From Terriglobia bacterium (GTDB lineage: Bacteria > Acidobacteriota > Terriglobia > Terriglobales > Acidobacteriaceae), in contig JAIQGF010000014.1 in assembly GCA_020072845.1 (NCBI GenBank), positions 1 to 64,000 on the forward strand: a DNA stretch of 64,000 nucleotides, in the 5' to 3' direction. Shown here one piece after another: positions 1-64,000 of the stretch; position 1 is the first letter of the stretch; each line of letters opens with the position of its first letter. The notes beneath the pieces are model-generated. The model made no database searches, was not told the origin of the DNA, and saw only the letters and a list, made by a program, of their open reading frames with translations. The position numbers and the translations under genes are program-made.

Positions 1-100
1 AAGCCGCGGACGCCTTCGACGTGCACGTCCCTGCGTAAGCCGGCGCTGCCGCCAACCCCAGTGCGAGGATGAGTAAGGATCTCGCGTGCCTCAGCTGCAC
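1..100 (-). CDS. mshQ: MshQ-like MSHA pilus protein, N-terminal part only
   Basis: The minus strand opens with GTG at 98-100, overlapping the stop of mshP (91-93), and runs off the window edge. The visible 33 residues have a typical Sec signal: a short basic start, a hydrophobic core SLLILALGLAAAPAYA and a cysteine soon after the predicted cleavage site. MshQ is the large secreted protein that follows mshO and mshP in MSHA pilus loci of beta- and gammaproteobacteria. The identification rests on gene order and signal peptide, since almost no mature sequence is visible. Confidence 0.5.
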   Translation of the reverse strand, partial: MQLRHARSLLILALGLAAAPAYAGTCTSKASAA

Positions 101-636
101 CCGTAGGGAGGCTGCATCGCAGGGTTGCCGTTGGGGTCGCGGCAATAGGAAACCCGGGCCGAGAGCTGGCGTTCCACCTGGGCCAGACCGGCCCCGTAGG
201 TTGCGGTCGACTTCAGCTGAAATACGCGGATGTTCCTTCCGACCTCGGTGAAATCGGCACACGAGCATTGGAGAGTCACGGTGTAGCCGGAAAGAACCGT
301 CGCGGCCAGCGGGCCCGAGGGCATGGTGGCTGAAGTGGGGGAAGCTGCCGCCGGGCACGCATTGCCGACCGCGCCCGGACAGTTCGGCAGCGGCGCCGCG
401 CCGGCACTGGCCGTGACGTTGAGCGGGTCGAGCACCTGGTAAGCGCCCCAGTCGAGTCCTGCACGGGCGGCCTGGTAGGCGCGCGACCCCTGCATGTCGC
501 GGGCATGCCCGGTTTCGGTTTGCGTGGTGAGCAGGGTGATGGCCAACGCCAGCGCGGCCAAGACCACCAGGATGAAGATCGCGCTGACGATGGCGAAGCC
601 GCGTTGGCCGCGCAAACTACGGCGTATTGTCAACAT
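91..636 (-). CDS. mshP: MshP-like MSHA pilus biogenesis protein
   Basis: A 181-residue minor pilus component. I start it at ATG 636 because that places a type IV prepilin-like N-terminus at the front: RGQRGFAIVSAIFILVVLAA, a hydrophobic helix of about 20 residues preceded by basic residues, as in MshP and PilX proteins that act at the pilus base in the inner membrane. Several cysteines follow in the soluble part (residues about 85-175), typical for MshP. The start lies 20 bases inside the end of the upstream open frame, whose last 65 codons look like MshO, and the stop overlaps the mshQ start. This is the mshO-mshP-mshQ order of Proteobacteria, unexpected beside acidobacterial-type genes. Confidence 0.75.
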   Translation of the reverse strand: MLTIRRSLRGQRGFAIVSAIFILVVLAALALAITLLTTQTETGHARDMQGSRAYQAARAGLDWGAYQVLDPLNVTASAGAAPLPNCPGAVGNACPAAASPTSATMPSGPLAATVLSGYTVTLQCSCADFTEVGRNIRVFQLKSTATYGAGLAQVERQLSARVSYCRDPNGNPAMQPPYGCS

Positions 637-1381
637 GGATCTGGTGCAGAAGGCTGACGCTCTCCCCGCTGTTCTGAAGCGTGATCCATGCCGACAACAG
701 GCTGTCCCGCTCGGACGAGCCGGTGGTATAGGAGAAGCGGGCCGGCACGCTGCCGGCGACGACGGCGGGGCAGGACACATTGGTCGCCAGCGGGACTTTG
801 CTGGTGGCGTTGGACAGCGGAGGCGCAGCCAGCGTCGAGACCTGGTGACGACCGCCCTCGATGCGCTCCAGGATTTCCAGCGAGCCGTCGGCGCTGACGG
901 TTAACTGGTCCACGCCCTGGAACTGGTCGGTGATGCCGAGCAGTTCGCCGACGATCTGCAGCGTCGCGCCGGCGCCGCGGCTGGCGGATTCCCAGCCGCC
1001 GAAGATGAGCAGGCGCGCGGGATCGAGTGCGGGAATCGCCTTGATGGCAGCGGCGAGCGCAGCCGCGGTGGAGTGCGCGTCGGTGAAGCCGCCGGCGGGA
1101 CCGTCGAGTGCGATCAATTCGAACGGAACCTTCTGCGCGACGGTCATCATCACTTGCTGCAGCTTTGCCTTCGGACCGAGGCTCAGCAGTGTGACCTTGC
1201 TCCCGGGATTTTTGGCGGCCAGATTCGCGGCTTCGTAGAGTGCGTGTCCGGCCCAGGGATCGAGCACGGCGGGCAGCATCATTTCGTTCTTCAGCGCGGG
1301 GCCGGTGGGTGTGCTGACCGGCTCCAGAGTTTGCAGCGGATCGGGAACAACGCTGCCGAGGACGATGATTTGGAAAGGCAT
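617..1381 (-). CDS. etfB: Chimeric frame: EtfB N-terminal part fused to MshO C-terminal part
   Basis: A 254-residue open frame made of two unrelated pieces. Residues 1-188 from ATG 1381 (MPFQIIVLGSVVPDP...) are electron transfer flavoprotein beta subunit: the alpha/beta nucleotide-binding fold with the DPWAGHALYEAANLA, GGFTDAHSTAAALAAAI and LLGITDQFQGV segments. EtfB usually has about 250-260 residues, so its last 60-70 are missing. From about position 817 the translation becomes LATNVSCPAVV ... SVSLLHQIHVDNTP, the C-terminus of the MSHA pilin-like protein MshO, followed directly by mshP. etfB sits downstream of the ETF:quinone oxidoreductase gene with a gap of about 90 bases; etfA would be expected next but the sequence switches to the pilus locus. 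A natural fusion is very unlikely; an assembly misjoin or recombination with an accidental in-frame join is the simplest reading. Confidence 0.75.
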   Translation of the reverse strand: MPFQIIVLGSVVPDPLQTLEPVSTPTGPALKNEMMLPAVLDPWAGHALYEAANLAAKNPGSKVTLLSLGPKAKLQQVMMTVAQKVPFELIALDGPAGGFTDAHSTAAALAAAIKAIPALDPARLLIFGGWESASRGAGATLQIVGELLGITDQFQGVDQLTVSADGSLEILERIEGGRHQVSTLAAPPLSNATSKVPLATNVSCPAVVAGSVPARFSYTTGSSERDSLLSAWITLQNSGESVSLLHQIHVDNTP

Positions 1382-1384
1382 AAT

Positions 1385-1475
1385 CGAGGTTTCAGTTTCA
1401 GTTTCAGTTTCAGAAGTCCCGAGACGCGAGTCGCGAGCCAATAAACTCGGGACGCGGGACTCGCGGCTCGGGACT
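1385..1475. repeat. TTTCAG tandem hexamer and imperfect inverted repeat between etfB and the ETF:QO gene
   Basis: Positions about 1388-1411 hold four tandem copies of the hexamer TTTCAG. Directly beside it, 1417-1475 holds two arms built from CCCGAG..CGCGAGTCGCGAG and ACTCGGGACGCGGGACTCGCGGCTCGGGA, which can pair imperfectly. Similar GACTCGCGAG-type words recur after the pyrophosphatase gene (60573-60595). This looks like a dispersed intergenic repeat plus a small microsatellite; it could influence translation of etfB, whose start lacks a clear ribosome site. Confidence 0.55.
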
Positions 1476-3339
1476 AATTCAACGCCGAATGCAGGCCGCC
1501 GGCGCCGGCGCGGAACTCGATGTTGGCGCTGTCGTCGCTGTTAAGCGTCTGCACGCAGTTCCACAGGCAGGCGCCGCAGTGTACACATTTTTCGCGATCG
1601 AAGACGGGCAATCCGCCGTCGCCGGGCGCGATTGCCTGGCCGGAGCACATCTCGATGCAGAGCTTGGCCTCGCACGCCTGGCAGACCTCGGGAAAGTGAA
1701 ACACCACGTGGTCGGCGTACCCGGATGGCGCCTGCACTTTTCCGCCGAGCAGCAGCGCGTCCTGGTGCGACACCAGCAGCTTGTCGTCGAAGGGGATCTG
1801 CGGCCAGCCGCAGCGGTCCATTAATGCATCGTGAAGCGATGTGTTGGCCTGGACGCAGCGGCGGCGGATCTCTTCGAGCTCAGCTTGCGGGAAGCGCCCG
1901 GCGAAGTAGTGCTCGAGGGTGCTGACGCGGTCGTTGACGGAGCGCGGCTCGTGGCCGAGCGGAAAGCGGCCCTTGGTCAATCCGGCGAGCGCCATGCCGA
2001 GCACGCCGGTGACGACGCCGCGCTGGAAGCCGTCGCGGGCTTTTTCGGCGACGCGGCCTTCCTGTTCCACCCAACTGGCGCGGCGGCGGGCAACGTAGGC
2101 GCGATCAAGATTGTCGCGGGTGAACGGTTCGCCCGCGCCGAGTAATTCGACGACGGCTTCGGCGAGCAGCGTGCCGGTGGTCCAGGCTTCGTCCACGCCC
2201 GAGCCGGTGAGAACGTTGGTGCTGCCGGAGCCCTCGCCAATGCGCGCGTAGCCGTTGCCGGCGAGCACGGGCTCGCCGCGCTTGCCGGATTCCTGCAGCG
2301 ACTTCGCGCCCCAGGAGCGCAACGTCCCACCCTCAAGGTAGCGCCACAGGTACGGGTGCATCATGAAATGCTGCAGGTAGCGATAGGCGGTGCGCACCGG
2401 GCTGCCGAACCACGAGGGCACGAAGATGCCGACGGAGGCGAGGCGGTCGGGATGGATGTAGAAGAAGCCGAAGATTTCCGGCTCGGGGAAGCCGAAGGTG
2501 TGGAAGACGGTGCCGGGTTCGAGGTCAACGCCCTCACGCAGCTCGACGACGAACTTCATGCCCACTGCCCACTCGCGGCGATGGTGGCCTTCGGGCATGC
2601 CGAATTGCTGGTCGAGTTGGCGGCCGACGGGCCCGACCGGACCGTCCGCGATAACGGTGAGATCGGCGCGCACGTCCATGCCGGGCATGAACGCGGCTTC
2701 GGGATTGCCGGTTTTGTCGGTGCCCTGGTCCACAAGGCGGATGCCGGTGACGCGGTCGTTTTCAATCAGCGCCTGCGCAACCGGCATTCCGGGCCAGATC
2801 TGCACCATGCCGCCGGCCGCGATTTGCGAGCCGACCCACTGATTGAACTGGCCGACAGAGAGGACGAACCCATTGTCCTTGCGCAGAAATTCGGGAAGGT
2901 AGGGCAGCTCGAGCGCGTGATCTTTGATCGGCAGCGCGAAGCGGAGCGCGCGAATCGCCGCGTCGGCGGAACGCAGGACGAACGACCGGCGGCTGGCGCC
3001 CAGCGGATCGAGAAGGTAAAGCATCTTCTCGCTGGTGACGCGCGCGGCCATGGGAATCTGCGCGGGATCGAGATCGGGGAAGCTGGCGCGAATGCCGCGG
3101 GCGCGCGTGACCACGCCGGAAACGCCCACTCCGAGATCGTCGGCGCGCTCGTAGCAGATGACCTGCGGAGGAAGGCCGCCGGAGCTCTGCAGGGAGCCGT
3201 CGGCGAGGGCGCGCGAGAGCGTGGTCAGGAAGCCGCCCATGGCGGGGCCGAAGCCGACGCAGGCGATGTCCACGGCGACGGATTCGCGCTCGATGATCTC
3301 CGTTTGCGCTTCCGGGCTCAGGTCCATAGGAGCACTCAT
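1474..3339 (-). CDS. Electron transfer flavoprotein:quinone oxidoreductase (FixC-type with ferredoxin domain)
   Basis: A 621-residue membrane-associated flavoprotein, close to the usual ETF:QO length of about 600. The N-terminus has an FAD-binding Rossmann fold (VDIACVGFGPAMGG, residues about 24-37), followed by a long substrate/quinone domain and a C-terminal ferredoxin domain with CQACEAKLCIEMC and CVHCGACLWNC, which would hold one 4Fe-4S cluster. It should pass electrons from reduced EtfAB to the quinone pool. I use ATG 3339 because it overlaps the stop of the upstream dehydrogenase gene (ATGA) and a much longer alternative start would give low-complexity arginine-rich sequence. The order dehydrogenase - ETF:QO - etfB suggests one electron path from an acyl-CoA to quinone. 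The nucleotide motif GFGPAMGG differs from the more common GAGPAGL of the family. Confidence 0.85.
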   Translation of the reverse strand: MSAPMDLSPEAQTEIIERESVAVDIACVGFGPAMGGFLTTLSRALADGSLQSSGGLPPQVICYERADDLGVGVSGVVTRARGIRASFPDLDPAQIPMAARVTSEKMLYLLDPLGASRRSFVLRSADAAIRALRFALPIKDHALELPYLPEFLRKDNGFVLSVGQFNQWVGSQIAAGGMVQIWPGMPVAQALIENDRVTGIRLVDQGTDKTGNPEAAFMPGMDVRADLTVIADGPVGPVGRQLDQQFGMPEGHHRREWAVGMKFVVELREGVDLEPGTVFHTFGFPEPEIFGFFYIHPDRLASVGIFVPSWFGSPVRTAYRYLQHFMMHPYLWRYLEGGTLRSWGAKSLQESGKRGEPVLAGNGYARIGEGSGSTNVLTGSGVDEAWTTGTLLAEAVVELLGAGEPFTRDNLDRAYVARRRASWVEQEGRVAEKARDGFQRGVVTGVLGMALAGLTKGRFPLGHEPRSVNDRVSTLEHYFAGRFPQAELEEIRRRCVQANTSLHDALMDRCGWPQIPFDDKLLVSHQDALLLGGKVQAPSGYADHVVFHFPEVCQACEAKLCIEMCSGQAIAPGDGGLPVFDREKCVHCGACLWNCVQTLNSDDSANIEFRAGAGGLHSALN

Positions 3340-5555
3340 GCCGGATAATCCAGCGCCTCGGGGATCATGACGCGGGCCACCGCTTCGGCGGCGCGGTCTT
3401 TCGCCAGGCGCGCGCCGGTGAGACAAGTGTCGAGCTTCTGCCGCAGCCAGAGGAACTGCGCGGCGTTGCCGGAGCAGCCGGCGCACGGGCCCGCCTTCGC
3501 TGGATGCGAGCCGTCGGCGGCGATGACGTCGGTAGCACAAGCGGCGATGCCGGGGATGAGGCCTTCGAGCGAATCGAGGTCCTCGGCCTGGAAGCAGCCG
3601 CGGTAGCCCTCCTGGTCCCACGCGGGATGGCGGTTGAAACCGAAGACCAGCTCGGCGCAGATGCGTCCCACTTCACCGGAGGCGCGCGCCGATTCGACGT
3701 GGCAGAGGTCGGTGAAGAAATTGACGAAGCCGGGCAGGCCTTCGGCGAGCGCCGAATTTTCCGCGCCGGCGTTTTCCAGTTCGAGCACGTCCAGGATTTG
3801 CTGGCGCGCGGCAAGCAGCCAGCAGAGCGCGTCGGCGAGGGGGAAGGTCACGCCCTGCCGCGGGCCGTGGTAGAGCCTGGCGCCGTTGGCGTCGGTGGAG
3901 ACCTGGAGGTAGTCGAGCGACCACAGCCACATCATCATGGCGGTCGCGAGCGTGCACGCGCCGGTGCCGGGATGGGTGGAGGCGATCTGGCGCATTTCCT
4001 TAATCCAGTTGCGGAACTGCGCGAGGAAGACCTGGTTGGTCATGGTGACGGAGAGCTGGCGGCGCTGCACGCACTCGGGGCCTTCGTAGGTGGCCTCGAG
4101 TTGCGCGTCCATCCACTTGTGGCCGAGGAAGCCAGGGCAATCTTCGGTGATGCCGTAGCCGCCCATGAGGGAGACGGCCTCGCGCATCATGTTGGCGCCG
4201 TGGCCGGTGTTCCACAGTTTGGCGGCGGGGCAGAGGACGCCGGCTTCGCTGTCGAGAATGGCGAAGCGGACGAGCGGGTCGGACTCGAGCTGGAGGCGGG
4301 CCTTACTGCCAACCGGGAACGACAGAGCTTCGAGGGCGCGCTCCTCGGCGGCACGCATGGCTTTCATCTGGGCGCGCCCGCCGGTGATGTTGCGAAGCTG
4401 GAGAATGGAATCCTTTTCGCGCTCGAGAGGATCGACGACGTCGAAGGCGCGGGCGGCGGCAAAGGCGAGTGAGGCGCTGGCTTCGCCGGTGGCCCAGATG
4501 TCCACCAGGCGCTGAAGCGCGTCTTCGCGCTGCTGCAGGCCGAGCTCATAGCGGACGGCGCCGGGCGTGGCCTGCTCGGCGCCGCGAAAACGTCCGCGCT
4601 GGTAGCGGATGACAGGTTCGATGGCGGAGAGCAGTTTGGCCGCAGTCATGACGCCGACGGTGACGCGGGTGCGGCGGAAGACGGCCTCAATGATCTCGCC
4701 ATGGCTGTAGTTGGGAACGATGACGCCGTCCTTGACGGTGTAGCCGCCGATGATGCGCGAGGCGGGAATTTTCAGGCTGAAGATCGGGTCGCCGGTGGAA
4801 GAGAGCTGGTGAACGAGCTTCTTGGTGGGCGTGCCGCGGTCGAAGATGCCGGGATCATTCTCTTCGAGGATCACCATGCAGGAGCCCTTGATGCGCGCAT
4901 CGGCGGAGTCCACGGCGGCAGTGACAAAATTGGCGTAGGCGATGTTGGTGATGAAGCGTCCGCGTTTGTCCACCTGCAGCACAGGCTCTTGGCCTTCCTT
5001 CCACTCCGCGATGCGCAGTTTGCCGTTCAACATGCCGGTGTCCACGCCGACGTAGGGGATGGGCTCGGTGAGGCAAAAGGCGCCGCGCCAGTGCGGGCGG
5101 TCCTCGCCGGGAGCGGGCGGCACGGCGAGGCGCATGTAGTGTTCGACCTGCTCGTGCGTGCCGCGCTCGTGAATGGGCGCCAGCGCCAGACATCCGGCGA
5201 GGGAGGCAGTGGCGGCGCCGCCGTCAACCCAGGCAAGTTCAAAGGCCACCAGCGCCAGCGCGAGGTTCTTGGGGCCGGCGATGAAGCCGCCGTGCTCGGG
5301 GTCCATGAAGACGGCGGTGATGCCCGCGGCGTCGTAGGCCTGAAGCAGTTCGGACTTGCTCTTGGTCCAGTCGTGCGAGTGGCGTTCGCCGGCGGCGACC
5401 AGCCGGGCGACGGGGCCGCGGGCGACCGAGCGCGAAGACTGCACCAGCATCTGCAGGTCGTAGCGGTCGGCGAAGCGCCACATCAATTGGCGTACGTCGT
5501 CACCGGGAAGGGTGCGCAGGGTTTCCGGTTTGGGCTTCACGGCAGAGGTAGCCAT
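3336..5555 (-). CDS. Large acyl-CoA dehydrogenase family protein
   Basis: A 739-residue FAD enzyme that should oxidise an acyl-CoA and pass electrons to EtfAB. Residues about 90-480 carry the acyl-CoA dehydrogenase fold: GRFITNIAYANFV and KLVHQLSSTGDP in the middle domain, GGRAQMKAMRAAEE, then MREAVSLMGGYGITEDCPG and QLEATYEGPE, where the glutamate after TY is at the family's usual catalytic or near-catalytic place. Simple members have 380-400 residues; here about 250 extra residues follow (from residue 490), helical, with a CAGCSG motif near the end. The substrate cannot be named. It is the first gene of a minus-strand set coupled by ATGA overlap to the ETF:quinone oxidoreductase gene. Confidence 0.8.
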   Translation of the reverse strand: MATSAVKPKPETLRTLPGDDVRQLMWRFADRYDLQMLVQSSRSVARGPVARLVAAGERHSHDWTKSKSELLQAYDAAGITAVFMDPEHGGFIAGPKNLALALVAFELAWVDGGAATASLAGCLALAPIHERGTHEQVEHYMRLAVPPAPGEDRPHWRGAFCLTEPIPYVGVDTGMLNGKLRIAEWKEGQEPVLQVDKRGRFITNIAYANFVTAAVDSADARIKGSCMVILEENDPGIFDRGTPTKKLVHQLSSTGDPIFSLKIPASRIIGGYTVKDGVIVPNYSHGEIIEAVFRRTRVTVGVMTAAKLLSAIEPVIRYQRGRFRGAEQATPGAVRYELGLQQREDALQRLVDIWATGEASASLAFAAARAFDVVDPLEREKDSILQLRNITGGRAQMKAMRAAEERALEALSFPVGSKARLQLESDPLVRFAILDSEAGVLCPAAKLWNTGHGANMMREAVSLMGGYGITEDCPGFLGHKWMDAQLEATYEGPECVQRRQLSVTMTNQVFLAQFRNWIKEMRQIASTHPGTGACTLATAMMMWLWSLDYLQVSTDANGARLYHGPRQGVTFPLADALCWLLAARQQILDVLELENAGAENSALAEGLPGFVNFFTDLCHVESARASGEVGRICAELVFGFNRHPAWDQEGYRGCFQAEDLDSLEGLIPGIAACATDVIAADGSHPAKAGPCAGCSGNAAQFLWLRQKLDTCLTGARLAKDRAAEAVARVMIPEALDYPA

Positions 5556-5999
5556 GTGCAGGTCCTTTCGCGAGGCTTCCCATTCTGGAATCTGACCGCA
5601 CTTGCGTCTGTGATATACGGCACAGGCTGGCGTGACATGGGCACAATCCGGGCATCGCTGATTGCCGATTGTGTGCCTGAAGCGAGCGCGCGTGATTCGG
5701 CGGGGTCGGAAGCGAGTTTACGACGCTGAGCAGCGCTTCGGGAGACAACGAAACACCGACAAATCCAGCCCGCCCTGTCGGCTCACTTTGGGTCATTTTG
5801 GCAGCAGTTCACGGGCAGGAGGCGGGAGATGTGCTGCGTTATAGCGATGCAAGAGGAGAAGAGCGCAGCCGCGCCAGCTTCGCGGCGGACGGCCCCGGGC
5901 CAAGGCACGTGATGCAGGTCACACTGCGGGCGAGGTAAGGGAGGTACGCTCTGGAGGAAGCAATTGCAGTCCGGACCCAAGCATTGTCCGGAGGCAGGC
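5556..5999. promoter_or_regulatory. Divergent intergenic region with a CRP/FNR-family palindrome
   Basis: This 444-base gap separates the minus-strand acyl-CoA dehydrogenase operon from the plus-strand dsrM-like gene, so it must hold both promoters. The clearest element is CGTGA-TGCAGG-TCACA at 5908-5923, which fits the TGTGA-N6-TCACA pattern of CRP-type regulators at nine of ten arm positions and lies 76 bases before the dsrM-like start. A good ribosome site (GGAGG at 5989-5993) precedes ATG 6000. I found no convincing small gene. Confidence 0.45.
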
Positions 6000-6917
6000 A
6001 TGACAATTGCAGTTTACGTCGGCATTTATCTTGGCTTGCTGATCTTTCTCGCCGGATGCGTTCACCGCGTGATGCAGTATGCCCGAGCGCCGATCCACCT
6101 GCGCTGGGAGTTGTATCCGGTTCCGCATGAGGACCCCAAACTCGCCGCGCACGGGGGTTCCTCGTTCGAAACCAGCAACCGGTGGACCAGGCCGCCACAC
6201 TTCAACTGGCGCGGCGAGCTGCGCGCCACGCTTCCGGAAATCGCCTTCCTGAAAGGATTGTGGGAATACAACCGCCGGCTGTGGTACGCGTCGTTCCTGT
6301 TCCATGCCGGCCTCTACCTGACGATCGCCACGGGGTTGCTGATCGCCGCAGCGGCGTCGTTGGGCTTGCATGCGAGCTTGGTTTTCTGGATGCGCGGCTT
6401 GTATCGCGCCACGGCTTACGCCGGCGTGGTGTTGACGTTGTGCGGAGCGGTAGCGCTCTTGTTCCACCGGCTTACCGACCCTGAACTGAAGAACTACACC
6501 AGCGCGGCCGACATTTTCAATTTGCACTTTTTCATCTTGACGTACGGGCTGGTCGCCGCGGGATATCTGGTTCGCAGCGAAGGGACAGCCAATGCCAGCG
6601 CGCTCTTGCGGGGACTGGTAACGTTCGACACTTCGCTGGCCATCAGCACCGGCTTCGCGGCCGGTCTGCTGCTGGCCTCGGCGCTGGTTGCCTACATCCC
6701 GTTCACGCACATGGCGCACTTCATCGCGAAGTACTTCACCTACCACGGCGTGCGCTGGGATGACCGAGCCAACTTGCGCGGCGGGCGGGTGGAAGCGAAA
6801 GTCGCCGAGTACCTGGCTTCCAAGCCGACCTGGGCGGCGGCACACATCGGGGCCGACGGGCAAAAAACCTGGGCGGAGATTGTGGCGGCGAATCCCGCGC
6901 AGGAGGTTCGCAAGTGA
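6000..6917 (+). CDS. DsrM-like membrane cytochrome b subunit (second copy)
   Basis: A 305-residue integral membrane protein of the DsrM / NarI / HdrE type, with five to six hydrophobic helices: one at the N-terminus (MTIAVYVGIYLGLLIFLAG), then around residues 95-120, 130-160, 180-205 and 220-250. Histidines in FLFHAGLYL, LLFHRLTD and FNLHFFILTYG, plus HMAHF at the end, are candidates for heme b ligands. It would exchange electrons with menaquinol. ATG 6000 is preceded by GGAGG at 7 bases; an upstream in-frame ATG at 5964 has no such site. It overlaps the dsrK-like gene by four bases. It is shorter than, and only loosely like, the DsrM in the main operon. Confidence 0.75.
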   Translation: MTIAVYVGIYLGLLIFLAGCVHRVMQYARAPIHLRWELYPVPHEDPKLAAHGGSSFETSNRWTRPPHFNWRGELRATLPEIAFLKGLWEYNRRLWYASFLFHAGLYLTIATGLLIAAAASLGLHASLVFWMRGLYRATAYAGVVLTLCGAVALLFHRLTDPELKNYTSAADIFNLHFFILTYGLVAAGYLVRSEGTANASALLRGLVTFDTSLAISTGFAAGLLLASALVAYIPFTHMAHFIAKYFTYHGVRWDDRANLRGGRVEAKVAEYLASKPTWAAAHIGADGQKTWAEIVAANPAQEVRK

Positions 6918-8515
6918 AAAGCCTGCTGAACATCGCGGATGTCGCTCGCCGCGATCGCGAGCCTGTCGCGCATCTCGAGAACAGTGACCTGATGCCCCTG
7001 CCTCCGCCGCTGGACGGCCATGACCGGGCGTGGGGAGCGCTCGCAGCGCAGATTCGGGACAAGTACGAATGCGGGCTGGATGACACTTGCGCGGTCAGCG
7101 TGCCGCAACCGAAGACGGCGGCCGAAGAGCAGCGCCTGGTGGCGCAGTTTCTCTCCGGTCTGGAAAAGCTGTTTACCCGGGAAAACAACTGGACCTTTCT
7201 GCAGCCGCTGCTGCTGACCATGGAGCACTGCACGCACTGCCAGACGTGCGCGGAAGCGTGCCACATCTTTGAAGCCAGCGGCCGGAACGAGCTCTACCGC
7301 CCCGTGTTCCGATCGGAAATCCTGCGGCGGCTCTACTTCAAGCACGTCAAGCACGGCGGCCTGGTCTCGGCGTGGCAGCACGGCGACGTGGAATTGAACT
7401 GGCCGCTGGTGGCGCGGCTGATTGAATTGTCGTATCGCTGCAACCTGTGCCGCCGTTGCGCGCAGACGTGCCCGATCGGCGCCGACAACGGGCTCGTCGC
7501 CCACGAACTCCGAAAGCTGTTCAGCCAGGAAATGGGAATCGCAGCCAAGGAACTGCACCAGCAAGGATCCATGCTGCAGTTGCAGGTCGGCTCGTCCACC
7601 GGCATGAGCCCGGAGGTGGTGAAGGACAATGTCGCCTTCATTGATGAAGACATCAGCGAGAGGACCGGCATCGAGGTGCACACACCGTGGGACGTCGAAG
7701 GCGCGGATGTGCTGCTGATTCACAATGCCGGCGAGATCATGGCATGGCCGGAGAATCCGGGAGCGTTCGCGCTGATCCTGAGCATGGCCGGAGTGAAGTG
7801 GACCATGTCGTCGGAGCTGGCGGGATACGACTCCATCAATTACGGCCTGTGGTACGACGACGTGCAATTCGCCCGCGTCGCGTTGCAGCACGCGGAAATC
7901 GCGCGCCAGCTCAAGGTCAAGAAGATCGTCGTAGGGGAATGTGGCCACGCGCACAAGGCGCTGTGCGTTGTCGCCGACCGCCTGCTGAGCGGTGACCTGA
8001 ACGTTCCGCGCGAGAGTTCCCTCACCTTGCTGCGCGACATCGTCATGAGCGGGCGCATCAAGTTCGATCCTGCCCGCAATGACTTTCCTGTGACCTTGCA
8101 TGATCCCTGCAATCTGGTGCGCTTAATGGGCGTGGTCGAGCCGCAACGCGAAGTGGTGCGCGCCTTGTGCCCGCGTTTCCGGGAAATGGAACCGCACGGC
8201 GTGGACAATTACTGCTGCGGCGGCGGCAGCGGCTTTGCCATCATGAGCGGGCACAACTTTCCCGATTGGCGGTTTCATGTGGCTGGGCGCAAGAAGCTGG
8301 AGCAGGTGCTGAACGCATTTTCCGACTGCCTGGAAGCGGAAATTCCCAAGTATCTCTGCGCGCCCTGCAGCAACTGCAAGGGCCAGTTCCGCGACATGCT
8401 GGCGTACTACAAGCTGTGGGAGCAGAACCGGATCCTCTACGGCGGTCTGGCGGAGCTGATCGTAAATGCGATGGTGGACGTGAAGCCCGGCTTCATTGAG
8501 TGGGAGTGGCGCTGA
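6914..8515 (+). CDS. DsrK/HdrD-like iron-sulfur catalytic subunit (second copy)
   Basis: A 533-residue cytoplasmic protein that should form a membrane complex with the preceding cytochrome b. It has two 4Fe-4S motifs, CTHCQTCAEACHIFE (residues about 103-117) and CNLCRRCAQTCPIG (residues 177-190), then two CCG-type domains: VVGECGHAHKA, HDPCNLVRLMG, NYCCGGGSGFAI and CAPCSNCKGQF. These CCG cysteines bind the special 4Fe-4S cluster that works on disulfides in HdrB/HdrD and on DsrC in DsrK. It starts with GTG 6914, overlapping the upstream stop (GTGA) behind AGGAGG. Paralogous dsrMK pairs are known in sulfite-reducing Acidobacteriota; the partner of this one is unknown, and its closeness to the ETF genes is suggestive only. 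Confidence 0.8.
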   Translation: MKSLLNIADVARRDREPVAHLENSDLMPLPPPLDGHDRAWGALAAQIRDKYECGLDDTCAVSVPQPKTAAEEQRLVAQFLSGLEKLFTRENNWTFLQPLLLTMEHCTHCQTCAEACHIFEASGRNELYRPVFRSEILRRLYFKHVKHGGLVSAWQHGDVELNWPLVARLIELSYRCNLCRRCAQTCPIGADNGLVAHELRKLFSQEMGIAAKELHQQGSMLQLQVGSSTGMSPEVVKDNVAFIDEDISERTGIEVHTPWDVEGADVLLIHNAGEIMAWPENPGAFALILSMAGVKWTMSSELAGYDSINYGLWYDDVQFARVALQHAEIARQLKVKKIVVGECGHAHKALCVVADRLLSGDLNVPRESSLTLLRDIVMSGRIKFDPARNDFPVTLHDPCNLVRLMGVVEPQREVVRALCPRFREMEPHGVDNYCCGGGSGFAIMSGHNFPDWRFHVAGRKKLEQVLNAFSDCLEAEIPKYLCAPCSNCKGQFRDMLAYYKLWEQNRILYGGLAELIVNAMVDVKPGFIEWEWR

Positions 8516-8524
8516 GCTGCAAGT

Positions 8525-9154
8525 TCAGCGGCCGGCGGGGGTGGTGCCGGCCTTCTCCGCAGCGGCCGCGCGGCGGCGGACAAAATCCTCATATGCTTCG
8601 CGGCTTGCAATCTGCTCCAGCAGCTCGCGACGCTGGTCTTCGGACATGTCACACGCCAGGATTTTTCGCCGCTCGCGGCCCACCTGCTCCACCCATTCCC
8701 CGTACTCAGGCCCGAACTGCTGTTCCAGTTCCACGCGCAGCCGGTGCGCCAGGGCGGGGCTGTGCCCGCCGGTGGAGATGGCGATCTGCAAACCTCCCCG
8801 ATGCATCACAGCGGGATAATAAAAATCGCAATGCTCGGGATCGTCCACCACGTTGCACAGCACTCCGCGTTGCTTGCCGGCGCGAAAAACTTCTTCATTG
8901 ACCGCCGGGGAATCGGTGGCGGCAATCACCAGGAACGCGCCCTCCAGGTCGGCAGGAATAAATTCGCGACAGCGCCATGTCAATGCTCCCGCGCGCGCCT
9001 GCTGCTGGACCGAGTCGGCGGCGTGCGGAGCGATCACCGTGACGTGTGCGCCGCAACCGAGAAGTGTGGCCGTTTTGGCCGCGGCAATCTCACCGGCGCC
9101 GACGACAACGCATTTCCTTGATTGCAGCCTGACCATAATGGGAAACAGGTCCAT
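8525..9154 (-). CDS. sirC: Precorrin-2 dehydrogenase for siroheme synthesis
   Basis: A 209-residue NAD-dependent enzyme that oxidises precorrin-2 to sirohydrochlorin. The Rossmann motif KCVVVGAGEIAAAKTATLL sits at residues 13-31, followed by LVIAATDSPAVNEEVF, CNVVDDPEHCDFYYPAV and the ISTGGHSPALAHRLR stretch shared by CysG-N/Met8/SirC proteins. There is no fused methyltransferase domain. It points away from dsrA; the methyltransferase that makes its substrate is at the other end of the dsr operon. Met8 and CysG can also insert iron using a conserved aspartate, but from sequence alone I cannot say whether this one does, and no CbiK/SirB-type chelatase is in the window. Confidence 0.85.
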   Translation of the reverse strand: MDLFPIMVRLQSRKCVVVGAGEIAAAKTATLLGCGAHVTVIAPHAADSVQQQARAGALTWRCREFIPADLEGAFLVIAATDSPAVNEEVFRAGKQRGVLCNVVDDPEHCDFYYPAVMHRGGLQIAISTGGHSPALAHRLRVELEQQFGPEYGEWVEQVGRERRKILACDMSEDQRRELLEQIASREAYEDFVRRRAAAAEKAGTTPAGR

Positions 9155-9264
9155 CTCATCCCTCGGCGCGAATCATCGCGCCGGCACCATGGTACCCGAG
9201 TGAGAGCCGCATCAACAGCGGTATTGACGGTGTTTTGGACCCGACCGCGACCGGCGTGTCGCGC

Positions 9265-9319
9265 GTCACACGCCACTGGTGACGGCGGATTCGCCCTCGC
9301 GTGATGTCGGCGGCATCAC
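9265..9319 (+). promoter_or_regulatory. Inverted repeats upstream of dsrA
   Basis: The 271-base gap between sirC and dsrA contains two inverted repeats: GTCAC-N9-GTGAC at 9265-9283 and GTGATG-TCGGCGG-CATCAC at 9301-9319, the second with perfect six-base arms. Both use the GTGA/TCAC half-site of CRP/FNR-family regulators but with wider spacing than the standard six bases. They end 107 bases before the dsrA start, a sensible place for control of the operon. No clear -35/-10 pair could be assigned. Confidence 0.35.
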
Positions 9320-9425
9320 ATCGGCGTTTGACCTCTATCACAGTATTGCCGCCCGTCCAGGCCTAGGCTCGGCTGTTAGAGGATTTGCGCCCGCACGGAT
9401 CCGGGCGCAGGCAAGGGAGAAGCCA

Positions 9426-10625
9426 ATGGCCGATGCCAAGAACGGAAAGCCGAAGACCGAGTTGCTCGACGAGCTGGAAAAGGGACCCTGGCCCAGCTTC
9501 GTCAAGGAAATCAAGTCTGCCGCCGAAAGCAGCGACAAGGCAGCGGGCCTGCTCCAGCAACTGGAACTCTCCTACAAGGAGAAGAAAGGACACTGGAAGC
9601 ACGGCGGGATGGTCGGCGTGCTGGGCTACGGCGGAGGCGTGATCGGCCGCTACAGCGACCTCCCGGAGAAATTTCCTCAAGTCGCACATTTTCACACCAT
9701 GCGTGTGAACCATCCCGCGGGATGGTTTTACACCAGCGATGCGCTGCGGACGATCTGTGACATCTGGGAGCGGCACGGCTCGGGCCTGACCAACATGCAC
9801 GGCTCCACCGGCGACATCATTCTTCTGGGCACGACCACCGACCAACTCGAGCCCGCGTTCCAGGAACTGGCGCAGAACGGGTTCGATCTCGGCGGGTCCG
9901 GTTCGGCGGTGCGCACCCCCAACTGCTGCGTGGGCATGGCGCGCTGCGAGTGGGCCTGCTTCGACACCATGAAGCTGTGCTACGACGTCACTCAGAACTA
10001 CCAGGACGAAATGCATCGCCCGGCATTCGCGTACAAGTTCAAGTTCAAATTTGCGGGCTGCCCGAACGATTGTGTCGCCTCCATCGCGCGCGCCGATCTT
10101 TCCGTCATCGGGACCTGGAAGGACCAGATCCAGGTGGACGATGCGGAGGTCGCGAAGTACGCCGCCGCGGGCGTGGATATCCAGAAAGAAGTCTGCGACC
10201 ACTGTCCCACGAAAACCATGGGCTGGGACGGCAAGAAACTCGCGATCGACAACCGCGACTGCGTGCACTGCATGCACTGCATCAACGTGCTGCCGAAAGC
10301 GCTGCGGCCCGGCAAAGAGCGCGGCGCGGTGGTGCTGATCGGAGCCAAGGCGCCGATCATGCAGGGCGCGTTGCTTTCCTCCGTGCTCATCCCGTTCGTT
10401 CCCGCCGCCGAGTTGCTGGACACGCTGAAGGAACTGATCAAACGCATTTGGGATTTCTGGGACGAGTACGGCAACAACCGCGAGCGCGTCGGGGAATTGA
10501 TCCAGCGCGTCGGCATGCCGGCGTTTCTTGAAGGCATCGGGCTGGACCCGGTGCCGGAGATGGTGGCGGCGCCGCGCGATAACCCCTACATCTTCTTCGA
10601 GACCAAGAACGGAGGCGCGAAATGA
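9426..10625 (+). CDS. dsrA: Dissimilatory sulfite reductase alpha subunit
   Basis: A 399-residue cytoplasmic subunit of the siroheme enzyme that reduces sulfite to DsrC-bound sulfur. The siroheme/4Fe-4S ligand region is visible as [15 protein letters not shown] (residues 167-181) with [12 protein letters not shown] (211-222), and the ferredoxin insert has [10 protein letters not shown] (257-266) and [12 protein letters not shown] (279-290). Length and motif order match DsrA. ATG 9426 follows AAGGGAGAAGCC; a longer upstream reading lacks support. The stop overlaps the dsrB start (ATGA). dsrD and dsrN further down, and the absence of dsrEFH, favour the reductive rather than the sulfur-oxidising form. 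Confidence 0.97.
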
Positions 10626-11707
10626 CGACGGCAGCGAAAACTCCCCGCATCACCGATATTGGTCCGCCGCATTACGAAAAATTCCTGCCGCCGCTGGTGA
10701 AGAAGAACTACGGCCAATGGAAGTATCACGAAGTGCTGGCGCCGGGCGTGCTCTGCCATGTTGCCGAGTCGGGCGACCGGCTCTACACGGTGCGCGCCGC
10801 CACGCCGCGGCTGATGGCGGTGCAGACGCTGCGTAAGTTCGCTGACCTGGCGGACAAGTACTGCGGCGGGCACCTGCGGTTCACCAGCCGCAACAACATC
10901 GAGTTCCTGCTGGAAGACAAGAACAATATCGAGCCGCTGAAAAAAGATCTGGCAGCACTGGGATTTCCGGTAGGCGGGACGGCGAACTCGATCAGCAACG
11001 TGGTCCACACGCAGGGGTGGATCCACTGCCACTCGGCGGCCACCGATGCGTCCGGAATCGTGAAAGCGGTGATGGACGCGCTCTACGACCGCTTCACGCA
11101 CCACGACCTGCCGGCGAAGTTGCGCCTGGCGCTGGCCTGCTGCCTGAACATGTGCGGCGCGGTGCATTGCTCCGACATTGCCATCCTCGGCATCCATACG
11201 GTCCCGCCGAAGATCCAGCACGCCACGCTGCCCAAGGTCTGCGAGGTGCCGACGCTGATCGCATCCTGCCCCACGGGCGCGATCCGGCCGGCGACGTATG
11301 AGGGCAAGCCCTCGGTGGAGTTGATCGAGGAGCAGTGCATGTTCTGCGGCAACTGCTACACCGTGTGCCCGGCGATGCCGATGAACGATCCCGAGCACGA
11401 CGGGCTTTCGATCTGGGTGGGCGGCAAGGTGAGCAACGCGCGCAGCGCGCCCAGGTTCTCGAAACTGGCGGTCCCGTTTCTTCCCAACAATCCGCCGCGC
11501 TGGCCCGAGGTGGTGGATGCGGTGGTGAAGATCGTGGACGTGTACGCCGCGAACGCGCGTAAGTACGAACGTGTCGGCGAGTGGATCGAGCGCGTCGGCT
11601 GGCCGCGGTTCTTCCAGCTCACCGGGTTCGAGTTCACGCGCTACCACATTGACGACTTCAAGCATGCCGGGTTGACCTACGCGCGGTCGGCGCAGATCAA
11701 GTACTGA
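10622..11707 (+). CDS. dsrB: Dissimilatory sulfite reductase beta subunit
   Basis: A 361-residue partner of DsrA in the alpha2beta2 enzyme; DsrB holds the catalytically active siroheme. Visible are the substrate-side basic segment [13 protein letters not shown] (residues 87-99), the cluster/siroheme cysteines in [17 protein letters not shown] (171-187), CPTGAIRP (216-223), and the ferredoxin cysteines [12 protein letters not shown] (239-250). It is translationally coupled to dsrA and is followed 35 bases later by the dsrL-like gene. Confidence 0.97.
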
Positions 11708-11742
11708 CCGGGCGTGAGGCCCGCTGCGGCGGGAATGGGCTC

Positions 11743-12942
11743 ATGGGGCTGTTCAAGGAAGTCAAGAAGCCGGTCATCAAGGGGGGGACAGCGGGCACTG
11801 GCGATATCAGCCCGTTGCGCCCCCGCTTTGTCGAAAGGACGCCGCCTTGCGCCGACCGGTGTCCTCACGGCAACCAGATTCGCGAGGTGCTGGTTGGCAT
11901 CGCGCAGTACCAGGCGTACGGCCGGACGGCGCCGCAGGCGTTCGAACTGGCATGGAGACAAATCGCCGAGCGCCATCCATTTCCCGCGGTCTGCGGCCGA
12001 GTTTGCCAGCATCCTTGCGAGCTGGCGTGCAACCGCAAGGCGAAGGAGGGAGCGGTCGCCATCCACCAGATCGAGCGCTTCCTGGGCGATTATGCGATCG
12101 CGCACGGGTTCAAGCTCACCAAGTTGAATGGCGCATGCGCTGAAAAGGTTGCCGTCGTGGGCGCCGGCCCGGCTGGACTCTCCTGCGCCTACCACATGGC
12201 GCGGCGGGGCTATGCGGTGACGGTGTTCGATGCCGCGCCGCAACCGGGCGGCATGATGCGCTACCGAATGCCGCGCAGCGTGATCCCGGGTGAAGTGCTG
12301 GACGCGGAAATCGGCAACCTGCTCGAGCTCGGCGTCGAGATCAAGTGCGGCACGGCGATCGGCCGAGACGTAACTCTCGCCGACCTGCGCCGCGATCATG
12401 CCGCCGTGTTCTTTGCCGTGGGTTTGCAGAAGCCGTCGCAGCTCGCTCTACAACGCGAGGGCGAAGGCGCTGCCCTCGTGGGGGAACCTCGCACCGAGGC
12501 TCCCGCCGGCCCGTACACGGAAGTAAGCGAATTGGATGCGCGCGTCGCCAATACCATCAGCCCCGCCATTGCCCAGGGACGCGCCGTGGCGGAAGCGATG
12601 CACGCTTTTCTGCGCGGGCGCCAGCCGGAGAGCAAAGCGGCGCCTCCACCCGTGATCAAGCAGGAGCAGATGAAGCTCGAGTGGTACCCGACGGCGGCGC
12701 CGCACGCCGAGGTTCCCGCGGAAATCCAGCTCGGCCTCTCCGAAACCGAGTTGGTGGAAGAAGCCAAGCGCTGCATGTCGTGCGGCATGTGCATGGACTG
12801 CGAAACCTGCTGGATGTACTGCAGCGCCAATTGCTTCGTGAAACTTCCCAAAGGCGAGCATTACAAGATCAAGCTCGAACTCTGCAACGGCTGCAAGAAG
12901 TGCGCGGAAGCATGCCCTTGCGGATACATCGAGCTCAACTGA
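11743..12942 (+). CDS. dsrL: Shortened DsrL-like iron-sulfur flavoprotein lacking the NAD(P)H domain
   Basis: A 399-residue relative of DsrL, which is normally about 650 residues and links NAD(P)H to DsrAB. Present: the N-terminal GltD-type iron-sulfur domain (CADRCPHGNQI at 36-46, CGRVCQHPCELACNR at 84-98), the FAD-binding motif VAVVGAGPAGLS (136-147) with PQPGGMMRYRMP, the late flavin motif NTISPAIAQGRAVAEAM (270-286), and a C-terminal ferredoxin pair (CMSCGMCMDCETC at 344-356, CNGCKKCAEACPCG at 381-394). Missing: the NAD(P)H-binding domain with its own GxGxxA motif, expected after the AVFFAVGLQKPSQ segment at about residue 230; the sequence passes from there to the late flavin motif within about 40 residues. 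The frame is open and edges are clean, so this looks like a real domain loss. The electron donor is then probably not NADPH. Confidence 0.85.
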   Translation: MGLFKEVKKPVIKGGTAGTGDISPLRPRFVERTPPCADRCPHGNQIREVLVGIAQYQAYGRTAPQAFELAWRQIAERHPFPAVCGRVCQHPCELACNRKAKEGAVAIHQIERFLGDYAIAHGFKLTKLNGACAEKVAVVGAGPAGLSCAYHMARRGYAVTVFDAAPQPGGMMRYRMPRSVIPGEVLDAEIGNLLELGVEIKCGTAIGRDVTLADLRRDHAAVFFAVGLQKPSQLALQREGEGAALVGEPRTEAPAGPYTEVSELDARVANTISPAIAQGRAVAEAMHAFLRGRQPESKAAPPPVIKQEQMKLEWYPTAAPHAEVPAEIQLGLSETELVEEAKRCMSCGMCMDCETCWMYCSANCFVKLPKGEHYKIKLELCNGCKKCAEACPCGYIELN

Positions 12943-12958
12943 GAGCGAGGTCAGAACC

Positions 12959-13276
12959 GTGCCGGTATTTGAAATCGAAGGACGGAAATACGAAGTGGAT
13001 GAAGACGGATTCCTGCAGGAGCCTGAACGCTGGAATGAAGACGTGGCCAAGGACTTTGCACAAACAGAAGCGGTCACCGACCTCACCGAGGGGCACTGGA
13101 AGGTGATCAATTACATCCGCAACTACTATGTCCAGTTCGGCATTGCGCCCATGGTGCGGAAGCTCTGCAAGGAGACGGGATACAAGCTCAACGAAATTTA
13201 CCAGCTCTTCCCGTCGGGCCCGGCCAAGGGTGCGTGCAAGCTGGCGGGACTGCCCAAACCAACGGGCTGCGTGTGA
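12959..13276 (+). CDS. dsrC: DsrC sulfur-carrier protein
   Basis: A 105-residue small protein that receives the sulfur atom from DsrAB as a trisulfide and is the substrate of DsrMKJOP. The flexible C-terminal arm has both essential cysteines, Cys93 (GACK) and Cys104 as the second-last residue (TGCV), separated by exactly ten residues, so it is a true DsrC and not a TusE or regulatory homolog. The start is GTG 12959. It lies between dsrL and the RsbRD-N gene with short gaps (16 and 4 bases). Confidence 0.96.
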   Translation: MPVFEIEGRKYEVDEDGFLQEPERWNEDVAKDFAQTEAVTDLTEGHWKVINYIRNYYVQFGIAPMVRKLCKETGYKLNEIYQLFPSGPAKGACKLAGLPKPTGCV

Positions 13277-13280
13277 TGGT

Positions 13281-13727
13281 ATGGCGAGCAGCGATGAACT
13301 TGTGGAGCAGTGGTTCGCGCAAACCCTGGAATCCTATCCGCACCTGGCCTCCCCGTTTCTGGCGTCGGAAAAGGATCCGTTCCGCAACCCCGTGGGCCAC
13401 GCGTTGCGCAGTGGCATGGCGATCCTGCTGCAGGAATTGCTCGGCAACATGGACGCCGCCAACATCGCGCCGGCACTGGACAAAATCGTGCGCCTTCGCG
13501 TGGTGCAGGATTTCACGCCCAGCGAAGCCGTTGGGTTTGTATTCCTGGTGCGCTCTATCCTGCTGGGAACAAATCCGCCAAGGCCGGCCATGATCGAGGC
13601 GCACATCGATCAGCTCGCGCTCATGGCCTTCGACCAGTATATGAAATGCCGCGAGCAGATTGCCGAGGTTCGAGCCAACGAAGCCGGGCGCAGATTGCGA
13701 GTACGGCCGGCGCTTCACCGCAAGTGA
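13281..13727 (+). CDS. RsbRD N-terminal-domain protein in the dsr operon
   Basis: A 148-residue all-helical protein. The sequence DELVEQWFAQTLESYP, EKDPFRNPVGHALRSG and VRLRVVQDFTPSEAVGFVFL is the pattern of the RsbRD N-terminal domain (RsbT co-antagonist type), a globin-like sensory fold. There is no STAS or kinase domain, so the protein is the sensory module alone. ATG 13281 lies four bases after the dsrC stop, and its own stop is ten bases before dsrM. Genes of this kind are found just upstream of dsrM in other sulfite reducers. Role unknown: sensing or assembly of the DsrMKJOP complex is an inference from position. Confidence 0.75.
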   Translation: MASSDELVEQWFAQTLESYPHLASPFLASEKDPFRNPVGHALRSGMAILLQELLGNMDAANIAPALDKIVRLRVVQDFTPSEAVGFVFLVRSILLGTNPPRPAMIEAHIDQLALMAFDQYMKCREQIAEVRANEAGRRLRVRPALHRK

Positions 13728-13737
13728 GGTAGAAGGA

Positions 13738-14748
13738 ATGCAGGCGGTCTATTCATTGGGCGCGGTCGGTGCGGTCATCGTTGCCGCCGCGCTGGCGGGA
13801 CAGGTGATCGGCGGGAATGCATGGATGTCAGCCGTCGCCTACGCCGGCTTTGCCGTCTTCCTCGCCGGCTTCTGCTACCGCGTGGTGCGGTGGGCAGCAG
13901 CGCCCGTACCCTTTCGCATTCCGACCACCTGCGGGCAGCAAAGGTCTCTGCCCTGGATCAAGAGCGCCGCGCTGGAGAACCCCTCAACCACGGGCGGCGT
14001 GCTGGGCCGCATGGCCCTTGAAGTCTTCCTCTTTCGCTCGCTGTTCCGCAACAACCAGACGCGGCTTGATCAGGGGCGCGCGATCTTCACCGAGCAAAAG
14101 TACCTCTGGCTGGCGGCGCTGGCTTTTCACTGGTCGTTACTGACCATTCTCGTTCGCCACCTGCGGCTGCTGGTGGAGCCGGTGCCCGCCGTGCTGCTGC
14201 GAATCGAACGCGTGGACGGATTTTTCCAACTCGGCGCGCCGCCGCTGTATCTCTCGGACCTCGTATTCGCGTGCGCGCTGGCTTACCTGCTGCTGCGCCG
14301 ATTCCAGGACCCGGTGGTCCGCTACATTTCCCAGTTCAGCGACTACTTCGCGCTGCTGGTGTTCATCGGCATCGCCGCATCCGGGATGCTCATGCGCTAC
14401 GTGACCCGCGTGGACGTGGTCGGCGTCAAGCAGTTCGCGCTCGGCCTGGCGGCGTTTCACCCGGTGCGTACGGCGGCGCTGGGTTCGGTGTTCGCGGTCC
14501 ACCTGGCGCTGATCAGCGTACTGGCGGCGTACTTCCCGTTCAGCAAGCTGATGCACATGGGCGGAGTGTTTCTCAGCCCGACGCGCAATCTGGCGAACAA
14601 CAACCGCGCGACGCGGCACATCAATCCGTGGAATTACCCGGTCAAGACCCACAGCTATGCGGAGTGGGAGGAAGAATTCCGGGACAAGTTGAGAGGAGCG
14701 AACCTTCCGCTCGAGGCCGACCATGCCACAAGAGCTTCTGCAGATTGA
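13738..14748 (+). CDS. dsrM: DsrM, membrane cytochrome b subunit of DsrMKJOP
   Basis: A 336-residue integral membrane protein that oxidises menaquinol and passes electrons via two hemes b to DsrK. Hydrophobic helices are visible at residues about 3-25, 32-50, 120-145, 165-195, 215-235 and 260-285. Histidines in ALAFHWSLLTILVRHLR and in AFHPVRT, FAVHLALIS and KLMHMGG are likely heme ligands, the arrangement of the NarI-like fold. ATG 13738 has a good ribosome site (GAGG ... GAAGGA). The C-terminus overlaps dsrK by 26 bases. Confidence 0.92.
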   Translation: MQAVYSLGAVGAVIVAAALAGQVIGGNAWMSAVAYAGFAVFLAGFCYRVVRWAAAPVPFRIPTTCGQQRSLPWIKSAALENPSTTGGVLGRMALEVFLFRSLFRNNQTRLDQGRAIFTEQKYLWLAALAFHWSLLTILVRHLRLLVEPVPAVLLRIERVDGFFQLGAPPLYLSDLVFACALAYLLLRRFQDPVVRYISQFSDYFALLVFIGIAASGMLMRYVTRVDVVGVKQFALGLAAFHPVRTAALGSVFAVHLALISVLAAYFPFSKLMHMGGVFLSPTRNLANNNRATRHINPWNYPVKTHSYAEWEEEFRDKLRGANLPLEADHATRASAD

Positions 14749-16318
14749 GGCGAGGAAGCCGGACGGTGACTGGAAGAACCCTGCGGTTCAGTTCCGCAAG
14801 GGCTTCTTCTGCTATGGCGCCGCGGCCAAGAACGTCCGCTACCTCGGTCTGCCGAACCCGCGTGAGTGGCAGCCCTTCGATGCCGATTGGAAACTTCCGC
14901 CGGACTGGAAACAGATTCTGCTGGCGGGCATGAAGGAGCGGCTGCAAAAGTACCGCTCGTTCCGGCTGTTCATGGACATCTGCGTGCGCTGCGGCGCCTG
15001 TGCCGACAAATGTCATTTCTACCTCGGCTCCAGCGACCCGAAGAACATGCCGGTGGTGCGCGCCGAGCTGATGCGTTCCGTGTACCGCCGGTATTTCACC
15101 CTGACCGGCCGCATCTTCGGCGCGCTCGCGGGCGGGCGCGAGCTGACCGAGGACGTTGTCAAAGAATGGTTCTTCTATTTCTACCAGTGCACCGAATGCC
15201 GCCGCTGTTCTGTGTTCTGCCCTTACGGCATTGATACCGCCGAGATCACCATGATCGGCCGCGAGTTGCTGAACCTGATCGGCTGCAACACCAACTGGGT
15301 GCTGGAACCGGCGGCGAACTGCCTGCGCACCGGCAATCACCTCGGCATCCAGCCGCACGGTTTCAAGGACAGCCTGGAATTCGCCGCCGACGAACTGGAA
15401 GAGATCACCGGCATACGCGTCGAGGTGCCCATCAATCGCAAGGGCGCGGAAATCCTGTTCGTCATGCCCTCGGCCGACTACTTCGCCGAGCCGCATTACT
15501 ACACCCTGCTCGGCTACATGATGCTGCTGCACGAGATCGGGCTGGATTTCACCTTCAGCGCCTTCGCCTCCGAGGGCGGCAACTTCGGGTTGTTCAGCTC
15601 GCACGAGCTGATGAAGCGCCTGAACGCGAAGGTGTACGAAGAAGCCCGGCGCCTGGGCGTGAAGTGGATCCTGGGCGGCGAGTGCGGCCACATGTGGCGC
15701 GTGCTCCACCAGTACATGGACACCATGAACGGCCCCGCCGATTTCCTGGAAGAGCCGGTCTCGCCGATCACGGGAACGAAGTTCGAGAACGCGCGCTCGA
15801 CGCGCATGGTGCACATCTGCGAGTTCTCCGCCGACCTGATCCACCACGGCAAGCTGCGGCTTGATCCGGCGCGCAACGACCGCTGGACCGTGACCTTCCA
15901 CGATTCCTGCAACCCGGCGCGTGCCATGGGCCTGCTGGAGGAGCCGCGCTACATCATCCGCAGCGCCTGCAACCGTTTCCATGAAATGCCGGAAAACACG
16001 ATTCGCGAGCAGACGTTTTGCTGCGGCAGCGGCGCCGGCCTGGGTACGGATGAAAACCTGGAAATGCGCCTGCGCGGCGGTTTCCCGCGCGCCAACGCCG
16101 TCAAGTACGTGAAGGAAAAGCATGGCGTCAACCTGCTGGCCTGCATTTGCGCCATCGACAAGGCGACGCTGCCGACGCTGATGGATTACTGGGTGCCGGG
16201 CGTTCAGGTCGCCGGCGTGCACGAGCTGCTCGGCAACGCGCTGGTCATGCGCGGCGAAAAAGTACGCACCACCGATTTGCGCGGCGAGCCGCTGGCGGCG
16301 GAGGTGATCCATGCGTGA
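14723..16318 (+). CDS. dsrK: DsrK, iron-sulfur catalytic subunit of DsrMKJOP
   Basis: A 531-residue cytoplasmic subunit thought to reduce the DsrC trisulfide. Two 4Fe-4S motifs are present: CVRCGACADKCHFYLG (residues about 87-102) and CTECRRCSVFCPYGID (about 156-171). The CCG-domain residues that carry the noncubane cluster follow: GGECGHMWR, HDSCNPARAMG, FCCGSGAGLG and CICAIDK. It begins inside dsrM and overlaps dsrJ by eight bases, so the three are tightly coupled. Confidence 0.95.
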   Translation: MPQELLQIEARKPDGDWKNPAVQFRKGFFCYGAAAKNVRYLGLPNPREWQPFDADWKLPPDWKQILLAGMKERLQKYRSFRLFMDICVRCGACADKCHFYLGSSDPKNMPVVRAELMRSVYRRYFTLTGRIFGALAGGRELTEDVVKEWFFYFYQCTECRRCSVFCPYGIDTAEITMIGRELLNLIGCNTNWVLEPAANCLRTGNHLGIQPHGFKDSLEFAADELEEITGIRVEVPINRKGAEILFVMPSADYFAEPHYYTLLGYMMLLHEIGLDFTFSAFASEGGNFGLFSSHELMKRLNAKVYEEARRLGVKWILGGECGHMWRVLHQYMDTMNGPADFLEEPVSPITGTKFENARSTRMVHICEFSADLIHHGKLRLDPARNDRWTVTFHDSCNPARAMGLLEEPRYIIRSACNRFHEMPENTIREQTFCCGSGAGLGTDENLEMRLRGGFPRANAVKYVKEKHGVNLLACICAIDKATLPTLMDYWVPGVQVAGVHELLGNALVMRGEKVRTTDLRGEPLAAEVIHA

Positions 16319-16712
16319 CCGTGTCCTGATCGCCGTCGGCCTGCTCCTGTTCGTCTCGCTGGTGACGTACCCCGTGTGGCATGCGGTCTATGCAAGAACC
16401 ACCACGGCAGGGCCGCAACTCAAACTGCCGCAGCAGTCGAAATCCTGCGTGGCGCCCGTGGCCCTCATGCGCGCCTCGCACATGAAGCTGCTCACCGACT
16501 GGCGCGAGGGCGCAGTGCGCGAGCGCCGCTTGGACTACACGTCGTACGACGGCAAGAAATACCGCGTCAATCTCTCCGGCACCTGTCTCGGCGAGTGCCA
16601 CACCAATAAAGGGGAGTTCTGCGATCGCTGCCACACCTACGCTGCCGTTTCAGGCCCGTACTGCTGGGACTGCCATGTGGACCCGGCCTCCGTAGCCCGG
16701 AGGACGCCATGA
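16311..16712 (+). CDS. dsrJ: DsrJ, triheme cytochrome c
   Basis: A 133-residue periplasmic cytochrome held by an uncleaved N-terminal helix (residues 5-27). Three heme attachment sites are seen: CLGECH (92-97, the wider C-x3-CH spacing), CDRCH (104-108) and CWDCH (118-122). Cys46 in SKSCVAP sits at the position of the unusual cysteine heme ligand known from DsrJ of Allochromatium vinosum, and the RASHMKLL segment is conserved. Its role in the complex is not settled in any organism. It overlaps dsrK and dsrO. Confidence 0.93.
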   Translation: MRDRVLIAVGLLLFVSLVTYPVWHAVYARTTTAGPQLKLPQQSKSCVAPVALMRASHMKLLTDWREGAVRERRLDYTSYDGKKYRVNLSGTCLGECHTNKGEFCDRCHTYAAVSGPYCWDCHVDPASVARRTP

Positions 16713-17470
16713 AGATTACGCGCAAGGAGTTTCTGCGGATTGCGGGCTTCTCGGTGGCGGGAGCGGGCGCCGCCAAGGCCGTCCAGGTGATTGGCGCTGC
16801 GGATCGAGGGCCGCAATCTTCGGGTGCGGCAAAACGCTGGGGCATGGTGATCGACTTTCAGAAATGCCGTCCCGGCAACGACTGCGACGACTGCCTGAAT
16901 GCCTGCCGCCTGGCACACAACCTTCCCGAGGTTCCCGAGCGCGACCGGGAAGTGAAGTGGGTGTGGAAGGAGCGCTACGAAAAAGTGTTCCCCTTCCAGC
17001 AAACCGACTACACGCGCCGCGCCTACGAAGGCCACGTCCTCCCGGTGTTGTGCAACCAGTGTGCGGAGCCGGCCTGCGTGCGCGTCTGCCCCACGGCGGC
17101 CACCTGGAAGCGCGAAGACGGAATCGTGATGATGGACTGGCACCGCTGCATCGGTTGCCGCTACTGCATGGCGGCGTGCCCGTATGGATCGCGAAGTTTC
17201 AACTGGTCGGATCCCCGGCCGTACATCCACAACCTGAAATCCGATTTTCCCACGCGCACCAAGGGCGTGGTGGAGAAATGCAATTTCTGCGAGGAGCGCC
17301 TGGCCAACGGCCGCGCGCCCGCTTGCGTTGAGGCCTGCCGGCAGAAAGCCATCGTGTTCGGTGACCTCAATGACGAACAGTCGACCGTGCGCCAACTGTT
17401 GCGCGCCCGCTATGCCGTGCAGCGCATGCCGGAACTGGGCACCGGGCCTTCAGTTTTCTATTTGGTTTGA
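16709..17470 (+). CDS. dsrO: DsrO, periplasmic iron-sulfur subunit
   Basis: A 253-residue protein with four ferredoxin-type cluster sites, expected to relay electrons between DsrJ and DsrP. Cysteine motifs appear in CRPGNDCDDCLNACR (residues 52-66), CNQCAEPACVRVCP, CIGCRYCMAACPYG and CNFCEERLANGRAPACVEAC. The N-terminus MKITRKEFLRIAGFSVAGAG looks like a Tat signal but with R-K instead of the standard twin arginine. The start overlaps the dsrJ stop by four bases. Confidence 0.93.
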   Translation: MKITRKEFLRIAGFSVAGAGAAKAVQVIGAADRGPQSSGAAKRWGMVIDFQKCRPGNDCDDCLNACRLAHNLPEVPERDREVKWVWKERYEKVFPFQQTDYTRRAYEGHVLPVLCNQCAEPACVRVCPTAATWKREDGIVMMDWHRCIGCRYCMAACPYGSRSFNWSDPRPYIHNLKSDFPTRTKGVVEKCNFCEERLANGRAPACVEACRQKAIVFGDLNDEQSTVRQLLRARYAVQRMPELGTGPSVFYLV

Positions 17471-17475
17471 CCGCC

Positions 17476-18633
17476 ATGTTCATGCTTGAAAAGGCGATGG
17501 CAGGCAGCCGCCGATACTGGGGCTGGCTCGCGTTCCTTCTGCTCCTGATCGCGCTCGGCGGTGCCTGCTACTTCCGCCAGCTCAGGGCCGGGTTGGCCAT
17601 CACCGGCCTGAGCCGCGACGTTGCCTGGGGCCTGTACATCGCGCAGTTCACGTTTTTCGTCGGCGTGGCGGCGTCAGCGGTCATGGTGGTGCTGCCGTAC
17701 TACCTGCACGACGTCAAGGCGTTCCGCAAGATCACCATTCTTGGCGAGTTGCTCGCGGTCTCCGCGGTGACCATGTGCCTGCTCTTCATCCTGGTGGACA
17801 TGGGGCAGCCGGCGCGTGTGCTCAACGTGCTGCGCTATCCCACGCTCAGTTCGGTGATGTTCTGGGACATGGTCTCGCTCGCTGGCTACCTGCTGCTGAA
17901 CGGCGTGATTTCCATCGTCATGCTCAGTTCCGAGCGCAGCGGTGTGCCCGCGCCGCGCTGGATCAAGCCGGTCATCATTGTTTCGATTCCGTGGGCCGTC
18001 TCCATTCACACGGTTACGGCATTTCTCTATAGCGGTCTGCCGGGCCGCACCTTCTGGATGACGGCCATCCTGGCGCCGCGCTTCTTGGCTTCGGCATTCG
18101 CCTCGGGGCCGGCGTTGCTGATCCTGCTGTGTCTGCTGCTGCGGCGGCTGACCTCGTTCGACGCCGGCGAAGACGCGATCCGCAAGCTCGGCGTGATCGT
18201 CGCCTACGCCATGTCGCTCAGTGTTTTCTTTGTTCTCCTCGAGCTGTTCACGGTCTTCTACAGCCGAATTCCGGAGGAGATGGAGCACTTCCGGTTCTTG
18301 TTCGTTGGGCTCGATGGCGATCGCCATCTGGCTCCCTGGATGTGGATATCGGCCGTCACGGGCATCGTCGCACTTGTTCTGCTGCTGGTCCCCAAGCTGC
18401 GCAACAACGAGACGATGCTGGCGGCCGCGGCCCTGCTGGTTTTTGTTTCTCTGTGGATTGAAAAAGGACTGGGGCTGATTGTCGGCGGCTTTGTTCCTTC
18501 GCCGCTGGGATCGGTCACTCGATACTCGCCCACCGCTCCGGAGTGGATCATCGTTCTGGGGGTGTGGGCGATAGGGGCTCTCTTGATCACCGTGTTCTAC
18601 AAGATCACGGTCTCTGTTCGTGAGGTGAGGTGA
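17476..18633 (+). CDS. dsrP: DsrP, NrfD-type quinone-interacting membrane subunit
   Basis: A 385-residue polytopic membrane protein of the NrfD/PsrC family with about ten helices, expected to react with menaquinol and pair with DsrO. The N-terminal helix (WLAFLLLLIALGGACYF) is followed by GLSRDVAWGLYIAQFTFFVG, a typical NrfD opening. ATG 17476 is chosen; a TTG at 17467 that overlaps the dsrO stop would add three residues and cannot be excluded. No clear ribosome site is visible for either, suggesting translational coupling. The transporter gene follows after three bases. Confidence 0.9.
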   Translation: MFMLEKAMAGSRRYWGWLAFLLLLIALGGACYFRQLRAGLAITGLSRDVAWGLYIAQFTFFVGVAASAVMVVLPYYLHDVKAFRKITILGELLAVSAVTMCLLFILVDMGQPARVLNVLRYPTLSSVMFWDMVSLAGYLLLNGVISIVMLSSERSGVPAPRWIKPVIIVSIPWAVSIHTVTAFLYSGLPGRTFWMTAILAPRFLASAFASGPALLILLCLLLRRLTSFDAGEDAIRKLGVIVAYAMSLSVFFVLLELFTVFYSRIPEEMEHFRFLFVGLDGDRHLAPWMWISAVTGIVALVLLLVPKLRNNETMLAAAALLVFVSLWIEKGLGLIVGGFVPSPLGSVTRYSPTAPEWIIVLGVWAIGALLITVFYKITVSVREVR

Positions 18634-18636
18634 ACC

Positions 18637-20142
18637 ATGGCAACATTGGTGGAAGCACCACCAAGACCTGCGCCACCGCCAGAAGTACGTCCTGCGGCTC
18701 CGCCACCACAACCGTGGCTGAGCGAGGATTGGCTGGCAGTGATCCTGGGTCTGGGGGTGTTCGTACTTTCCCTCGGCCTGCTGTTCGGGGCCGACATCCT
18801 GGGGTGGGTAGTCACGACGGCGGTTTGGACCGCGCCGACGAAGGCGCTCAACCCTGTGTCGAAAGCTTACAAATCCTTGCCGGGCCTGGTCTCTCTGCTC
18901 GGCACATATATATTCTTGCTGGCGATCCTACTGGCTGGCGCGAAGGCCTTGCGCGCCAACCTGAAATCATTCGCGAAAGGCTTTACCGGGGTTTTCTTCA
19001 TCAGCTACTTGTGCTGGTTTCTTGGAAGCTGGGCCTACATTGCAGCCACTCCGGACAAACGGGCGGCGTTGAAGATTCCCTGGTCCCTGAACCTGACCAA
19101 CGAGTCGGGATTCATTCTCGCCTTGCTGGCCGGGTTGATCGTAGGAAACTTCCTGCCGGGCGTTGCCAAAAGCATGAAAGAGGCAATCCGGCCCGAGCTC
19201 TACATTAAGACGGCGATTGTCATCCTGGGCGGGTTCCTGGGCATCGCCGCGCTGGAGCAGCGGGCTCTTGCCACTTCCGTGATTTTCCGCGGCGCGTGCG
19301 CCATCGTCGAGGCGTACCTGATTTACTGGCCGATCGTGTACTTCGTGTCGCGCCGGTATTTCGGGTTCAGCCGCGAGTGGGCGGCGCCGCTGGCGTCCGG
19401 TATCTCGATCTGCGGAGTGTCGGCGGCGATTGCCACCGGCAGCGCCATCAAGGCACGCCCGATTGTGCCCATCATGGTGTCTTCGCTGGTCGTGATTTTT
19501 GCCGTCGTCGAACTGATGATCCTTCCCTTCGCCGCGCAGCATTGGCTCTACAACCAGCCGATGGTGGCGGGCGCCTGGATGGGATTGGCGGTGAAGACCG
19601 ACGGTGCGGCAGTGGCCAGCGGCGCGATTGCCGATTCCCTGATTCGCGCCAAGGCGATGGCCGCCACCGGCGTCAATTACGCTCCCAACTGGATCATGGG
19701 CGTCAGCACCACGGTGAAGGTGTTCATCGACATCTTTATCGGCGTGTGGGCATTCGTTCTGGCTTGGGTGTGGTCGGCAAAGATCGAGCATCGCGAGGGC
19801 GAGAAGGTGAAATTCAGCACGATCTGGCAGCGCTTCCCGAAATTCATCCTGGGATACGTGGCCACGTTCGCGATCGTGCTGGCCGTCGGCGTGCTGGTTC
19901 CGGCGCTGATCCCCAAAATCAAGGCTTCGATGGGGCAGGCCAATGTCCTTCGTGCCCTGTTCTTCGTGCTGACGTTCTTCGCCATTGGTGTGCTCTCCAA
20001 CTTCCGCAAACTCTGGGAGGAAGGAATTGCCAAGCTGGCAGCCGTCTATGTGCTGTGCCTGTTCGGGTTCATCATCTGGGTCGGCCTGCTGATTTCCTGG
20101 CTGTTCTTCGCCGGAGTGTTGCCACCAATCGTAAAGGGGTGA
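18637..20142 (+). CDS. YeiH-type (putative sulfate exporter family) membrane transporter
   Basis: A 501-residue polytopic membrane protein, about ten or more helices, of the YeiH / putative sulfate exporter family. Family-like parts include GLIVGNFLPG, ILGGFLGIAALEQRALA, FGFSREWAAPLASGISICG, VSAAIATGSAIKARP and GAWMGLAVKTDGAAVASGAI. Usual members have about 340-360 residues; the extra length is a proline-rich N-terminus (PPRPAPPPEVRPAAPPPQP) plus added helices and loops. It sits between dsrP and the small membrane gene with gaps of three bases on each side, so it is part of the operon. A role in moving sulfite, sulfate, sulfide or a related anion is plausible but inferred from position. Confidence 0.75.
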   Translation: MATLVEAPPRPAPPPEVRPAAPPPQPWLSEDWLAVILGLGVFVLSLGLLFGADILGWVVTTAVWTAPTKALNPVSKAYKSLPGLVSLLGTYIFLLAILLAGAKALRANLKSFAKGFTGVFFISYLCWFLGSWAYIAATPDKRAALKIPWSLNLTNESGFILALLAGLIVGNFLPGVAKSMKEAIRPELYIKTAIVILGGFLGIAALEQRALATSVIFRGACAIVEAYLIYWPIVYFVSRRYFGFSREWAAPLASGISICGVSAAIATGSAIKARPIVPIMVSSLVVIFAVVELMILPFAAQHWLYNQPMVAGAWMGLAVKTDGAAVASGAIADSLIRAKAMAATGVNYAPNWIMGVSTTVKVFIDIFIGVWAFVLAWVWSAKIEHREGEKVKFSTIWQRFPKFILGYVATFAIVLAVGVLVPALIPKIKASMGQANVLRALFFVLTFFAIGVLSNFRKLWEEGIAKLAAVYVLCLFGFIIWVGLLISWLFFAGVLPPIVKG

Positions 20143-20145
20143 TGT

Positions 20146-20298
20146 ATGGCAGATGTGCATTTGAAAGATGAAATGAAGAGAATGGAAGTCGAAAAGGAGC
20201 CCCTGCTTCCGATTGAGAAGAAGCTGATCTGGTACACCTTCGGAACCGGGGTCATCCTGCTGTTCGTGCTGGTTTTCATCAGCCGGGCATACCTGTAG
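20146..20298 (+). CDS. Small single-helix membrane protein in the dsr operon
   Basis: A 50-residue protein starting at ATG 20146, three bases after the transporter stop. It has a charged first half (many Lys, Glu, Asp) and one membrane helix (about residues 28-47, FGTGVILLFVLVFISRAYL). I do not recognise it. Its tight spacing and charge pattern suggest a small accessory subunit of the preceding transporter or of the Dsr membrane complex; the sequence alone cannot tell which. Confidence 0.7.
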   Translation: MADVHLKDEMKRMEVEKEPLLPIEKKLIWYTFGTGVILLFVLVFISRAYL

Positions 20299-20372
20299 AA
20301 CACAGCGGGTTGCGGGCCACGCGCAAGCGCGGTCCGCAACCCAATGACGAATTTCATAGCCTCCGGACATTT

Positions 20373-21167
20373 ATGCCGAAACTGGGAAAAGTCTATTTGG
20401 TGGGCGCAGGACCGGGACATCCCGAGCTGCTCACCATCAAGGCCGCCGAACTCATTAAGACCGGCGACGTGATCGTCTACGACCGTCTCATCCAGGAGGA
20501 AGTCATCGCCCTGGCACGCCCCTCCGCGGAGCGCATCTACATGGGCAAGCCCGTCGGCAAGCACGACTCGCGCCAGGATGAAGTCAACGAACTGCTGGTG
20601 CGAAAAGCGCGCGAGGGAAGAGTCGTCATCCGCCTCAAGGGCGGCGATCCGTTCGTCTTCGGACGCGGCGGCGAAGAGGCCGAGTACCTCGCCGACCACG
20701 GCATTCCGTTTGAAGTCATCCCCGGCGTCTGTTCCGCCTTGTCGGCGCCGTTAAGCGCGGGAATCCCCGTGACCCACCGCGATGCCGCATCCTCGGTCGC
20801 GATTGTTGCCGGCCACAATGCGAATGGAACGGAAGGGCGCATTGATTGGAACGCTCTGGCGCGAATAGACACCCTGGTTTTTCTGATGGGTGTTCACAAT
20901 GTGGGCAAGATTGCGAAAAAACTTATTGCCGCCGGACGCTCTGCCGAGACTCCCGTGGCGATCGTCCAGATGGCGTTCTGGCCCGGTGAGCGCACGATTA
21001 CTGGAACCCTTGCCACCATTGCCGAAGACTGTCGCCGGGCCCGGATTGAACCCCCGGCCACGCTTGTCATCGGCGAAGTAGTGCGTCTGCGCGAGAGGAT
21101 CAGGGATGGAGCGCGTGATCTGGACCGCGCATGCGACTCAGCGGTCGTCGCTGCCGCCGCAGATTAG
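20373..21167 (+). CDS. cobA: Uroporphyrinogen-III C-methyltransferase
   Basis: A 264-residue SAM-dependent enzyme that methylates uroporphyrinogen III twice to give precorrin-2, the siroheme precursor. Signature parts are VYLVGAGPGHPELLTIKAAE near the start, DVIVYDRLI, RLKGGDPFVFGRGGEEAEYL, VIPGVCSALSAPLSAGIPVTHR and TLVFLMGVHN. There is no fused CysG dehydrogenase domain; that activity is the separate sirC gene at 8.5-9.2 kb. It should feed siroheme to DsrAB. The ribosome site before ATG 20373 is weak. Confidence 0.93.
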   Translation: MPKLGKVYLVGAGPGHPELLTIKAAELIKTGDVIVYDRLIQEEVIALARPSAERIYMGKPVGKHDSRQDEVNELLVRKAREGRVVIRLKGGDPFVFGRGGEEAEYLADHGIPFEVIPGVCSALSAPLSAGIPVTHRDAASSVAIVAGHNANGTEGRIDWNALARIDTLVFLMGVHNVGKIAKKLIAAGRSAETPVAIVQMAFWPGERTITGTLATIAEDCRRARIEPPATLVIGEVVRLRERIRDGARDLDRACDSAVVAAAAD

Positions 21168-21184
21168 ATTTCTCAGGAGGCCCT

Positions 21185-21445
21185 ATGCCGGAAGCGGTAC
21201 CCGTGGACAAAATTGCTGAAGAGATGTTCGCGCTCATTACGGAATGTGCTGGCAAGAAAAACCTGAAAGCCGGCGACCTCACCAAAGCGATGATCGCAAA
21301 GTTTGGCGAGGCAGCCTGCAGCAAGGAACAGTGCAAGCAGGCGATCCGAATCCTGATTGATTCCGGACGCTGCATCTACAGCTATCTTGGCGGTTCCTAT
21401 ATTCAGTTGCCGCCGAAAGAAGAAGAAGTGGGGAGCGCCGGATAA
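21185..21445 (+). CDS. dsrD: DsrD-like small winged-helix protein
   Basis: An 86-residue protein with the size and helix-helix-helix-hairpin pattern of DsrD. The core runs from KIAEEMFALITECAG through LTKAMIAKFGEAACSKEQCK to IRILIDSGRCIYSYLGGSYI, where the final SGxxxYxxxGGS hairpin matches the DsrD wing region in character. Despite its winged-helix look, DsrD in sulfate reducers has been shown to activate DsrAB. A strong ribosome site (AGGAGG) precedes ATG 21185. The placement between the siroheme methyltransferase and dsrN supports the name; the sequence is divergent and has three cysteines, so a family search is needed for certainty. Confidence 0.65.
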   Translation: MPEAVPVDKIAEEMFALITECAGKKNLKAGDLTKAMIAKFGEAACSKEQCKQAIRILIDSGRCIYSYLGGSYIQLPPKEEEVGSAG

Positions 21446-21459
21446 CTGAGGCAGCGGGG

Positions 21460-22884
21460 ATGAGCAACGATCACACATTGCCGCGCGTAGTAGTCGCCGG
21501 ACTCGGTGGCGGCGCCGGGAAGACTGTCGTCTCCCTGGCGCTGGTGCTCGCGGCGCGCCGCCTCGGGAGGCAGGTGCGCGCGTTCAAGAAGGGTCCCGAC
21601 TACATTGACGCGGCCTGGCTCACCTGGGCTTCGGGCAGTCCGGCGCGAAATCTCGATACCTATCTGATGGGCTTCGGCACGGCCGTCGGTTCCTTCGTCA
21701 GCAACGCCGTTTCCGATGGCTTGAACGTCGTGGAAGGCAACCGTGGCGTGTTCGACGGCATGGATGTGGCGGGCACGCACAGCAGTGCCGCGCTCGCCAA
21801 GGCGCTCGCAGCACCGGTGCTGCTGGTGCTGAACGTCGCCAAAGTGACGCGGACGGCCGCGGCGTACGTTCTGGGTGCTCAGAAACTCGACCCTGAACTC
21901 GACATTCGCGGACTGGTGCTGAACTACGTTAACGGACGGCGGCACGAGCAGATCGTGCGCGATGCGATCGCCTCCGTATGTGACATCCCGGTCGTCGGCG
22001 CGGTGCCGAGGCTGGACGCGGTCGGTCTCATCTCCGAACGTCATCTCGGCCTCATCATGCCCGAGGAACACGGCGGGCAGGAAATGCTCGAGCGAACCCT
22101 GCTGGACGAAGTTGTGCCCGGCCTCGATGTCGAAGCCATCTTGCGGATCGCGAGTGCGGCGCAGCCGCTCGGCGCCGAAGCGGTCACACTCGCCGGCTTG
22201 CCGGATGGCGCCGGGTTGAAGATCGGATACTTCAAGGATGCCGCGTTCAGTTTCTACTACGCCGAGAATCTTGAGGCGCTCGAGCGCTCCGGCGCTGAAC
22301 TGGTGGCCATATCGCCGCTCGCCGCCGCTGCGTTACCGGCCGATCTCTCCGCCCTGTACATCGGCGGAGGGTTTCCCGAGGTGCAGGCCTCCGCGCTGGC
22401 CGCGAATCCCGGTTTCGTGCGCTCTCTGCACGAAGCCGCGCAGAACGGGTTGCCGATCTATGCCGAGTGCGGCGGGCTGATGGTGCTGTCGCGGGCGATT
22501 GTGTGGCAGGGCTCAAAGTATCCGATGGCCGCCGTGCTTCCTTTCGAGGCGCACGTGTGCAGCACGGCGCAGGGTCACGGCTATGCGGAGCTTCTCGTAG
22601 ATCGCGCTAACCCGTTTTTCGCGACGGGCCTGAGCATCCGCGGCCACGAGTTCCACTACTCGAAAATCGTCCTGGAAAATGGCCGCCTTGAAACCGCATG
22701 CGAGGTGCGGCGCGGGAATGGCATCGGCCAGGGGCGGGACGGCGTCATCTTCAAGAATGTGTGGGCCGGCTACACGCATGTTCACGCGTTAGCCACACCG
22801 GAATGGGCCGCCGGAATGCTGCAAGCCGCGCGGCAATTCGATACTATGCACGGAACAGCTGACGGCCTAACAGCTGTGGTGTAG
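21460..22884 (+). CDS. dsrN: DsrN, siroheme amidase (CbiA family)
   Basis: A 474-residue glutamine-dependent amidotransferase of the cobyrinate a,c-diamide synthase family. The N-terminal P-loop domain has VAGLGGGAGKTVVSLAL and FKKGPDYIDAAW; the C-terminal class-I glutaminase domain has the nucleophile in YAECGGLMVLS and a late histidine in the YTHVHALATPEW segment. In dsr operons this protein amidates siroheme to siroamide for DsrAB. There are no other cobalamin genes nearby, which supports the dsr role. It is the last gene of the operon. Confidence 0.92.
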   Translation: MSNDHTLPRVVVAGLGGGAGKTVVSLALVLAARRLGRQVRAFKKGPDYIDAAWLTWASGSPARNLDTYLMGFGTAVGSFVSNAVSDGLNVVEGNRGVFDGMDVAGTHSSAALAKALAAPVLLVLNVAKVTRTAAAYVLGAQKLDPELDIRGLVLNYVNGRRHEQIVRDAIASVCDIPVVGAVPRLDAVGLISERHLGLIMPEEHGGQEMLERTLLDEVVPGLDVEAILRIASAAQPLGAEAVTLAGLPDGAGLKIGYFKDAAFSFYYAENLEALERSGAELVAISPLAAAALPADLSALYIGGGFPEVQASALAANPGFVRSLHEAAQNGLPIYAECGGLMVLSRAIVWQGSKYPMAAVLPFEAHVCSTAQGHGYAELLVDRANPFFATGLSIRGHEFHYSKIVLENGRLETACEVRRGNGIGQGRDGVIFKNVWAGYTHVHALATPEWAAGMLQAARQFDTMHGTADGLTAVV

Positions 22885-23414
22885 GTGGTTGGCGACGTGA
22901 AGAGTGTACGGGATCAGTGACGCGGAGCTGGAATCAAACTGCAGTGGAACAGGAGAGAAATTAAAAGGGCCGTGACATTGGTTATGGTCTAGCCGCCAAC
23001 TCCTGCGAGGGAGTTGACAACGTGGACGCATGTACCGTCACAGCCCCTTGATGCGATCACTGCTTTCGCAGTTCCGAACCCCAACGTTACCTCGCAGCAA
23101 CGTCGGTTTTTTCAGGTCCGGTCGCTCAACGAGTCGCCCCGTCTTGCGAATCACCCAGCTTACTTTGGACTGGCGACCGATGATTGGCGCCAACCCTTTC
23201 AACCGTCGACGCGCCGGATAGTAACACTGAACCAAAAGCTGTCAACGCCCAACATCGGGGCAGCGGAAACTAATTCCACATCGTTGTGCCCACAGCGCTT
23301 AGCGAAGATTTCCTCTAAGTTTCCACATCCGAGCGCTTCTTGAGCATTCGCCGCCGAAGAATTGCTCTTGCTTTGCGTGCGGAATCGATGTAGTCGAAGC
23401 AAGCGAGGCTCGCC
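22885..23414. other. Intergenic region after the dsr operon
   Basis: No convincing gene on either strand. A short stem-loop lies at 22997-23016 (CAACTCC, loop of six, GGAGTTG) without a T-run, so it is not a clear intrinsic terminator. The rest holds no repeat or promoter that I can support. Confidence 0.4.
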
Positions 23415-23693
23415 ATGCAAGAGCGCTTGGAATCGCTGGTGGTGCAAATGCACAGAGGTGGCATCCTCTATCAGGAAGCCGTACGCGAGTTCAAGAAGAC
23501 CTTCATTTCTGCTGCGCTTCGAGACAACAAGGGCAATGTCAGTAAGACGGCGCCGGTCCTGGGTCTGCATCGCAACACCCTCGCGCGCATCTCCCTCGAA
23601 CTTCAACTCGATATCCGAGGATTCCGGCCAAGCTCCCGTCGGCCCCCGAAGAGCGCGAACACAGCCCAGGTACCTAAACGGGCAGCTCGGTAA
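23415..23693 (+). CDS. Fis-type helix-turn-helix DNA-binding protein
   Basis: A 92-residue protein. Residues 24-68 form a Fis-type C-terminal helix-turn-helix: EFKKTFISAALRDNKGN followed by VSKTAPVLGLHRNTLAR, the pattern seen in Fis and the end of NtrC-type activators. The basic tail (SSRRPPKS ... PKRAAR) fits DNA binding. No receiver or AAA domain is attached. Stand-alone proteins like this are common in Acidobacteriota and their targets are unknown. It lies alone between the dsr operon and the convergent sugar operon. Confidence 0.7.
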   Translation: MQERLESLVVQMHRGGILYQEAVREFKKTFISAALRDNKGNVSKTAPVLGLHRNTLARISLELQLDIRGFRPSSRRPPKSANTAQVPKRAAR

Positions 23694-23872
23694 CCTCTAC
23701 GGCCCCGTGCGCAACCCTTGTGCGCACGGCGAACTGCTCGGCCGCATCTCTCGCCGGCAGGTTCATGGCCCGGCGACCAGCCATTCGATGCCTACCCATC
23801 AGTTTGCGAGTTCGCAGCGGCGGAAGATGCGAACACGTCGACTTGGCATCACGACCTGCGACAGTGTCTCGG

Positions 23873-24706
23873 CTACGACGCCACTCCGGCAAATTCACGG
23901 CGGTCGCCCAAGATGAAGGCTTCCATTGCGTTCGCGAATCCTTCATCTTCATTCGAGCTAGTCACAAATTGCGCCTGGCGCTGTACGTCGGCGCTGGCGT
24001 TCCCCATCGCGATGCTGAGTCCGCTCTTGCGAAACATGAGTACGTCGTTCGGCATGTCTCCGATCGTTGCTATCTGAGCTGGCGGGATAGACAGCACTTC
24101 GGAAAGCGCGGTGACCACGTGACCCTTGTTGGCATCGGGATGAGTGACGTCGAGATAATACGGCTGCGAGCGCGCCGCCGAGACGTGGTTGCCGCACTCG
24201 TGTTGCACGTCTGCTTCGCACGCGGCCACTGTCGTGTAGTTGTCGCTGACGCCGACGATCTTGGCCACGCGATCCAGGTGCGGAGCGAAATCGGCAACAA
24301 TTCTAGGGGCGAACTTCACCGTCCATTGTTCACGCGCGACATGTGGAGCATTGGCGTCGCGCGCCAGCCAGTCACGGTCGGTGTAAACCCACACGTCCAG
24401 TCCGTGGCGCAGAACCGCGGTGATGACCTTGGCGGCAGTATCCGCCGGTAAGAAGCTCTGCGCCATCACCGACAGGTCGGGGTGGACGAGCACGCCACCG
24501 TTGAAGGCCGCTATAGGCTCCGTGAGGGCGAGCGCGTCAATCAACATTGCCATGCCAAGCGGTGGCCGGCCGCTGGTAATGCTGAACGCGATGCCCGCCC
24601 CCCGAAGACCTCTGACGGCCTCAATGGAGCGGGCCGTCAGTACCTTGTTCTGGGTAACCAGCGTGCCATCCACGTCGGCGATCACCAGCCGAGTGTTACT
24701 TCTCAT
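23873..24706 (-). CDS. Cof-type HAD-superfamily sugar-phosphatase-like hydrolase
   Basis: A 277-residue hydrolase with the HAD motifs of the Cof/YbiV branch: DVDGTLVTQ (motif I, nucleophile Asp), SITSGRPP (motif II), and GDMPNDVLMFRKSGLSIAMGN (motif IV region), plus the inserted C2 cap between residues 85 and 190. Family members dephosphorylate sugar phosphates. ATG 24706 is the likely start; earlier in-frame codons add an arginine-rich piece. It is the last gene of the sugar operon and probably acts on a sugar phosphate. Confidence 0.8.
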   Translation of the reverse strand: MRSNTRLVIADVDGTLVTQNKVLTARSIEAVRGLRGAGIAFSITSGRPPLGMAMLIDALALTEPIAAFNGGVLVHPDLSVMAQSFLPADTAAKVITAVLRHGLDVWVYTDRDWLARDANAPHVAREQWTVKFAPRIVADFAPHLDRVAKIVGVSDNYTTVAACEADVQHECGNHVSAARSQPYYLDVTHPDANKGHVVTALSEVLSIPPAQIATIGDMPNDVLMFRKSGLSIAMGNASADVQRQAQFVTSSNEDEGFANAMEAFILGDRREFAGVAS

Positions 24707-24745
24707 GAAAACCTCATTTCCTGCCGGGCGACGAAACACATGGCC

Positions 24746-25552
24746 TTACTGCTCCTCATACGACCAGAGCAGGCCGCCATCCACGAACAGGGTGGTGCCG
24801 GTGATGTAATCTGCGTCGGCCGAGGCCAGAAACGCGGCCACCCCGGACACATCTTCGGGCATTCCCAGCCGCTTCAGGGGAATGTTTTCCAGCAGCGGCT
24901 TGAGCTTGGCTGGATCGTTCAGCAGCGCCTTATTGATGGGCGTTTCGATGGCACCCGGCGCGATGTTGTTGATGGTGATTCCGAACGGCGCGAGTTCGAC
25001 GGCAAGATTGCGCGTCAACATTTTCAGCCCGCCCTTGCTGGCGCAGTAGGCGGCGAAATGCGGGAACGGCAACTCTTCGTGGACGGAACTGATATTGATA
25101 ATCTTGCCCGCGTGTTTGGCGGCAATCCATTGTCGGACTACCGCCTGTGTGAGAAAAAACACGCCCTTCAGGTTCACATTGAGTACGAGGTCGTAGTCCT
25201 GTTCGCTCACCTCCCAGAAATCGGCGCGCCGCTCCAGGCCGGCGTTGTTGACCAGGATGTCGGCCGTCCCAAAGCGATCAAACACGGCCTCAATGAAAGT
25301 TCGCGCCTGCGTGATGTCGCTGAGATCCGCCTGCAAGGCCAGCGCTCTGCGGCCATTCCCCGCTCCCGCACCTCCGGCCGTAATGCGGTCCACCACTTCC
25401 TCGGCGCCGGCGCGGTTGGCGCGGTAACAAAAAGCGATGTCGGCGCCTTCTGCGGCCAAACGCAAGGCGATGGCGCGACCGATGCCCCGGTCGCCACCGG
25501 TGACGATCGCGACCTTTCCTTCCAGACGTTTGGTCACAGCGCTACTTTGCAT
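24746..25552 (-). CDS. Short-chain dehydrogenase, glucose 1-dehydrogenase-like
   Basis: A 268-residue classical SDR enzyme. Visible are the cofactor motif TGGDRGIGRAIAL (residues 19-31), ILVNNAGLE, the catalytic serine in NISSVHEE and the YCASK motif with the catalytic Tyr and Lys, followed by NNIAPGAIETPIN. The overall pattern fits glucose 1-dehydrogenase of the Bacillus type. In this operon glucose from the GH15 enzyme would be a natural substrate, but SDR specificity cannot be read from motifs. Confidence 0.8.
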   Translation of the reverse strand: MQSSAVTKRLEGKVAIVTGGDRGIGRAIALRLAAEGADIAFCYRANRAGAEEVVDRITAGGAGAGNGRRALALQADLSDITQARTFIEAVFDRFGTADILVNNAGLERRADFWEVSEQDYDLVLNVNLKGVFFLTQAVVRQWIAAKHAGKIINISSVHEELPFPHFAAYCASKGGLKMLTRNLAVELAPFGITINNIAPGAIETPINKALLNDPAKLKPLLENIPLKRLGMPEDVSGVAAFLASADADYITGTTLFVDGGLLWSYEEQ

Positions 25553-25566
25553 GGTGGTGTCGCCAG

Positions 25567-26352
25567 TTAAGCGCGCCGCCGTTGGCGGCCGGTATCCGAC
25601 ACCAGGGCCGCAGCCGCGTCGTCCACCAGCCAGAGCAACTTGCCTTCGGGAACGATGAGCTGAGCGGGCAAACGCTCAGGGTCACGAGGGCCGAGCAGGA
25701 CCTCGCGCAGGACCTGCGCCTTCTCTTGGCCCGCTACCAAGAACGCCACGGTGCGTCCGCGATTCAGCAGGGGAGCGCTCAGGCTGATGCGCCACGAGCT
25801 GACCTCGGCCACAAAGTCGGCCAGCACCAGCCGTGATGTTTCCTGCAGCGCCGGCGAGTGCGGAAACAACGAGGCCGTATGGCCGTTAGTGCCGAGTCCG
25901 AGATAGACGAGATCGAACTGCGGCACGGAAACGGAGTCCCGCAAGCTTTGCCGGATATCTTCTTCATACGCGCCGGCAGCGGCCCGAGGCGGGCTGATCT
26001 CCGTCGGCACTCGGTGAATGTTCGCCGAGGGCAGTGGAACGTGCCGCAACAGCGCCTCGTAAGTCATGCGGTAGTTGCTGTCGCGATCATTGGCGGGGAC
26101 ATAGCGCTCGTCTCCCCAGAAAATGTCGGCATGGTCCCAATCAACGCGGCTGCTGAACTCGTTTGTCGCCAGCAACTCGTACACGCGGCGCGGTGTGGAG
26201 CCCCCGGAAAGCGCCACCCGGAAACGGCCGCGCGCGCTGATGGATTCCGTCGCCACTTTGACGAACAGCTCTGCTGCGGCGCTGGCGAGTTGCTCAGCAT
26301 CGCCATATACGAGAAGCTCGCTGGGGTACGCGGTCCTGGGTGCGCTCGTCAT
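25567..26352 (-). CDS. pgl: 6-phosphogluconolactonase
   Basis: A 261-residue enzyme that hydrolyses 6-phosphogluconolactone, the product of Zwf. It shows the DevB/Pgl pattern: FRVALSGGSTPRRVYELL near residue 45, DHADIFWGDERYVP with the phosphate-binding loop, DSNYRMTYEALL, FDLVYLGLGTNGHTASLFP with the catalytic His, and VAFLVAGQEKAQVL. It lies 22 bases downstream of zwf. Confidence 0.93.
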   Translation of the reverse strand: MTSAPRTAYPSELLVYGDAEQLASAAAELFVKVATESISARGRFRVALSGGSTPRRVYELLATNEFSSRVDWDHADIFWGDERYVPANDRDSNYRMTYEALLRHVPLPSANIHRVPTEISPPRAAAGAYEEDIRQSLRDSVSVPQFDLVYLGLGTNGHTASLFPHSPALQETSRLVLADFVAEVSSWRISLSAPLLNRGRTVAFLVAGQEKAQVLREVLLGPRDPERLPAQLIVPEGKLLWLVDDAAAALVSDTGRQRRRA

Positions 26353-26374
26353 GTTCCCTCCGAACCCAACCTCA

Positions 26375-27937
26375 CTATGCAGCGCGGCGTAGCGGCGGCG
26401 CGATGGTATGCCAGCCGCGCAATTCTTCGCTGATCAGCTCATTGGCGGGGTTGGGACCTTCGCTGCCGGCGGCATAGTTTGGAAATTCCGGCGGCGGCAG
26501 TTGCTCCCACGCCTCCTCGATCGGCGTAATGATGTTCCATTCCGCCTCAATCTCATCGCCGCGCGTAAACAGCGTGGCGTCGCCACGCATGGCATCGAGC
26601 AGCAGGGTCTCATAGGCGACTGGCGTGCTCCCGTCGAAAGCCGTGCGATAAGAAAAGTTCGCCTGCACGGGCACGACCTGCATGTGGCTGCCCGGCTTCT
26701 TCGCGCCGAACTGCAGCACAACACCTTCGTCCGGCTGGATGCTGATGACCACAACATTCGGTTCAATCTGCTCGTCGGGGGTGCGCGCGAACAGCGCCTG
26801 CGGCGTGCGCTTAAAGTGCACTCGCACTTCCGTCAGTTGGCGTGGCAAGCGCTTTCCCGTGCGCACGTAGAACGGCACGCCGGCCCAGCGCCAGTTATCG
26901 ACATGAAATTCGATCGCTACGAAAGTTTCGGTGGACGAACCTGGGCTGACGCCCGGTTCGTGCCGGTACGCCGGGACAGGGCGGCCATCGATTTCGCCCG
27001 GACCGTACTGGCCGCGAACCGTCCGCCGTGCCACTTCCTCCCGGGTCATCGGACGGATGGAGCGGAACACCTGCACCTTCTGTTCGCGCACCGCGTCCGC
27101 CTCGAATGCGATCGGCGGGTCCATTGCGGTAATCGCGAGCAGTTGCAGCAAATGGTTGGCCACCATGTCGCGGAGCGCGCCGGTTTCCTCGTAGAACGCG
27201 GCGCGGTTTTCGACGCCCACGGTCTCGGCCGCCGTGATCTCCACATAATCGACATAGTTGCGGTTCCACACCGGCTCGAACAGCGAGTTGGCAAAGCGGA
27301 AGACCAGCATGTTCTGCACGGTCTCTTTGCCGAGATAGTGGTCGATGCGATAGACATCGCGCTCGGCGAAGGTGCGCAACACGGTGGCGTTGAGTTCGCG
27401 CGCGGTGCCGAGGTCGCGGCCGAAAGGTTTCTCCAGCACGATCCGCGACCAGCCGTTCGCATTGCGGTTCAGCCCGGCGGCGCCCAGACCTTCGATGATG
27501 GGATGGGCAACCGAAGCTGGGGTCGAGACGTAGAAAAGGTGATTGCTGCTGCTGCCAGCCGCGCGCATCTCTTCCAGTTGTGCGCGCAAACGCGGATAGA
27601 ACTCCGTGTCATTCGGGTCGCCTGCAAGGTAGGACAGCCGTTTCTCAAACTCGGCCCACTGCGCTCCGCTGAAGTCGCGGGCTTCTTTGGAAGCCGCAGC
27701 GGCGTCATGCATGCGGGCGCGGAACTCTTCCGACGTCATCGGCGTGCGGCCAATGCCGAGGACATCGAACTTGGGATTCATGCAGCCCAGGCACGCCAGG
27801 TCGTAAAGTGCTGGAACCAGCTTGCGGCGTGTCAGGTCGCCGGATGCGCCGAAGATGACCAGCACGCAGGAGTCGCCTTTGGGCCATTGCGCCACGGCAG
27901 TGCGATCCATGGGAGTGGCTTCGATAATGGAGCTCAT
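26375..27937 (-). CDS. zwf: Glucose-6-phosphate dehydrogenase
   Basis: A 520-residue enzyme that oxidises glucose 6-phosphate and makes NADPH. The N-terminal cofactor motif is VIFGASGDLTRRKLVPALYDL, and the active site signature is DHYLGKETVQNML. Other parts include IVLEKPFGRDLGTA and RTGKRLPRQLTEV. ATG 27937 is preceded by GGAGGAAAAC, an excellent ribosome site; longer readings give low-complexity sequence. A 6-phosphogluconate dehydrogenase or dehydratase is not in the window. Confidence 0.96.
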   Translation of the reverse strand: MSSIIEATPMDRTAVAQWPKGDSCVLVIFGASGDLTRRKLVPALYDLACLGCMNPKFDVLGIGRTPMTSEEFRARMHDAAAASKEARDFSGAQWAEFEKRLSYLAGDPNDTEFYPRLRAQLEEMRAAGSSSNHLFYVSTPASVAHPIIEGLGAAGLNRNANGWSRIVLEKPFGRDLGTARELNATVLRTFAERDVYRIDHYLGKETVQNMLVFRFANSLFEPVWNRNYVDYVEITAAETVGVENRAAFYEETGALRDMVANHLLQLLAITAMDPPIAFEADAVREQKVQVFRSIRPMTREEVARRTVRGQYGPGEIDGRPVPAYRHEPGVSPGSSTETFVAIEFHVDNWRWAGVPFYVRTGKRLPRQLTEVRVHFKRTPQALFARTPDEQIEPNVVVISIQPDEGVVLQFGAKKPGSHMQVVPVQANFSYRTAFDGSTPVAYETLLLDAMRGDATLFTRGDEIEAEWNIITPIEEAWEQLPPPEFPNYAAGSEGPNPANELISEELRGWHTIAPPLRRAA

Positions 27938-28035
27938 TGTTTTCCTCCGGATTGCTGGCGATCCAAACTTCTCCCGGTCCCGGTCCCAGGCTCTTGCGCG
28001 GCAGAGCGGCCCTAACCGCCACCGCCCTCGCATTG

Positions 28036-28494
28036 CTACTTCTCCAGAAGCCGGTGTTCCAGCGCCATGACCTTTGCCAATCGGCGGCGGTGGCGCTCTT
28101 CGCCGGTGAAGCGCGCGGCCACGAACCCGCGCACAAGGTCGAGCATCAGCTCTGGTCCGATCACGCGGGCGCCCAGGCAGAGAATGTTCATGTCGTCGTG
28201 CTCTACTCCCTGGTGTGCGGAGTAGATGTCGTGGCACATCCCGGCGCGAATGCCGCGAAACTTGTTGGCTGCAACCGCCACCCCTACGCCGCTGCCGCAG
28301 ATCAGCAATCCGCGCTCGCAGCGGCCGCTTGCCACTTCCTCTGTGACCGCGGCCGCGTAGTCGGGATAATCATCCGGCTGCGTGGGATCGTGCGTGCCCA
28401 GATCGACGACCTCATGCCCGAGCCGCCGCAGTTCGGAGATCGCGGCCTCGTTCAGCGGGACGCCGGCATGATCCGCTCCCACGGCAATACGCAT
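28036..28494 (-). CDS. rpiB: Ribose-5-phosphate isomerase B
   Basis: A 152-residue isomerase for ribose 5-phosphate and ribulose 5-phosphate. The start MRIAVGADHAGVPLNE and the catalytic LLICGSGVGVAVAANKFRGIRAG loop, with CHDIYSAHQGVEHDDMNILCLGARV, are the RpiB signature. ATG 28494 lies two bases after the tkt stop. The longer open frame upstream overlaps tkt and is not coding. Confidence 0.94.
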   Translation of the reverse strand: MRIAVGADHAGVPLNEAAISELRRLGHEVVDLGTHDPTQPDDYPDYAAAVTEEVASGRCERGLLICGSGVGVAVAANKFRGIRAGMCHDIYSAHQGVEHDDMNILCLGARVIGPELMLDLVRGFVAARFTGEERHRRRLAKVMALEHRLLEK

Positions 28495-28496
28495 GA

Positions 28497-30608
28497 CTAC
28501 CTCACAATCAGCGATCGAGCTTCGCTGGCAACGTGCTCCGGCGTGAACCCGAAATGCGTCAGCAAATCCTTGATTGGGGCCGAGGCGCCAAAGTCGTAGC
28601 GGGCGATCACGCGTCCTTCGGAGCCGACGTACTCGCGCCAACCCAAGCCTGTACCCGCCTCGACAGCGAGGCGCGCGTGGACCTGAGGGGGAAGCACGCT
28701 GTTCTGGTACTCCTGGGGTTGCTGCTTGAACAGCTCCCAGGACGGCATGCTGACCACGCGGCTGCGAATACCCTCTGCCGCCAGCCGCTCGTGCGCCTGC
28801 AGGCAGAGCTGCACCTCCGAGCCGGTGCCCATCAGGATGACTTGCGCTTCTCCCGCTGAATCTGCCAAGACGTATGCCCCGCGCCGCAACCCGTCGGCGC
28901 TGGCGTACTTTGTGCGATCCAAGGTCGGCACGGCCTGCCGCGTGAGCACGAGCGCGACAGGCTGCTGCTTCGTCTGCATCGCCATGCACCACGCCTCGGC
29001 CGTCTCGTTCGCATCCGCGGGACGAATCACCACCAGTCGCGGGATCATTCGCAACGACATCAGCTGCTCGATCGGCTGGTGCGTCGGTCCGTCCTCGCCC
29101 AGACCGATCGAGTCGTGCGTGAACACGTAGATGACGGGCAAGTCCATGAGCGCGGAGAGCCGGATCGCGGCCCGCATGTAGTCGGAAAAGATCAGGAAGG
29201 TCGAGCCGAATACGCGCAGCTTCGACAACGCCATGCCGTTGAGAATGGCGCCCATCGCGTGTTCCCGTATGCCGAAATGAAAGTTCCTTCCCGAGTAGTT
29301 ATCGCTCTCAAAATCCCCGGCTCCGGCAATCAGCGTCTTGGTTGAGGGCGCTAGATCGGCCGATCCGCCGATCAGCCACGGTACGTGTTTTGCAATCGCA
29401 TTCTCTACGATGGATCCCGTGTCTCTCGTCGCCTTGCCCTTCGGGTCAGCGGGAAAGCTGGGGATCTCGGCATCCCAGCCGGGCGGCAGCTCGCCCCGTT
29501 GCAACCGGTCCCATTCCGCGGCCAGAGCAGCATCGCGATTGCGGAACTCGCTGAGCGCATCGTTCCATTCCCGCTCCCAGTAATCTCCGCGGTCGAGGGC
29601 CTTGTGCATGTATTCGAGCACCTCGGGTGGAACCAGGAAGTGCTCCTCCGGCGGCCAGCCATAGGCGGCTTTCGTTAGGCGAATCTCTTCTTCTCCCAGC
29701 GGCTCGCCGTGGGCGGCAGAAGTGTCGTGTTTGTTGGGCGCGCCCCAGGCGATGTGGCTGTCCACGATGATCAGCGACGGGCGCTCCTCTTCCCTGTGTG
29801 CGGTTCGGATCGCCACGTCGAGCAGTTCAAGATCGTTCGCATCACCGACTCGGAGCACGTTCCAGTGGTAAGACAGGAACCGCGCCGCAACGTCATCGGA
29901 AAACGCCAACGCGGTGTGGCCTTCGATGGTGATGCGGTTGTTGTCGTAAATCCAGATGAGGTTGGATAGACCCAGGTGCCCGGCGACCGAGGCGGCTTCT
30001 TGTGAAATACCTTCCATGAGATCGCCGTCGCCGCAGAAGGCGTAAATGCGATAGTCGATCAGTTTCTGTGCGTCGCGATTGAAATGTGCCGCGAGCCAGC
30101 GCTCCGCAATCGCCATGCCGACCGAATTCGCCACGCCTTGCCCCAGCGGGCCGGTGGTGGTTTCTACGCCCGGCGTCAGCCCGTATTCCGGATGACCCGG
30201 CGTACGCGAGTCCCACTGCCGGAAGTTCTGCAATTCTTCAAGGGTTAGGCCATAACCGGTCAAGTACAACAGCGAGTACAGCAGCATGGACGCGTGGCCA
30301 TTGGACAGGATGAAGCGGTCGCGATTGGGCCACTGCGTATTGGCCGGGTTGTGCCGCAGATGGCGGTCCCACAACACGAAGGCCACTGGCGCCAGCGCCA
30401 TCGGCGTGCCGGGATGACCGCTATTGGCCTTCTGCACCGCATCCATCGCGAGCGTCCGGATGGTGTTGATGCAGAGCAGTTCGAGCCGTTCCAGTGGCTT
30501 TTTTGCCGCCGGGGCGCCGCGAGGGACGCGAGTAGCTGTGTGCGCTTCGATCATGGCCGCCGGCGCACTAATGCGAGCTTCATGCGACTCGGATTGCGGG
30601 TTCGCCAT
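28497..30608 (-). CDS. tkt: Transketolase
   Basis: A 703-residue thiamine-diphosphate enzyme of the non-oxidative pentose phosphate pathway. Recognisable segments are [37 protein letters not shown], the cofactor motif [19 protein letters not shown], and in the second half [17 protein letters not shown] and [23 protein letters not shown] 30608 has GAGGGGCAG upstream, and the start overlaps the end of the glucoamylase gene by 29 bases. Confidence 0.96.
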
Positions 30609-33039
30609 ATACTGCCCCTCTGACCCGCTGCTCCGCGCGGGCCTGCAATTCAATTGAGTAGTCTTTTCCTTCCCATCGGTTTTCATCCAGCCATAAGAAT
30701 GTGAAGCGAATCGCGCCTTCCTGTTCGGGCAGCGGGAGGTCAACAAATTCAAGACCCACGCCCGTGGCTCTCGACCGTGCATCGGTTGAATGCTGCCATT
30801 CGTCGCTCGTCCAATGCAGCAAGAACGGAGAGTTCGCTTGGATGCGCAGGCGCGTGCCGGCAGCGGCCGTGGGCGCCTGACGATTGAATTTCCACACCTC
30901 GATCGCGTTGCGTTCCTTGCCGCCGCGCACATAGCGATCGTAGGCTGCTTCAATCAAATCAAAGATTTTGCGGTCCGCGGCGGAGCGTTGCAGTTTCAGG
31001 TATTCGGCATGAGCCCAGAGCAGAGGTAGAGCGGAGCCGGTCGGTCCGCCAAAGCGGAGATGGCGCGAAGGCAGGTTCGGTGCATCCCAGATCTGCTCGG
31101 GTATCAGGCCTATGCCTTGAGCGAATTTCTCAAGGGCACGCAGATAAGGACCAGCATCATGACCGGCGGCGATTTCGTAGTGGCCTCTCTCGCCGGTCAG
31201 CAGCGGCCACGCACGTCCGATTCCCCAAGACTTGAAAGACCCGCCGTCCTCTCGCTGGCCGTAGCCGTCGTGGTTGTAGCGCCGCCAGCAAGGGCCAAAC
31301 GGTGTGTCAACCTTGAGTACGGCGTCGACGACGCGCAGTGAGTCTTGAATGATGGCATCGTCCGCGCTGCGAATCCCGTAGCGAACCAATTCGAGGAAAC
31401 CGGGGTCCACGATCTCCTTGGCGGGAAACTCAAAGGGCGCACCGGGCGGCTGGTTTGCCAGGATCAAGGTTCCACAGTTCGGATCCTCATCCGCACCGTG
31501 GGCAACGTCGCCCGGGTTGATGCGGATGTAATGGCGACTGATTCCCGGTACGAGCGTTCCCTGGGTCGTGACCGTCCAGCGCTCGATGTGCGATTCCAGG
31601 AAATCGGCATAGTCGCGGACGAATTCTGCCGTGCCCGGGTCGCCCCGATCGTCAAAGAACTCGGCCGCGCATATGAGCGCGGTGATGTGGACCGCCAGCG
31701 TGGATGGCGAATAGCCGCTCGCTTCCTCCCAGCGATCCTGGGCCGTAACCGGACCCTCTCGGATGAGGAAACCGCAGGCGCGGCGAACCATATCGTAAGG
31801 ATCGAAGTTGGCGAGCGCGCCGTGCTTCCACAGACGCCACGCCAGCAAGATCGGAAATGCCACCTCGTCCAGTTGTGCGCCCAACCAGTATGGCCGCCCG
31901 TCGATCCAGAAATTCTGGTAAAAGCCGCCGTCTTCGCGCTGCGACACGGCAAGATAAATGAGTGCGCGCAAGGGCGTGCTCAAGTCGCCGACCGCCAGCA
32001 ACGCGCTCACGCACTTCACCATGTCACGCGTCCATACTAGATGGTAGCCGCCAAGCTCTTCGTCGCTCTTTTCATCGCCCCAGGGGATACTGAGCGACGC
32101 GATCATCGCGCCGGGATACGTCTTGTCCTCATGCGCCAGCAGTAGATTGACGCTGCGCTCGAACAGCGTGGAATTGTTGGATGCGGCCGCCAGAGCAAAC
32201 CGCTTGGACGTGCGCTCCCATTGCCGGATGAAAGACTCGCGTATCTGCTCGAAGGGGATGCTCAACGACTGCACCAGTGAACTGAGAGCGTCGTGCCGGG
32301 TAGTGCCAAATGCCAATCCAACCGTGAATTCGGCGCCCCGGGAAAGATCGAGCCCGCCGGTCAAAGCGATGTTGCCGTCGAGTGCCGCCTCGTATCGCCA
32401 GTCCAGGCGATAATTGTCAGCCAGATCCGTCCATCCATCGTTCACGCCCACATAACCGCAGGAGCACTCGGTCAACGGAACGGTGGCGCCAAGCACCAGC
32501 CATGTATTGCCTTTGTGGGCGACCAGGACTGTGCGCCCTTTTGTCTGCAGCACTTCTCCGTTGTTGTGCCAGCCTCCAATCTCCAGGTGCGGCGCACACA
32601 GCACATACATGCGCAGCTTGGCCAACAATTCCGGAGGCGCTTCCAGCCGGGTGTGAATGAGAAGGCAGTTCTGATGCGGGTCGCCAAGAATGGTCTTGTG
32701 GATGGCGTAACGACCTTGTTTCTCTCGCTTGGTGACTTCAAAGCCGAGCGCCGCTTCTGCAATGCAATCGATCTGCCCGACAAAGTTCCTGCGCTCGTCG
32801 TGGAAAAAACTCTCGCCGTCAGTGATCAGGAACTGCAGATCACGGATCTGGGGTGAATCGATCGTCGGATAATAAACCTCGGTCACACACCCGTAGTCGA
32901 GCGTGTACCAGACGCGGCTGGAAGTTGAATAGGCTGTCCCAACGCCGACTTTAGCGCCGCGCGTCCACCGAGGTTCAATTCCCGGTCCACCGGGCGCGAG
33001 GCGTGCAACACTGGGGCTAATCGCCATGGGACTTTGCAA
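30580..33039 (-). CDS. Glycoside hydrolase family 15 glucoamylase-like protein
   Basis: An 819-residue enzyme likely to release glucose from alpha-glucans. The N-terminal beta-sandwich domain (to about residue 270, with [20 protein letters not shown]) and the (alpha/alpha)6 barrel are of the bacterial glucoamylase type: [52 protein letters not shown] with the likely catalytic acid, and [20 protein letters not shown]. There is no clear signal peptide, so it may act on glycogen in the cytoplasm. TTG 33039 follows GGAGG by four bases; ATG 33027 is an alternative. It heads the sugar operon. Confidence 0.88.
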
Positions 33040-33166
33040 GCGGCCTCCACCTCTTGATGAATGTCAACGCGATTTGGTCGCAAGGTCGCCGGAGTTATTT
33101 CTCACCAACAACAGCGTCCGGCTGAGGCGCAACGAATCGGTCGGACGCTATTGCACATCGTCAGAA

Positions 33167-34066
33167 CTACTTTAGAAACTTCCCCTGTTCTAGTTCCTCG
33201 AATGCCTGCCTAAGCTGCTCCTGCGTGTTCATCACAATCGGGCCGTACCATGCAACCGGCTCCTGCAGCGGCTTTCCCGAGACTAGGAGAAACCGGATGC
33301 CGTCGTCTCCCGCTTGTACCGTGACCTCGTCGCCGCGATCGAAGAGGATGAGCGAGCGGTTGTCGGCCTCGGTCGGAGGTGCAGTATCCGCCCATTTCAC
33401 CGCTTCCGTCGGCACCGCCAGTGGACCCGATGCATTGCAGAACTTTCCGCTGCCCGCGAAAACATAAGCAAACGCGTGCCGATTGGTCTCGACTGAGAGG
33501 GTCTTCCTCCGGCCAGGAGATACCGCAACGTCAAGGTAGATGGGATCGGCGGCTATCCCCTCCACGGGGCCCGTCTTCCCCCAAAAATTGCCGCAGACAA
33601 TTCGAACGTGAGTGCCATCGTCATCCTTGACCTCTGGAATTTCAGGCGCCTTCACCTCCTGATAACGCGGCGAGGTCATTTTGAGTGAGGACGGTAGATT
33701 CGCCCACAGCTGGAAACCATGCATCCGCCCCGTCTGGTCACCCTTCGGCATCTCCTGGTGGATGATTCCGCTACCCGCGGTCATCCATTGCACGTCGCCG
33801 GCCGCAATAACCCCGTTGTTTCCCATGCTGTCGCCGTGTGCCACGGTTCCAGCCAACACGTAAGTGATGGTTTCAATGCCGCGGTGCGGATGCCACGGGA
33901 AGCCCGCCAAGTAATCTTCCGGAACGTCATTGCGGAAGTCATCCAAGAGAAGAAAGGGGTCGAAGTCAGACGTGTTACCGAAGCCGAAGGCCCGGCGCAA
34001 ATGCACGCCTGCGCCTTCGAGAGTCGGCTTCGACTTGATGAGCCGCTTCACTGGTCGAATCGACAT
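33167..34066 (-). CDS. Pirin family protein
   Basis: A 299-residue double cupin. The metal-binding residues of pirins are visible in PWHPHRGIETITYVLAG, VAHGDSMGNNG and MTAGSGIIHQEMP, and the C-terminal pirin domain follows (FVFAGSGKF-like segment, then the NTQEQLRQAFEEL ending). Some bacterial pirins act as quercetin dioxygenases, others in redox control; the role here is unknown. ATG 34066 follows GGAGACGGAC. The gene stands between the sugar operon and a set of gene remnants. Confidence 0.85.
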   Translation of the reverse strand: MSIRPVKRLIKSKPTLEGAGVHLRRAFGFGNTSDFDPFLLLDDFRNDVPEDYLAGFPWHPHRGIETITYVLAGTVAHGDSMGNNGVIAAGDVQWMTAGSGIIHQEMPKGDQTGRMHGFQLWANLPSSLKMTSPRYQEVKAPEIPEVKDDDGTHVRIVCGNFWGKTGPVEGIAADPIYLDVAVSPGRRKTLSVETNRHAFAYVFAGSGKFCNASGPLAVPTEAVKWADTAPPTEADNRSLILFDRGDEVTVQAGDDGIRFLLVSGKPLQEPVAWYGPIVMNTQEQLRQAFEELEQGKFLK

Positions 34067-34153
34067 GTCCGTCTCCAAATGCTGAGAGTCTCCGTAAATG
34101 AATACGGCCCCGGCGTCCGTCAGGGCGCCTTCGCGCGTCTCGCAGAAGACTTC

Positions 34154-34430
34154 TTAGATGCCTCCATACACCGGCACGGCTGCACCATGGATCAATTTGG
34201 CATCGTCGCTGCACAAGAACAGGATCACGCGTGCTATTTCCTCCGGCTTCGGCAGCAACAATCTCGTCGAGAGATCTGCCTTGCCTTTTGAGAGTCGCCA
34301 CCTTCTCGCGGACGGGCACGAGCAGGTCGCGGTAGAAGGTGAGTTGAGACTTGTTGCCAACCTGACCGTGTCCTGGGATGACGATCGTCTTGTCCGTGAC
34401 TTTGGCCTCTCCGGTGCCACCTGACTTCAC
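34154..34430 (-). pseudogene. Joined remnants of an MBL-fold hydrolase and an SDR dehydrogenase
   Basis: Two broken gene ends lie head to tail on the minus strand. From 34430 to about 34245 one frame reads [19 protein letters not shown] ... [21 protein letters not shown], the C-terminal region of metallo-beta-lactamase-fold hydrolases. From about 34252 to 34154 another frame reads [20 protein letters not shown] and [10 protein letters not shown], the C-terminal end of a short-chain dehydrogenase. Neither has its N-terminal or catalytic part. The pieces meet at about 34250, marking a past deletion or recombination. No function is expected. Confidence 0.75.
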
Positions 34431-34515
34431 GGGGGAGGCCGGCGTTCACAATCCTCCTTATATCTGTGAGCGCGTCTGCGTTTGACCGCTCAGTGTTCTG
34501 CAATGTCAGTGGTGT

Positions 34516-35049
34516 TCAGCTCGCTCGGCGATCCCGCTGAATTTCGGATAAGAACCACGTGCGGCGTTCCGTCTGGTCGATCCAGTTTTCAATCAGGCTG
34601 GCTGTGGCCACATCGTTGTTCCGATCGCAAATCTCGTGGGTTGCACGCAGGAACCGAGTGAGTCGCCGGTTGTCAGCCGCCAGCTCCGCCAGCATGTCCA
34701 GGGGAGCGACAGATTCCTCGTTGTTGTCTTGCAACCGTTGATGCCGTGAGATATCGCTGATGGAGCGCAGCGTGGTCCCGCCGATCTTGCGTGCGCGTTC
34801 CGCGATGTCGTCGGTCATGGTGAAGATCTGGTCGGCGTGCTCGTCCAGGAGCAGGTGGAAATCTCTGAAGTGGCGCCCGCTCATGTGCCAGTGGAAATTC
34901 TTGGTTTTCAGGTAGAGTACGAATACGTCGCCAAGCAATTGGCGCAAGGCAGTTGTAATTTCCGCAACTTCACTCGGGTTGAGATCGCCGGTGATCCCGA
35001 TCGTAGCTTTCTCTCGCCTCTCCAGTCGAACTGCATTACTTGCTCTCAT
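34516..35049 (-). CDS. dps: Dps-family ferritin-like DNA-protection protein
   Basis: A 177-residue ferritin-like protein that stores iron and protects DNA from peroxide. The ferroxidase site between subunits is visible in KNFHWHMSGRHFRDFHLLLDE and HADQIFTMTDDIAER, the classic Dps pattern of His, Asp and Glu. The basic N-terminus (RASNAVRLERREK) could bind DNA. ATG 35049 follows AAAGGAAAAC. It lies among other stress genes. Confidence 0.9.
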   Translation of the reverse strand: MRASNAVRLERREKATIGITGDLNPSEVAEITTALRQLLGDVFVLYLKTKNFHWHMSGRHFRDFHLLLDEHADQIFTMTDDIAERARKIGGTTLRSISDISRHQRLQDNNEESVAPLDMLAELAADNRRLTRFLRATHEICDRNNDVATASLIENWIDQTERRTWFLSEIQRDRRAS

Positions 35050-35295
35050 TGGTTTGTTTTCCTTTCGGATGAGGATTTTCCACTTCTGCCCCCACTGTGT
35101 TGGCATCAGCTAAGCACTTCTGTCTTGCTCCCTGAGGATCCACTCGCGTACATCGCGGCGCAGAGGTCCCGCGATGGACACGCTCTTCGGACGCGATTTG
35201 CAGGGCGATTCGTAGTCTTCCGAATAATTCATTCCGTTGCATGATCTCTGGGCACGTTGGCTGGTTGTTATCTCCATTCGAATCAAACAACCGCT

Positions 35296-36684
35296 CTATC
35301 CCGGAGCGTCCGCCAGCGGGAGCCACACTTGAAATCGTGTATCGCCCGGCTTCGATGTGACCTGAATATTGCCTCTGTGCTTCCTCACAATTCGCTGCAC
35401 CGTATCCAGCCCCAGTCCGGTGCCCTCCCCGACTCCCTTGGTCGTGAAGAAAGGCTCAAAGATACGCGGCTTGATCTCGGGCGGAATTCCCGGGCCGTTG
35501 TCGCCGATCTCGACGACCACGCACGTGTCCTCTCGATATGTCCGGACGCGAAGCTCGCCATTGCCCCCCATCGCGTCAATGGCATTGTCGATGATGTTGG
35601 TCCAGACCTGGTTCAGTTCGCTGCCGAACGAATTCACCAGGAGGGAGACCTGCTCGTACTCGCGCCGCACCACAACGGCGCGCCGCTTGAGCTTGTGGTT
35701 CAGTATTGTAAGCGTGTTTTCCAGGCTCTTCACGATGTCCACGTTCTGCAGCGGCGCCTGGTCCATGAACGTGTATTCCTTGATCGCCAGCACCAGCTCG
35801 GAAATCCGCGACGTGCTGCTCTCGATTTCATTCAGCAGCGTCGCCACTTCCAGCGACGCCGCAATCCTCACCAGCGCGGCTCGGGCGGTATCGGGATCGA
35901 GTGTCGCAAACAACGATTCCAAAACTGCCGGCTTGATATTCTTGCTCGCCAGGTCGGAGGGCAATTGCCACAGGTCGTTTTGCCCGTGACCGTGCAACCA
36001 CGACTCGATCTGCTCTTCCAGGTCTCTGATCGTCAGGGCATCGGGCGGAGGTCCGTCCAGTGTGGTAAGCGAAGCTTCCAGCTTTTCGATTTCCGCTTTT
36101 TGCGCCGGTGTCAGCTCGCGCCGTCCTAGCTCGTGACTCGCGTCTCTGATCCGATTCAGGATGTCACGCAATTGGCTGGCGGCACGTTTGGCGGCGGACG
36201 CTGGGTTGTTGAGCTCATGCGCCAGCCCAGCCGAAAGCTTTCCCAGCGCAGCCAGCCGGTCTCGCTGTTGCTCGATGCGCGTAACTTCGCGGATTCTGTC
36301 CGACATCACGCCGACCAGCCGTTTGGCCAGTTCCGGCATCTTCTGCACCAGTTCTGGAAACAGCGCTGCTGGAAAACGCAAGAGGCGACTTGCCGAAAGC
36401 GCCCGCCCCGTGACCATGGCCTGCTTCATCCTGGAAAACGGGAGCGCGCCGGTCACATCGCCCGTCTTCATTGGAATGACGACGATTTCGCCTCCAAATT
36501 CTCCCCGCGCTTGCAGTTCTCCTTCCAGAATCACAAACATCGCATCTGCCGGATCATTCGCGCGCACGTAGGTTTCTCCGGGGCTGAAATGCAGCTCTTC
36601 CGACTGGCTGAGGAACCAGGCAAGCTGGTCCTCAGGCAGGTCGGCGAATGCCGGGACGCGAAGGAGTTCCGATGTCTCGACCAT
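35296..36684 (-). CDS. Sensor histidine kinase with an N-terminal cyclic-nucleotide-binding-type domain
   Basis: A 462-residue cytoplasmic kinase with no membrane helix. Residues about 8-125 form a CRP-like sensor domain (FSPGETYVRANDPADAMFVI, LEGELQARGEFGGE). The H-box follows (LGKLSAGLAHELNNPASAAK, about residue 148), then a long dimerisation region and the ATPase domain with N-box NIIDNAIDAM, G1 IGDNGPGIPPEI and G2 GVGEGTGLGLDTVQ. The next gene, a thioredoxin-reductase-like flavoprotein, starts just upstream and abuts it (stop 36685, start 36684), so the kinase is the second gene of a pair. No response regulator is adjacent. Confidence 0.88.
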   Translation of the reverse strand: MVETSELLRVPAFADLPEDQLAWFLSQSEELHFSPGETYVRANDPADAMFVILEGELQARGEFGGEIVVIPMKTGDVTGALPFSRMKQAMVTGRALSASRLLRFPAALFPELVQKMPELAKRLVGVMSDRIREVTRIEQQRDRLAALGKLSAGLAHELNNPASAAKRAASQLRDILNRIRDASHELGRRELTPAQKAEIEKLEASLTTLDGPPPDALTIRDLEEQIESWLHGHGQNDLWQLPSDLASKNIKPAVLESLFATLDPDTARAALVRIAASLEVATLLNEIESSTSRISELVLAIKEYTFMDQAPLQNVDIVKSLENTLTILNHKLKRRAVVVRREYEQVSLLVNSFGSELNQVWTNIIDNAIDAMGGNGELRVRTYREDTCVVVEIGDNGPGIPPEIKPRIFEPFFTTKGVGEGTGLGLDTVQRIVRKHRGNIQVTSKPGDTRFQVWLPLADAPG

Positions 36685-37992
36685 TTAGACCTTGCTCAGG
36701 TACTGATGGACGAATTGCACAGCCACCGATCCTTCACCGACTCCGGAAGCCACGCGCTTGACCGACCCATGGCGCACGTCGCCCACCGCAAACAGCCCGG
36801 GAACATTGGTCTCCAGCAGGAACGGATCCCTGTCCAGCGTCCATCCCTTGGCACGTTGTCCGTCCCGTGTGAGATCGGGGCCGGTCAGGATGAATCCGCG
36901 TTCGTCTCGCTCAACCACATCCGTCAGCCATTTCGTTCGCGGCAGCGCTCCGATAAAGATGAACATGGCGTTCGCCGGCACGCGCTCGGTCTTGCCGGTG
37001 TCCGAACACAGCACCGAAACTTCCTCCAGGTGATTGTCACCATGCACTTCGACCACGCTGGCTTGGCTCCACAACTGAATGTTGGGTGTCTCTTTGATCT
37101 GGTCGATCAGGTACTGTGACATGCTGCTTGCGAGCGACGTTCCCCGCACCAGGATGACCACGCGTTCGGCATACTTGGAGAAATTCATGGCGGCCTGGCC
37201 TGCCGAATTCGCGCCGCCCACGACATACACGATCTCGCCCTTGCACGACAGCGCTTCGGTTGCGCCGCCGCCGTAGTAAACACCGGCGCCCTGCAAGCGG
37301 TCGATTCCCGGAGCTTCCAGTCGCCGCCACTGCACACCCGCCGCAATCATCAGTGCGTGGCAGGAGATCTCGCTGCCGTCCGCCAGCTTGATAATCCGGT
37401 ACGGCCCTTCGATGCGGACGCCGACCGCCTCCTGCGGCGACAGGATCTCCACCCCAAAACGCTGCGCCTGCACCACCGCGCGACGCGCCAGGTCGCCGCC
37501 GCTGAGCCCGTTCGGGAACCCCAGGTAATTCTCGATGCGCGAGCTCATTCCTGCCTGGCCGCCTGGCGCTTCCCGCTCAATCATCACGGTGTGCAGCCCT
37601 TCCGACGCGCCATACACGGCTGCCGCCAGTCCGGCCGGTCCTCCGCCCACAATGGCCAGATCGTAAAAGTCGGTTTGCGCCCGCGTCCGCAATCCAATCC
37701 TTTGCGCAACCTGTGTCGGCACGCTGTCCAAGAGCTTGGTCCCGTCGGGGAACAGAACCACCGGCAGATTCGCCGCCTCCGGGCCCAGCGCCTCCAACAG
37801 TCGCTTGGTTTCCGGATCGTTGGCGGAAAGCTCCACGTCGATCCACTGGTACGGCACATGATTGCGCGCCAGGAAATCCCGCAGTTCATACGAGCGTGGC
37901 GACCACCGAGTGCCCAACAGCCGGATACCATCGAATGTCGGGCGGTAGGAGGCTTGCCAGTCGTCGAGCAAGTCATCCAACTGCGGATACAA
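36685..37992 (-). CDS. Thioredoxin-reductase-like flavoprotein with glutaredoxin-like N-terminus, no CxxC
   Basis: A 435-residue protein. Residues 1-105 resemble a glutaredoxin/thioredoxin fold (GTRWSPRSYELRDFLARN, VPYQWIDVE, NLPVVLFPDG). From residue 109 comes a thioredoxin-reductase fold: FAD motif DLAIVGGGPAGLAAAVYGAS, NAD(P)H motif VYVVGGANSAGQAAMNF and VPGLFAVGDVRHGSVKRVA. The redox-active CxxC of thioredoxin reductase is missing (the region reads SEISCHALMIAAG), and the N-terminal fold has SPRS where a redox pair would be, so classical disulfide reduction is unlikely. Its partner is the kinase downstream, with no gap. Proteins of this layout occur in Acidobacteriota with a CRP-like sensor domain; here that domain is on the kinase instead. 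Confidence 0.82.
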   Translation of the reverse strand: MYPQLDDLLDDWQASYRPTFDGIRLLGTRWSPRSYELRDFLARNHVPYQWIDVELSANDPETKRLLEALGPEAANLPVVLFPDGTKLLDSVPTQVAQRIGLRTRAQTDFYDLAIVGGGPAGLAAAVYGASEGLHTVMIEREAPGGQAGMSSRIENYLGFPNGLSGGDLARRAVVQAQRFGVEILSPQEAVGVRIEGPYRIIKLADGSEISCHALMIAAGVQWRRLEAPGIDRLQGAGVYYGGGATEALSCKGEIVYVVGGANSAGQAAMNFSKYAERVVILVRGTSLASSMSQYLIDQIKETPNIQLWSQASVVEVHGDNHLEEVSVLCSDTGKTERVPANAMFIFIGALPRTKWLTDVVERDERGFILTGPDLTRDGQRAKGWTLDRDPFLLETNVPGLFAVGDVRHGSVKRVASGVGEGSVAVQFVHQYLSKV

Positions 37993-38100
37993 ATGCTCGT
38001 CGCACCTCTCCGATTAGTTCGGACGCGATGCACAGTTGCGATCACACCACGAGCCTCAAGGCGAATCTATTGGACGATAGTGTCGGTCGATACCTTCGTA

Positions 38101-38355
38101 TCAGTCAGAGTGACGAGCGGCATTCGATGCGCCAGGACGAAGGTTAGGTGCCCCGCGGGACCTTGAAATTGCGAGCCCGATCATGCTCATCTGCGTTTCC
38201 CACTTCGGCGTGCCGTTCCATAGCGGTACGCCGCTGCGTTCATGGCGCGCGGCGTCAATTATTCCGGCCACTTCCGTTTCCATCCACGGCTCGGACAGCG
38301 CGCGAATCCCCTCGCGCAGCACATCGCCATCCTGCTCTTCGAGGAGCTTGCCAAC
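38101..38355 (-). pseudogene. IS256-family transposase remnant
   Basis: A minus-strand frame reads VGKLLEEQDGDVLREGIRAL, then PWMETEVAGIIDAARHERSG and NGTPKWETQMSMIGLAIS. This matches the N-terminal part of IS256 (Mutator-type) transposases, where LLREGVR..LMEAEVS..IGAERHERSG and a YRNG..R.W.TRVG motif are typical. A stop lies in frame just upstream (38356-38358) and the DDE catalytic domain is absent, so this is a decayed fragment. It marks a past insertion between the kinase/flavoprotein pair and the hemerythrin cluster. Confidence 0.65.
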
Positions 38356-38480
38356 TTAGCCTCGCTATGAAGATGTCGAAGCGACTTCCATCGCGTTCTT
38401 ACATTCAAAGGCAGCGCTCAGCAGCCATCTGTCGTCGCGAACCCGCTCCGGGAGTTATCGCATGGTGAGATTCCGCGGAA

Positions 38481-38687
38481 TTACTTGCTCGCGAAAGCCA
38501 CAGGCGGAGCCGAAATGAGATTCCAGACGCCCAGAAATGTGCCGGGCAGTAGCATGAACGCGATACCGCTGCCGATATAGGCGACCAGCAGGCGAGACAA
38601 ACCGATTTCCCGCGCCAGCGCCATCTGAAAGACGTACTCCGGTGCTGACGCGGTAGACGGGTCAGAAGTGATCTTCTGCGTAGCCAC
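38481..38687 (-). CDS. Small single-helix membrane protein
   Basis: A 68-residue protein with one hydrophobic segment (LLVAYIGSGIAFMLLPGTFLG, about residues 33-53) after a soluble N-terminus. It starts two bases after the stop of the hemerythrin gene (38690), so the two are likely cotranscribed. Not recognised. The LLPGTFLGVWNL motif is distinctive. Association with the hemerythrins, perhaps in oxygen or NO handling at the membrane, is only suggested by position. Confidence 0.6.
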   Translation of the reverse strand: MATQKITSDPSTASAPEYVFQMALAREIGLSRLLVAYIGSGIAFMLLPGTFLGVWNLISAPPVAFASK

Positions 38688-38689
38688 TG

Positions 38690-39232
38690 CTATTTAACCC
38701 GGTGTTCGTGCTGGGCTTGCTCGATACTTTCGTGCTCTAGCGCGACTCCAGTCGTGCAGATGAGGTGCTCCAACTCTGTCATTTTCGCAGCGAGGGTGAC
38801 CTGCTCTTCTCTCGAGAGCGTGGAATCGGCAAGTCGCAGCAGCTGATCCTCTTCATCCACGATGTGGTGTTGGATCACGTCGCAGAGCTCTGTCGAGAAG
38901 CGAACAATCTCCGCACGTTGCCGCTCATCCGGACAGCCTTGGATAGATTCCAGAAGCCCGACGAGGTGCCGTTCAACCTCACGGACATACTCATGTTGCT
39001 CGTCCAACTGTGACAGCAACTCCGGCAGCTGAGAGCGCAGGGAAGGATAAAAGACGTTTTCCTCCTTCTGGAAGTGAGGCCGTGACAGGTACTGTATGCC
39101 AGACAGTACCCGGCGTACGTCGGAAACGATATCGCCTGCGGGGTGCTTGACCGCGTGCAGAAGCTGGTCGATCTGCGTCTCAACCAGGCGATGCTCCGAG
39201 CGCAGCAAATCAGAAGCGGGCGTGACGCTCAT
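38690..39232 (-). CDS. Hemerythrin-domain protein
   Basis: A 180-residue four-helix-bundle protein with the diiron ligand pattern of the hemerythrin HHE family: SEHRLVETQIDQLL, RPHFQKEENVFYP, DEQHEYVREVERHL and DVIQHHIVDEEDQLL provide the His and Glu residues. Such proteins bind oxygen or nitric oxide or help repair iron-sulfur clusters. ATG 39232 overlaps the stop of the second hemerythrin gene (ATGA), so both are made together. Confidence 0.85.
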   Translation of the reverse strand: MSVTPASDLLRSEHRLVETQIDQLLHAVKHPAGDIVSDVRRVLSGIQYLSRPHFQKEENVFYPSLRSQLPELLSQLDEQHEYVREVERHLVGLLESIQGCPDERQRAEIVRFSTELCDVIQHHIVDEEDQLLRLADSTLSREEQVTLAAKMTELEHLICTTGVALEHESIEQAQHEHRVK

Positions 39233-39870
39233 TTTGTGCCTCCCGAGCACGACTCGGAACTAATTTCGGAAGAGCTAAATGTGCTGTTTCCGCCAGTATC
39301 GCGGGGCTGAAGCTCTTGCACTGCAAAGCTGCTCACGTTGCGGCGCTTCGCCATCTCTTGTGCAATCTCTGCGCTCTGGGCTGGGGAGAGCACTCGGGCT
39401 GCGAGCGGGAAGAGGACTCTATCCTCGAACTCAATATGAGTGCGGTACATGGACTCCAGTTTGGCGACAGCGGATTGGAATGCCTGAGCCTGGTTCCTTG
39501 CGAGTCGGCCTTTAAGAAGCCACTGCTGCCCTAAACGATCCACCTCCGCGTGCAACGGAGCTGCCCAGCGGTGCTCCTGCTCAAGTCGGACAACATCCCC
39601 TAGCGCCGAGTGCACGTCAGGATCTGGCACACCGCGGAGACGAGGAAACAGGGATTCCTCCTCGTCAGCATTGTGTTTCGGTGCAGCTTCGCGAAAGTAG
39701 CGCAGCGCCGTATCGAGGGCCCGTCGCTCATCTTCGGCAAGTTGCCGGCCACTAAAATCGGCTGCTGCCCTGAGAGCGTTCAGGAACATTTCAATGCGAC
39801 GATGACAATCGGACATCAGCCCCGTAGGATCAGAGAAGTCGCTCGTTTTGCTTCCAATCTGGACCGGCAT
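39229..39870 (-). CDS. Second hemerythrin-domain protein
   Basis: A 213-residue protein of the same fold. Ligand-type segments are MSDCHRRIEMFLNAL, APKHNADEEESLFPRLR, RLEQEHRWAAPLHAEVDRLG and MYRTHIEFEDRVLFPLA. It differs from the downstream copy by longer loops and a serine-rich tail. The pair follows a cupin gene on the same strand. A role in nitrosative or oxidative stress fits the nearby nirK, but is inference. Confidence 0.85.
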   Translation of the reverse strand: MPVQIGSKTSDFSDPTGLMSDCHRRIEMFLNALRAAADFSGRQLAEDERRALDTALRYFREAAPKHNADEEESLFPRLRGVPDPDVHSALGDVVRLEQEHRWAAPLHAEVDRLGQQWLLKGRLARNQAQAFQSAVAKLESMYRTHIEFEDRVLFPLAARVLSPAQSAEIAQEMAKRRNVSSFAVQELQPRDTGGNSTFSSSEISSESCSGGTK

Positions 39871-39903
39871 GATCGGTAGTCTCCTTCGTCGCCCTGACCC
39901 TTC

Positions 39904-40290
39904 TCAGGACCGGATCATGATAAGCAGCATCTTGAACTTGGAAATTGCTCGCAGCGCGTGTGGCTGGTTAGCCGGCATCAAGATCACCTCGCCGGCGCCA
40001 AGTTGGAACGGCTTGCCGGCAATCACAATTTCTACCTTACCTTCCAGCACATGTACCAAGGCGTCGAAGGGCGCAGTGTGCTCACTCAGCTCCTGACCTT
40101 CGTCAAACGCGAACAGTGTGACATTCCCTGTGCTGCGCCGGATGAGAACACGGCTGACCACCGATCCTTGCTGGTAACTCGCAAGTTCCACCACTCGATC
40201 TGCTTCGGCCGGGATAATCTCCCCCTTCGCTTTTAAATTTGCAGTTTGTTGACGGTCAGTCGGCTGTGCGGAAACCCGGAAGTCACTCAT
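39904..40290 (-). CDS. Cupin-domain protein
   Basis: A 128-residue single-domain cupin. The two conserved motifs are visible: ELSEHTAPFDALVHVLEGKVEI (motif 1 with one His) and LGAGEVILMPANQPHALRAI (motif 2 with His). Metal ligands may be incomplete because motif 1 has a single His. ATG 40290 is preferred over longer readings. A CRP-like palindrome lies 91 bases upstream. The downstream neighbours are two hemerythrins. Confidence 0.85.
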   Translation of the reverse strand: MSDFRVSAQPTDRQQTANLKAKGEIIPAEADRVVELASYQQGSVVSRVLIRRSTGNVTLFAFDEGQELSEHTAPFDALVHVLEGKVEIVIAGKPFQLGAGEVILMPANQPHALRAISKFKMLLIMIRS

Positions 40291-40380
40291 GGGCACCCCT
40301 TTCGGCCAGGAGCGGCACCGCGACGGCCGCTCCTTGCCATTGCACTCATGTTCTATGGTACTGATCGCATCACGACATGA

Positions 40381-40396
40381 TGTGACTTTTGTCACG
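40381..40396 (-). promoter_or_regulatory. CRP/FNR-family binding site candidate
   Basis: TGTGA-CTTTTG-TCACG matches the TGTGA-N6-TCACA palindrome at nine of ten arm positions. It lies 91 bases before the cupin start and close to the end of the preceding minus-strand gene, so it would serve the cupin and hemerythrin genes. A near-identical arrangement occurs at 5908-5923 before the second dsrMK pair. Confidence 0.5.
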
Positions 40397-40425
40397 ACGT
40401 GCGAGTTGCTGCCAAAACTGGAAAC

Positions 40426-40671
40426 TCACGCGGCTCTGTCGCGGCTCCATTCTGAGGATGCTTCCACTCGCAGCGAATCGATCGAGGGGTTCGGAAGCGA
40501 AGAGGGTGGATCGCTCGCCGGATACGAGTCGGCCAATGTTTTGTCCATCATCTTCTCACGGATGGCTGCTGTGTCTCCGGGCGCAACGCAACGATCTTCC
40601 GGATCACGGTCTATTTCGGCGACTATGAGTGCTTGATCCCGGCGGCTTCGCAAATCGCTTTCACTCGCCAT
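40426..40671 (-). CDS. Small hypothetical protein with an ADSYPASDPPS motif
   Basis: An 81-residue acidic, proline- and serine-rich soluble protein. The stretch TLADSYPASDPPSSLPNPS resembles a motif common in short bacterial proteins of unknown function (often written ADSFPASDPPS). No known domain. It lies upstream of the cupin gene on the same strand. Codon use and the conserved motif suggest that it is real. Confidence 0.6.
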   Translation of the reverse strand: MASESDLRSRRDQALIVAEIDRDPEDRCVAPGDTAAIREKMMDKTLADSYPASDPPSSLPNPSIDSLRVEASSEWSRDRAA

Positions 40672-40820
40672 ATATTTGCGAAACCTCAATTCTTAGATTC
40701 CTCCTGGGGCGTCCCGGGTCCAATAAGTCGGTCGAAGCTGCGGACCTCCTCTTTCCCAGACAAGTTACGACTGAGAGATCGAACCACCGGCATGATCGAG
40801 ATGCGGACTTTAGTCACAGC

Positions 40821-40837
40821 ATATCGTGTCGCGATAT
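40821..40837. promoter_or_regulatory. 17-bp palindromic operator upstream of nirK
   Basis: ATATCG-TGTCG-CGATAT is a perfect inverted repeat with five-base spacer, ending nine bases before the nirK start. The same arms and spacing occur at 43379-43395 in front of the marR-type gene. The shared 17-bp layout is long enough that a chance pair within 3 kb is improbable, so it is best read as the binding site of that MarR regulator. Confidence 0.65.
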
Positions 40838-40846
40838 TCTAGGATC

Positions 40847-42856
40847 ATGGTGTTGGAGGTCGCATATGCATACAAGCAATCATTCAATTCGCTCGGTTTT
40901 GCAGCGCTCATGACCGTATTGCTTTCGTTCCTCGCCCTCGGTGGGAGCGACGCGGTGGCCCAGGGGATGGAGGCCATGAAGGGCATGGAGGGCATGGCTT
41001 CATCCCGGCATGCTTCCGCCCAGGTGGTCGACGTCGTCCGCGATGCCGCCGATGTCCCGCCGCCGGTCGGGAACCGCCCGCCCACCACGGTAAAGGTTGA
41101 GTTGACGGCCGCGGAAGTCGTCGGTGAGTTGGATCCGGCTACCGGCACGACTTATCGCTACTGGACCTTCAACGGCAAGGTCCCCGGCCCCATGATTCGC
41201 GTTCGCGAGGGCGACACCGTCGAGGTCACGTTGCACAATAGTCCTTCCAGCCACATGGTCCATTCCATCGACTTCCATGCGGCCATCGGACCCGGAGGCG
41301 GTGCTGCTTTCTCGCAGGTTCTGCCCGGCACGGAGAAGACGTTCACCTTTCAAGCGACCACACCGGGCCTGTTCGTCTACCACTGCGGCACGCCCATGAT
41401 TGCCGATCACATTGCCAACGGCATGTACGGGCTGATCCTGGTCGAACCGCAGGGTGGATTGTCGCGCGTCGATCACGAGTACTACGTGATGCAGGGCGAA
41501 ATCTACACCACCGCTGCCAAGGGGAAAACGGGAATGCAAAGCTTCAGTGAAGCCAACCTGATGCAGGAATCGCCCGAGTATTTCGTGTTCAATGGCGCTG
41601 TGGATGCGCTGACCAAAAAGTATCCTCTGCAAGCCCACCCCGGCGAGACCGTCCGGTTTTTCTTCGGCGATGCCGGCCCGAATGAGACGTCTTCCCTGCA
41701 CGTCGTGGGCGAAATTTTCACCCGCGACTACCAGCTTGGCTCCCTCACTTCGCCTCCGCTCAATGGCGTCCAGACCGCAAGTGTCCCACCAGGCGGTGCG
41801 GCCATCCTCGAACTCAAGGCCGTAATGCCCGGACAGTTTAATTTCATGGACCACGCCATGGCTCGCATGGCCAAGGGCCTGATGGGCACGCTGAAGGTAC
41901 AGGGCGAGATGACCGCACAGCTGATGCATGCCGGGCCCGCCTCGGCTGTCGCTGATGTCCACCAATCCCCTGTGGCGGGGCCGACCCCGATGGTCGAGAT
42001 CGTCGGCAAGGGCGGCATGGATGCGGCGTCTCCGCCCTTAGCGGCTTCCGATACGAGCGGCTCGGACAGCGAGAACAGCCACATGCGCATGATGAGGGAG
42101 ATGAATCATCCAGCGAACGCAACCGCTACGGCGACTATACCGGGCTCAAATGTTCGGGACCACCGCGGGCGGGTGCAGCGGCCGGGAGCAGCACAGCTGG
42201 ACGGCTGCCTCACCTTCGCTGGCCCAATCGGAATTCCCAAGCTGACGTTATTTCATTCGCAAGAATCGTATGAGTTGGAGCCTAGATCCGGCCTGTTGAG
42301 GGACAGTCCGCTGGCCTTCGCGCAAAATGTAAATGCACTGGTCCATGTCACCGGACACTTGGATCGTGACCCGGGCTACGACGGTAAGCATTGGTTCATC
42401 GTGGAGGCGATCGATCAGCTCGCTCCGTCTTGCCACACGAATGAGTCGTTGGCGCAATTGCGCAGCTCAGAAAAAAGACGATTGGCACGGGCGAACGCCG
42501 CTCCCGCGGGCGCCGTTACCGTGGGGATGGGGGATATGACGTTCCTGCAACCGGACATCATCGTCAACGTGGGCCAGGAAGTCGTATGGAGGAACACTTC
42601 TTCGACGATCCACAACGTGGTTGCAGACCCTGCCAAGGCGACTGTGGTAGCAGACGTCCATCTGCCACGTGGTGCACCAACGTTTGATTCAGGCTACCTG
42701 CAACCGGGACAGACCTTCGTTCATACATTCACAGTGCCGGGAGTGTATCGCTACGTGTGCACGCTTCACGAGGCCAGCGGGATGAAAGGCGTAGTCATCG
42801 TGAAGGCAGCGGGGGCCACAAACATGGCGCGCGCCACGGAACCAAATCACCAATAG
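40847..42856 (+). CDS. nirK: Copper nitrite reductase fused to a C-terminal cupredoxin
   Basis: A 669-residue exported protein. After a signal-like N-terminus (LMTVLLSFLALGGSDAVAQ) come the two cupredoxin domains of NirK with all copper ligands: type 1 copper His139, Cys180, His188, Met193 (MVHSIDFHAA, YHCGTPMIADHIANGM); type 2 copper His144, His179, His336 (FMDHAMARM); and the catalytic Asp142 and His285 (SSLHVVGEIF). It should reduce nitrite to NO. A linker domain of about 200 residues follows, then a third cupredoxin near the C-terminus (WRNTSSTIHNVVADP, YRYVCTLHEASGM) with its own type 1 site, which could pass electrons to NirK. ATG 40847 is likely; an out-of-frame ATG at 40866 has a better ribosome site but gives only 15 codons. 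Confidence 0.93.
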   Translation: MVLEVAYAYKQSFNSLGFAALMTVLLSFLALGGSDAVAQGMEAMKGMEGMASSRHASAQVVDVVRDAADVPPPVGNRPPTTVKVELTAAEVVGELDPATGTTYRYWTFNGKVPGPMIRVREGDTVEVTLHNSPSSHMVHSIDFHAAIGPGGGAAFSQVLPGTEKTFTFQATTPGLFVYHCGTPMIADHIANGMYGLILVEPQGGLSRVDHEYYVMQGEIYTTAAKGKTGMQSFSEANLMQESPEYFVFNGAVDALTKKYPLQAHPGETVRFFFGDAGPNETSSLHVVGEIFTRDYQLGSLTSPPLNGVQTASVPPGGAAILELKAVMPGQFNFMDHAMARMAKGLMGTLKVQGEMTAQLMHAGPASAVADVHQSPVAGPTPMVEIVGKGGMDAASPPLAASDTSGSDSENSHMRMMREMNHPANATATATIPGSNVRDHRGRVQRPGAAQLDGCLTFAGPIGIPKLTLFHSQESYELEPRSGLLRDSPLAFAQNVNALVHVTGHLDRDPGYDGKHWFIVEAIDQLAPSCHTNESLAQLRSSEKRRLARANAAPAGAVTVGMGDMTFLQPDIIVNVGQEVVWRNTSSTIHNVVADPAKATVVADVHLPRGAPTFDSGYLQPGQTFVHTFTVPGVYRYVCTLHEASGMKGVVIVKAAGATNMARATEPNHQ

Positions 42857-42889
42857 ATGTCGTTTCCGCCGAACGTTCGGCGGTTTTGC

Positions 42890-42926
42890 AGGCGTGGGCA
42901 AAGCGGCCCCCACGCCTGACTTTTTA
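42890..42926 (+). terminator. Intrinsic terminator after nirK
   Basis: AGGCGTGGG at 42890-42898 pairs perfectly with CCCACGCCT at 42909-42917 and is followed by GACTTTTT. It lies 34 bases after the nirK stop. A second palindrome (GCCGAACGTTCGGC) sits just before it. Confidence 0.85.
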
Positions 42927-43378
42927 ACCAGCCGCAGATGATCAGCATGAGCATGAAAACGGGATCCGCCCTGCGGCGATGTTGTTCACCTCAGGCGTTG
43001 TTGGCTTCGCACTCCCAGCGGCATGTTCTGCTGATTCAGGACGATGTCCTTGCGGGCAATCCTCAGCCCACGCCTGTTCCACAACACGACCAGAGCCTCT
43101 GCTCTCTGCGAATGTATGGTTCGCCGCGCGACGGCAAGGGGGAAGATCGAAACCGCATCGCTACACAATAGGCGGATTCTTCAGTCGGAGCGGGATCATT
43201 CTCCTGGCCTGGGGGGCAGCGGCCATCCCTGTCTGGGCCGGCGAAAAAGCCAACAGCGGGCTGATGACCGCAATGGCCGTACCTGCTGGTGACCTGGGGA
43301 TCTTAACGGCAGGCAAGGGGCTGAGCGGTCTTGGCCGTTCTTATTCCAAAAGTGCACCATGTGTTGCCCAAGGTTGAT
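42927..43378. other. Intergenic region between nirK and the marR-type gene
   Basis: No gene that I can support on either strand. Short open frames here have no ribosome site and no recognisable sequence. Near the right edge, TTGCCC at about 43365 and TACGAT 18 bases later could form the marR promoter, with the palindrome covering the -10 region. Confidence 0.4.
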
Positions 43379-43395
43379 ATATCGTGATACGATAT
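43379..43395. promoter_or_regulatory. 17-bp palindromic operator upstream of marR
   Basis: ATATCG-TGATA-CGATAT, perfect arms and five-base spacer, 18 bases before the marR start and overlapping the likely -10 element. This is the classic place for autorepression by a MarR protein. The same arms occur upstream of nirK. Confidence 0.7.
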
Positions 43396-43412
43396 TGTGA
43401 TGGATTTGATCC

Positions 43413-43928
43413 ATGGGAAAAGCACTCACACCGAGGGACTACAAGTCCTTGGCCGATTTGCGGCACCAGATTCGACGCTTCCTCCACTTGAGTGAGGTTG
43501 CTGTTCGCGGACTAGGCCTCGAACCCCGCCAACATCAACTGATGTTGGCTCTGAAAGGCCTTCCACGCGGAACGCGCCCGCGGATTGGGGAACTGGCAGA
43601 GCGGCTGCAAATCCGGCACCCCAGCACGGTGGAACTGGTGAACCGTCTTGCCACCCGCGGATATGTGCAGCGACAAGAGGGCGAGAATGACCGTCGCGAG
43701 GTCCTCCTCACGCTCACTCCCAAGGGAGAGAGAGTGCTGCGCGAACTATCGCTACACCACCGGGCCGAACTGCGCAAGGAAGGTCCCGCATTGTTCGGAG
43801 CTCTCCGGCGAGTGATGAGTTCGATCAAGAACACGAGTGGGCGGGACGCAGGCCTGCCTGACAGAAACGGAGAACAGGTTAGGCATGTCGGACCAGAACG
43901 GCGATCAACCCCTTCCCGGGCGAGATAG
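43413..43928 (+). CDS. MarR family transcriptional regulator
   Basis: A 171-residue winged-helix regulator. The MarR core is clear: LADLRHQIRRFLHLSE, LEPRQHQLMLALKGLP, RIGELAERLQIRHPSTVELVNRLATRGYV (recognition helix) and EGENDRREVLLTLTPKGERVL (wing). The C-terminal tail overlaps the start of the ClC channel gene by 44 bases. The palindrome in its promoter and before nirK points to a small regulon of marR, clc and nirK. Confidence 0.9.
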   Translation: MGKALTPRDYKSLADLRHQIRRFLHLSEVAVRGLGLEPRQHQLMLALKGLPRGTRPRIGELAERLQIRHPSTVELVNRLATRGYVQRQEGENDRREVLLTLTPKGERVLRELSLHHRAELRKEGPALFGALRRVMSSIKNTSGRDAGLPDRNGEQVRHVGPERRSTPSRAR

Positions 43929-45774
43929 CAGTAAGAATTCCCAATTCATGAACGGCGGCAAACTTGCAGTCGCGCCGACCGGAGCATCCTTCGTTACACC
44001 GCCCGCCCAATTTCGGATGGCGCTGGTGTCTTTGCTGGCCGGCGCGATCGGCCTGATCGCCGGCGTGATTGCTTACGCTCTCTACAACCTGATTGCGCTG
44101 TTCACGAACGTCTTCTTCTATCACCGATTCGCGTTCGACTTCACCAGCGCCCGGCTGAACCATCTTGGTCTGTGGGCGATCGTCACTCCCGTCATCGGCG
44201 GGCTTATCGTCGGCCTCATGGCGAAGTATGGAACCTCGAAGATTAAGGGGCACGGGATTCCAGAGGCGATGGAGGCTGTTCTGATGAACCGGAGCCGGAT
44301 TGCACCACGAGTCGCGATCCTCAAGCCCCTCTCGGCCGCGATCGCCATTGGCACCGGCGGGCCGTTCGGCGCGGAGGGACCGATCATTCAAACCGGGGGC
44401 GCGATGGGCTCGCTGGTCGGCCAAGTCCTTCATACCACGGCAGCGGAGCGGAAAGTGCTGCTCGCCTGCGGCGCAGCAGCCGGAATGTCCGCTACCTTTA
44501 ACACTCCGATCGCTGGGGTGATCCTCGCCATCGAATTGCTGCTCTTCGAATTCAAATCGCGGTCCTTCATTCCCCTGGTGATCGCAAGCACCTTGGCTAC
44601 CGCGGTACACGTCCAACTGCTCGGGGGTGGTCCCATGTTTAAGGTCGCCCCTGTCGACTTTGGCATACCAGGGGCGCTGCCTTTCTACCTCCTTCTGGGA
44701 GTGATCTGCGGACTGGCTGCGGTTGGGTTCAGCAATGCGCTGTACTGGGTCGAGGACCAGTTCGAGAAGCTTCCGATTGACGAACTGTGGTGGCCCGCCA
44801 TTGGTGCGCTCGGGCTGGGCATCATCGGATACTTCGTTCCCCGAGTTTTCGGCGTCGGCTACGACACGATCGGCGACATCCTAAACGCCAACCTCGCGCT
44901 CAAGTTGCTCCTGGTCGTCATGATCGCGAAGGCGGTGGCACTCATTGTGTCACTCGGGTCGGGGACCTCCGGCGGCCTGCTCGCTCCGATGTTCATGTCG
45001 AGTGCGGCGCTAGGCGGAGCCTACGCCATGGTGATCGACCGTTTCTTTCCGACGGCCGGGCTTGCACCGGGAGCGTTCGCACTGGTAGCGATGGGAGCCG
45101 TGTTTGGCGCTGCTTCGCGCGCGGCATTCACCTTCATCATCTTCGCGTTTGAGATCACCCGTGACTACGACTCAGTGCTGCCTCTCATGCTCGTCACCGT
45201 AATCGCTGATGGCATAGCGATGCTCTTCATGCCGAAATCCTCGATCATGACCGAGAAGCTCGCCCGCCGGGGTCTGCGCATCCATCAGGATTACGAAGCC
45301 GACGTGCTCCAGCAGGTCGCCGTCGAAGAGACGATGGACGGAGATATCCCGGCAATCTCGAGCGCAATGCGTGTTTCGGAACTTGCGGACCGCATCTCGC
45401 GCCACGATCCGGCCGTCAGCGGCCATCAAGGCCTGGTGATTCTCGATCCCGAGGGCAACCTGGCGGGCATCATTACCCGCGGCGACGTCCTTCGCGCCCT
45501 CGACAAACATCCAACGGGCGACCTGAGCGTGCTGGATGCGGGCACGCGCGATGTGATGGTCACGTATCCGGAGGAGTCGTTGCACGACGCATCGAACAAG
45601 ATGCTGCGCCACAATATCGGTCGTTTACCCGTGGTCGACCCGAAGAATCCCCGCCGAGTGATTGGCTACCTGGGACGTTCGGGCATCATGGCCGCCCGGC
45701 AGCGCCGAATGGAAGAAGAAGACGTGCGTGAGCCCGGTTGGATTGGTTGGTCCTCGCGCCGAAACACTTCTTAG
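43885..45774 (+). CDS. ClC-family chloride channel or exchanger with CBS pair
   Basis: A 629-residue membrane protein. The ClC anion-pathway motifs are GHGIPEAMEA, GTGGPFGAEGPIIQTGGAMG (with the gating-glutamate position) and GSGTSGGLLAPMFM. About ten or more membrane helices span residues 40-450, followed by two CBS domains from about residue 480 (MRVSELADRISRHD; VLDAGTRDVMVTYPEESL ... NIGRLPVVD) that may bind nucleotides. ATG 43885 follows AGGTTAGGC and lies inside the marR frame. It may exchange chloride, nitrate or nitrite; anion choice is not readable. Confidence 0.9.
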   Translation: MSDQNGDQPLPGRDSSKNSQFMNGGKLAVAPTGASFVTPPAQFRMALVSLLAGAIGLIAGVIAYALYNLIALFTNVFFYHRFAFDFTSARLNHLGLWAIVTPVIGGLIVGLMAKYGTSKIKGHGIPEAMEAVLMNRSRIAPRVAILKPLSAAIAIGTGGPFGAEGPIIQTGGAMGSLVGQVLHTTAAERKVLLACGAAAGMSATFNTPIAGVILAIELLLFEFKSRSFIPLVIASTLATAVHVQLLGGGPMFKVAPVDFGIPGALPFYLLLGVICGLAAVGFSNALYWVEDQFEKLPIDELWWPAIGALGLGIIGYFVPRVFGVGYDTIGDILNANLALKLLLVVMIAKAVALIVSLGSGTSGGLLAPMFMSSAALGGAYAMVIDRFFPTAGLAPGAFALVAMGAVFGAASRAAFTFIIFAFEITRDYDSVLPLMLVTVIADGIAMLFMPKSSIMTEKLARRGLRIHQDYEADVLQQVAVEETMDGDIPAISSAMRVSELADRISRHDPAVSGHQGLVILDPEGNLAGIITRGDVLRALDKHPTGDLSVLDAGTRDVMVTYPEESLHDASNKMLRHNIGRLPVVDPKNPRRVIGYLGRSGIMAARQRRMEEEDVREPGWIGWSSRRNTS

Positions 45775-46116
45775 CACAGTGGAGTGACTAGAGGGTGGAG
45801 CGAGGCTAGTATCAAGGGCCTGGTCCTGGTGTCCCACGTCAGCGGAAGTGAGACTGCCTGGTTCTGAGAGTTAAGCTACAGATTTGACGTTCAGTTCACC
45901 CGAAGAACGGGAGTGGACTGCCCGAAGCAGCGGGCCCCAGCCAGCCCTGTTTTGGCTGGCTGGAGTGCTGCGCAGGGCGGACTACTCCGGCGCGCATGGG
46001 ACTTCCCTAGCTGCCTGTCTGTCCAGAACCATAACACCAGTAACCCCCAGCAGGGAGTTGCGCCCATCTGCTCGGGCTCGTAATCCCTGCATGGTGATCA
46101 TTTTGGTTCAGATGTG
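45775..46116. other. Intergenic region with a strong inverted repeat
   Basis: No gene supported. A perfect ten-base-pair stem lies at 45937-45963 (CCAGCCAGCC, seven-base loop CTGTTTT, GGCTGGCTGG). It has no T-run after it, so it may be a recombination scar or a weak terminator for the ClC gene. Confidence 0.5.
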
Positions 46117-46144
46117 TTGACGCGCGCGATGACTGGGGTAGCAT
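46117..46144 (+). promoter_or_regulatory. Sigma70-type promoter candidate for the zinc-ribbon gene
   Basis: TTGACG at 46117-46122, spacer of 16, TAGCAT at 46139-46144. Five of six and four of six consensus bases. It lies 34 bases before the small zinc-ribbon gene. Confidence 0.4.
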
Positions 46145-46177
46145 CGTCTCTATCTACGAAGGGGAAGGGGTGCTCCC

Positions 46178-46318
46178 ATGGAAAGCTGGTGGTGCGAGGC
46201 CTGTGCCAGGGTTTGCACCCTGGATTGCCACGGTCGTTGTTCGGATTGCGGCTCTGACCTGCTGATCAGTCAACCCGGTCAAGTAGAGACGGTCCATTCC
46301 GCTGAGGCGCTTAGGTAG
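46178..46318 (+). CDS. Very small cysteine-rich (zinc-ribbon-like) protein
   Basis: A 46-residue protein starting at ATG 46178 behind a purine-rich ribosome site (GGGGAAGGGG). Six cysteines in the first 24 residues form two CxxC knuckles, CEAC (6-9) and CSDC (21-24), with Cys13 and Cys17-His18 between, which could bind one or two zinc ions. The tail is acidic. Not recognised; it could be a small rubredoxin/zinc-ribbon adaptor. The promoter-like element upstream supports expression. Confidence 0.5.
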   Translation: MESWWCEACARVCTLDCHGRCSDCGSDLLISQPGQVETVHSAEALR

Positions 46319-46570
46319 GCGCGTAGGTAGATTCTCAATCCTGCAGCCGCGGAAACCCACACGCCCGACGGGGAATGGGGCAGCCAGCACCCTAGCCGCC
46401 GAGTATCGCAGGACATGTGTCAGGACGCGGATACTGACATGCACCGTTCGACCCGTAAGTGTTGAGAACCCGCAACGCCCCAACTCCGATTGCAGCCCGA
46501 GATCGCACGTGGGGTGGTATACTCCTCCGCTTCCCGGGCCGCTGCGCAAATCGACAAATAGGAGAACTCT

Positions 46571-46810
46571 GTGGACCTTAGCCGAATCATCGACGAACTT
46601 AAGGCAGAACGAGCCCGTTTGAATCAGGCCATTTCTGCGCTTGAAGGTGCGAATTCAGCAGGACGACGCGGTCGAACTGCTGGACTCCGATCTGTCCCAA
46701 GGAAGCGCCGCCGTGGCCACATGACCGCCGCCGGCCGGAAGCGCCTTTCCGAGTTGCTGAAAAAGCGCTGGGCACAGGGGAAGATGGGGAGGAAGAAGAA
46801 GGCGGCTTAG
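46571..46810 (+). CDS. Small basic hypothetical protein of an acidobacterial type
   Basis: A 79-residue protein with an N-terminal coiled-coil helix (MDLSRIIDELKAERARLNQA) and a strongly basic C-terminal half (GRRGRTAGLRSVPRKRRRGH ... KKRWAQGKMGRKKKAA). Short proteins of this pattern are common in Acidobacteriota and may bind nucleic acid. It starts with GTG 46571 after AGGAGAACTCT. Function unknown. Confidence 0.65.
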   Translation: MDLSRIIDELKAERARLNQAISALEGANSAGRRGRTAGLRSVPRKRRRGHMTAAGRKRLSELLKKRWAQGKMGRKKKAA

Positions 46811-47177
46811 CCCGGCGCAACGGCTCAGAACATCGAAGCCGCTAGGTAGGAAGCAAGTCGGGATTCCCGCGGTGTGGCAGGGGCGACCCCGCACGGCACT
46901 TTCGGTTTGTCCCCTTCGGGAAATGCGCCGGGAAATCGCAGTCATGTTCCCAGTCGGCAACCCAACTAGCCGCCCACTGTGGCCTGCTTGACGTGCCATG
47001 CCCACGGCTTACGCCGTCCAAGTACTCCCCACTTTTGGACTTCGCAGCGGCCATCAGATTCCTTCCTAGCGACTTTTTCAACGCCCACGGCCCTGTTTTC
47101 ACCATCAATAATGCCCCGAATTCCACTGTTCGCCATCGGCCCTGTGGTCGCAAATCAAGCTCACTGTTGCGCTCGCG
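46811..47177. other. Gene-poor stretch
   Basis: No supported gene on either strand; open frames lack ribosome sites and family resemblance. It probably contains decayed sequence linked to the RND remnant that follows. Confidence 0.35.
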
Positions 47178-47469
47178 GCAATGAGGCGTGGCCACGTCAT
47201 CGTGGTGATCTTGATGACTTCGGTGGCCTTCATCCTTGGGGCGCTGCCGCTGGTGTTCGCCAGCGGAGCAGGATCCGCAGGGCGTCGGCACCACGGTATT
47301 CGGTGGGATGGTGATTTCCACGATGCTGAACCTGTTTATCATCCCGGTATTGTACTTGCGGGTGCGCAGCATTCCGCCCGCTAAGGCGAGCAGCCGCACG
47401 ACGTTGTCGGAAGCCGAAGCGGACCAGGCCGATAGCGCGGTGACGCCACAGCGACAGGTGTGTGCGTGA
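47178..47469 (+). pseudogene. RND efflux pump C-terminal remnant, frameshifted
   Basis: One frame reads MRRGHVIVVILMTSVAFILG and ALPLVFASGAGS, then the reading shifts at about 47270-47290 and a second frame continues GVGTTVFGGMVISTMLNLFI and IPVLYLRVRSIPP. Together they match the last two membrane helices of AcrB/HAE1-type RND transporters, whose usual text is GALPLVFA.GAGA.SR.SIGT.VFGGM. More than 900 residues upstream are missing, so only the tail remains. Confidence 0.75.
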
Positions 47470-48463
47470 GGTTCTATTCTCGCGGTAAATTCCCGATCCC
47501 AAAAAGAAACATACGGTGGTTAATTGCGCACGTGGCTCGTTGACTCGCTTGTTGAACGGACGTAGCATGAAAGTGAAGTACAGGGCAGGGAGCGCCCCCA
47601 GGCGAGAATTGCGGTTCCGCCGCAAAAGCGAGCTTGGGGACCAGTACCGAATGCGGTTGTCTGGAGCTCCTCAATGTCTCGACTGACAGAAACCCGATCA
47701 CTTCCCACGATCGCGGGCGAGAATGATCATTTTTTTTTCATAAAGGGTGGTGACCAGAGCATGAATTGCGCCGGGGGCGCAATCTCGTGTGAGGTCGGGG
47801 TCTGGTCCGAGTTCGCTAGTCGTACTCCGGACGGCCCTTATATCTCGACGGCACAAAGTCTGATCTCTCCCAGCGGTCGTCCGATACGCGAACCAGGATT
47901 GGCAGCGCCTAGGGCCCAAGCAAAGAGTTTGTGCGGGCGGCAACCTTGTTGCGGTTGCGATTGAGGGTATGCGATTTCGGCCCCTGTGAGGATTTTCGAG
48001 CGGTAGTTTCGGCTGCGTAGGTGCTTCGCAAACAGCCGAAGGACATCTGCGTCGGGGCTCGCCCCGAGCCCAGTGCTTCAGTCTCGGAGGCGCCTGATGT
48101 CTTCTGCGTCGGAAACCCGTTCACCGCCTATCGCCCCAGATACCGATCACGCATCTTCAGAGCCTAACGGAATGCCCTGGTTGCATTGTTGTGCTTGCAA
48201 TCTTAGGTGCGCCATTCCTCCGTTCGATGGCTACCTCGCCTACGGCATCAACTGCCTGTCGAAGCCTGAGGACCTGAACCCGGAGCAGTGGCTACAAACT
48301 GATGTTCAGCAATGGCTACATTAGCCAGGAGTACCGAACTTATTTACTTAATTGGCGACGCAAATCACCGGCATACATAACCGATCTTCACGGCGTTGGC
48401 CGGGGTTGACGCGGCGCTTGCAACGCGCGTCTCCGGCCAGCGCCGAGGAAGAGGGGATCCAAC
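47470..48463. other. Long region without a clear gene
   Basis: About one kilobase with no gene that I can support. A 75-codon plus-strand frame (ATG 48097 to 48324) has four cysteines and ends PEQWLQTDVQQWLH, but shows no ribosome site or known family. The region just before 48464 should hold the promoter of the flx-hdr operon; GAGGAAGAGGGG precedes the first start. Confidence 0.35.
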
Positions 48464-49033
48464 ATGGGTACGGAGAATGAAGAGAACAACGGCGGGCTCG
48501 TGCAGATCCAGGACGCAGCGGCAGAGATGGTTGCCCTGGATGAAGCGACCGCTAATTGGGCGGTAACTTTCGCGCACGGCCCTGGCTTTGAGCCGAAGAT
48601 TTTGGCTTTTGTGTGCAACTGGTGCACCTACACAGGAGCCGATCTGGCGGGTACCAGCCGGCTGAAAATGGCACCGAACGTACGGGTTGTCCGCCTGCCT
48701 TGCAGCAGTCGCGTGAACCCGCTCTTTGTCATGAAAGCGCTCGAGCGCGGCGCTGATGGTGTTATCGTCAGTGGTTGCCATCCCGGAGATTGCCACTACA
48801 GTACGGGCAACTACTACGCGCGACGCCGCCTTGCCATTCTGCATGACCTCCTTGCGTTTCTGGGCGTGGACCCTCATCGTGTGACCTTTTCCTGGGTATC
48901 CGCCGCCGAGGGAGGAAAGTGGCAACAACTGGTGAACGAAACCACGGAACGTGTCCGGCAGCTTGGACCGCACCCGAGGAACCAGCGTAGTTCCACCGGG
49001 GGGGTGGACACTTACCATGAAGGAGCTGCGTGA
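48464..49033 (+). CDS. flxD: FlxD/MvhD-type iron-sulfur adaptor protein
   Basis: A 189-residue protein with the MvhD fold, which passes electrons between a flavoprotein or hydrogenase module and HdrA. Family segments are ILAFVCNWCTYTGADLAGTS, VRVVRLPCSSRVNPLFVM, ERGADGVIVSGCHPGDCHYS and NYYARRRLAILHDLL; the cysteines in NWC, PCS, GCHPGDC bind the 2Fe-2S cluster. It is the first gene of a seven-gene operon and overlaps the next gene by 17 bases. An N-terminal extension of about 40 residues precedes the fold. Confidence 0.9.
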   Translation: MGTENEENNGGLVQIQDAAAEMVALDEATANWAVTFAHGPGFEPKILAFVCNWCTYTGADLAGTSRLKMAPNVRVVRLPCSSRVNPLFVMKALERGADGVIVSGCHPGDCHYSTGNYYARRRLAILHDLLAFLGVDPHRVTFSWVSAAEGGKWQQLVNETTERVRQLGPHPRNQRSSTGGVDTYHEGAA

Positions 49034-49889
49034 GCTTGCTCAAAAGCTTCTAATCGACGGCTCGGTCAAAGTTGTAATTGGATACGAAGAGGGCCCGCGC
49101 GGAGTACGCCCCGTCTTCGTCACCGAACCGGCGCAAGCGGAGAAGCTCATCTTCGACACGCGCTGCGTACACAACCTGGCCGCCTATCTGAACCCGCGGC
49201 GGCGCCAGATCGCCAAGCTTGGCAAACCTGCCGTCGTGGTCAAAGGGTGCGACGCGCGCGCTGTTGCCGGCCTGATTCGTGAGGCGCAGATCAAGCGCGA
49301 AGACGTGGTAATCATCGCTGTCCGTTGCGGCGGCGTCGTGCGGGACCCTGCCCAGAGCGCTGCGTTGACCGTCGACAACGTCTCCGATCGTTGTGCCGGC
49401 TGCAACGTCCGCGAGCCAAAGCTTTTCGATCATCTCCTCGGGCCGCTGCCACCGGCTCCACCACAAAGTACGCGGCGTGAGGACAAGCTCGCAGAGCTGG
49501 CAGGAATGACGCCCGCCGAGCGTTGGGCCTTCTGGAGCGGACACCTGGATCGTTGCATCCGCTGCCACGCCTGCCGGGAAGTATGCCCCATGTGCTTCTG
49601 TGTGCGCTGTACGGCGGATAGGAGCCGGCCCCAGTGGATTGAGTGTTCGCCCACGCCGCAGAGCAATCGTTCCTGGCAATTGATGCGGGTCTTGCATCAG
49701 GCCGGCCGGTGCGTGGATTGCCTGGAATGTGAACGTGCCTGCCCGGCAAATATTCCGCTGGGGCTCCTTAACAAATATGTTGCCCAGGTTGTGGAGCAAC
49801 GTTTTGGTTACAGAAGCTGCGATGACCCGACGGTACCGGCGCCTCTGGGAGTTTTTTCTACCGATGACCAACAGGAGTTCATCCAGTGA
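49017..49889 (+). CDS. flxC: FlxC-like iron-sulfur protein
   Basis: A 290-residue protein. The first part (to about residue 150) resembles F420-hydrogenase beta / Flx-type domains (GKPAVVVKGCDARAVAGLIR, VIIAVRCGGVVRD, DRCAGCNVREPKLFDHLLG). The second part carries two ferredoxin motifs: CIRCHACREVCPMCFCVRC and CVDCLECERACPANIPLGLL. It would be an electron-relay subunit between FlxA/FlxB and FlxD/HdrA. It starts at ATG 49017 inside the flxD end and overlaps flxB by four bases (GTGA). Confidence 0.8.
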   Translation: MKELRELAQKLLIDGSVKVVIGYEEGPRGVRPVFVTEPAQAEKLIFDTRCVHNLAAYLNPRRRQIAKLGKPAVVVKGCDARAVAGLIREAQIKREDVVIIAVRCGGVVRDPAQSAALTVDNVSDRCAGCNVREPKLFDHLLGPLPPAPPQSTRREDKLAELAGMTPAERWAFWSGHLDRCIRCHACREVCPMCFCVRCTADRSRPQWIECSPTPQSNRSWQLMRVLHQAGRCVDCLECERACPANIPLGLLNKYVAQVVEQRFGYRSCDDPTVPAPLGVFSTDDQQEFIQ

Positions 49890-50956
49890 CGGCGACAATT
49901 TTGTCCCCATCGGATTTATCGGTGCTCGTGGCGAGTCTGGTCGCGGATGGGATTCGCGTGATCGCACCGGTGCGTGCCAAGGATGCTCCCGAACGCGCCG
50001 ACTACCTGCCCATTAAGCGTCTCGAGGAAGCCGATTTTGCCGGCCCGCTGCCGCGACGGTCGCTCAAGGAATTCTTCCTCCCTCCATCCGAAGTTCTTTT
50101 GTGCTATCGGCTGCGGAAAAATGACGTCGAGATTGAGGAAATTCCAATCACATCTCCGCCGAAGGTGCTGCTCGGTGTCCGGCCATGCGACGCTGCCGGA
50201 ATTGAGATCCTCGACCGCGTCATGGGTTGGGATTATCGCGATGAGCTATGGTTCGGGCGGCGTGAAGCGACCACCATTGTCAGTCTCGCCTGCACCGTCG
50301 CTGATGACTCCTGCTTTTGCACGGCCGTGGGGCTCGGACCGGATTCCACCAAGGGTTCCGATGTGCTGCTTGCTCCGCTGGAGGGAAGCTTTCTTGCCCA
50401 GGCCGTTACCCCGAAAGGAGAGGCGCTGTTGAGGAGACAACCGCTCGCGCCGGCAGCCGAAGCCACCGACATCCAGAAGGCAGAGGCCCTCGCGAGCACA
50501 ACGCAGAAAAAGGTGGCGAAAAACCTGCCCACTGTTCCCGATGAAATGCCCGCTTGGCTGGCGGGGAAATTCGACCATGACGTTTGGAAGTCGATTGCCT
50601 TGCGATGCCACGGCTGCGGTATCTGCGCCGCGATCTGTCCAACGTGCCACTGCTTCGACATCGTTGACGAGCACGAGCACTACGATCGAGGCGTACGCCG
50701 CCGGAACTGGGACTCGTGCCAAACCACGAAATTTACGCTGCACGCGTCCAACTACAATCCCCGAAGTTCGCAGGTCGAACGGTTCCGCCAGCGAGTCATG
50801 CACAAGTTCTCGATCTACCCGCGCCGATTCGGCGCGTTCTTGTGCACCGGCTGTGGCCGCTGTTCTCGCGGCTGCCCCGCCGGCATGAACCTTCCCGAAG
50901 TCGTGGGCCAGCTGATTGAGCTTGCGAGGGCGGAGTCCCAGGGGGGCAGCAGATGA
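49886..50956 (+). CDS. flxB: FlxB-like two-cluster iron-sulfur protein (hydrogenase/sulfite reductase beta type)
   Basis: A 356-residue protein of the family that includes sulfhydrogenase beta subunits, AsrA and FlxB. The N-terminal two thirds has LGVRPCDAAGIEILDRVM and VSLACTVADDSCFCTAVG. Ferredoxin motifs near the C-terminus are CHGCGICAAICPTCHCF and CTGCGRCSRGCPAGMNL. Role: relay from the FlxA flavin to FlxC/FlxD. It starts with GTG and overlaps both neighbours by four bases. Confidence 0.85.
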   Translation: MTATILSPSDLSVLVASLVADGIRVIAPVRAKDAPERADYLPIKRLEEADFAGPLPRRSLKEFFLPPSEVLLCYRLRKNDVEIEEIPITSPPKVLLGVRPCDAAGIEILDRVMGWDYRDELWFGRREATTIVSLACTVADDSCFCTAVGLGPDSTKGSDVLLAPLEGSFLAQAVTPKGEALLRRQPLAPAAEATDIQKAEALASTTQKKVAKNLPTVPDEMPAWLAGKFDHDVWKSIALRCHGCGICAAICPTCHCFDIVDEHEHYDRGVRRRNWDSCQTTKFTLHASNYNPRSSQVERFRQRVMHKFSIYPRRFGAFLCTGCGRCSRGCPAGMNLPEVVGQLIELARAESQGGSR

Positions 50957-51783
50957 ACCTCTATCAGCCACGCCTGATGCGCATCCAGGAAATGAGGGAC
51001 GAGACTCCTGACATTCGCACGTACAAGTTGACCTTCCATGAACCGAAGGTCGCGGAGAGGTTCGACTTTTTCGCCGGGCAATTCGGCGAATACTCCGTCT
51101 TTGGCGAAGGAGAGAGCACGTTCTGCATCGCCTCACCGCCCACGCGCAAGGGGTACATCGAATGCAGCGTCAAGGCTGTCGGGAAGGTGACGTGGGCCTT
51201 GCGCCGGCTGGGTGTGGGAGACACGGTGGGTTTTCGCGGCCCATATGGGAATTCTTTCCCGATCGAACAGATGAAGGGGCACTCGATCGTGTTTATCGCC
51301 GGCGGTATCGGCATCGCGCCAGTGCGCAGCCTGATCTGGAACGTCCTGGATATTCGCGACCAGTTCAAGGATGTGACGATCGTTTATGGGGCGCGCACGG
51401 TGGCCGATCTTGTCTACAAGCAAGAACTGGAGGAGTGGTCGAAACGGACAGACTTGAAGCTGTGGGAAGCGGTAGATCCAGGCGGCCAGACGCCAGACTG
51501 GAAGGGCGAAGTCGCCCTCGTTCCCGTGCTACTGGAAAAGGCTGCGCCTGCGGCCGCCGACAACTTCGCGGTCATCTGCGGCCCGCCCATCATGATCAAG
51601 TTTACGCTCCCGGTACTCACCAAACTGGGGTTCCCGGACGACCGCATCTATACCACGCTCGAAAACCGCATGAAGTGCGGAATCGGCAAATGCGGGCGTT
51701 GCAATGTCGGGTCCGTCTACGTTTGCAAAGACGGGCCGGTGTTCACGGCCGCCCAGATCAGGAGCTTGCCGAAGGATTTTTGA
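50953..51783 (+). CDS. flxA: FlxA-like NAD(P)H-oxidising FAD/2Fe-2S protein
   Basis: A 276-residue flavoprotein of the ferredoxin-NADP reductase / dihydroorotate dehydrogenase PyrK type, also called AsrB or sulfhydrogenase gamma. FAD part: GQFGEYSVFGEGESTFCIAS; NAD part: GHSIVFIAGGIGIAPVRSLI and FAVICGPPIMIKF; C-terminal 2Fe-2S loop: MKCGIGKCGRCNVGSVYVC. It should be the entry point for NADH electrons into the complex. Its stop is 61 bases before hdrA. Confidence 0.9.
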   Translation: MNLYQPRLMRIQEMRDETPDIRTYKLTFHEPKVAERFDFFAGQFGEYSVFGEGESTFCIASPPTRKGYIECSVKAVGKVTWALRRLGVGDTVGFRGPYGNSFPIEQMKGHSIVFIAGGIGIAPVRSLIWNVLDIRDQFKDVTIVYGARTVADLVYKQELEEWSKRTDLKLWEAVDPGGQTPDWKGEVALVPVLLEKAAPAAADNFAVICGPPIMIKFTLPVLTKLGFPDDRIYTTLENRMKCGIGKCGRCNVGSVYVCKDGPVFTAAQIRSLPKDF

Positions 51784-51844
51784 CGCTGCTATCGAGGAGC
51801 ACGAGGAGGAGAGGGTTCATGGGTTGGGGGAAAGGAGAGGGTCC

Positions 51845-53665
51845 ATGAGTTCCGAGTCGCGGATCGGGGTTTACCTTTGTCATCCCGCCGGCAGCGATCA
51901 AGGCGTGGTGGACCTTGAGGCAGTCGCGGAATATGCGGCGCAGTTGGCTGGTGTCATGGTGGCGCGGATTATGCCCGTCCCTCGGCGTCTGGACCCCGAG
52001 GGACTCGCCGCCGAGATGCGCCAGGCCCGCTTGAACGCCGTGGTCCTGGCCGGCGACTCGCCCGGGTTCTACAAGCCCGCGTTCGCACGCGCGCTTTCTC
52101 TGGCGGGCGGCGACCCGGAGCAGGTCCGGCTGGCTTCTTTCCGCGAACATGGAGCTGTGTCTGACCGCACTGCTGGACGCGCTAAGGCGGTGCTTGCGTG
52201 CGCGGTGTATGGCGTCCCATTTACGCTCGCGGCTGAACCGGGGTGCGTGCCTGTCCAGACCGACACGCTGGTCATCGGAGCTGGGATAGCCGGCATCCAG
52301 GCTGCTTTGGAGATCGCGGATGCGGGTTACAAGGTTCACTTGATCGAACGCGCGGCAACCATTGGTGGTCACATGGCGATGTTCGACAAGACATTTCCCA
52401 CCCTCGACTGTGCCGCCTGCATTCTCACGCCCAAGATGGTGGTCGCCGGCAAGCACCCCAACATCCATCTCATGGTCCTGTCTGAAGTGCAGGAGGTCTC
52501 GGGCGGGCCGGGCGCATACCAGGTGAAAGTGCTCAAGCATACCCCGCGAGTTGATGCCGAGGCATGCACGGCGTGTGGCGAGTGCGCGCAGTTCTGTCCC
52601 GTCTCAGTGGCCAGCGAATTCGACGCCGGTATAGCGACGCGCAAAGCGATCTATCTTTCGTTCCCGCAGGCCGTCCCCAACGCTTACGCCGTCGACCCGC
52701 GTTCCTGTCTCTGGATCCAGAGCGACGGCAAGAAATGCGGCGCATGCGTCAAGAAGTGCGACAAGGGCGCGGTTTGCCTGGATGCCAAAGATGAAATTGT
52801 CGAACTCAACGTCGGCAACATCATCGTTGCGACGGGTTACGATGTCCTCGATGCGCGACGGGTTGAGCGCTATGGGTATGGGATCTATCCCAACGTTCTC
52901 ACCGCACTTGAGTTCGAACGCCTGAGCAATGCCTCCGGGCCGACCGCCGGCAAGATCGTTCTGAAGACCAAGCGGCAAAATAAAAGAACGAAGACGGACG
53001 AGTGGGTCTTGGATGCTGACGGACCCAAGCCTAAGGCGGTGGCGATCATTCATTGTGTGGGGTCTCGCGATCACAATTACAACCCTTATTGTTCGCGCGT
53101 CTGCTGCATGTACTCCCTGAAGTTCGCGCACCTCGTCCGGGAGAAGCTGCCGGAGGCGAAGTGCTACGAGTACTACATTGACATGCGCGCCTTCGGAAAA
53201 GGCTACGAAGAGTTCTTCGAGCGCATTAAGGAAGAGGGCGTGTGCGTCGTGCGTGGCCGCTCGGCCAAGGTCATCGAACGTGACCGGCAGATGTTTGTCC
53301 GCGGCGAAGACATCGTGGCGGACCAGTTGACGGAAGTGCCGGTCGACATGGTTCTGCTCGCGGTGGGAATGACGCCGGCTGCCGGCTCGGTGAAGCTGGC
53401 GGAAATGCTCGGCATCGACCGGGAAAGCGACGCCTGGTTCAACGAACTGAACTACAACACCGAACCGAACATGACCGAAAGAGGTGGGATCTTCGTGGCC
53501 GGGGTGTGCCAGGGACCGAAGGACATCCCGGACACGGTGGCACAGGCTTCAGCGGCTGCGGCGAAGGTGCTGCGCGCCATTGTTGGCGGCAAAGTCCAGC
53601 AGGGCCGGGCTGACCTCACTGTGTCGGAGATCGAGGCCAAGGCGCAAGTGTTGGCGCAACTCTGA
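51845..53665 (+). CDS. hdrA: HdrA-type flavin/iron-sulfur protein, first copy
   Basis: A 606-residue HdrA/QmoA-like protein. FAD motif VIGAGIAGIQAALEIADAG (residues 143-161) and the HdrA cluster motif DCAACILTPKM (188-198) are present, followed by two 4Fe-4S sites, CTACGECAQFCPVS and CGACVKKCDKGAVC, and the SRVCCMYSLKFAH and GVCQGPKDIPDTVAQASAAA segments typical of HdrA. The N-terminal domain, which carries cysteines for a cluster in normal HdrA, is there but keeps only one of them (YLCHPAG). The start ATG 51845 follows AAAGGAGAGGGT. It may pair with the second HdrA at 54.9 kb. Confidence 0.88.
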   Translation: MSSESRIGVYLCHPAGSDQGVVDLEAVAEYAAQLAGVMVARIMPVPRRLDPEGLAAEMRQARLNAVVLAGDSPGFYKPAFARALSLAGGDPEQVRLASFREHGAVSDRTAGRAKAVLACAVYGVPFTLAAEPGCVPVQTDTLVIGAGIAGIQAALEIADAGYKVHLIERAATIGGHMAMFDKTFPTLDCAACILTPKMVVAGKHPNIHLMVLSEVQEVSGGPGAYQVKVLKHTPRVDAEACTACGECAQFCPVSVASEFDAGIATRKAIYLSFPQAVPNAYAVDPRSCLWIQSDGKKCGACVKKCDKGAVCLDAKDEIVELNVGNIIVATGYDVLDARRVERYGYGIYPNVLTALEFERLSNASGPTAGKIVLKTKRQNKRTKTDEWVLDADGPKPKAVAIIHCVGSRDHNYNPYCSRVCCMYSLKFAHLVREKLPEAKCYEYYIDMRAFGKGYEEFFERIKEEGVCVVRGRSAKVIERDRQMFVRGEDIVADQLTEVPVDMVLLAVGMTPAAGSVKLAEMLGIDRESDAWFNELNYNTEPNMTERGGIFVAGVCQGPKDIPDTVAQASAAAAKVLRAIVGGKVQQGRADLTVSEIEAKAQVLAQL

Positions 53666-53682
53666 TCGGAGAAGGGACAATT

Positions 53683-54840
53683 ATGGCAGCTCGCGTGAAC
53701 CCAATGTTCATCGGGGACCTGGAACGCTATGGCGCGGAGGACGTCGCCAAGTGCTACCACTGCGGTAATTGCACCGCTATCTGCCCGTTTTCCCAGGAGC
53801 CATTCCTTTTTCCGCGGCGCAGCATGCGCTATTTGCAGATGGGCCTGGAGAAGCCGCTCCGCTCCTCGCTTGAGCCCTGGCTTTGCTATTACTGTGGCGA
53901 GTGTTCGGAGCAGTGCCCGCGTGAAGCCGAGCCCGGCGAGACCATGATGAGCATCCGGCGCTGGCTCATTTCCCAGTATGACTTCACGGGCCTGTCCAAG
54001 TTGTTTTACCGCTCCTGGAAGGCGGAGCTTGCGGCCATAGCGATCGTGGCCATTCTCACCGCTGTCGGCTTTCTGGCCTACGGCTTCCATTTTGGGGGCG
54101 GAAGCTTATCCGTCTACGACGGCCCGAAGGCATTCCTTCCCGCGGAGTCGGTGCACATCTTCGACTGGATCATGGGCACGACTCTTTTCCTGCTGCTGGC
54201 CATCAACGCTGCGCGTATGTGGCATTGGACGATGCGCGGCGAAGGCGCTCCCCGGGTCTCTGCCTGGAGTTATGTCCGCTGTCTGCCCCTGCTGGTGGTG
54301 CATTTCTTCACGCAGAAACGATACCGCGAGTGCGAAAACAGGCGACCTTGGGCACTCCACCTTGTGCTCATGCTCAGCTACGTGACCATGCTGGTGCTGA
54401 TCATGTTTTTCCTGCGGGCCATGCAGTACGGACCGGCGATACGCTGGCAGGCGCACATCTTCGGCTATGCCGCTTCCCTTGGGCTGGTTGTCACCAGCGT
54501 CGCGGCACTCCAAGGACGCCTGAAGAAGAACACGCCCGCACACCGACATTCGCACGAGTCCGACTGGATGTTCCTCGGCTTGCTCATTTTTGTGGCGCTG
54601 ACGGGAATCCTCCAGCACGTGCTGCACCGGGCGGGACTGCCGGCGGCGGCGAATGTCACCTACGTAGTGCACCTCCTGGGCGTGGTTCCGATGCTGACGC
54701 TGGAGGTGCCGTTCAGCAAGTGGTCACACCTCGCCTATCGGCCACTCGCGATGTATTTCGCGGCGTTACAGCAGGAGGCCTACGCGACGGCGCAGGCAGG
54801 GGCTCGGGTCGAAGCGGCGAAGCGGCACCTGGTGGCGTAA
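53683..54840 (+). CDS. qmoC: QmoC-like fusion of HdrC and a cytochrome b membrane domain
   Basis: A 385-residue protein. Residues about 20-85 are an HdrC-type ferredoxin with CYHCGNCTAICPFS and CYYCGECSEQCPREAEPGE. Then come about six membrane helices of the HdrE/NarI type (TTLFLLLAINAARMWHW, LHLVLMLSYVTMLVLIMFF, AASLGLVVTSVAAL, WMFLGLLIFVALTGIL, VVHLLGVVPMLTLEV) with histidines for heme b. QmoC joins cytoplasmic Hdr/Qmo proteins to the quinone pool. No CCG cysteine domain (HdrB) is present. There are 17-base gaps to both HdrA genes. Confidence 0.88.
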   Translation: MAARVNPMFIGDLERYGAEDVAKCYHCGNCTAICPFSQEPFLFPRRSMRYLQMGLEKPLRSSLEPWLCYYCGECSEQCPREAEPGETMMSIRRWLISQYDFTGLSKLFYRSWKAELAAIAIVAILTAVGFLAYGFHFGGGSLSVYDGPKAFLPAESVHIFDWIMGTTLFLLLAINAARMWHWTMRGEGAPRVSAWSYVRCLPLLVVHFFTQKRYRECENRRPWALHLVLMLSYVTMLVLIMFFLRAMQYGPAIRWQAHIFGYAASLGLVVTSVAALQGRLKKNTPAHRHSHESDWMFLGLLIFVALTGILQHVLHRAGLPAAANVTYVVHLLGVVPMLTLEVPFSKWSHLAYRPLAMYFAALQQEAYATAQAGARVEAAKRHLVA

Positions 54841-54856
54841 GGGTTCAGGAGACGAT

Positions 54857-56566
54857 ATGCAAGGCGAGCGGATCGGCGTTTACATCTGTAACTGCGGCAC
54901 CAACATCGCCAAAATGGTCGACCCGGATGCGGTTGCCGAAGCGGCAAAGGAGATTCCAGGTGTCGCCAGCGCCCGCTCGTACAAATACATGTGCTCCAAT
55001 CCCGGCCAGGAAATGATTGCCCAGGATATCCGGGATCTTTCCCTGACCCGCGTGGTGGTATCGGCATGCAGCCCGCGCATGCACGAAGGCACGTTCCGCA
55101 AAGTGCTGGAACGGGCAGGTATCAATCCCTACTTGCTGGAGATGGCCAACATACGGGAGCAGTGCAGTTGGATCCACGAAGACAAGGTGGCGGCAACCGA
55201 GAAAGCCAAGGACCTGACGCGTGCCGCCATTCAGCGAGTGAAATACCACGAACCGCTGGAGAGCCGTTCGGTGGCGATGTGCCCCGCCACCCTGGTGCTC
55301 GGTGGCGGCATTGCGGGCCTGACGGTTGCGCTCGAACTGGCCGAGGCCGGACAACAGGTGTACTTAGTCGAGCGCGACCGCCAACTCGGCGGCAACGTGG
55401 CGCGGATCGACTCCACCTTTCCTTACCTCGATTCCGCCCGCGACATTATCAGGGAACACATTATTCGGGTCGGCCACCATTCACGCATCCGCATTTTTCT
55501 AGAAAGTGAATTGGTTGAGTTGAAGGGATATGTCGGTGACTTCCATCCGAAAATCAAAACCGACGCCGGCGAGGTGGTCGAACTTAGCGTCGGCGCGGTG
55601 GTGGTCTGCACCGGCTTCCGGGAATTCGACCCGGCCCGCATCGAGGAGTACGGCTACGGCCGCCTGCCGAACGTGATCACGTCGTTCGAGTTGGAGGCGA
55701 TGCTGCGAAGCGGGCGGATCGAAACTCGCGACGGTAAGCGCCCGCGCTACATTTCGATCATCCACTGCGTGGGTAGCCGCAGCTCGCAGTTCCATCGCTA
55801 TTGCTCACGCGTCTGCTGTGCGACCGCGCTCAAATACGCACACCAGATCAAGTCGGCGATTCCGGACGCATATGTTTCCGACCTGTACATCGACATGCAC
55901 GCCTTCGGCAAAGGCTGCGAAGACCTCTACAAGAAGAGCGCCGAAGAAAAAACCCTGTTCCTGATGTACGCCAAGAACCAGGCGCCGTCGATCCGCTTCG
56001 CGAGCCCGGGGGACAACTGCGGCATGTTGATACAGATGAGGGAAGTGCTATCGGGCAAGGAAATCGAGATTCCGTCGGATTTGGTGGTGCTGATGGTCGG
56101 CATGGAAGCGCGCGCGGATTCGGGCAAGGTCGCGCGCCTGGTCAACATCAGTCGTGATAAGGACGGCTGGTTCATCGAGAGCCACCCCAAGCTGGATCCG
56201 GTCGCCACCACGACCGACGGCATCTTTATCGCCGGCGCTTGTCAGGGGCCCAAGGACATTCCCGACACCGTATCCCAGGCGCGGGCGGCGGCGGCACGCA
56301 TCCTGGCAAAGATTGCGCAAGGAAAAATCGCGGTCGACGCGGTGTTTTCCGAGGTCGAAGACCAGTTCTGTTCGGGATGTCGCACGTGTGGCGCGGTTTG
56401 CCCTTATGGGGCCATCGAGTACGACGAGAAAACCGGCCATAGCCGCGTCATCAGCGCGGTTTGCAAAGCCTGCGGATGCTGCGTCGCCGCCTGCCCCTCA
56501 GGAGCAATCAAGATACGCCACTCTACGGACGAGCAGATTTACGCCCAACTCGAAGCCGTGCTCTGA
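54857..56566 (+). CDS. hdrA: HdrA-type flavin/iron-sulfur protein, second copy
   Basis: A 569-residue HdrA homolog. The full N-terminal domain is present with cysteines 11, 13, 46, 71 and 103 (YICNCGTNIAKMVD, YMCSNPGQ, VSACSPRMHEGTF, NIREQCSWIHED). The FAD motif is LVLGGGIAGLTVALELAEAG. The motif that in HdrA reads DCxxCILTPxM is changed to LDSARDIIREHI, with no cysteine. The C-terminus has two 4Fe-4S sites, CSGCRTCGAVCPYG and CKACGCCVAACPSG. It is complementary to the first copy in which cluster sites are kept. Last gene of the operon. Confidence 0.88.
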   Translation: MQGERIGVYICNCGTNIAKMVDPDAVAEAAKEIPGVASARSYKYMCSNPGQEMIAQDIRDLSLTRVVVSACSPRMHEGTFRKVLERAGINPYLLEMANIREQCSWIHEDKVAATEKAKDLTRAAIQRVKYHEPLESRSVAMCPATLVLGGGIAGLTVALELAEAGQQVYLVERDRQLGGNVARIDSTFPYLDSARDIIREHIIRVGHHSRIRIFLESELVELKGYVGDFHPKIKTDAGEVVELSVGAVVVCTGFREFDPARIEEYGYGRLPNVITSFELEAMLRSGRIETRDGKRPRYISIIHCVGSRSSQFHRYCSRVCCATALKYAHQIKSAIPDAYVSDLYIDMHAFGKGCEDLYKKSAEEKTLFLMYAKNQAPSIRFASPGDNCGMLIQMREVLSGKEIEIPSDLVVLMVGMEARADSGKVARLVNISRDKDGWFIESHPKLDPVATTTDGIFIAGACQGPKDIPDTVSQARAAAARILAKIAQGKIAVDAVFSEVEDQFCSGCRTCGAVCPYGAIEYDEKTGHSRVISAVCKACGCCVAACPSGAIKIRHSTDEQIYAQLEAVL

Positions 56567-56830
56567 ATTGTTAGCGACCATCCTCCCATCCACACGCCCG
56601 CCCAACGAGGATACCCTCAATGAGTTTACGCACCCGACTGATCCCGTTTTCGCCGAACTCCTTTGCCAGGTCCGGGCGACGCAGACCAGTGTGGTCCGCA
56701 AAAACCTCATCAGCCCTGGCGTGTATGAGAACACACGACTTCTGATCGATGGCCGTCAATCTTGTTCCGCTTGCGGCAGGCCCTGGATCACGGCTGACGC
56801 GAACCCGATTAGCCGCTCCAATGCCGGGCG
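56567..56830. other. Non-coding or decayed stretch after the hdr operon
   Basis: No gene supported on either strand. It continues into the broken end of the ERCC4 nuclease gene and probably contains the other side of the deletion that truncated it. Confidence 0.35.
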
Positions 56831-57295
56831 TTATGCGCAAGCCTCGGCGGCAGCCGGCCTTGTCCATCTTGTCGCTACGCTGTTCGGCGTAGGGGCCGGT
56901 CTCATTCGCTTCTTGTGGTTGGGATCAACCGCTGAAAACGCATACGGTGACTTCACCTGGCTGAGGGCGGCAGTGATCACCAGCAAACGATGCGCATAGC
57001 CGGCCATCCGCCGAAGCCGGGAGACGAATACACCACGCTCGGTGGTCAGTGAATGGACCAGATCCGACAGGTCCTTTCGCTCTACCCACACATCCTCCAG
57101 TCCGACGATGGAGTAGTCGCCCAGCTTCAGCGCCTTGCGCTCGATTCCGGCAAACCATCCCGCGAAGCGCGAGCAGTCGAACGGCTTCTGCTCCCGCGTG
57201 TCCACCAGCAGCACCGGCTTGGGAGTCTTGAGCTGCGTGCCGCCGCGTTCCGCCAGCACCGGGATGCGAGGGGCAGGTGCAGGGGCTGCCATCAT
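56831..57295 (-). pseudogene. Truncated ERCC4-domain nuclease
   Basis: A 154-codon frame that begins like a small ERCC4-type nuclease: LLVDTREQKPFDCSRF, LGDYSIVGLEDVWVERKDLS, DLVHSLTTERGVFVSRLRR and VITAALSQVKSPYAFSAVDPN. The VDTRE and VERKDL residues are the nuclease active site and are intact. After DPN the expected helical second half is lost and replaced by about 28 residues without likeness, so the gene is 3-prime truncated. Probably inactive, or acting as a minimal nuclease domain. Confidence 0.7.
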
Positions 57296-57579
57296 CTGCT
57301 ACCAGGCTGGATTAAACGTGTCACAAGAAATCCGAGCAGCGAGCTCGTGAATTCGCAAGCGGTTGAAACAGGAGTCTCGACGAGTGTCGAGCGGCTCGAT
57401 CTCCTGACCAAAATCAGTGGCTCTCTACCGCTTCGGCGGGCGATCTTTCGAAAAAACGAACATCCGGCGCCTGGCCCGAGGGTTTACGACGACAGTGAGA
57501 AACACAGAGTCAATCGTGGAAACACATGGCTCAGGGCTGGCGAGAGCAAATTTCTTTTAATTCGTTGGAGAGGAATGAC

Positions 57580-57655
<76 letters not shown>

Positions 57656-57731
57656 GTGTGGCGAACGCGAATTTTTCTCTTACGTTTATATCGCAATTTC
57701 TCACCCGCGGTCAAAGTGGCGGTGCAGGTTA

Positions 57732-57760
57732 TTGACCCGGATTTGGAGCCATGTTATACA
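57732..57760 (+). promoter_or_regulatory. Sigma70-type promoter of the pyrophosphatase gene, with long leader
   Basis: TTGACC at 57732-57737, a 17-base spacer, and TATACA at 57755-57760: one mismatch to consensus in the -35 box, two in the -10 box, ideal spacing. Transcription would begin near 57767, leaving about 245 bases before the start codon. That GC-rich leader can form stems and holds no supported gene; I do not recognise a known riboswitch in it. Confidence 0.7.
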
Positions 57761-58010
57761 TTCCTCTCTTGTGCTCCGCGAAACTGGCGGGCGCAAGCAA
57801 CCCCGCGGTCCCATCCCGGCCGGCAGCAGGCGAAATGGGGCCATGAGCGCGGCCAAACGCATAGCTCCCGCCTTGACGTGGAAGCGCGCATCCGGGTGGT
57901 ATCAGGTACGAGCAACCGCTCTCCCTTCGCCGCAGGCCTGGACGGAGAGAAAGCGAGGATGCGGCCCGATTCGTCGTCCTATTCATGTGAATACCGTTTG
58001 GAGGACTTTT

Positions 58011-60575
<2,565 letters not shown>

Positions 60576-60596
60576 TCGCGAGTCGCGAGTTGCGAG

Positions 60597-60630
60597 AAAA
60601 AGCCACCCGGAGACGGGTGGCTTTTGTTTT
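60597..60630 (+). terminator. Intrinsic terminator after hppA
   Basis: AAAAAGCCACCCG, loop GAGA, CGGGTGGCTTTTG with T-runs: a strong hairpin 22 bases after the hppA stop. The A-run on the left makes it work on the minus strand too, serving the convergent TIGR02391 gene. Confidence 0.9.
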
Positions 60631-60697
60631 AGATTCACCTGTTGTGAATTGTGAGACTCCCGACTCACAAGAACCAATCCATCTGGTAGACGAGACC

Positions 60698-61879
60698 TTA
60701 GAACGGAATATCCTCGTCTGTTATTTCGGTTGAAGTCGGGGCTTCGAGAAGTGGCGTGCCATCATCGAGAACCACAGCCGGGTTCGCCGGGTCCGTTGAT
60801 TGTTTGAGCGCCTCAGCGAGCTGCGATTGCCAGTTAGTTGGGAACTGCCGAACGTTTGCGATAATCGCCTCGCGAATACTCACATCGCCATTCTGAACTG
60901 CTGCGGAGATTGCCCTTATCGCTCTCTTAACCTCGCGCTCGTCAGTCAGTATCTCCGGCAGGTGAAGCATGAAGTATTTTGCGACGTAGCGGCGATCATC
61001 GTCGTCTACACCTTCCAATTTTTGAATTAACACTCTTGCGCCATCTGCACGGAGAGTGAAGTTTTTCATGAACCTGCTAGCCCACGTGCCGAGCGGGCCA
61101 ATCGTCTTTCCGGTTAGCTGTATTTCGCCCTCCTCAACGACTCGAATGAGCTTGTTCTCAATTCGGAGACGCGAAGCCTCAGCAATTCGTGGCCACAGTT
61201 CCGGCGTTAGCATCTGTAACGCAGTCCGGATGGCGACGTCTTCAGCTGTGGTTCGGAATTCCTCAGACACCGTGCTAAGGTACCGCGCGAGTTGAACATC
61301 GCTGAGATCTGACAGCAGTGTTGGCACGAGATAACGCAGCTTTCGAACTTCGAGTGAGCGGCGAACTCCAAATAGGGCTGCAAGCGCATCGCCGCGCCGG
61401 TTCGTGGGGACCTCCGCGACGAGTAGCTCGGCGTATCGCTTAGACTCCACGAACTCAGGATCGGAGATGCTCGCGATGAAACTCTCGACTGTAAAAGCTT
61501 CCTTAGAAGCGTTGAGGATGCGCAGGATGTAATCCAAGAAATGGACAATGGCGTCCGCGTCCTCTTGCGAATCCTTGAATTGTTCGTGGCTCCTGGGGTT
61601 TCGTATCGCGAGATACACGCCGCGCAGCAATTGCTCAATTCCCCTTTGGACGTTTTTCTCGCTTTCTGATTGGAATGCGTTTACGCGAAGCTTCGGAGTA
61701 TCCCCGCCAAGTGCTTGTCCCACCAAGGCAGCTCCATCGCCATCAGCGCCAGATCTGTCGCGAAGGATCGTCGTGAGATGGTGCACCGCCTCAAGGATCG
61801 CGTGCGAGTAATTTCCTGACTCGTACGGACCTCGAATAGCGTCCCACAAGTTACTCGATATGTGCGTCTGGAGATTCAT
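60698..61879 (-). CDS. TIGR02391 (Ymh) domain protein
   Basis: A 393-residue protein. The N-terminal 130 residues have the TIGR02391/Ymh pattern: LWDAIRGPYESGNYSHAILE, AVHHLTTILRDRSG, DGAALVGQALGGDTPKL and RNPRSHEQFKDSQEDADAIV. The helical C-terminal 260 residues are unassigned and end in an acidic tail (STEITDEDIPF). Ymh-domain proteins are often found in defence or mobile gene neighbourhoods and the fold is HEPN-like; function unproven. ATG 61879 has GGAG upstream. It lies downstream of a toxin-antitoxin pair on the same strand. Confidence 0.75.
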   Translation of the reverse strand: MNLQTHISSNLWDAIRGPYESGNYSHAILEAVHHLTTILRDRSGADGDGAALVGQALGGDTPKLRVNAFQSESEKNVQRGIEQLLRGVYLAIRNPRSHEQFKDSQEDADAIVHFLDYILRILNASKEAFTVESFIASISDPEFVESKRYAELLVAEVPTNRRGDALAALFGVRRSLEVRKLRYLVPTLLSDLSDVQLARYLSTVSEEFRTTAEDVAIRTALQMLTPELWPRIAEASRLRIENKLIRVVEEGEIQLTGKTIGPLGTWASRFMKNFTLRADGARVLIQKLEGVDDDDRRYVAKYFMLHLPEILTDEREVKRAIRAISAAVQNGDVSIREAIIANVRQFPTNWQSQLAEALKQSTDPANPAVVLDDGTPLLEAPTSTEITDEDIPF

Positions 61880-61958
61880 GTTCCGCTCCACGTATCCACT
61901 TGCCGGGTGCCCCGCCCAACGCGGTTTTCGTTGGGTGGGATTCCGTGCCGCCGTGGCA

Positions 61959-62282
61959 TTACACCGATCGTTTCAGCATTCGGAACTGCGTGATCTCAAC
62001 TCTTCCCTCGGGAAAAATGGCCTCGATGCGCAGGGTCCCTCCCATTGCTCTGACGAAGTCCTGAAGCGTGCTGACATACATATCAGCGCGGTGTTCCAGC
62101 TTCGAGACAGCCGCCTGATTCACTCTCAAAATCCTGGCGAGGTGTTGTTGCGTCATCTCGCGGGCTACGCGAAGTTCGTCCAGCGCCATGGCCTCTGCGT
62201 ATTGACGAGCTTTAGCCCGGGCGCTTTCTTGGGCCTCGGGACTCATCTTTTCTCTTAGCGCCTTGAACCTTTTTGCCATCAT
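61959..62282 (-). CDS. higA: XRE-family antitoxin (HigA-like)
   Basis: A 107-residue helix-turn-helix protein: MTQQHLARILRVNQAAVSKL (residues about 44-63) is a clear XRE recognition unit, preceded by a helical N-terminus and followed by a LRIEAIFPEGRVEI strand region. Toxin first, antitoxin second, with a 71-base overlap, is the higBA order. The antitoxin probably binds the shared promoter. Confidence 0.88.
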   Translation of the reverse strand: MMAKRFKALREKMSPEAQESARAKARQYAEAMALDELRVAREMTQQHLARILRVNQAAVSKLEHRADMYVSTLQDFVRAMGGTLRIEAIFPEGRVEITQFRMLKRSV

Positions 62283-62664
62283 CCCTCTCCTGTTTGCGGC
62301 GGTCCCGCTTTATCTCCTTCAAGTGTTCGTCGAACAGATCGTCCGCGATTGGAACAAACTGGTTGTACCAGTCTGGGTTGCCCGTCTTGTCGCCGCCGAT
62401 GAGCAGGATCGCGGTCCTGCTCGGGTCAAACGCGTAGAGGACCCGAAGCTCACTCGGCTCTCCTCCCGGCTTCGTTACCCTGCCGCGCAGTTCTTTCATA
62501 TTGGCATATCTGGATTGGCCGATCACGTCAGAATGGGGGCGAGGAAGGACGGGCCCACGTTCTTCCAACAATCTGACTTTGGCGTCAATCTCGACCTGCT
62601 CGTCGGAGGTCAGCGTGTTCCACCACGCCTCGAATTCAGCCGTGAATTCGACCTCCCATGCCAT
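62212..62664 (-). CDS. higB: HigB/RelE-type toxin
   Basis: A 150-residue toxin of the RelE/ParE superfamily, HigB-like. Core: EFTAEFEAWWNTLTSDEQVE, KVRLLEERGPVLPRPHSDVI, YANMKELRGRV, ELRVLYAFDPSRTAILLIGG and DKTGNPDWYNQFVPIADDLF. The basic KELR and LRVLYAFDP residues are the usual mRNA-interferase surface. A lysine/arginine-rich tail of about 35 residues is longer than in most members. ATG 62664 is used. The gene overlaps the antitoxin by 71 bases. Confidence 0.88.
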   Translation of the reverse strand: MAWEVEFTAEFEAWWNTLTSDEQVEIDAKVRLLEERGPVLPRPHSDVIGQSRYANMKELRGRVTKPGGEPSELRVLYAFDPSRTAILLIGGDKTGNPDWYNQFVPIADDLFDEHLKEIKRDRRKQERDDGKKVQGAKRKDESRGPRKRPG

Positions 62665-62670
62665 AGATGG

Positions 62671-62699
62671 AATATAACTTAGACGGAATATATTGTCAA
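62671..62699 (-). promoter_or_regulatory. higBA promoter with repeated TATATTCC operator
   Basis: On the minus strand TTGACA (62699-62694), a 17-base spacer and TATATT (62676-62671) make a near-perfect sigma70 promoter. The word TATATTCC occurs twice across the spacer and -10 box, separated by eight bases, a likely HigA binding site. It lies six bases before the toxin start, so the transcript is nearly leaderless. Confidence 0.8.
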
Positions 62700-62731
62700 C
62701 AGGGTTGTGACCGCCCCTATCGGAAGCGGTC

Positions 62732-62766
62732 AGAAAAGCCATCCGGAAAACGGGTGGCTTTTTCAT
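62732..62766. terminator. Terminator-like hairpin, near copy of the hppA terminator
   Basis: AAAAGCCATCCG, loop GAAAA, CGGGTGGCTTTTT: stem with one G-T pair and a T-run. No gene reads into it from the left, but sequence and orientation almost copy the terminator at 60597-60630, so it may be a duplicated or displaced copy. Confidence 0.6.
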
Positions 62767-62883
62767 TTACCATCGCGCCCATTTCGGCGAAACTTTGAGT
62801 GCTCGTGGCTGCGTTCCGTCGTACAATCCCGGTACCCCGGTCAGGAAATCTGCAGTGCGTGCTGAGGTGAGGAAGGCACGGCC

Positions 62884-63360
62884 ATGGAGCTTCGTAACTT
62901 CAACACGGTTTCGTCAGTTCGGCCGTTCCTGATCGCTTGCGGTTGCGCCGCGCTGGTGGCGGCCAGCGCCATCGTCGGGCAATGGGTGCTCAATGTTCAC
63001 TTCGGTGTTCCGCGTCTGCACGGGATCGGACTGGTGGGACCGACGATCAGCTTTGTTGTGACCTCGGTGCTGGTGTACATCATCCGGTTCCGGGCGCAGC
63101 AGCGGCGCAAGGCGCGCCTGGCGCGGGCGCAGATCGTGGCGGACTGCAATCACGAGATCCGCAACGCGTTGCAATGCATGGTCGGCCTGAATTATCCGCA
63201 GGAAAGCCTGGCGCAGATCGAAGCAGCGGTGAAGCGCATTGACGGCGCGCTGCGGGACCTGCTGCCGCACCTGGAGGATGACGACGCGGAGGGCGACGGC
63301 GGGGCGGAAAAGTGGGAGATTCACCAAGGACGGCTTAAAGTTAAAGATCAGGTCCGCTGA
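62884..63360 (+). CDS. Two-helix membrane protein with a histidine-kinase dimerisation (H-box) segment but no kinase domain
   Basis: A 158-residue protein. Two membrane helices (residues about 12-35 and 48-68, PFLIACGCAALVAASAIVG and LVGPTISFVVTSVLVYIIRF) are followed by a basic loop and a helical hairpin with ARAQIVADCNHEIRNALQCM, which matches the H-box (HEIRN) of sensor kinases, then IEAAVKRIDGALRDLLPHLE. No ATP-binding domain follows; the protein ends with an acidic then basic tail. Similar short proteins occur in Acidobacteriota. Possibly a phosphotransfer or kinase-binding partner. Confidence 0.65.
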   Translation: MELRNFNTVSSVRPFLIACGCAALVAASAIVGQWVLNVHFGVPRLHGIGLVGPTISFVVTSVLVYIIRFRAQQRRKARLARAQIVADCNHEIRNALQCMVGLNYPQESLAQIEAAVKRIDGALRDLLPHLEDDDAEGDGGAEKWEIHQGRLKVKDQVR

Positions 63361-63627
63361 CACGGCCATGTGAATAAGTTCCCCGCCGAAAACCTGGCGC
63401 TGGACCCCCAGTCGCTGGAGCGCTTCCCGCAGCGAAGCCCGGGCTGCTTCCGCCCTCAACCATCACGACATCGCCAGTAATTCTTGCCGCCAGGCCGAAA
63501 TTTCGCCATGACGCCCTTCCGCTGCAATTTCAGCACCCTATTGATTATAAACTACTTAGTAGGAGCAGTCCGTGGTACGCAAGTTGCTGTAATCAAGGTG
63601 TCCTGATAAGGACTGGGGGGATATTCC

Positions 63628-64000
63628 ATGGACCAGGAATCCGGCAAGTCGTTTCAATTCAAGCCAATTTGGGGCGCGGTGGCAGCGCTGACGGTGGCGG
63701 TCGCGCTGGCGGGCGGGTATGCGATCCACGAGCACACCGCGGCACAAAAGCTGTCGGCGGAAAACACGCAGATGACCACGGCGCTGCAAGACACGCGCGG
63801 TCAACTGGACACGCTGGCGTCGAAGGTGAACGCGATGAGCGAGGCGGAGGCACAGCGCCAGCAGGCAGCGGCGGCCGCGGCGCAGCGCGCGCGCGTGACG
63901 CACACCGCGACGGCGCGCCGGCCCAAGGGCATGGACGACAAGCGCTGGAAGGAAATCCAGGCGAAGCTGGACGCGCAGCGCCAGGCGATTGACGCCAACG
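63628..64000 (+). CDS. Membrane-anchored coiled-coil protein, 3-prime end outside the window
   Basis: An open frame from ATG 63628 to the window edge (124 codons). One membrane helix (IWGAVAALTVAVALAGGYA, residues about 14-32) is followed by a long alanine/glutamine-rich coiled coil (EAQRQQAAAAAAQRARV and similar). The start has a G-rich ribosome site (GGACTGGGGGG). No domain recognised in the visible part; a periplasmic or cytoplasmic scaffold protein is possible. Confidence 0.6.
   Translation, partial: MDQESGKSFQFKPIWGAVAALTVAVALAGGYAIHEHTAAQKLSAENTQMTTALQDTRGQLDTLASKVNAMSEAEAQRQQAAAAAAQRARVTHTATARRPKGMDDKRWKEIQAKLDAQRQAIDAN

What the first reader, a model, noticed from the sequence alone, without database searches (positions are those of the whole stretch)
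48464..56566. Flx - HdrA - QmoC-like - HdrA hybrid complex without HdrB
Seven tightly spaced genes encode FlxD, FlxC, FlxB, FlxA, an HdrA, a QmoC-like membrane subunit and a second HdrA. In known systems Flx works with soluble HdrABC, or QmoA/QmoB with QmoC. Here the Flx NADH module is joined to a membrane Qmo-like module and the HdrB (CCG disulfide) subunit is absent. The expected reaction would therefore link NADH, a low-potential carrier and quinone rather than a heterodisulfide. Seen: gene order and motifs. Inferred: one complex, its reaction.
Basis: partly seen in the sequence, partly recalled or inferred. Interest (0 to 1): 0.82.

Follow-up and report, generated by a model that had tools for sequence, protein, structure and literature searches.

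The report
Hybrid NADH-to-quinone electron-splitting enzyme operon
An acidobacterium carries an operon in which the NADH-oxidising half of one known electron-splitting enzyme has replaced the hydrogenase half of another, giving what is probably a membrane enzyme that splits NADH electrons between quinone and ferredoxin.

Summary
Seven co-oriented genes (48464-56566) encode FlxD-C-B-A, an HdrA, a QmoC-like membrane subunit and a second HdrA; a profile search found no HdrB in the genome. The operon is a chimera. Its HdrA1-QmoC-HdrA2 core belongs to a family that usually carries a [NiFe]-hydrogenase (MvhD-G-A): 47 of the 78 closest loci in a public-genome scan. Its Flx half, FlxD included, groups with ordinary HdrCBA-FlxDCBA operons; one relative's genome holds both donor types. 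Three trees support this, and I found the seven-gene order in four acidobacterial genomes. The two HdrAs have complementary iron-sulfur losses in 53 of 53 loci, a pattern published elsewhere as HdrA heterodimers, and keep two residues cited as marks of a bifurcating flavin. Best reading: NADH in through Flx; electrons split to menaquinone through QmoC and to ferredoxin through HdrA1, the net reaction of EtfABCX by an unrelated machine. Assembly, bifurcation and direction are inferred. A link to Dsr is not supported: two of the four genomes gave no dsrA. The hydrogenase version has been proposed in print for Archaeoglobi; my searches of open-licence papers did not show the Flx version.

The parts
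48464..49033 (+). flxD: MvhD/FlpD-type iron-sulfur subunit, predicted link between Flx and HdrA
   Evidence: PF02662 E 7.7e-53; groups with FlxD of HdrABC operons, apart from the 51 hydrogenase-type MvhDs in the tree, 98/87 support
49017..49889 (+). flxC: iron-sulfur subunit (ATG 49017; overlaps flxD by 17 bp)
   Evidence: 56-64% identical to FlxC of six acidobacterial Flx-HdrABC operons
49886..50956 (+). flxB: HydB/AsrA-like iron-sulfur subunit (GTG start)
   Evidence: NF040833 E 1.4e-42, below cut-off; 4 bp overlaps on both sides
50953..51783 (+). flxA: NAD(P)H/FAD reductase subunit with DHODB-type Fe-S domain
   Evidence: PF00175 E 1.4e-18, PF10418 E 5.4e-11
51845..53665 (+). hdrA1: half-HdrA keeping the inserted ferredoxin domain and the Cys194/Cys197 pair; N-terminal cluster ligands and C-terminal ferredoxin domain lost
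   Evidence: alignment to 5odc/8rvu HdrA; losses and E356/K409 equivalents counted in 53 loci
53683..54840 (+). qmoC-like: HdrC-type Fe-S domain plus a membrane domain, predicted b-heme/quinone module
   Evidence: NF038018 E 1e-55, below cut-off; model pLDDT 76.6 with hydrophobic helices; His226, 330, 349 in 53 of 53 loci
54857..56566 (+). hdrA2: half-HdrA keeping the N-terminal cluster and C-terminal 2x[4Fe-4S] domain; inserted ferredoxin domain and Cys194/Cys197 pair lost
   Evidence: alignment to PDB HdrA; counts in 53 loci

Best explanation
The operon encodes one membrane-bound flavin enzyme, a chimera of two known ones. NADH is oxidised by FlxA/B/C. Electrons pass through FlxD into the C-terminal ferredoxin domain of HdrA2 and reach flavin in an HdrA1-HdrA2 heterodimer. 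There they split. The high-potential pair goes through the Fe-S domain of QmoC to menaquinone in the membrane. The low-potential pair goes through the interface cluster (HdrA2 N-terminal cysteines plus the Cys197-equivalent of HdrA1) and the inserted ferredoxin domain of HdrA1 to soluble ferredoxin. Net: 2 NADH + MQ + Fd(ox) -> 2 NAD+ + MQH2 + Fd(red). Shown: gene set, order, conserved residues and domains, ancestry of the two halves. Inferred: assembly into one complex, heme and quinone binding, the kind of quinone, bifurcation, and its direction.
For: Same order in 4 genomes. Core tree: the four Flx-type loci form one clade (SH-aLRT 100) among hydrogenase-type loci, next to L108/L155 (98). 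FlxD tree: they sit with Flx-HdrABC FlxD, apart from the 51 MvhDs (98/87). FlxABC tree: they sit within Flx-HdrABC operons (100/99). One relative, G340, holds both donor types (L087, L243). Complementary cluster losses and the E356/K409 equivalents in 53 of 53 loci. PMC9012536 (section 15, first of two parts read) gives the electron path and interprets such complementarity in ANME HdrAs as heterodimers. PMC9430772 (passages) gives E356/K409 as used to tell bifurcating flavins. The core's usual partner is a [NiFe]-hydrogenase with intact nickel motifs, and the hydrogenase version is published as a hypothesis of H2 bifurcation to MQ and Fd (PMC10945360, passages). No [NiFe]-hydrogenase and no HdrB in the own genome. 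Energetics, my arithmetic with E values from the PMC10734219 abstract in a listing (Fd about -450, NADH -320, MQ -74 mV): about -22 kJ/mol.
Against: No biochemistry. The QmoC model has only weak fold matches, none at E <= 0.001; EtfD and NarI lead with E 0.15 and 0.45. E356/K409 are in both HdrAs, so which flavin bifurcates is open. No clear ferredoxin consumer was found in the own genome: no nifH over the cut-off; POR-family enzymes are present but could equally supply reduced ferredoxin. The kind of quinone, and whether an ETF-type bifurcating enzyme is also present, were not tested. Only four genomes are known to carry the chimera, and one of them (G500) also has HdrB and a hydrogenase in another operon (L255).
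Confidence: 0.55

Rival explanations
1. Same complex, opposite direction: it confurcates electrons from reduced ferredoxin and menaquinol to make NADH.
For: Confurcation by HdrA complexes is discussed in PMC9012536 (passages). POR-family enzymes are present in all 4 genomes and could supply reduced ferredoxin.
Against: Uphill by about 22 kJ/mol at the potentials used in the best explanation, though cell ratios could reverse it.
Confidence: 0.15
2. A non-bifurcating NADH:menaquinone oxidoreductase: Flx feeds QmoC through the HdrA pair and no ferredoxin takes part.
For: The simplest use of the chain; non-bifurcating HdrA complexes exist (PMC9430772, passages).
Against: All eight cysteines of the inserted ferredoxin domain in HdrA1, four N-terminal cysteines of HdrA2, the Cys197-equivalent in HdrA1 and E356/K409 are kept in 53 of 53 loci; a plain NADH:quinone chain would not need the low-potential arm.
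Confidence: 0.2
3. A Qmo-like or Flx-Hdr-like complex of dissimilatory sulfur metabolism, serving AprAB or DsrC.
For: The window carries dsrAB, dsrC, dsrM, dsrK and dsrJ, and relatives of its subunits occur in Qmo and Flx-Hdr systems.
Against: aprA not found (whose control genomes contain no APS reductase over the cut-off); HdrB, the disulfide subunit, absent; dsrA not found in 2 of 4 genomes with the operon; congeners G001 and G003 have dsrA but not this core.
Confidence: 0.05
4. Two separate complexes that merely share an operon: Flx working with an HdrABC and the core with another donor.
For: The halves usually occur apart; G500 has HdrB and a hydrogenase elsewhere (L255).
Against: The own genome has no HdrB for Flx and no [NiFe]-hydrogenase for the core; one order in 4 genomes, with small gaps in the window.
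Confidence: 0.05

Closest known systems
MvhAGD-HdrA-QmoC-HdrA cluster (proposed in 'Ca. Methanoglobus', PMC10945360; its cited source Buessecker 2023 was not held)
   Same: Same kinds of core genes (two HdrA, QmoC, MvhD); in bacterial hydrogenase-type loci the core proteins are up to 67-71% identical to the window's
   Different: [NiFe]-hydrogenase input there; here FlxABC, with a FlxD of different ancestry. I compared bacterial loci, not the Archaeoglobi cluster itself
FlxABCD-HdrABC (Ramos 2015; recalled, seen here only as a citation)
   Same: FlxD-C-B-A order and proteins, FlxA and FlxD up to 73-74% identical in acidobacterial operons
   Different: One full HdrA, HdrB and soluble HdrC there; here two half-HdrAs, a membrane QmoC and no HdrB
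QmoABC, types I and II (PMC10504309, passages and section 9)
   Same: Two HdrA-type subunits plus QmoC; type II is described as closer to HdrA and present also without Dsr/Apr
   Different: QmoB carries an MvhD-like part in the canonical locus L042, here a separate FlxD; no aprA found; QmoC below the family cut-off. Type II sequences themselves were not compared
EtfABCX/FixABCX (PMC10734219, start of abstract in a listing)
   Same: Same predicted net reaction: NADH to menaquinone plus ferredoxin
   Different: No ETF hit among the Pfam matches of the seven proteins; unrelated machine
Tandem HdrA heterodimers of ANME archaea (PMC9012536, section 15, part 1)
   Same: Complementary loss of Cys197 and N-terminal domain between tandem HdrAs
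   Different: Described there mostly with HdrBC/FdhAB; a text search of that paper found no Qmo or Flx

Membership tests
FlxABCD-HdrABC | FlxA, B, C, D present in order | tested here: met
FlxABCD-HdrABC | HdrB beside it | tested here: not met
   none at the locus or in the genome by profile, with three positive controls; present in 18 of 19 Flx-HdrABC loci examined, the other ends at a contig end
FlxABCD-HdrABC | single full-length HdrA | tested here: not met
   two half-HdrAs
QmoABC | QmoC at the NCBIfam cut-off | tested here: not met
   190 of 300 bits
QmoABC | two HdrA-type subunits plus QmoC | tested here: met
QmoABC | partner AprAB in the genome | tested here: not met
   aprA in 0 of 4 genomes incl. 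own; the control set had no genome over the cut-off, so no positive control
QmoABC type II | groups with type II Qmo in a tree | not tested
   reference sequences not at hand
Mvh-HdrA-QmoC-HdrA | HdrA1-QmoC-HdrA2 core of common ancestry | tested here: met
   core tree, bacterial loci only
Mvh-HdrA-QmoC-HdrA | [NiFe]-hydrogenase MvhG/MvhA input | tested here: not met
   none at the locus; no PF00374 match in G000
Mvh-HdrA-QmoC-HdrA | MvhD of the hydrogenase family | tested here: not met
   FlxD tree
bifurcating HdrA | E356 and K409 equivalents | tested here: met
   both HdrAs, 53 of 53 loci
bifurcating HdrA | bifurcation shown by assay or spectroscopy | not testable with these tools
   needs protein
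EtfABCX/FixABCX | ETF alpha/beta subunits | tested here: not met
   no ETF Pfam hit in the seven proteins

The most novel reading that the evidence does not exclude
A second, ETF-independent machine for NADH-driven reduction of both menaquinone and ferredoxin, made by swapping the hydrogenase of an Mvh-HdrA-QmoC-HdrA complex for the NADH module of Flx-HdrABC. The HdrA-QmoC-HdrA core would then be a general membrane-bound bifurcating chassis with exchangeable electron-input modules.
Probability: 0.5. Interest if true: 0.75.

Novelty: new variant of a known kind. Interest (0 to 1): 0.62.

Why it matters
It shows input-module exchange on an HdrA core, with both donor operon types still present in one related genome, so the swap can be traced in sequence. 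If the predicted reaction is right, some acidobacteria could make reduced ferredoxin from NADH at the expense of quinone by an Hdr-type enzyme, which would change how their energy budgets are drawn. It also shows that the membrane HdrA-QmoC-HdrA core, discussed in the papers I saw for Archaeoglobi and in Qmo form for sulfur metabolism, occurs with hydrogenase in Bacteroidota, Acidobacteriota, Actinomycetota and other phyla.

Tried and rejected
Rejected: Qmo for AprAB (aprA not found); Dsr/DsrC partner; nitrogen fixation as the general purpose (nifH over the cut-off in G501 only of 6 genomes). An apparent Flx plus hydrogenase plus QmoC locus in G493 (L103) has a different order and an HdrA with a NuoG-like N-terminus, so it was not counted as the same operon.

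Led nowhere: the QmoC model and its fold search gave only weak EtfD/NarI matches; repeats at the operon edges gave nothing convincing. Type II Qmo reference sequences, structure of the complex and expression data were not available. Ten literature searches showed no Flx version; they cover open-licence PMC papers only, I opened passages or sections of 11 of the papers listed, none in full, and Ramos 2015 and Appel 2021 were not read.

Rows dropped: core tree, L098 and L174 (56 of 58 kept); FlxD tree, 4 of 72 grouped loci without a usable FlxD; FlxABC tree, L254, and L259 not put in (21 rows). Residue counts use 53 of these 58 loci, those over 90% covered and without L098. In one search, 30 of 396 genomes matched, two being G000 and G002; I examined loci of 14 of the other 28, mostly the better matches.

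Errors of mine: the first HdrB reference was read in the wrong frame and replaced; my FlxC and HdrA1 references start one codon after the ATG (corrected). A first hydrogenase-motif pattern that required Arg matched 21 of 49; the motif with Arg or Lys is in 50 of 50.
Full report
What is there. The window is contig C14:1-64000 of a 4.23-Mb genome rated 100% complete. Its phylum is Acidobacteriota: a relative that the tool calls 'same phylum' (G363:C184, 41489 bases) matches a record titled Acidobacteria (L114, JALOKP010000019.1, 41489 bases), and their core proteins are identical in the tree. Seven + strand genes run from 48464 to 56566: flxD, flxC, flxB, flxA, hdrA1, qmoC-like, hdrA2. With starts corrected to ATG 49017 for flxC and ATG 51845 for hdrA1, the junctions are overlaps of 17, 4 and 4 bp, then gaps of 61, 17 and 16 bp. 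The window also carries dsrA, dsrB, dsrC, dsrM, dsrK, dsrJ and a second DsrK-like gene. A gene that I recognise as a membrane pyrophosphatase lies downstream at 57732-60575 (no family search was run on it).

No HdrB. A profile of four acidobacterial HdrBs finds full-length HdrB in the control genomes G139, G211 and G340 (E 4.2e-113 or better), but in the own genome only 49 of 292 positions of a 696-aa protein (E 9.9e-5); G002 and G501 likewise give only weak, partial pieces. G500 has an HdrB (E 3.9e-73), which lies in an Mvh-HdrABC operon (L255). Six CCG hits in the own genome fall in four proteins: GlcF-like, LdhH-like, weakly TfrB-like, DsrK-like; this search did not list the main DsrK, so it is not exhaustive. 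The own genome has one QmoC-type match, no aprA match (no positive control among the control genomes) and no [NiFe]-hydrogenase match. G500 and G501 do have [NiFe]-hydrogenases elsewhere.

Distribution of the core. In 396 Acidobacteriota genomes a QmoC at least 55% identical to the window's occurs in 10: G000, G002 and eight others. In the eight, the genes found are HdrA1-QmoC-HdrA2-MvhD-MvhG, with MvhA in seven and a contig end in one. Pfam shows the added genes to be [NiFe]-hydrogenase small and large subunits in the loci tested (L089, L092, L093). The 47 are Bacteroidota (30), Acidobacteriota (5), Actinomycetota (4), Aminicenantes (3), Krumholzibacteriota (2), Sumerlaeota, Myxococcota and Chlorobiota (1 each). 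Hydrogenase large subunits keep the I-C-G-V-C motif in 50 of 50 and the DPCxxC-type motif in 49 of 49; one tested matches VhuA best, below its cut-off. The two further Flx-type loci are L107 (Granulicella sp. bog_404 MAG) and L109 (uncultured Acidobacteria I3b_bin-068).

Distribution of the Flx half. FlxC is found in 30 of 396 Acidobacteriota genomes and in 7 of 399 genomes of the class at a stricter threshold. I examined 19 loci outside the four: 18 have HdrB and an HdrC-like match with HdrA near Flx, and one (L274) ends at a contig end. G340 holds both an Mvh-type core (L087) and a Flx-HdrABC operon (L243).

Ancestry. Core tree (HdrA1+QmoC+HdrA2, 56 rows, 1530 columns): the four Flx-type loci are one clade (SH-aLRT 100) next to L108/L155 (98) among hydrogenase-type loci (quick method, midpoint root, so nesting assumes that the root does not lie on the Flx branch). 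FlxD tree (68 rows, only 128 columns): the four lie with the 13 Flx-HdrABC FlxDs, separated from the 51 hydrogenase-type MvhDs at 98/87; the four themselves join at 93/97. FlxABC tree (21 rows, 898 columns): the four are a clade (100/100) inside a set of ten with six Flx-HdrABC operons (100/99); two long branches elsewhere were flagged. Identities agree: FlxD up to 74% to Flx-HdrABC against 63% to MvhD; HdrA1 up to 68% to hydrogenase-type against 43% to Flx-HdrABC HdrA. The simplest account is one fusion in which flxDCBA replaced mvhDGA.

Anatomy. Against solved HdrA (5odc, 8rvu; [quoted passage not shown] HdrA2 keeps the N-terminal cysteines and the C-terminal domain but lacks the insert and that pair. 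In 53 loci (4 Flx-type, 49 hydrogenase-type): HdrA1 keeps all eight insert cysteines and the Cys pair in 53 of 53, has cysteine at three N-terminal ligand positions in 0 of 53 and at the first in 32 of 53, and has no ferredoxin motif behind the core in 53 of 53. HdrA2 keeps four N-terminal cysteines in 53 of 53 and the fifth in 43, has the Cys pair in 0 of 53, no ferredoxin motif in its first 330 residues in 53 of 53, and two behind it in 53 of 53. E356 and K409 equivalents are in both proteins in 53 of 53. In QmoC, His226, 330 and 349 are in 53 of 53, His291 in 52, His312 in 51; which of them bind heme is not established.

Mechanism. PMC9012536 (section 15, first of two parts read) describes electrons entering HdrA from MvhD through the C-terminal domain, splitting at FAD, leaving to HdrBC by the thioredoxin-reductase-domain cluster, and to ferredoxin through a cluster made of N-terminal cysteines plus Cys197 of the partner and then the inserted domain; it reads complementary losses in tandem HdrAs as heterodimers. 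Applied here, electrons can enter only through HdrA2 and leave to ferredoxin only through HdrA1, with QmoC replacing HdrBC as the high-potential exit. PMC9430772 (passages) cites E356/K409 as used to tell bifurcating from non-bifurcating flavins. PMC10945360 (passages) proposes H2 bifurcation to menaquinone and ferredoxin for a cluster of MvhAGD, two HdrA and QmoC. With NADH as donor the predicted reaction is that of EtfABCX (PMC10734219, start of abstract), about -22 kJ/mol by my arithmetic at the potentials quoted there. Bifurcation, direction, heme and quinone binding are inferred.

Against a sulfur role. dsrA over its cut-off was found in 7 of 18 genomes examined: the window's genus (G000-G003), G041, G443 and G382. 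It was not found in G500 and G501, the genomes of L107 and L109, whose completeness I do not know. G001 and G003 have dsrA but not this core: their QmoC-type matches are a cluster of another order and a weak hit.

Recent history. Between the window and G002, homology covers 47478-56638 (94.4%); the flanks fetched (about 4 kb before and 6.7 kb after) do not align with the window apart from one 39-bp stretch. flxD, flxC and flxB have dS 0.48-0.53, like dsrA, dsrB and a 123-codon piece of the gene at 11743 in the same pair (0.51-0.53), but flxA to hdrA2 have dS 0.008-0.033, with the change near 50.6 kb. This looks like recent exchange of the flxA-hdrA2 part between species; a mis-binned or mis-assembled contig cannot be excluded.

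Novelty. The hydrogenase version is in print as a hypothesis for Archaeoglobi. Ten searches of open-licence papers showed no description of a Flx version; I opened parts of 11 of the papers listed, and subscription papers were not searched. I rate it a new variant of a known kind.

Noticed in passing
window 47478-56638: The operon is an island shared with G002 in unrelated fetched surroundings; flxA-hdrA2 has dS 0.008-0.033 while flxDCB and dsrAB have about 0.5, with a sharp change near 50.6 kb, suggesting recent exchange between species.
   Followed up: partly
window 57581-57655: A tRNA-Asn gene (- strand) lies about 0.9 kb past the right edge of the shared island, a possible integration site; no convincing repeats were found at the edges.
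   Followed up: partly
window 6914-16712: Dsr genes (DsrK-like, dsrA, dsrB, dsrC, dsrM, dsrK, dsrJ) in a genome without an aprA match: probably a sulfite rather than sulfate reducer. The gene at 11743-12942 is a short NAD(P)-binding protein, perhaps a reduced DsrL.
   Followed up: partly
L041 10747-15327 (G054): A QmoC followed by a 1526-aa protein joining a GltD/NfnB-like NADPH domain to HdrA sequences, and a separate MvhD: another input module beside a QmoC.
   Followed up: no
L103 (G493): QmoC beside FlxA/FlxB-like and MvhG/MvhA-like genes (possibly a group 3b hydrogenase; recalled) and a large HdrA with a NuoG/FeFe-hydrogenase-like N-terminus.
   Followed up: partly
L119, L124, L125, L171, L184: Another recurring order, MvhD-like, HdrA, HdrA, QmoC, in Actinomycetota, Verrucomicrobiota and an unnamed bacterium, with FlxD-like proteins only 24-32% identical to the window's.
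   Followed up: no
L177 (Candidatus Methanoperedens): Two QmoC-like genes beside a large HdrA, a second HdrA, two MvhD-like genes and a distant FlxC-like protein: an unusual archaeal relative.
   Followed up: no
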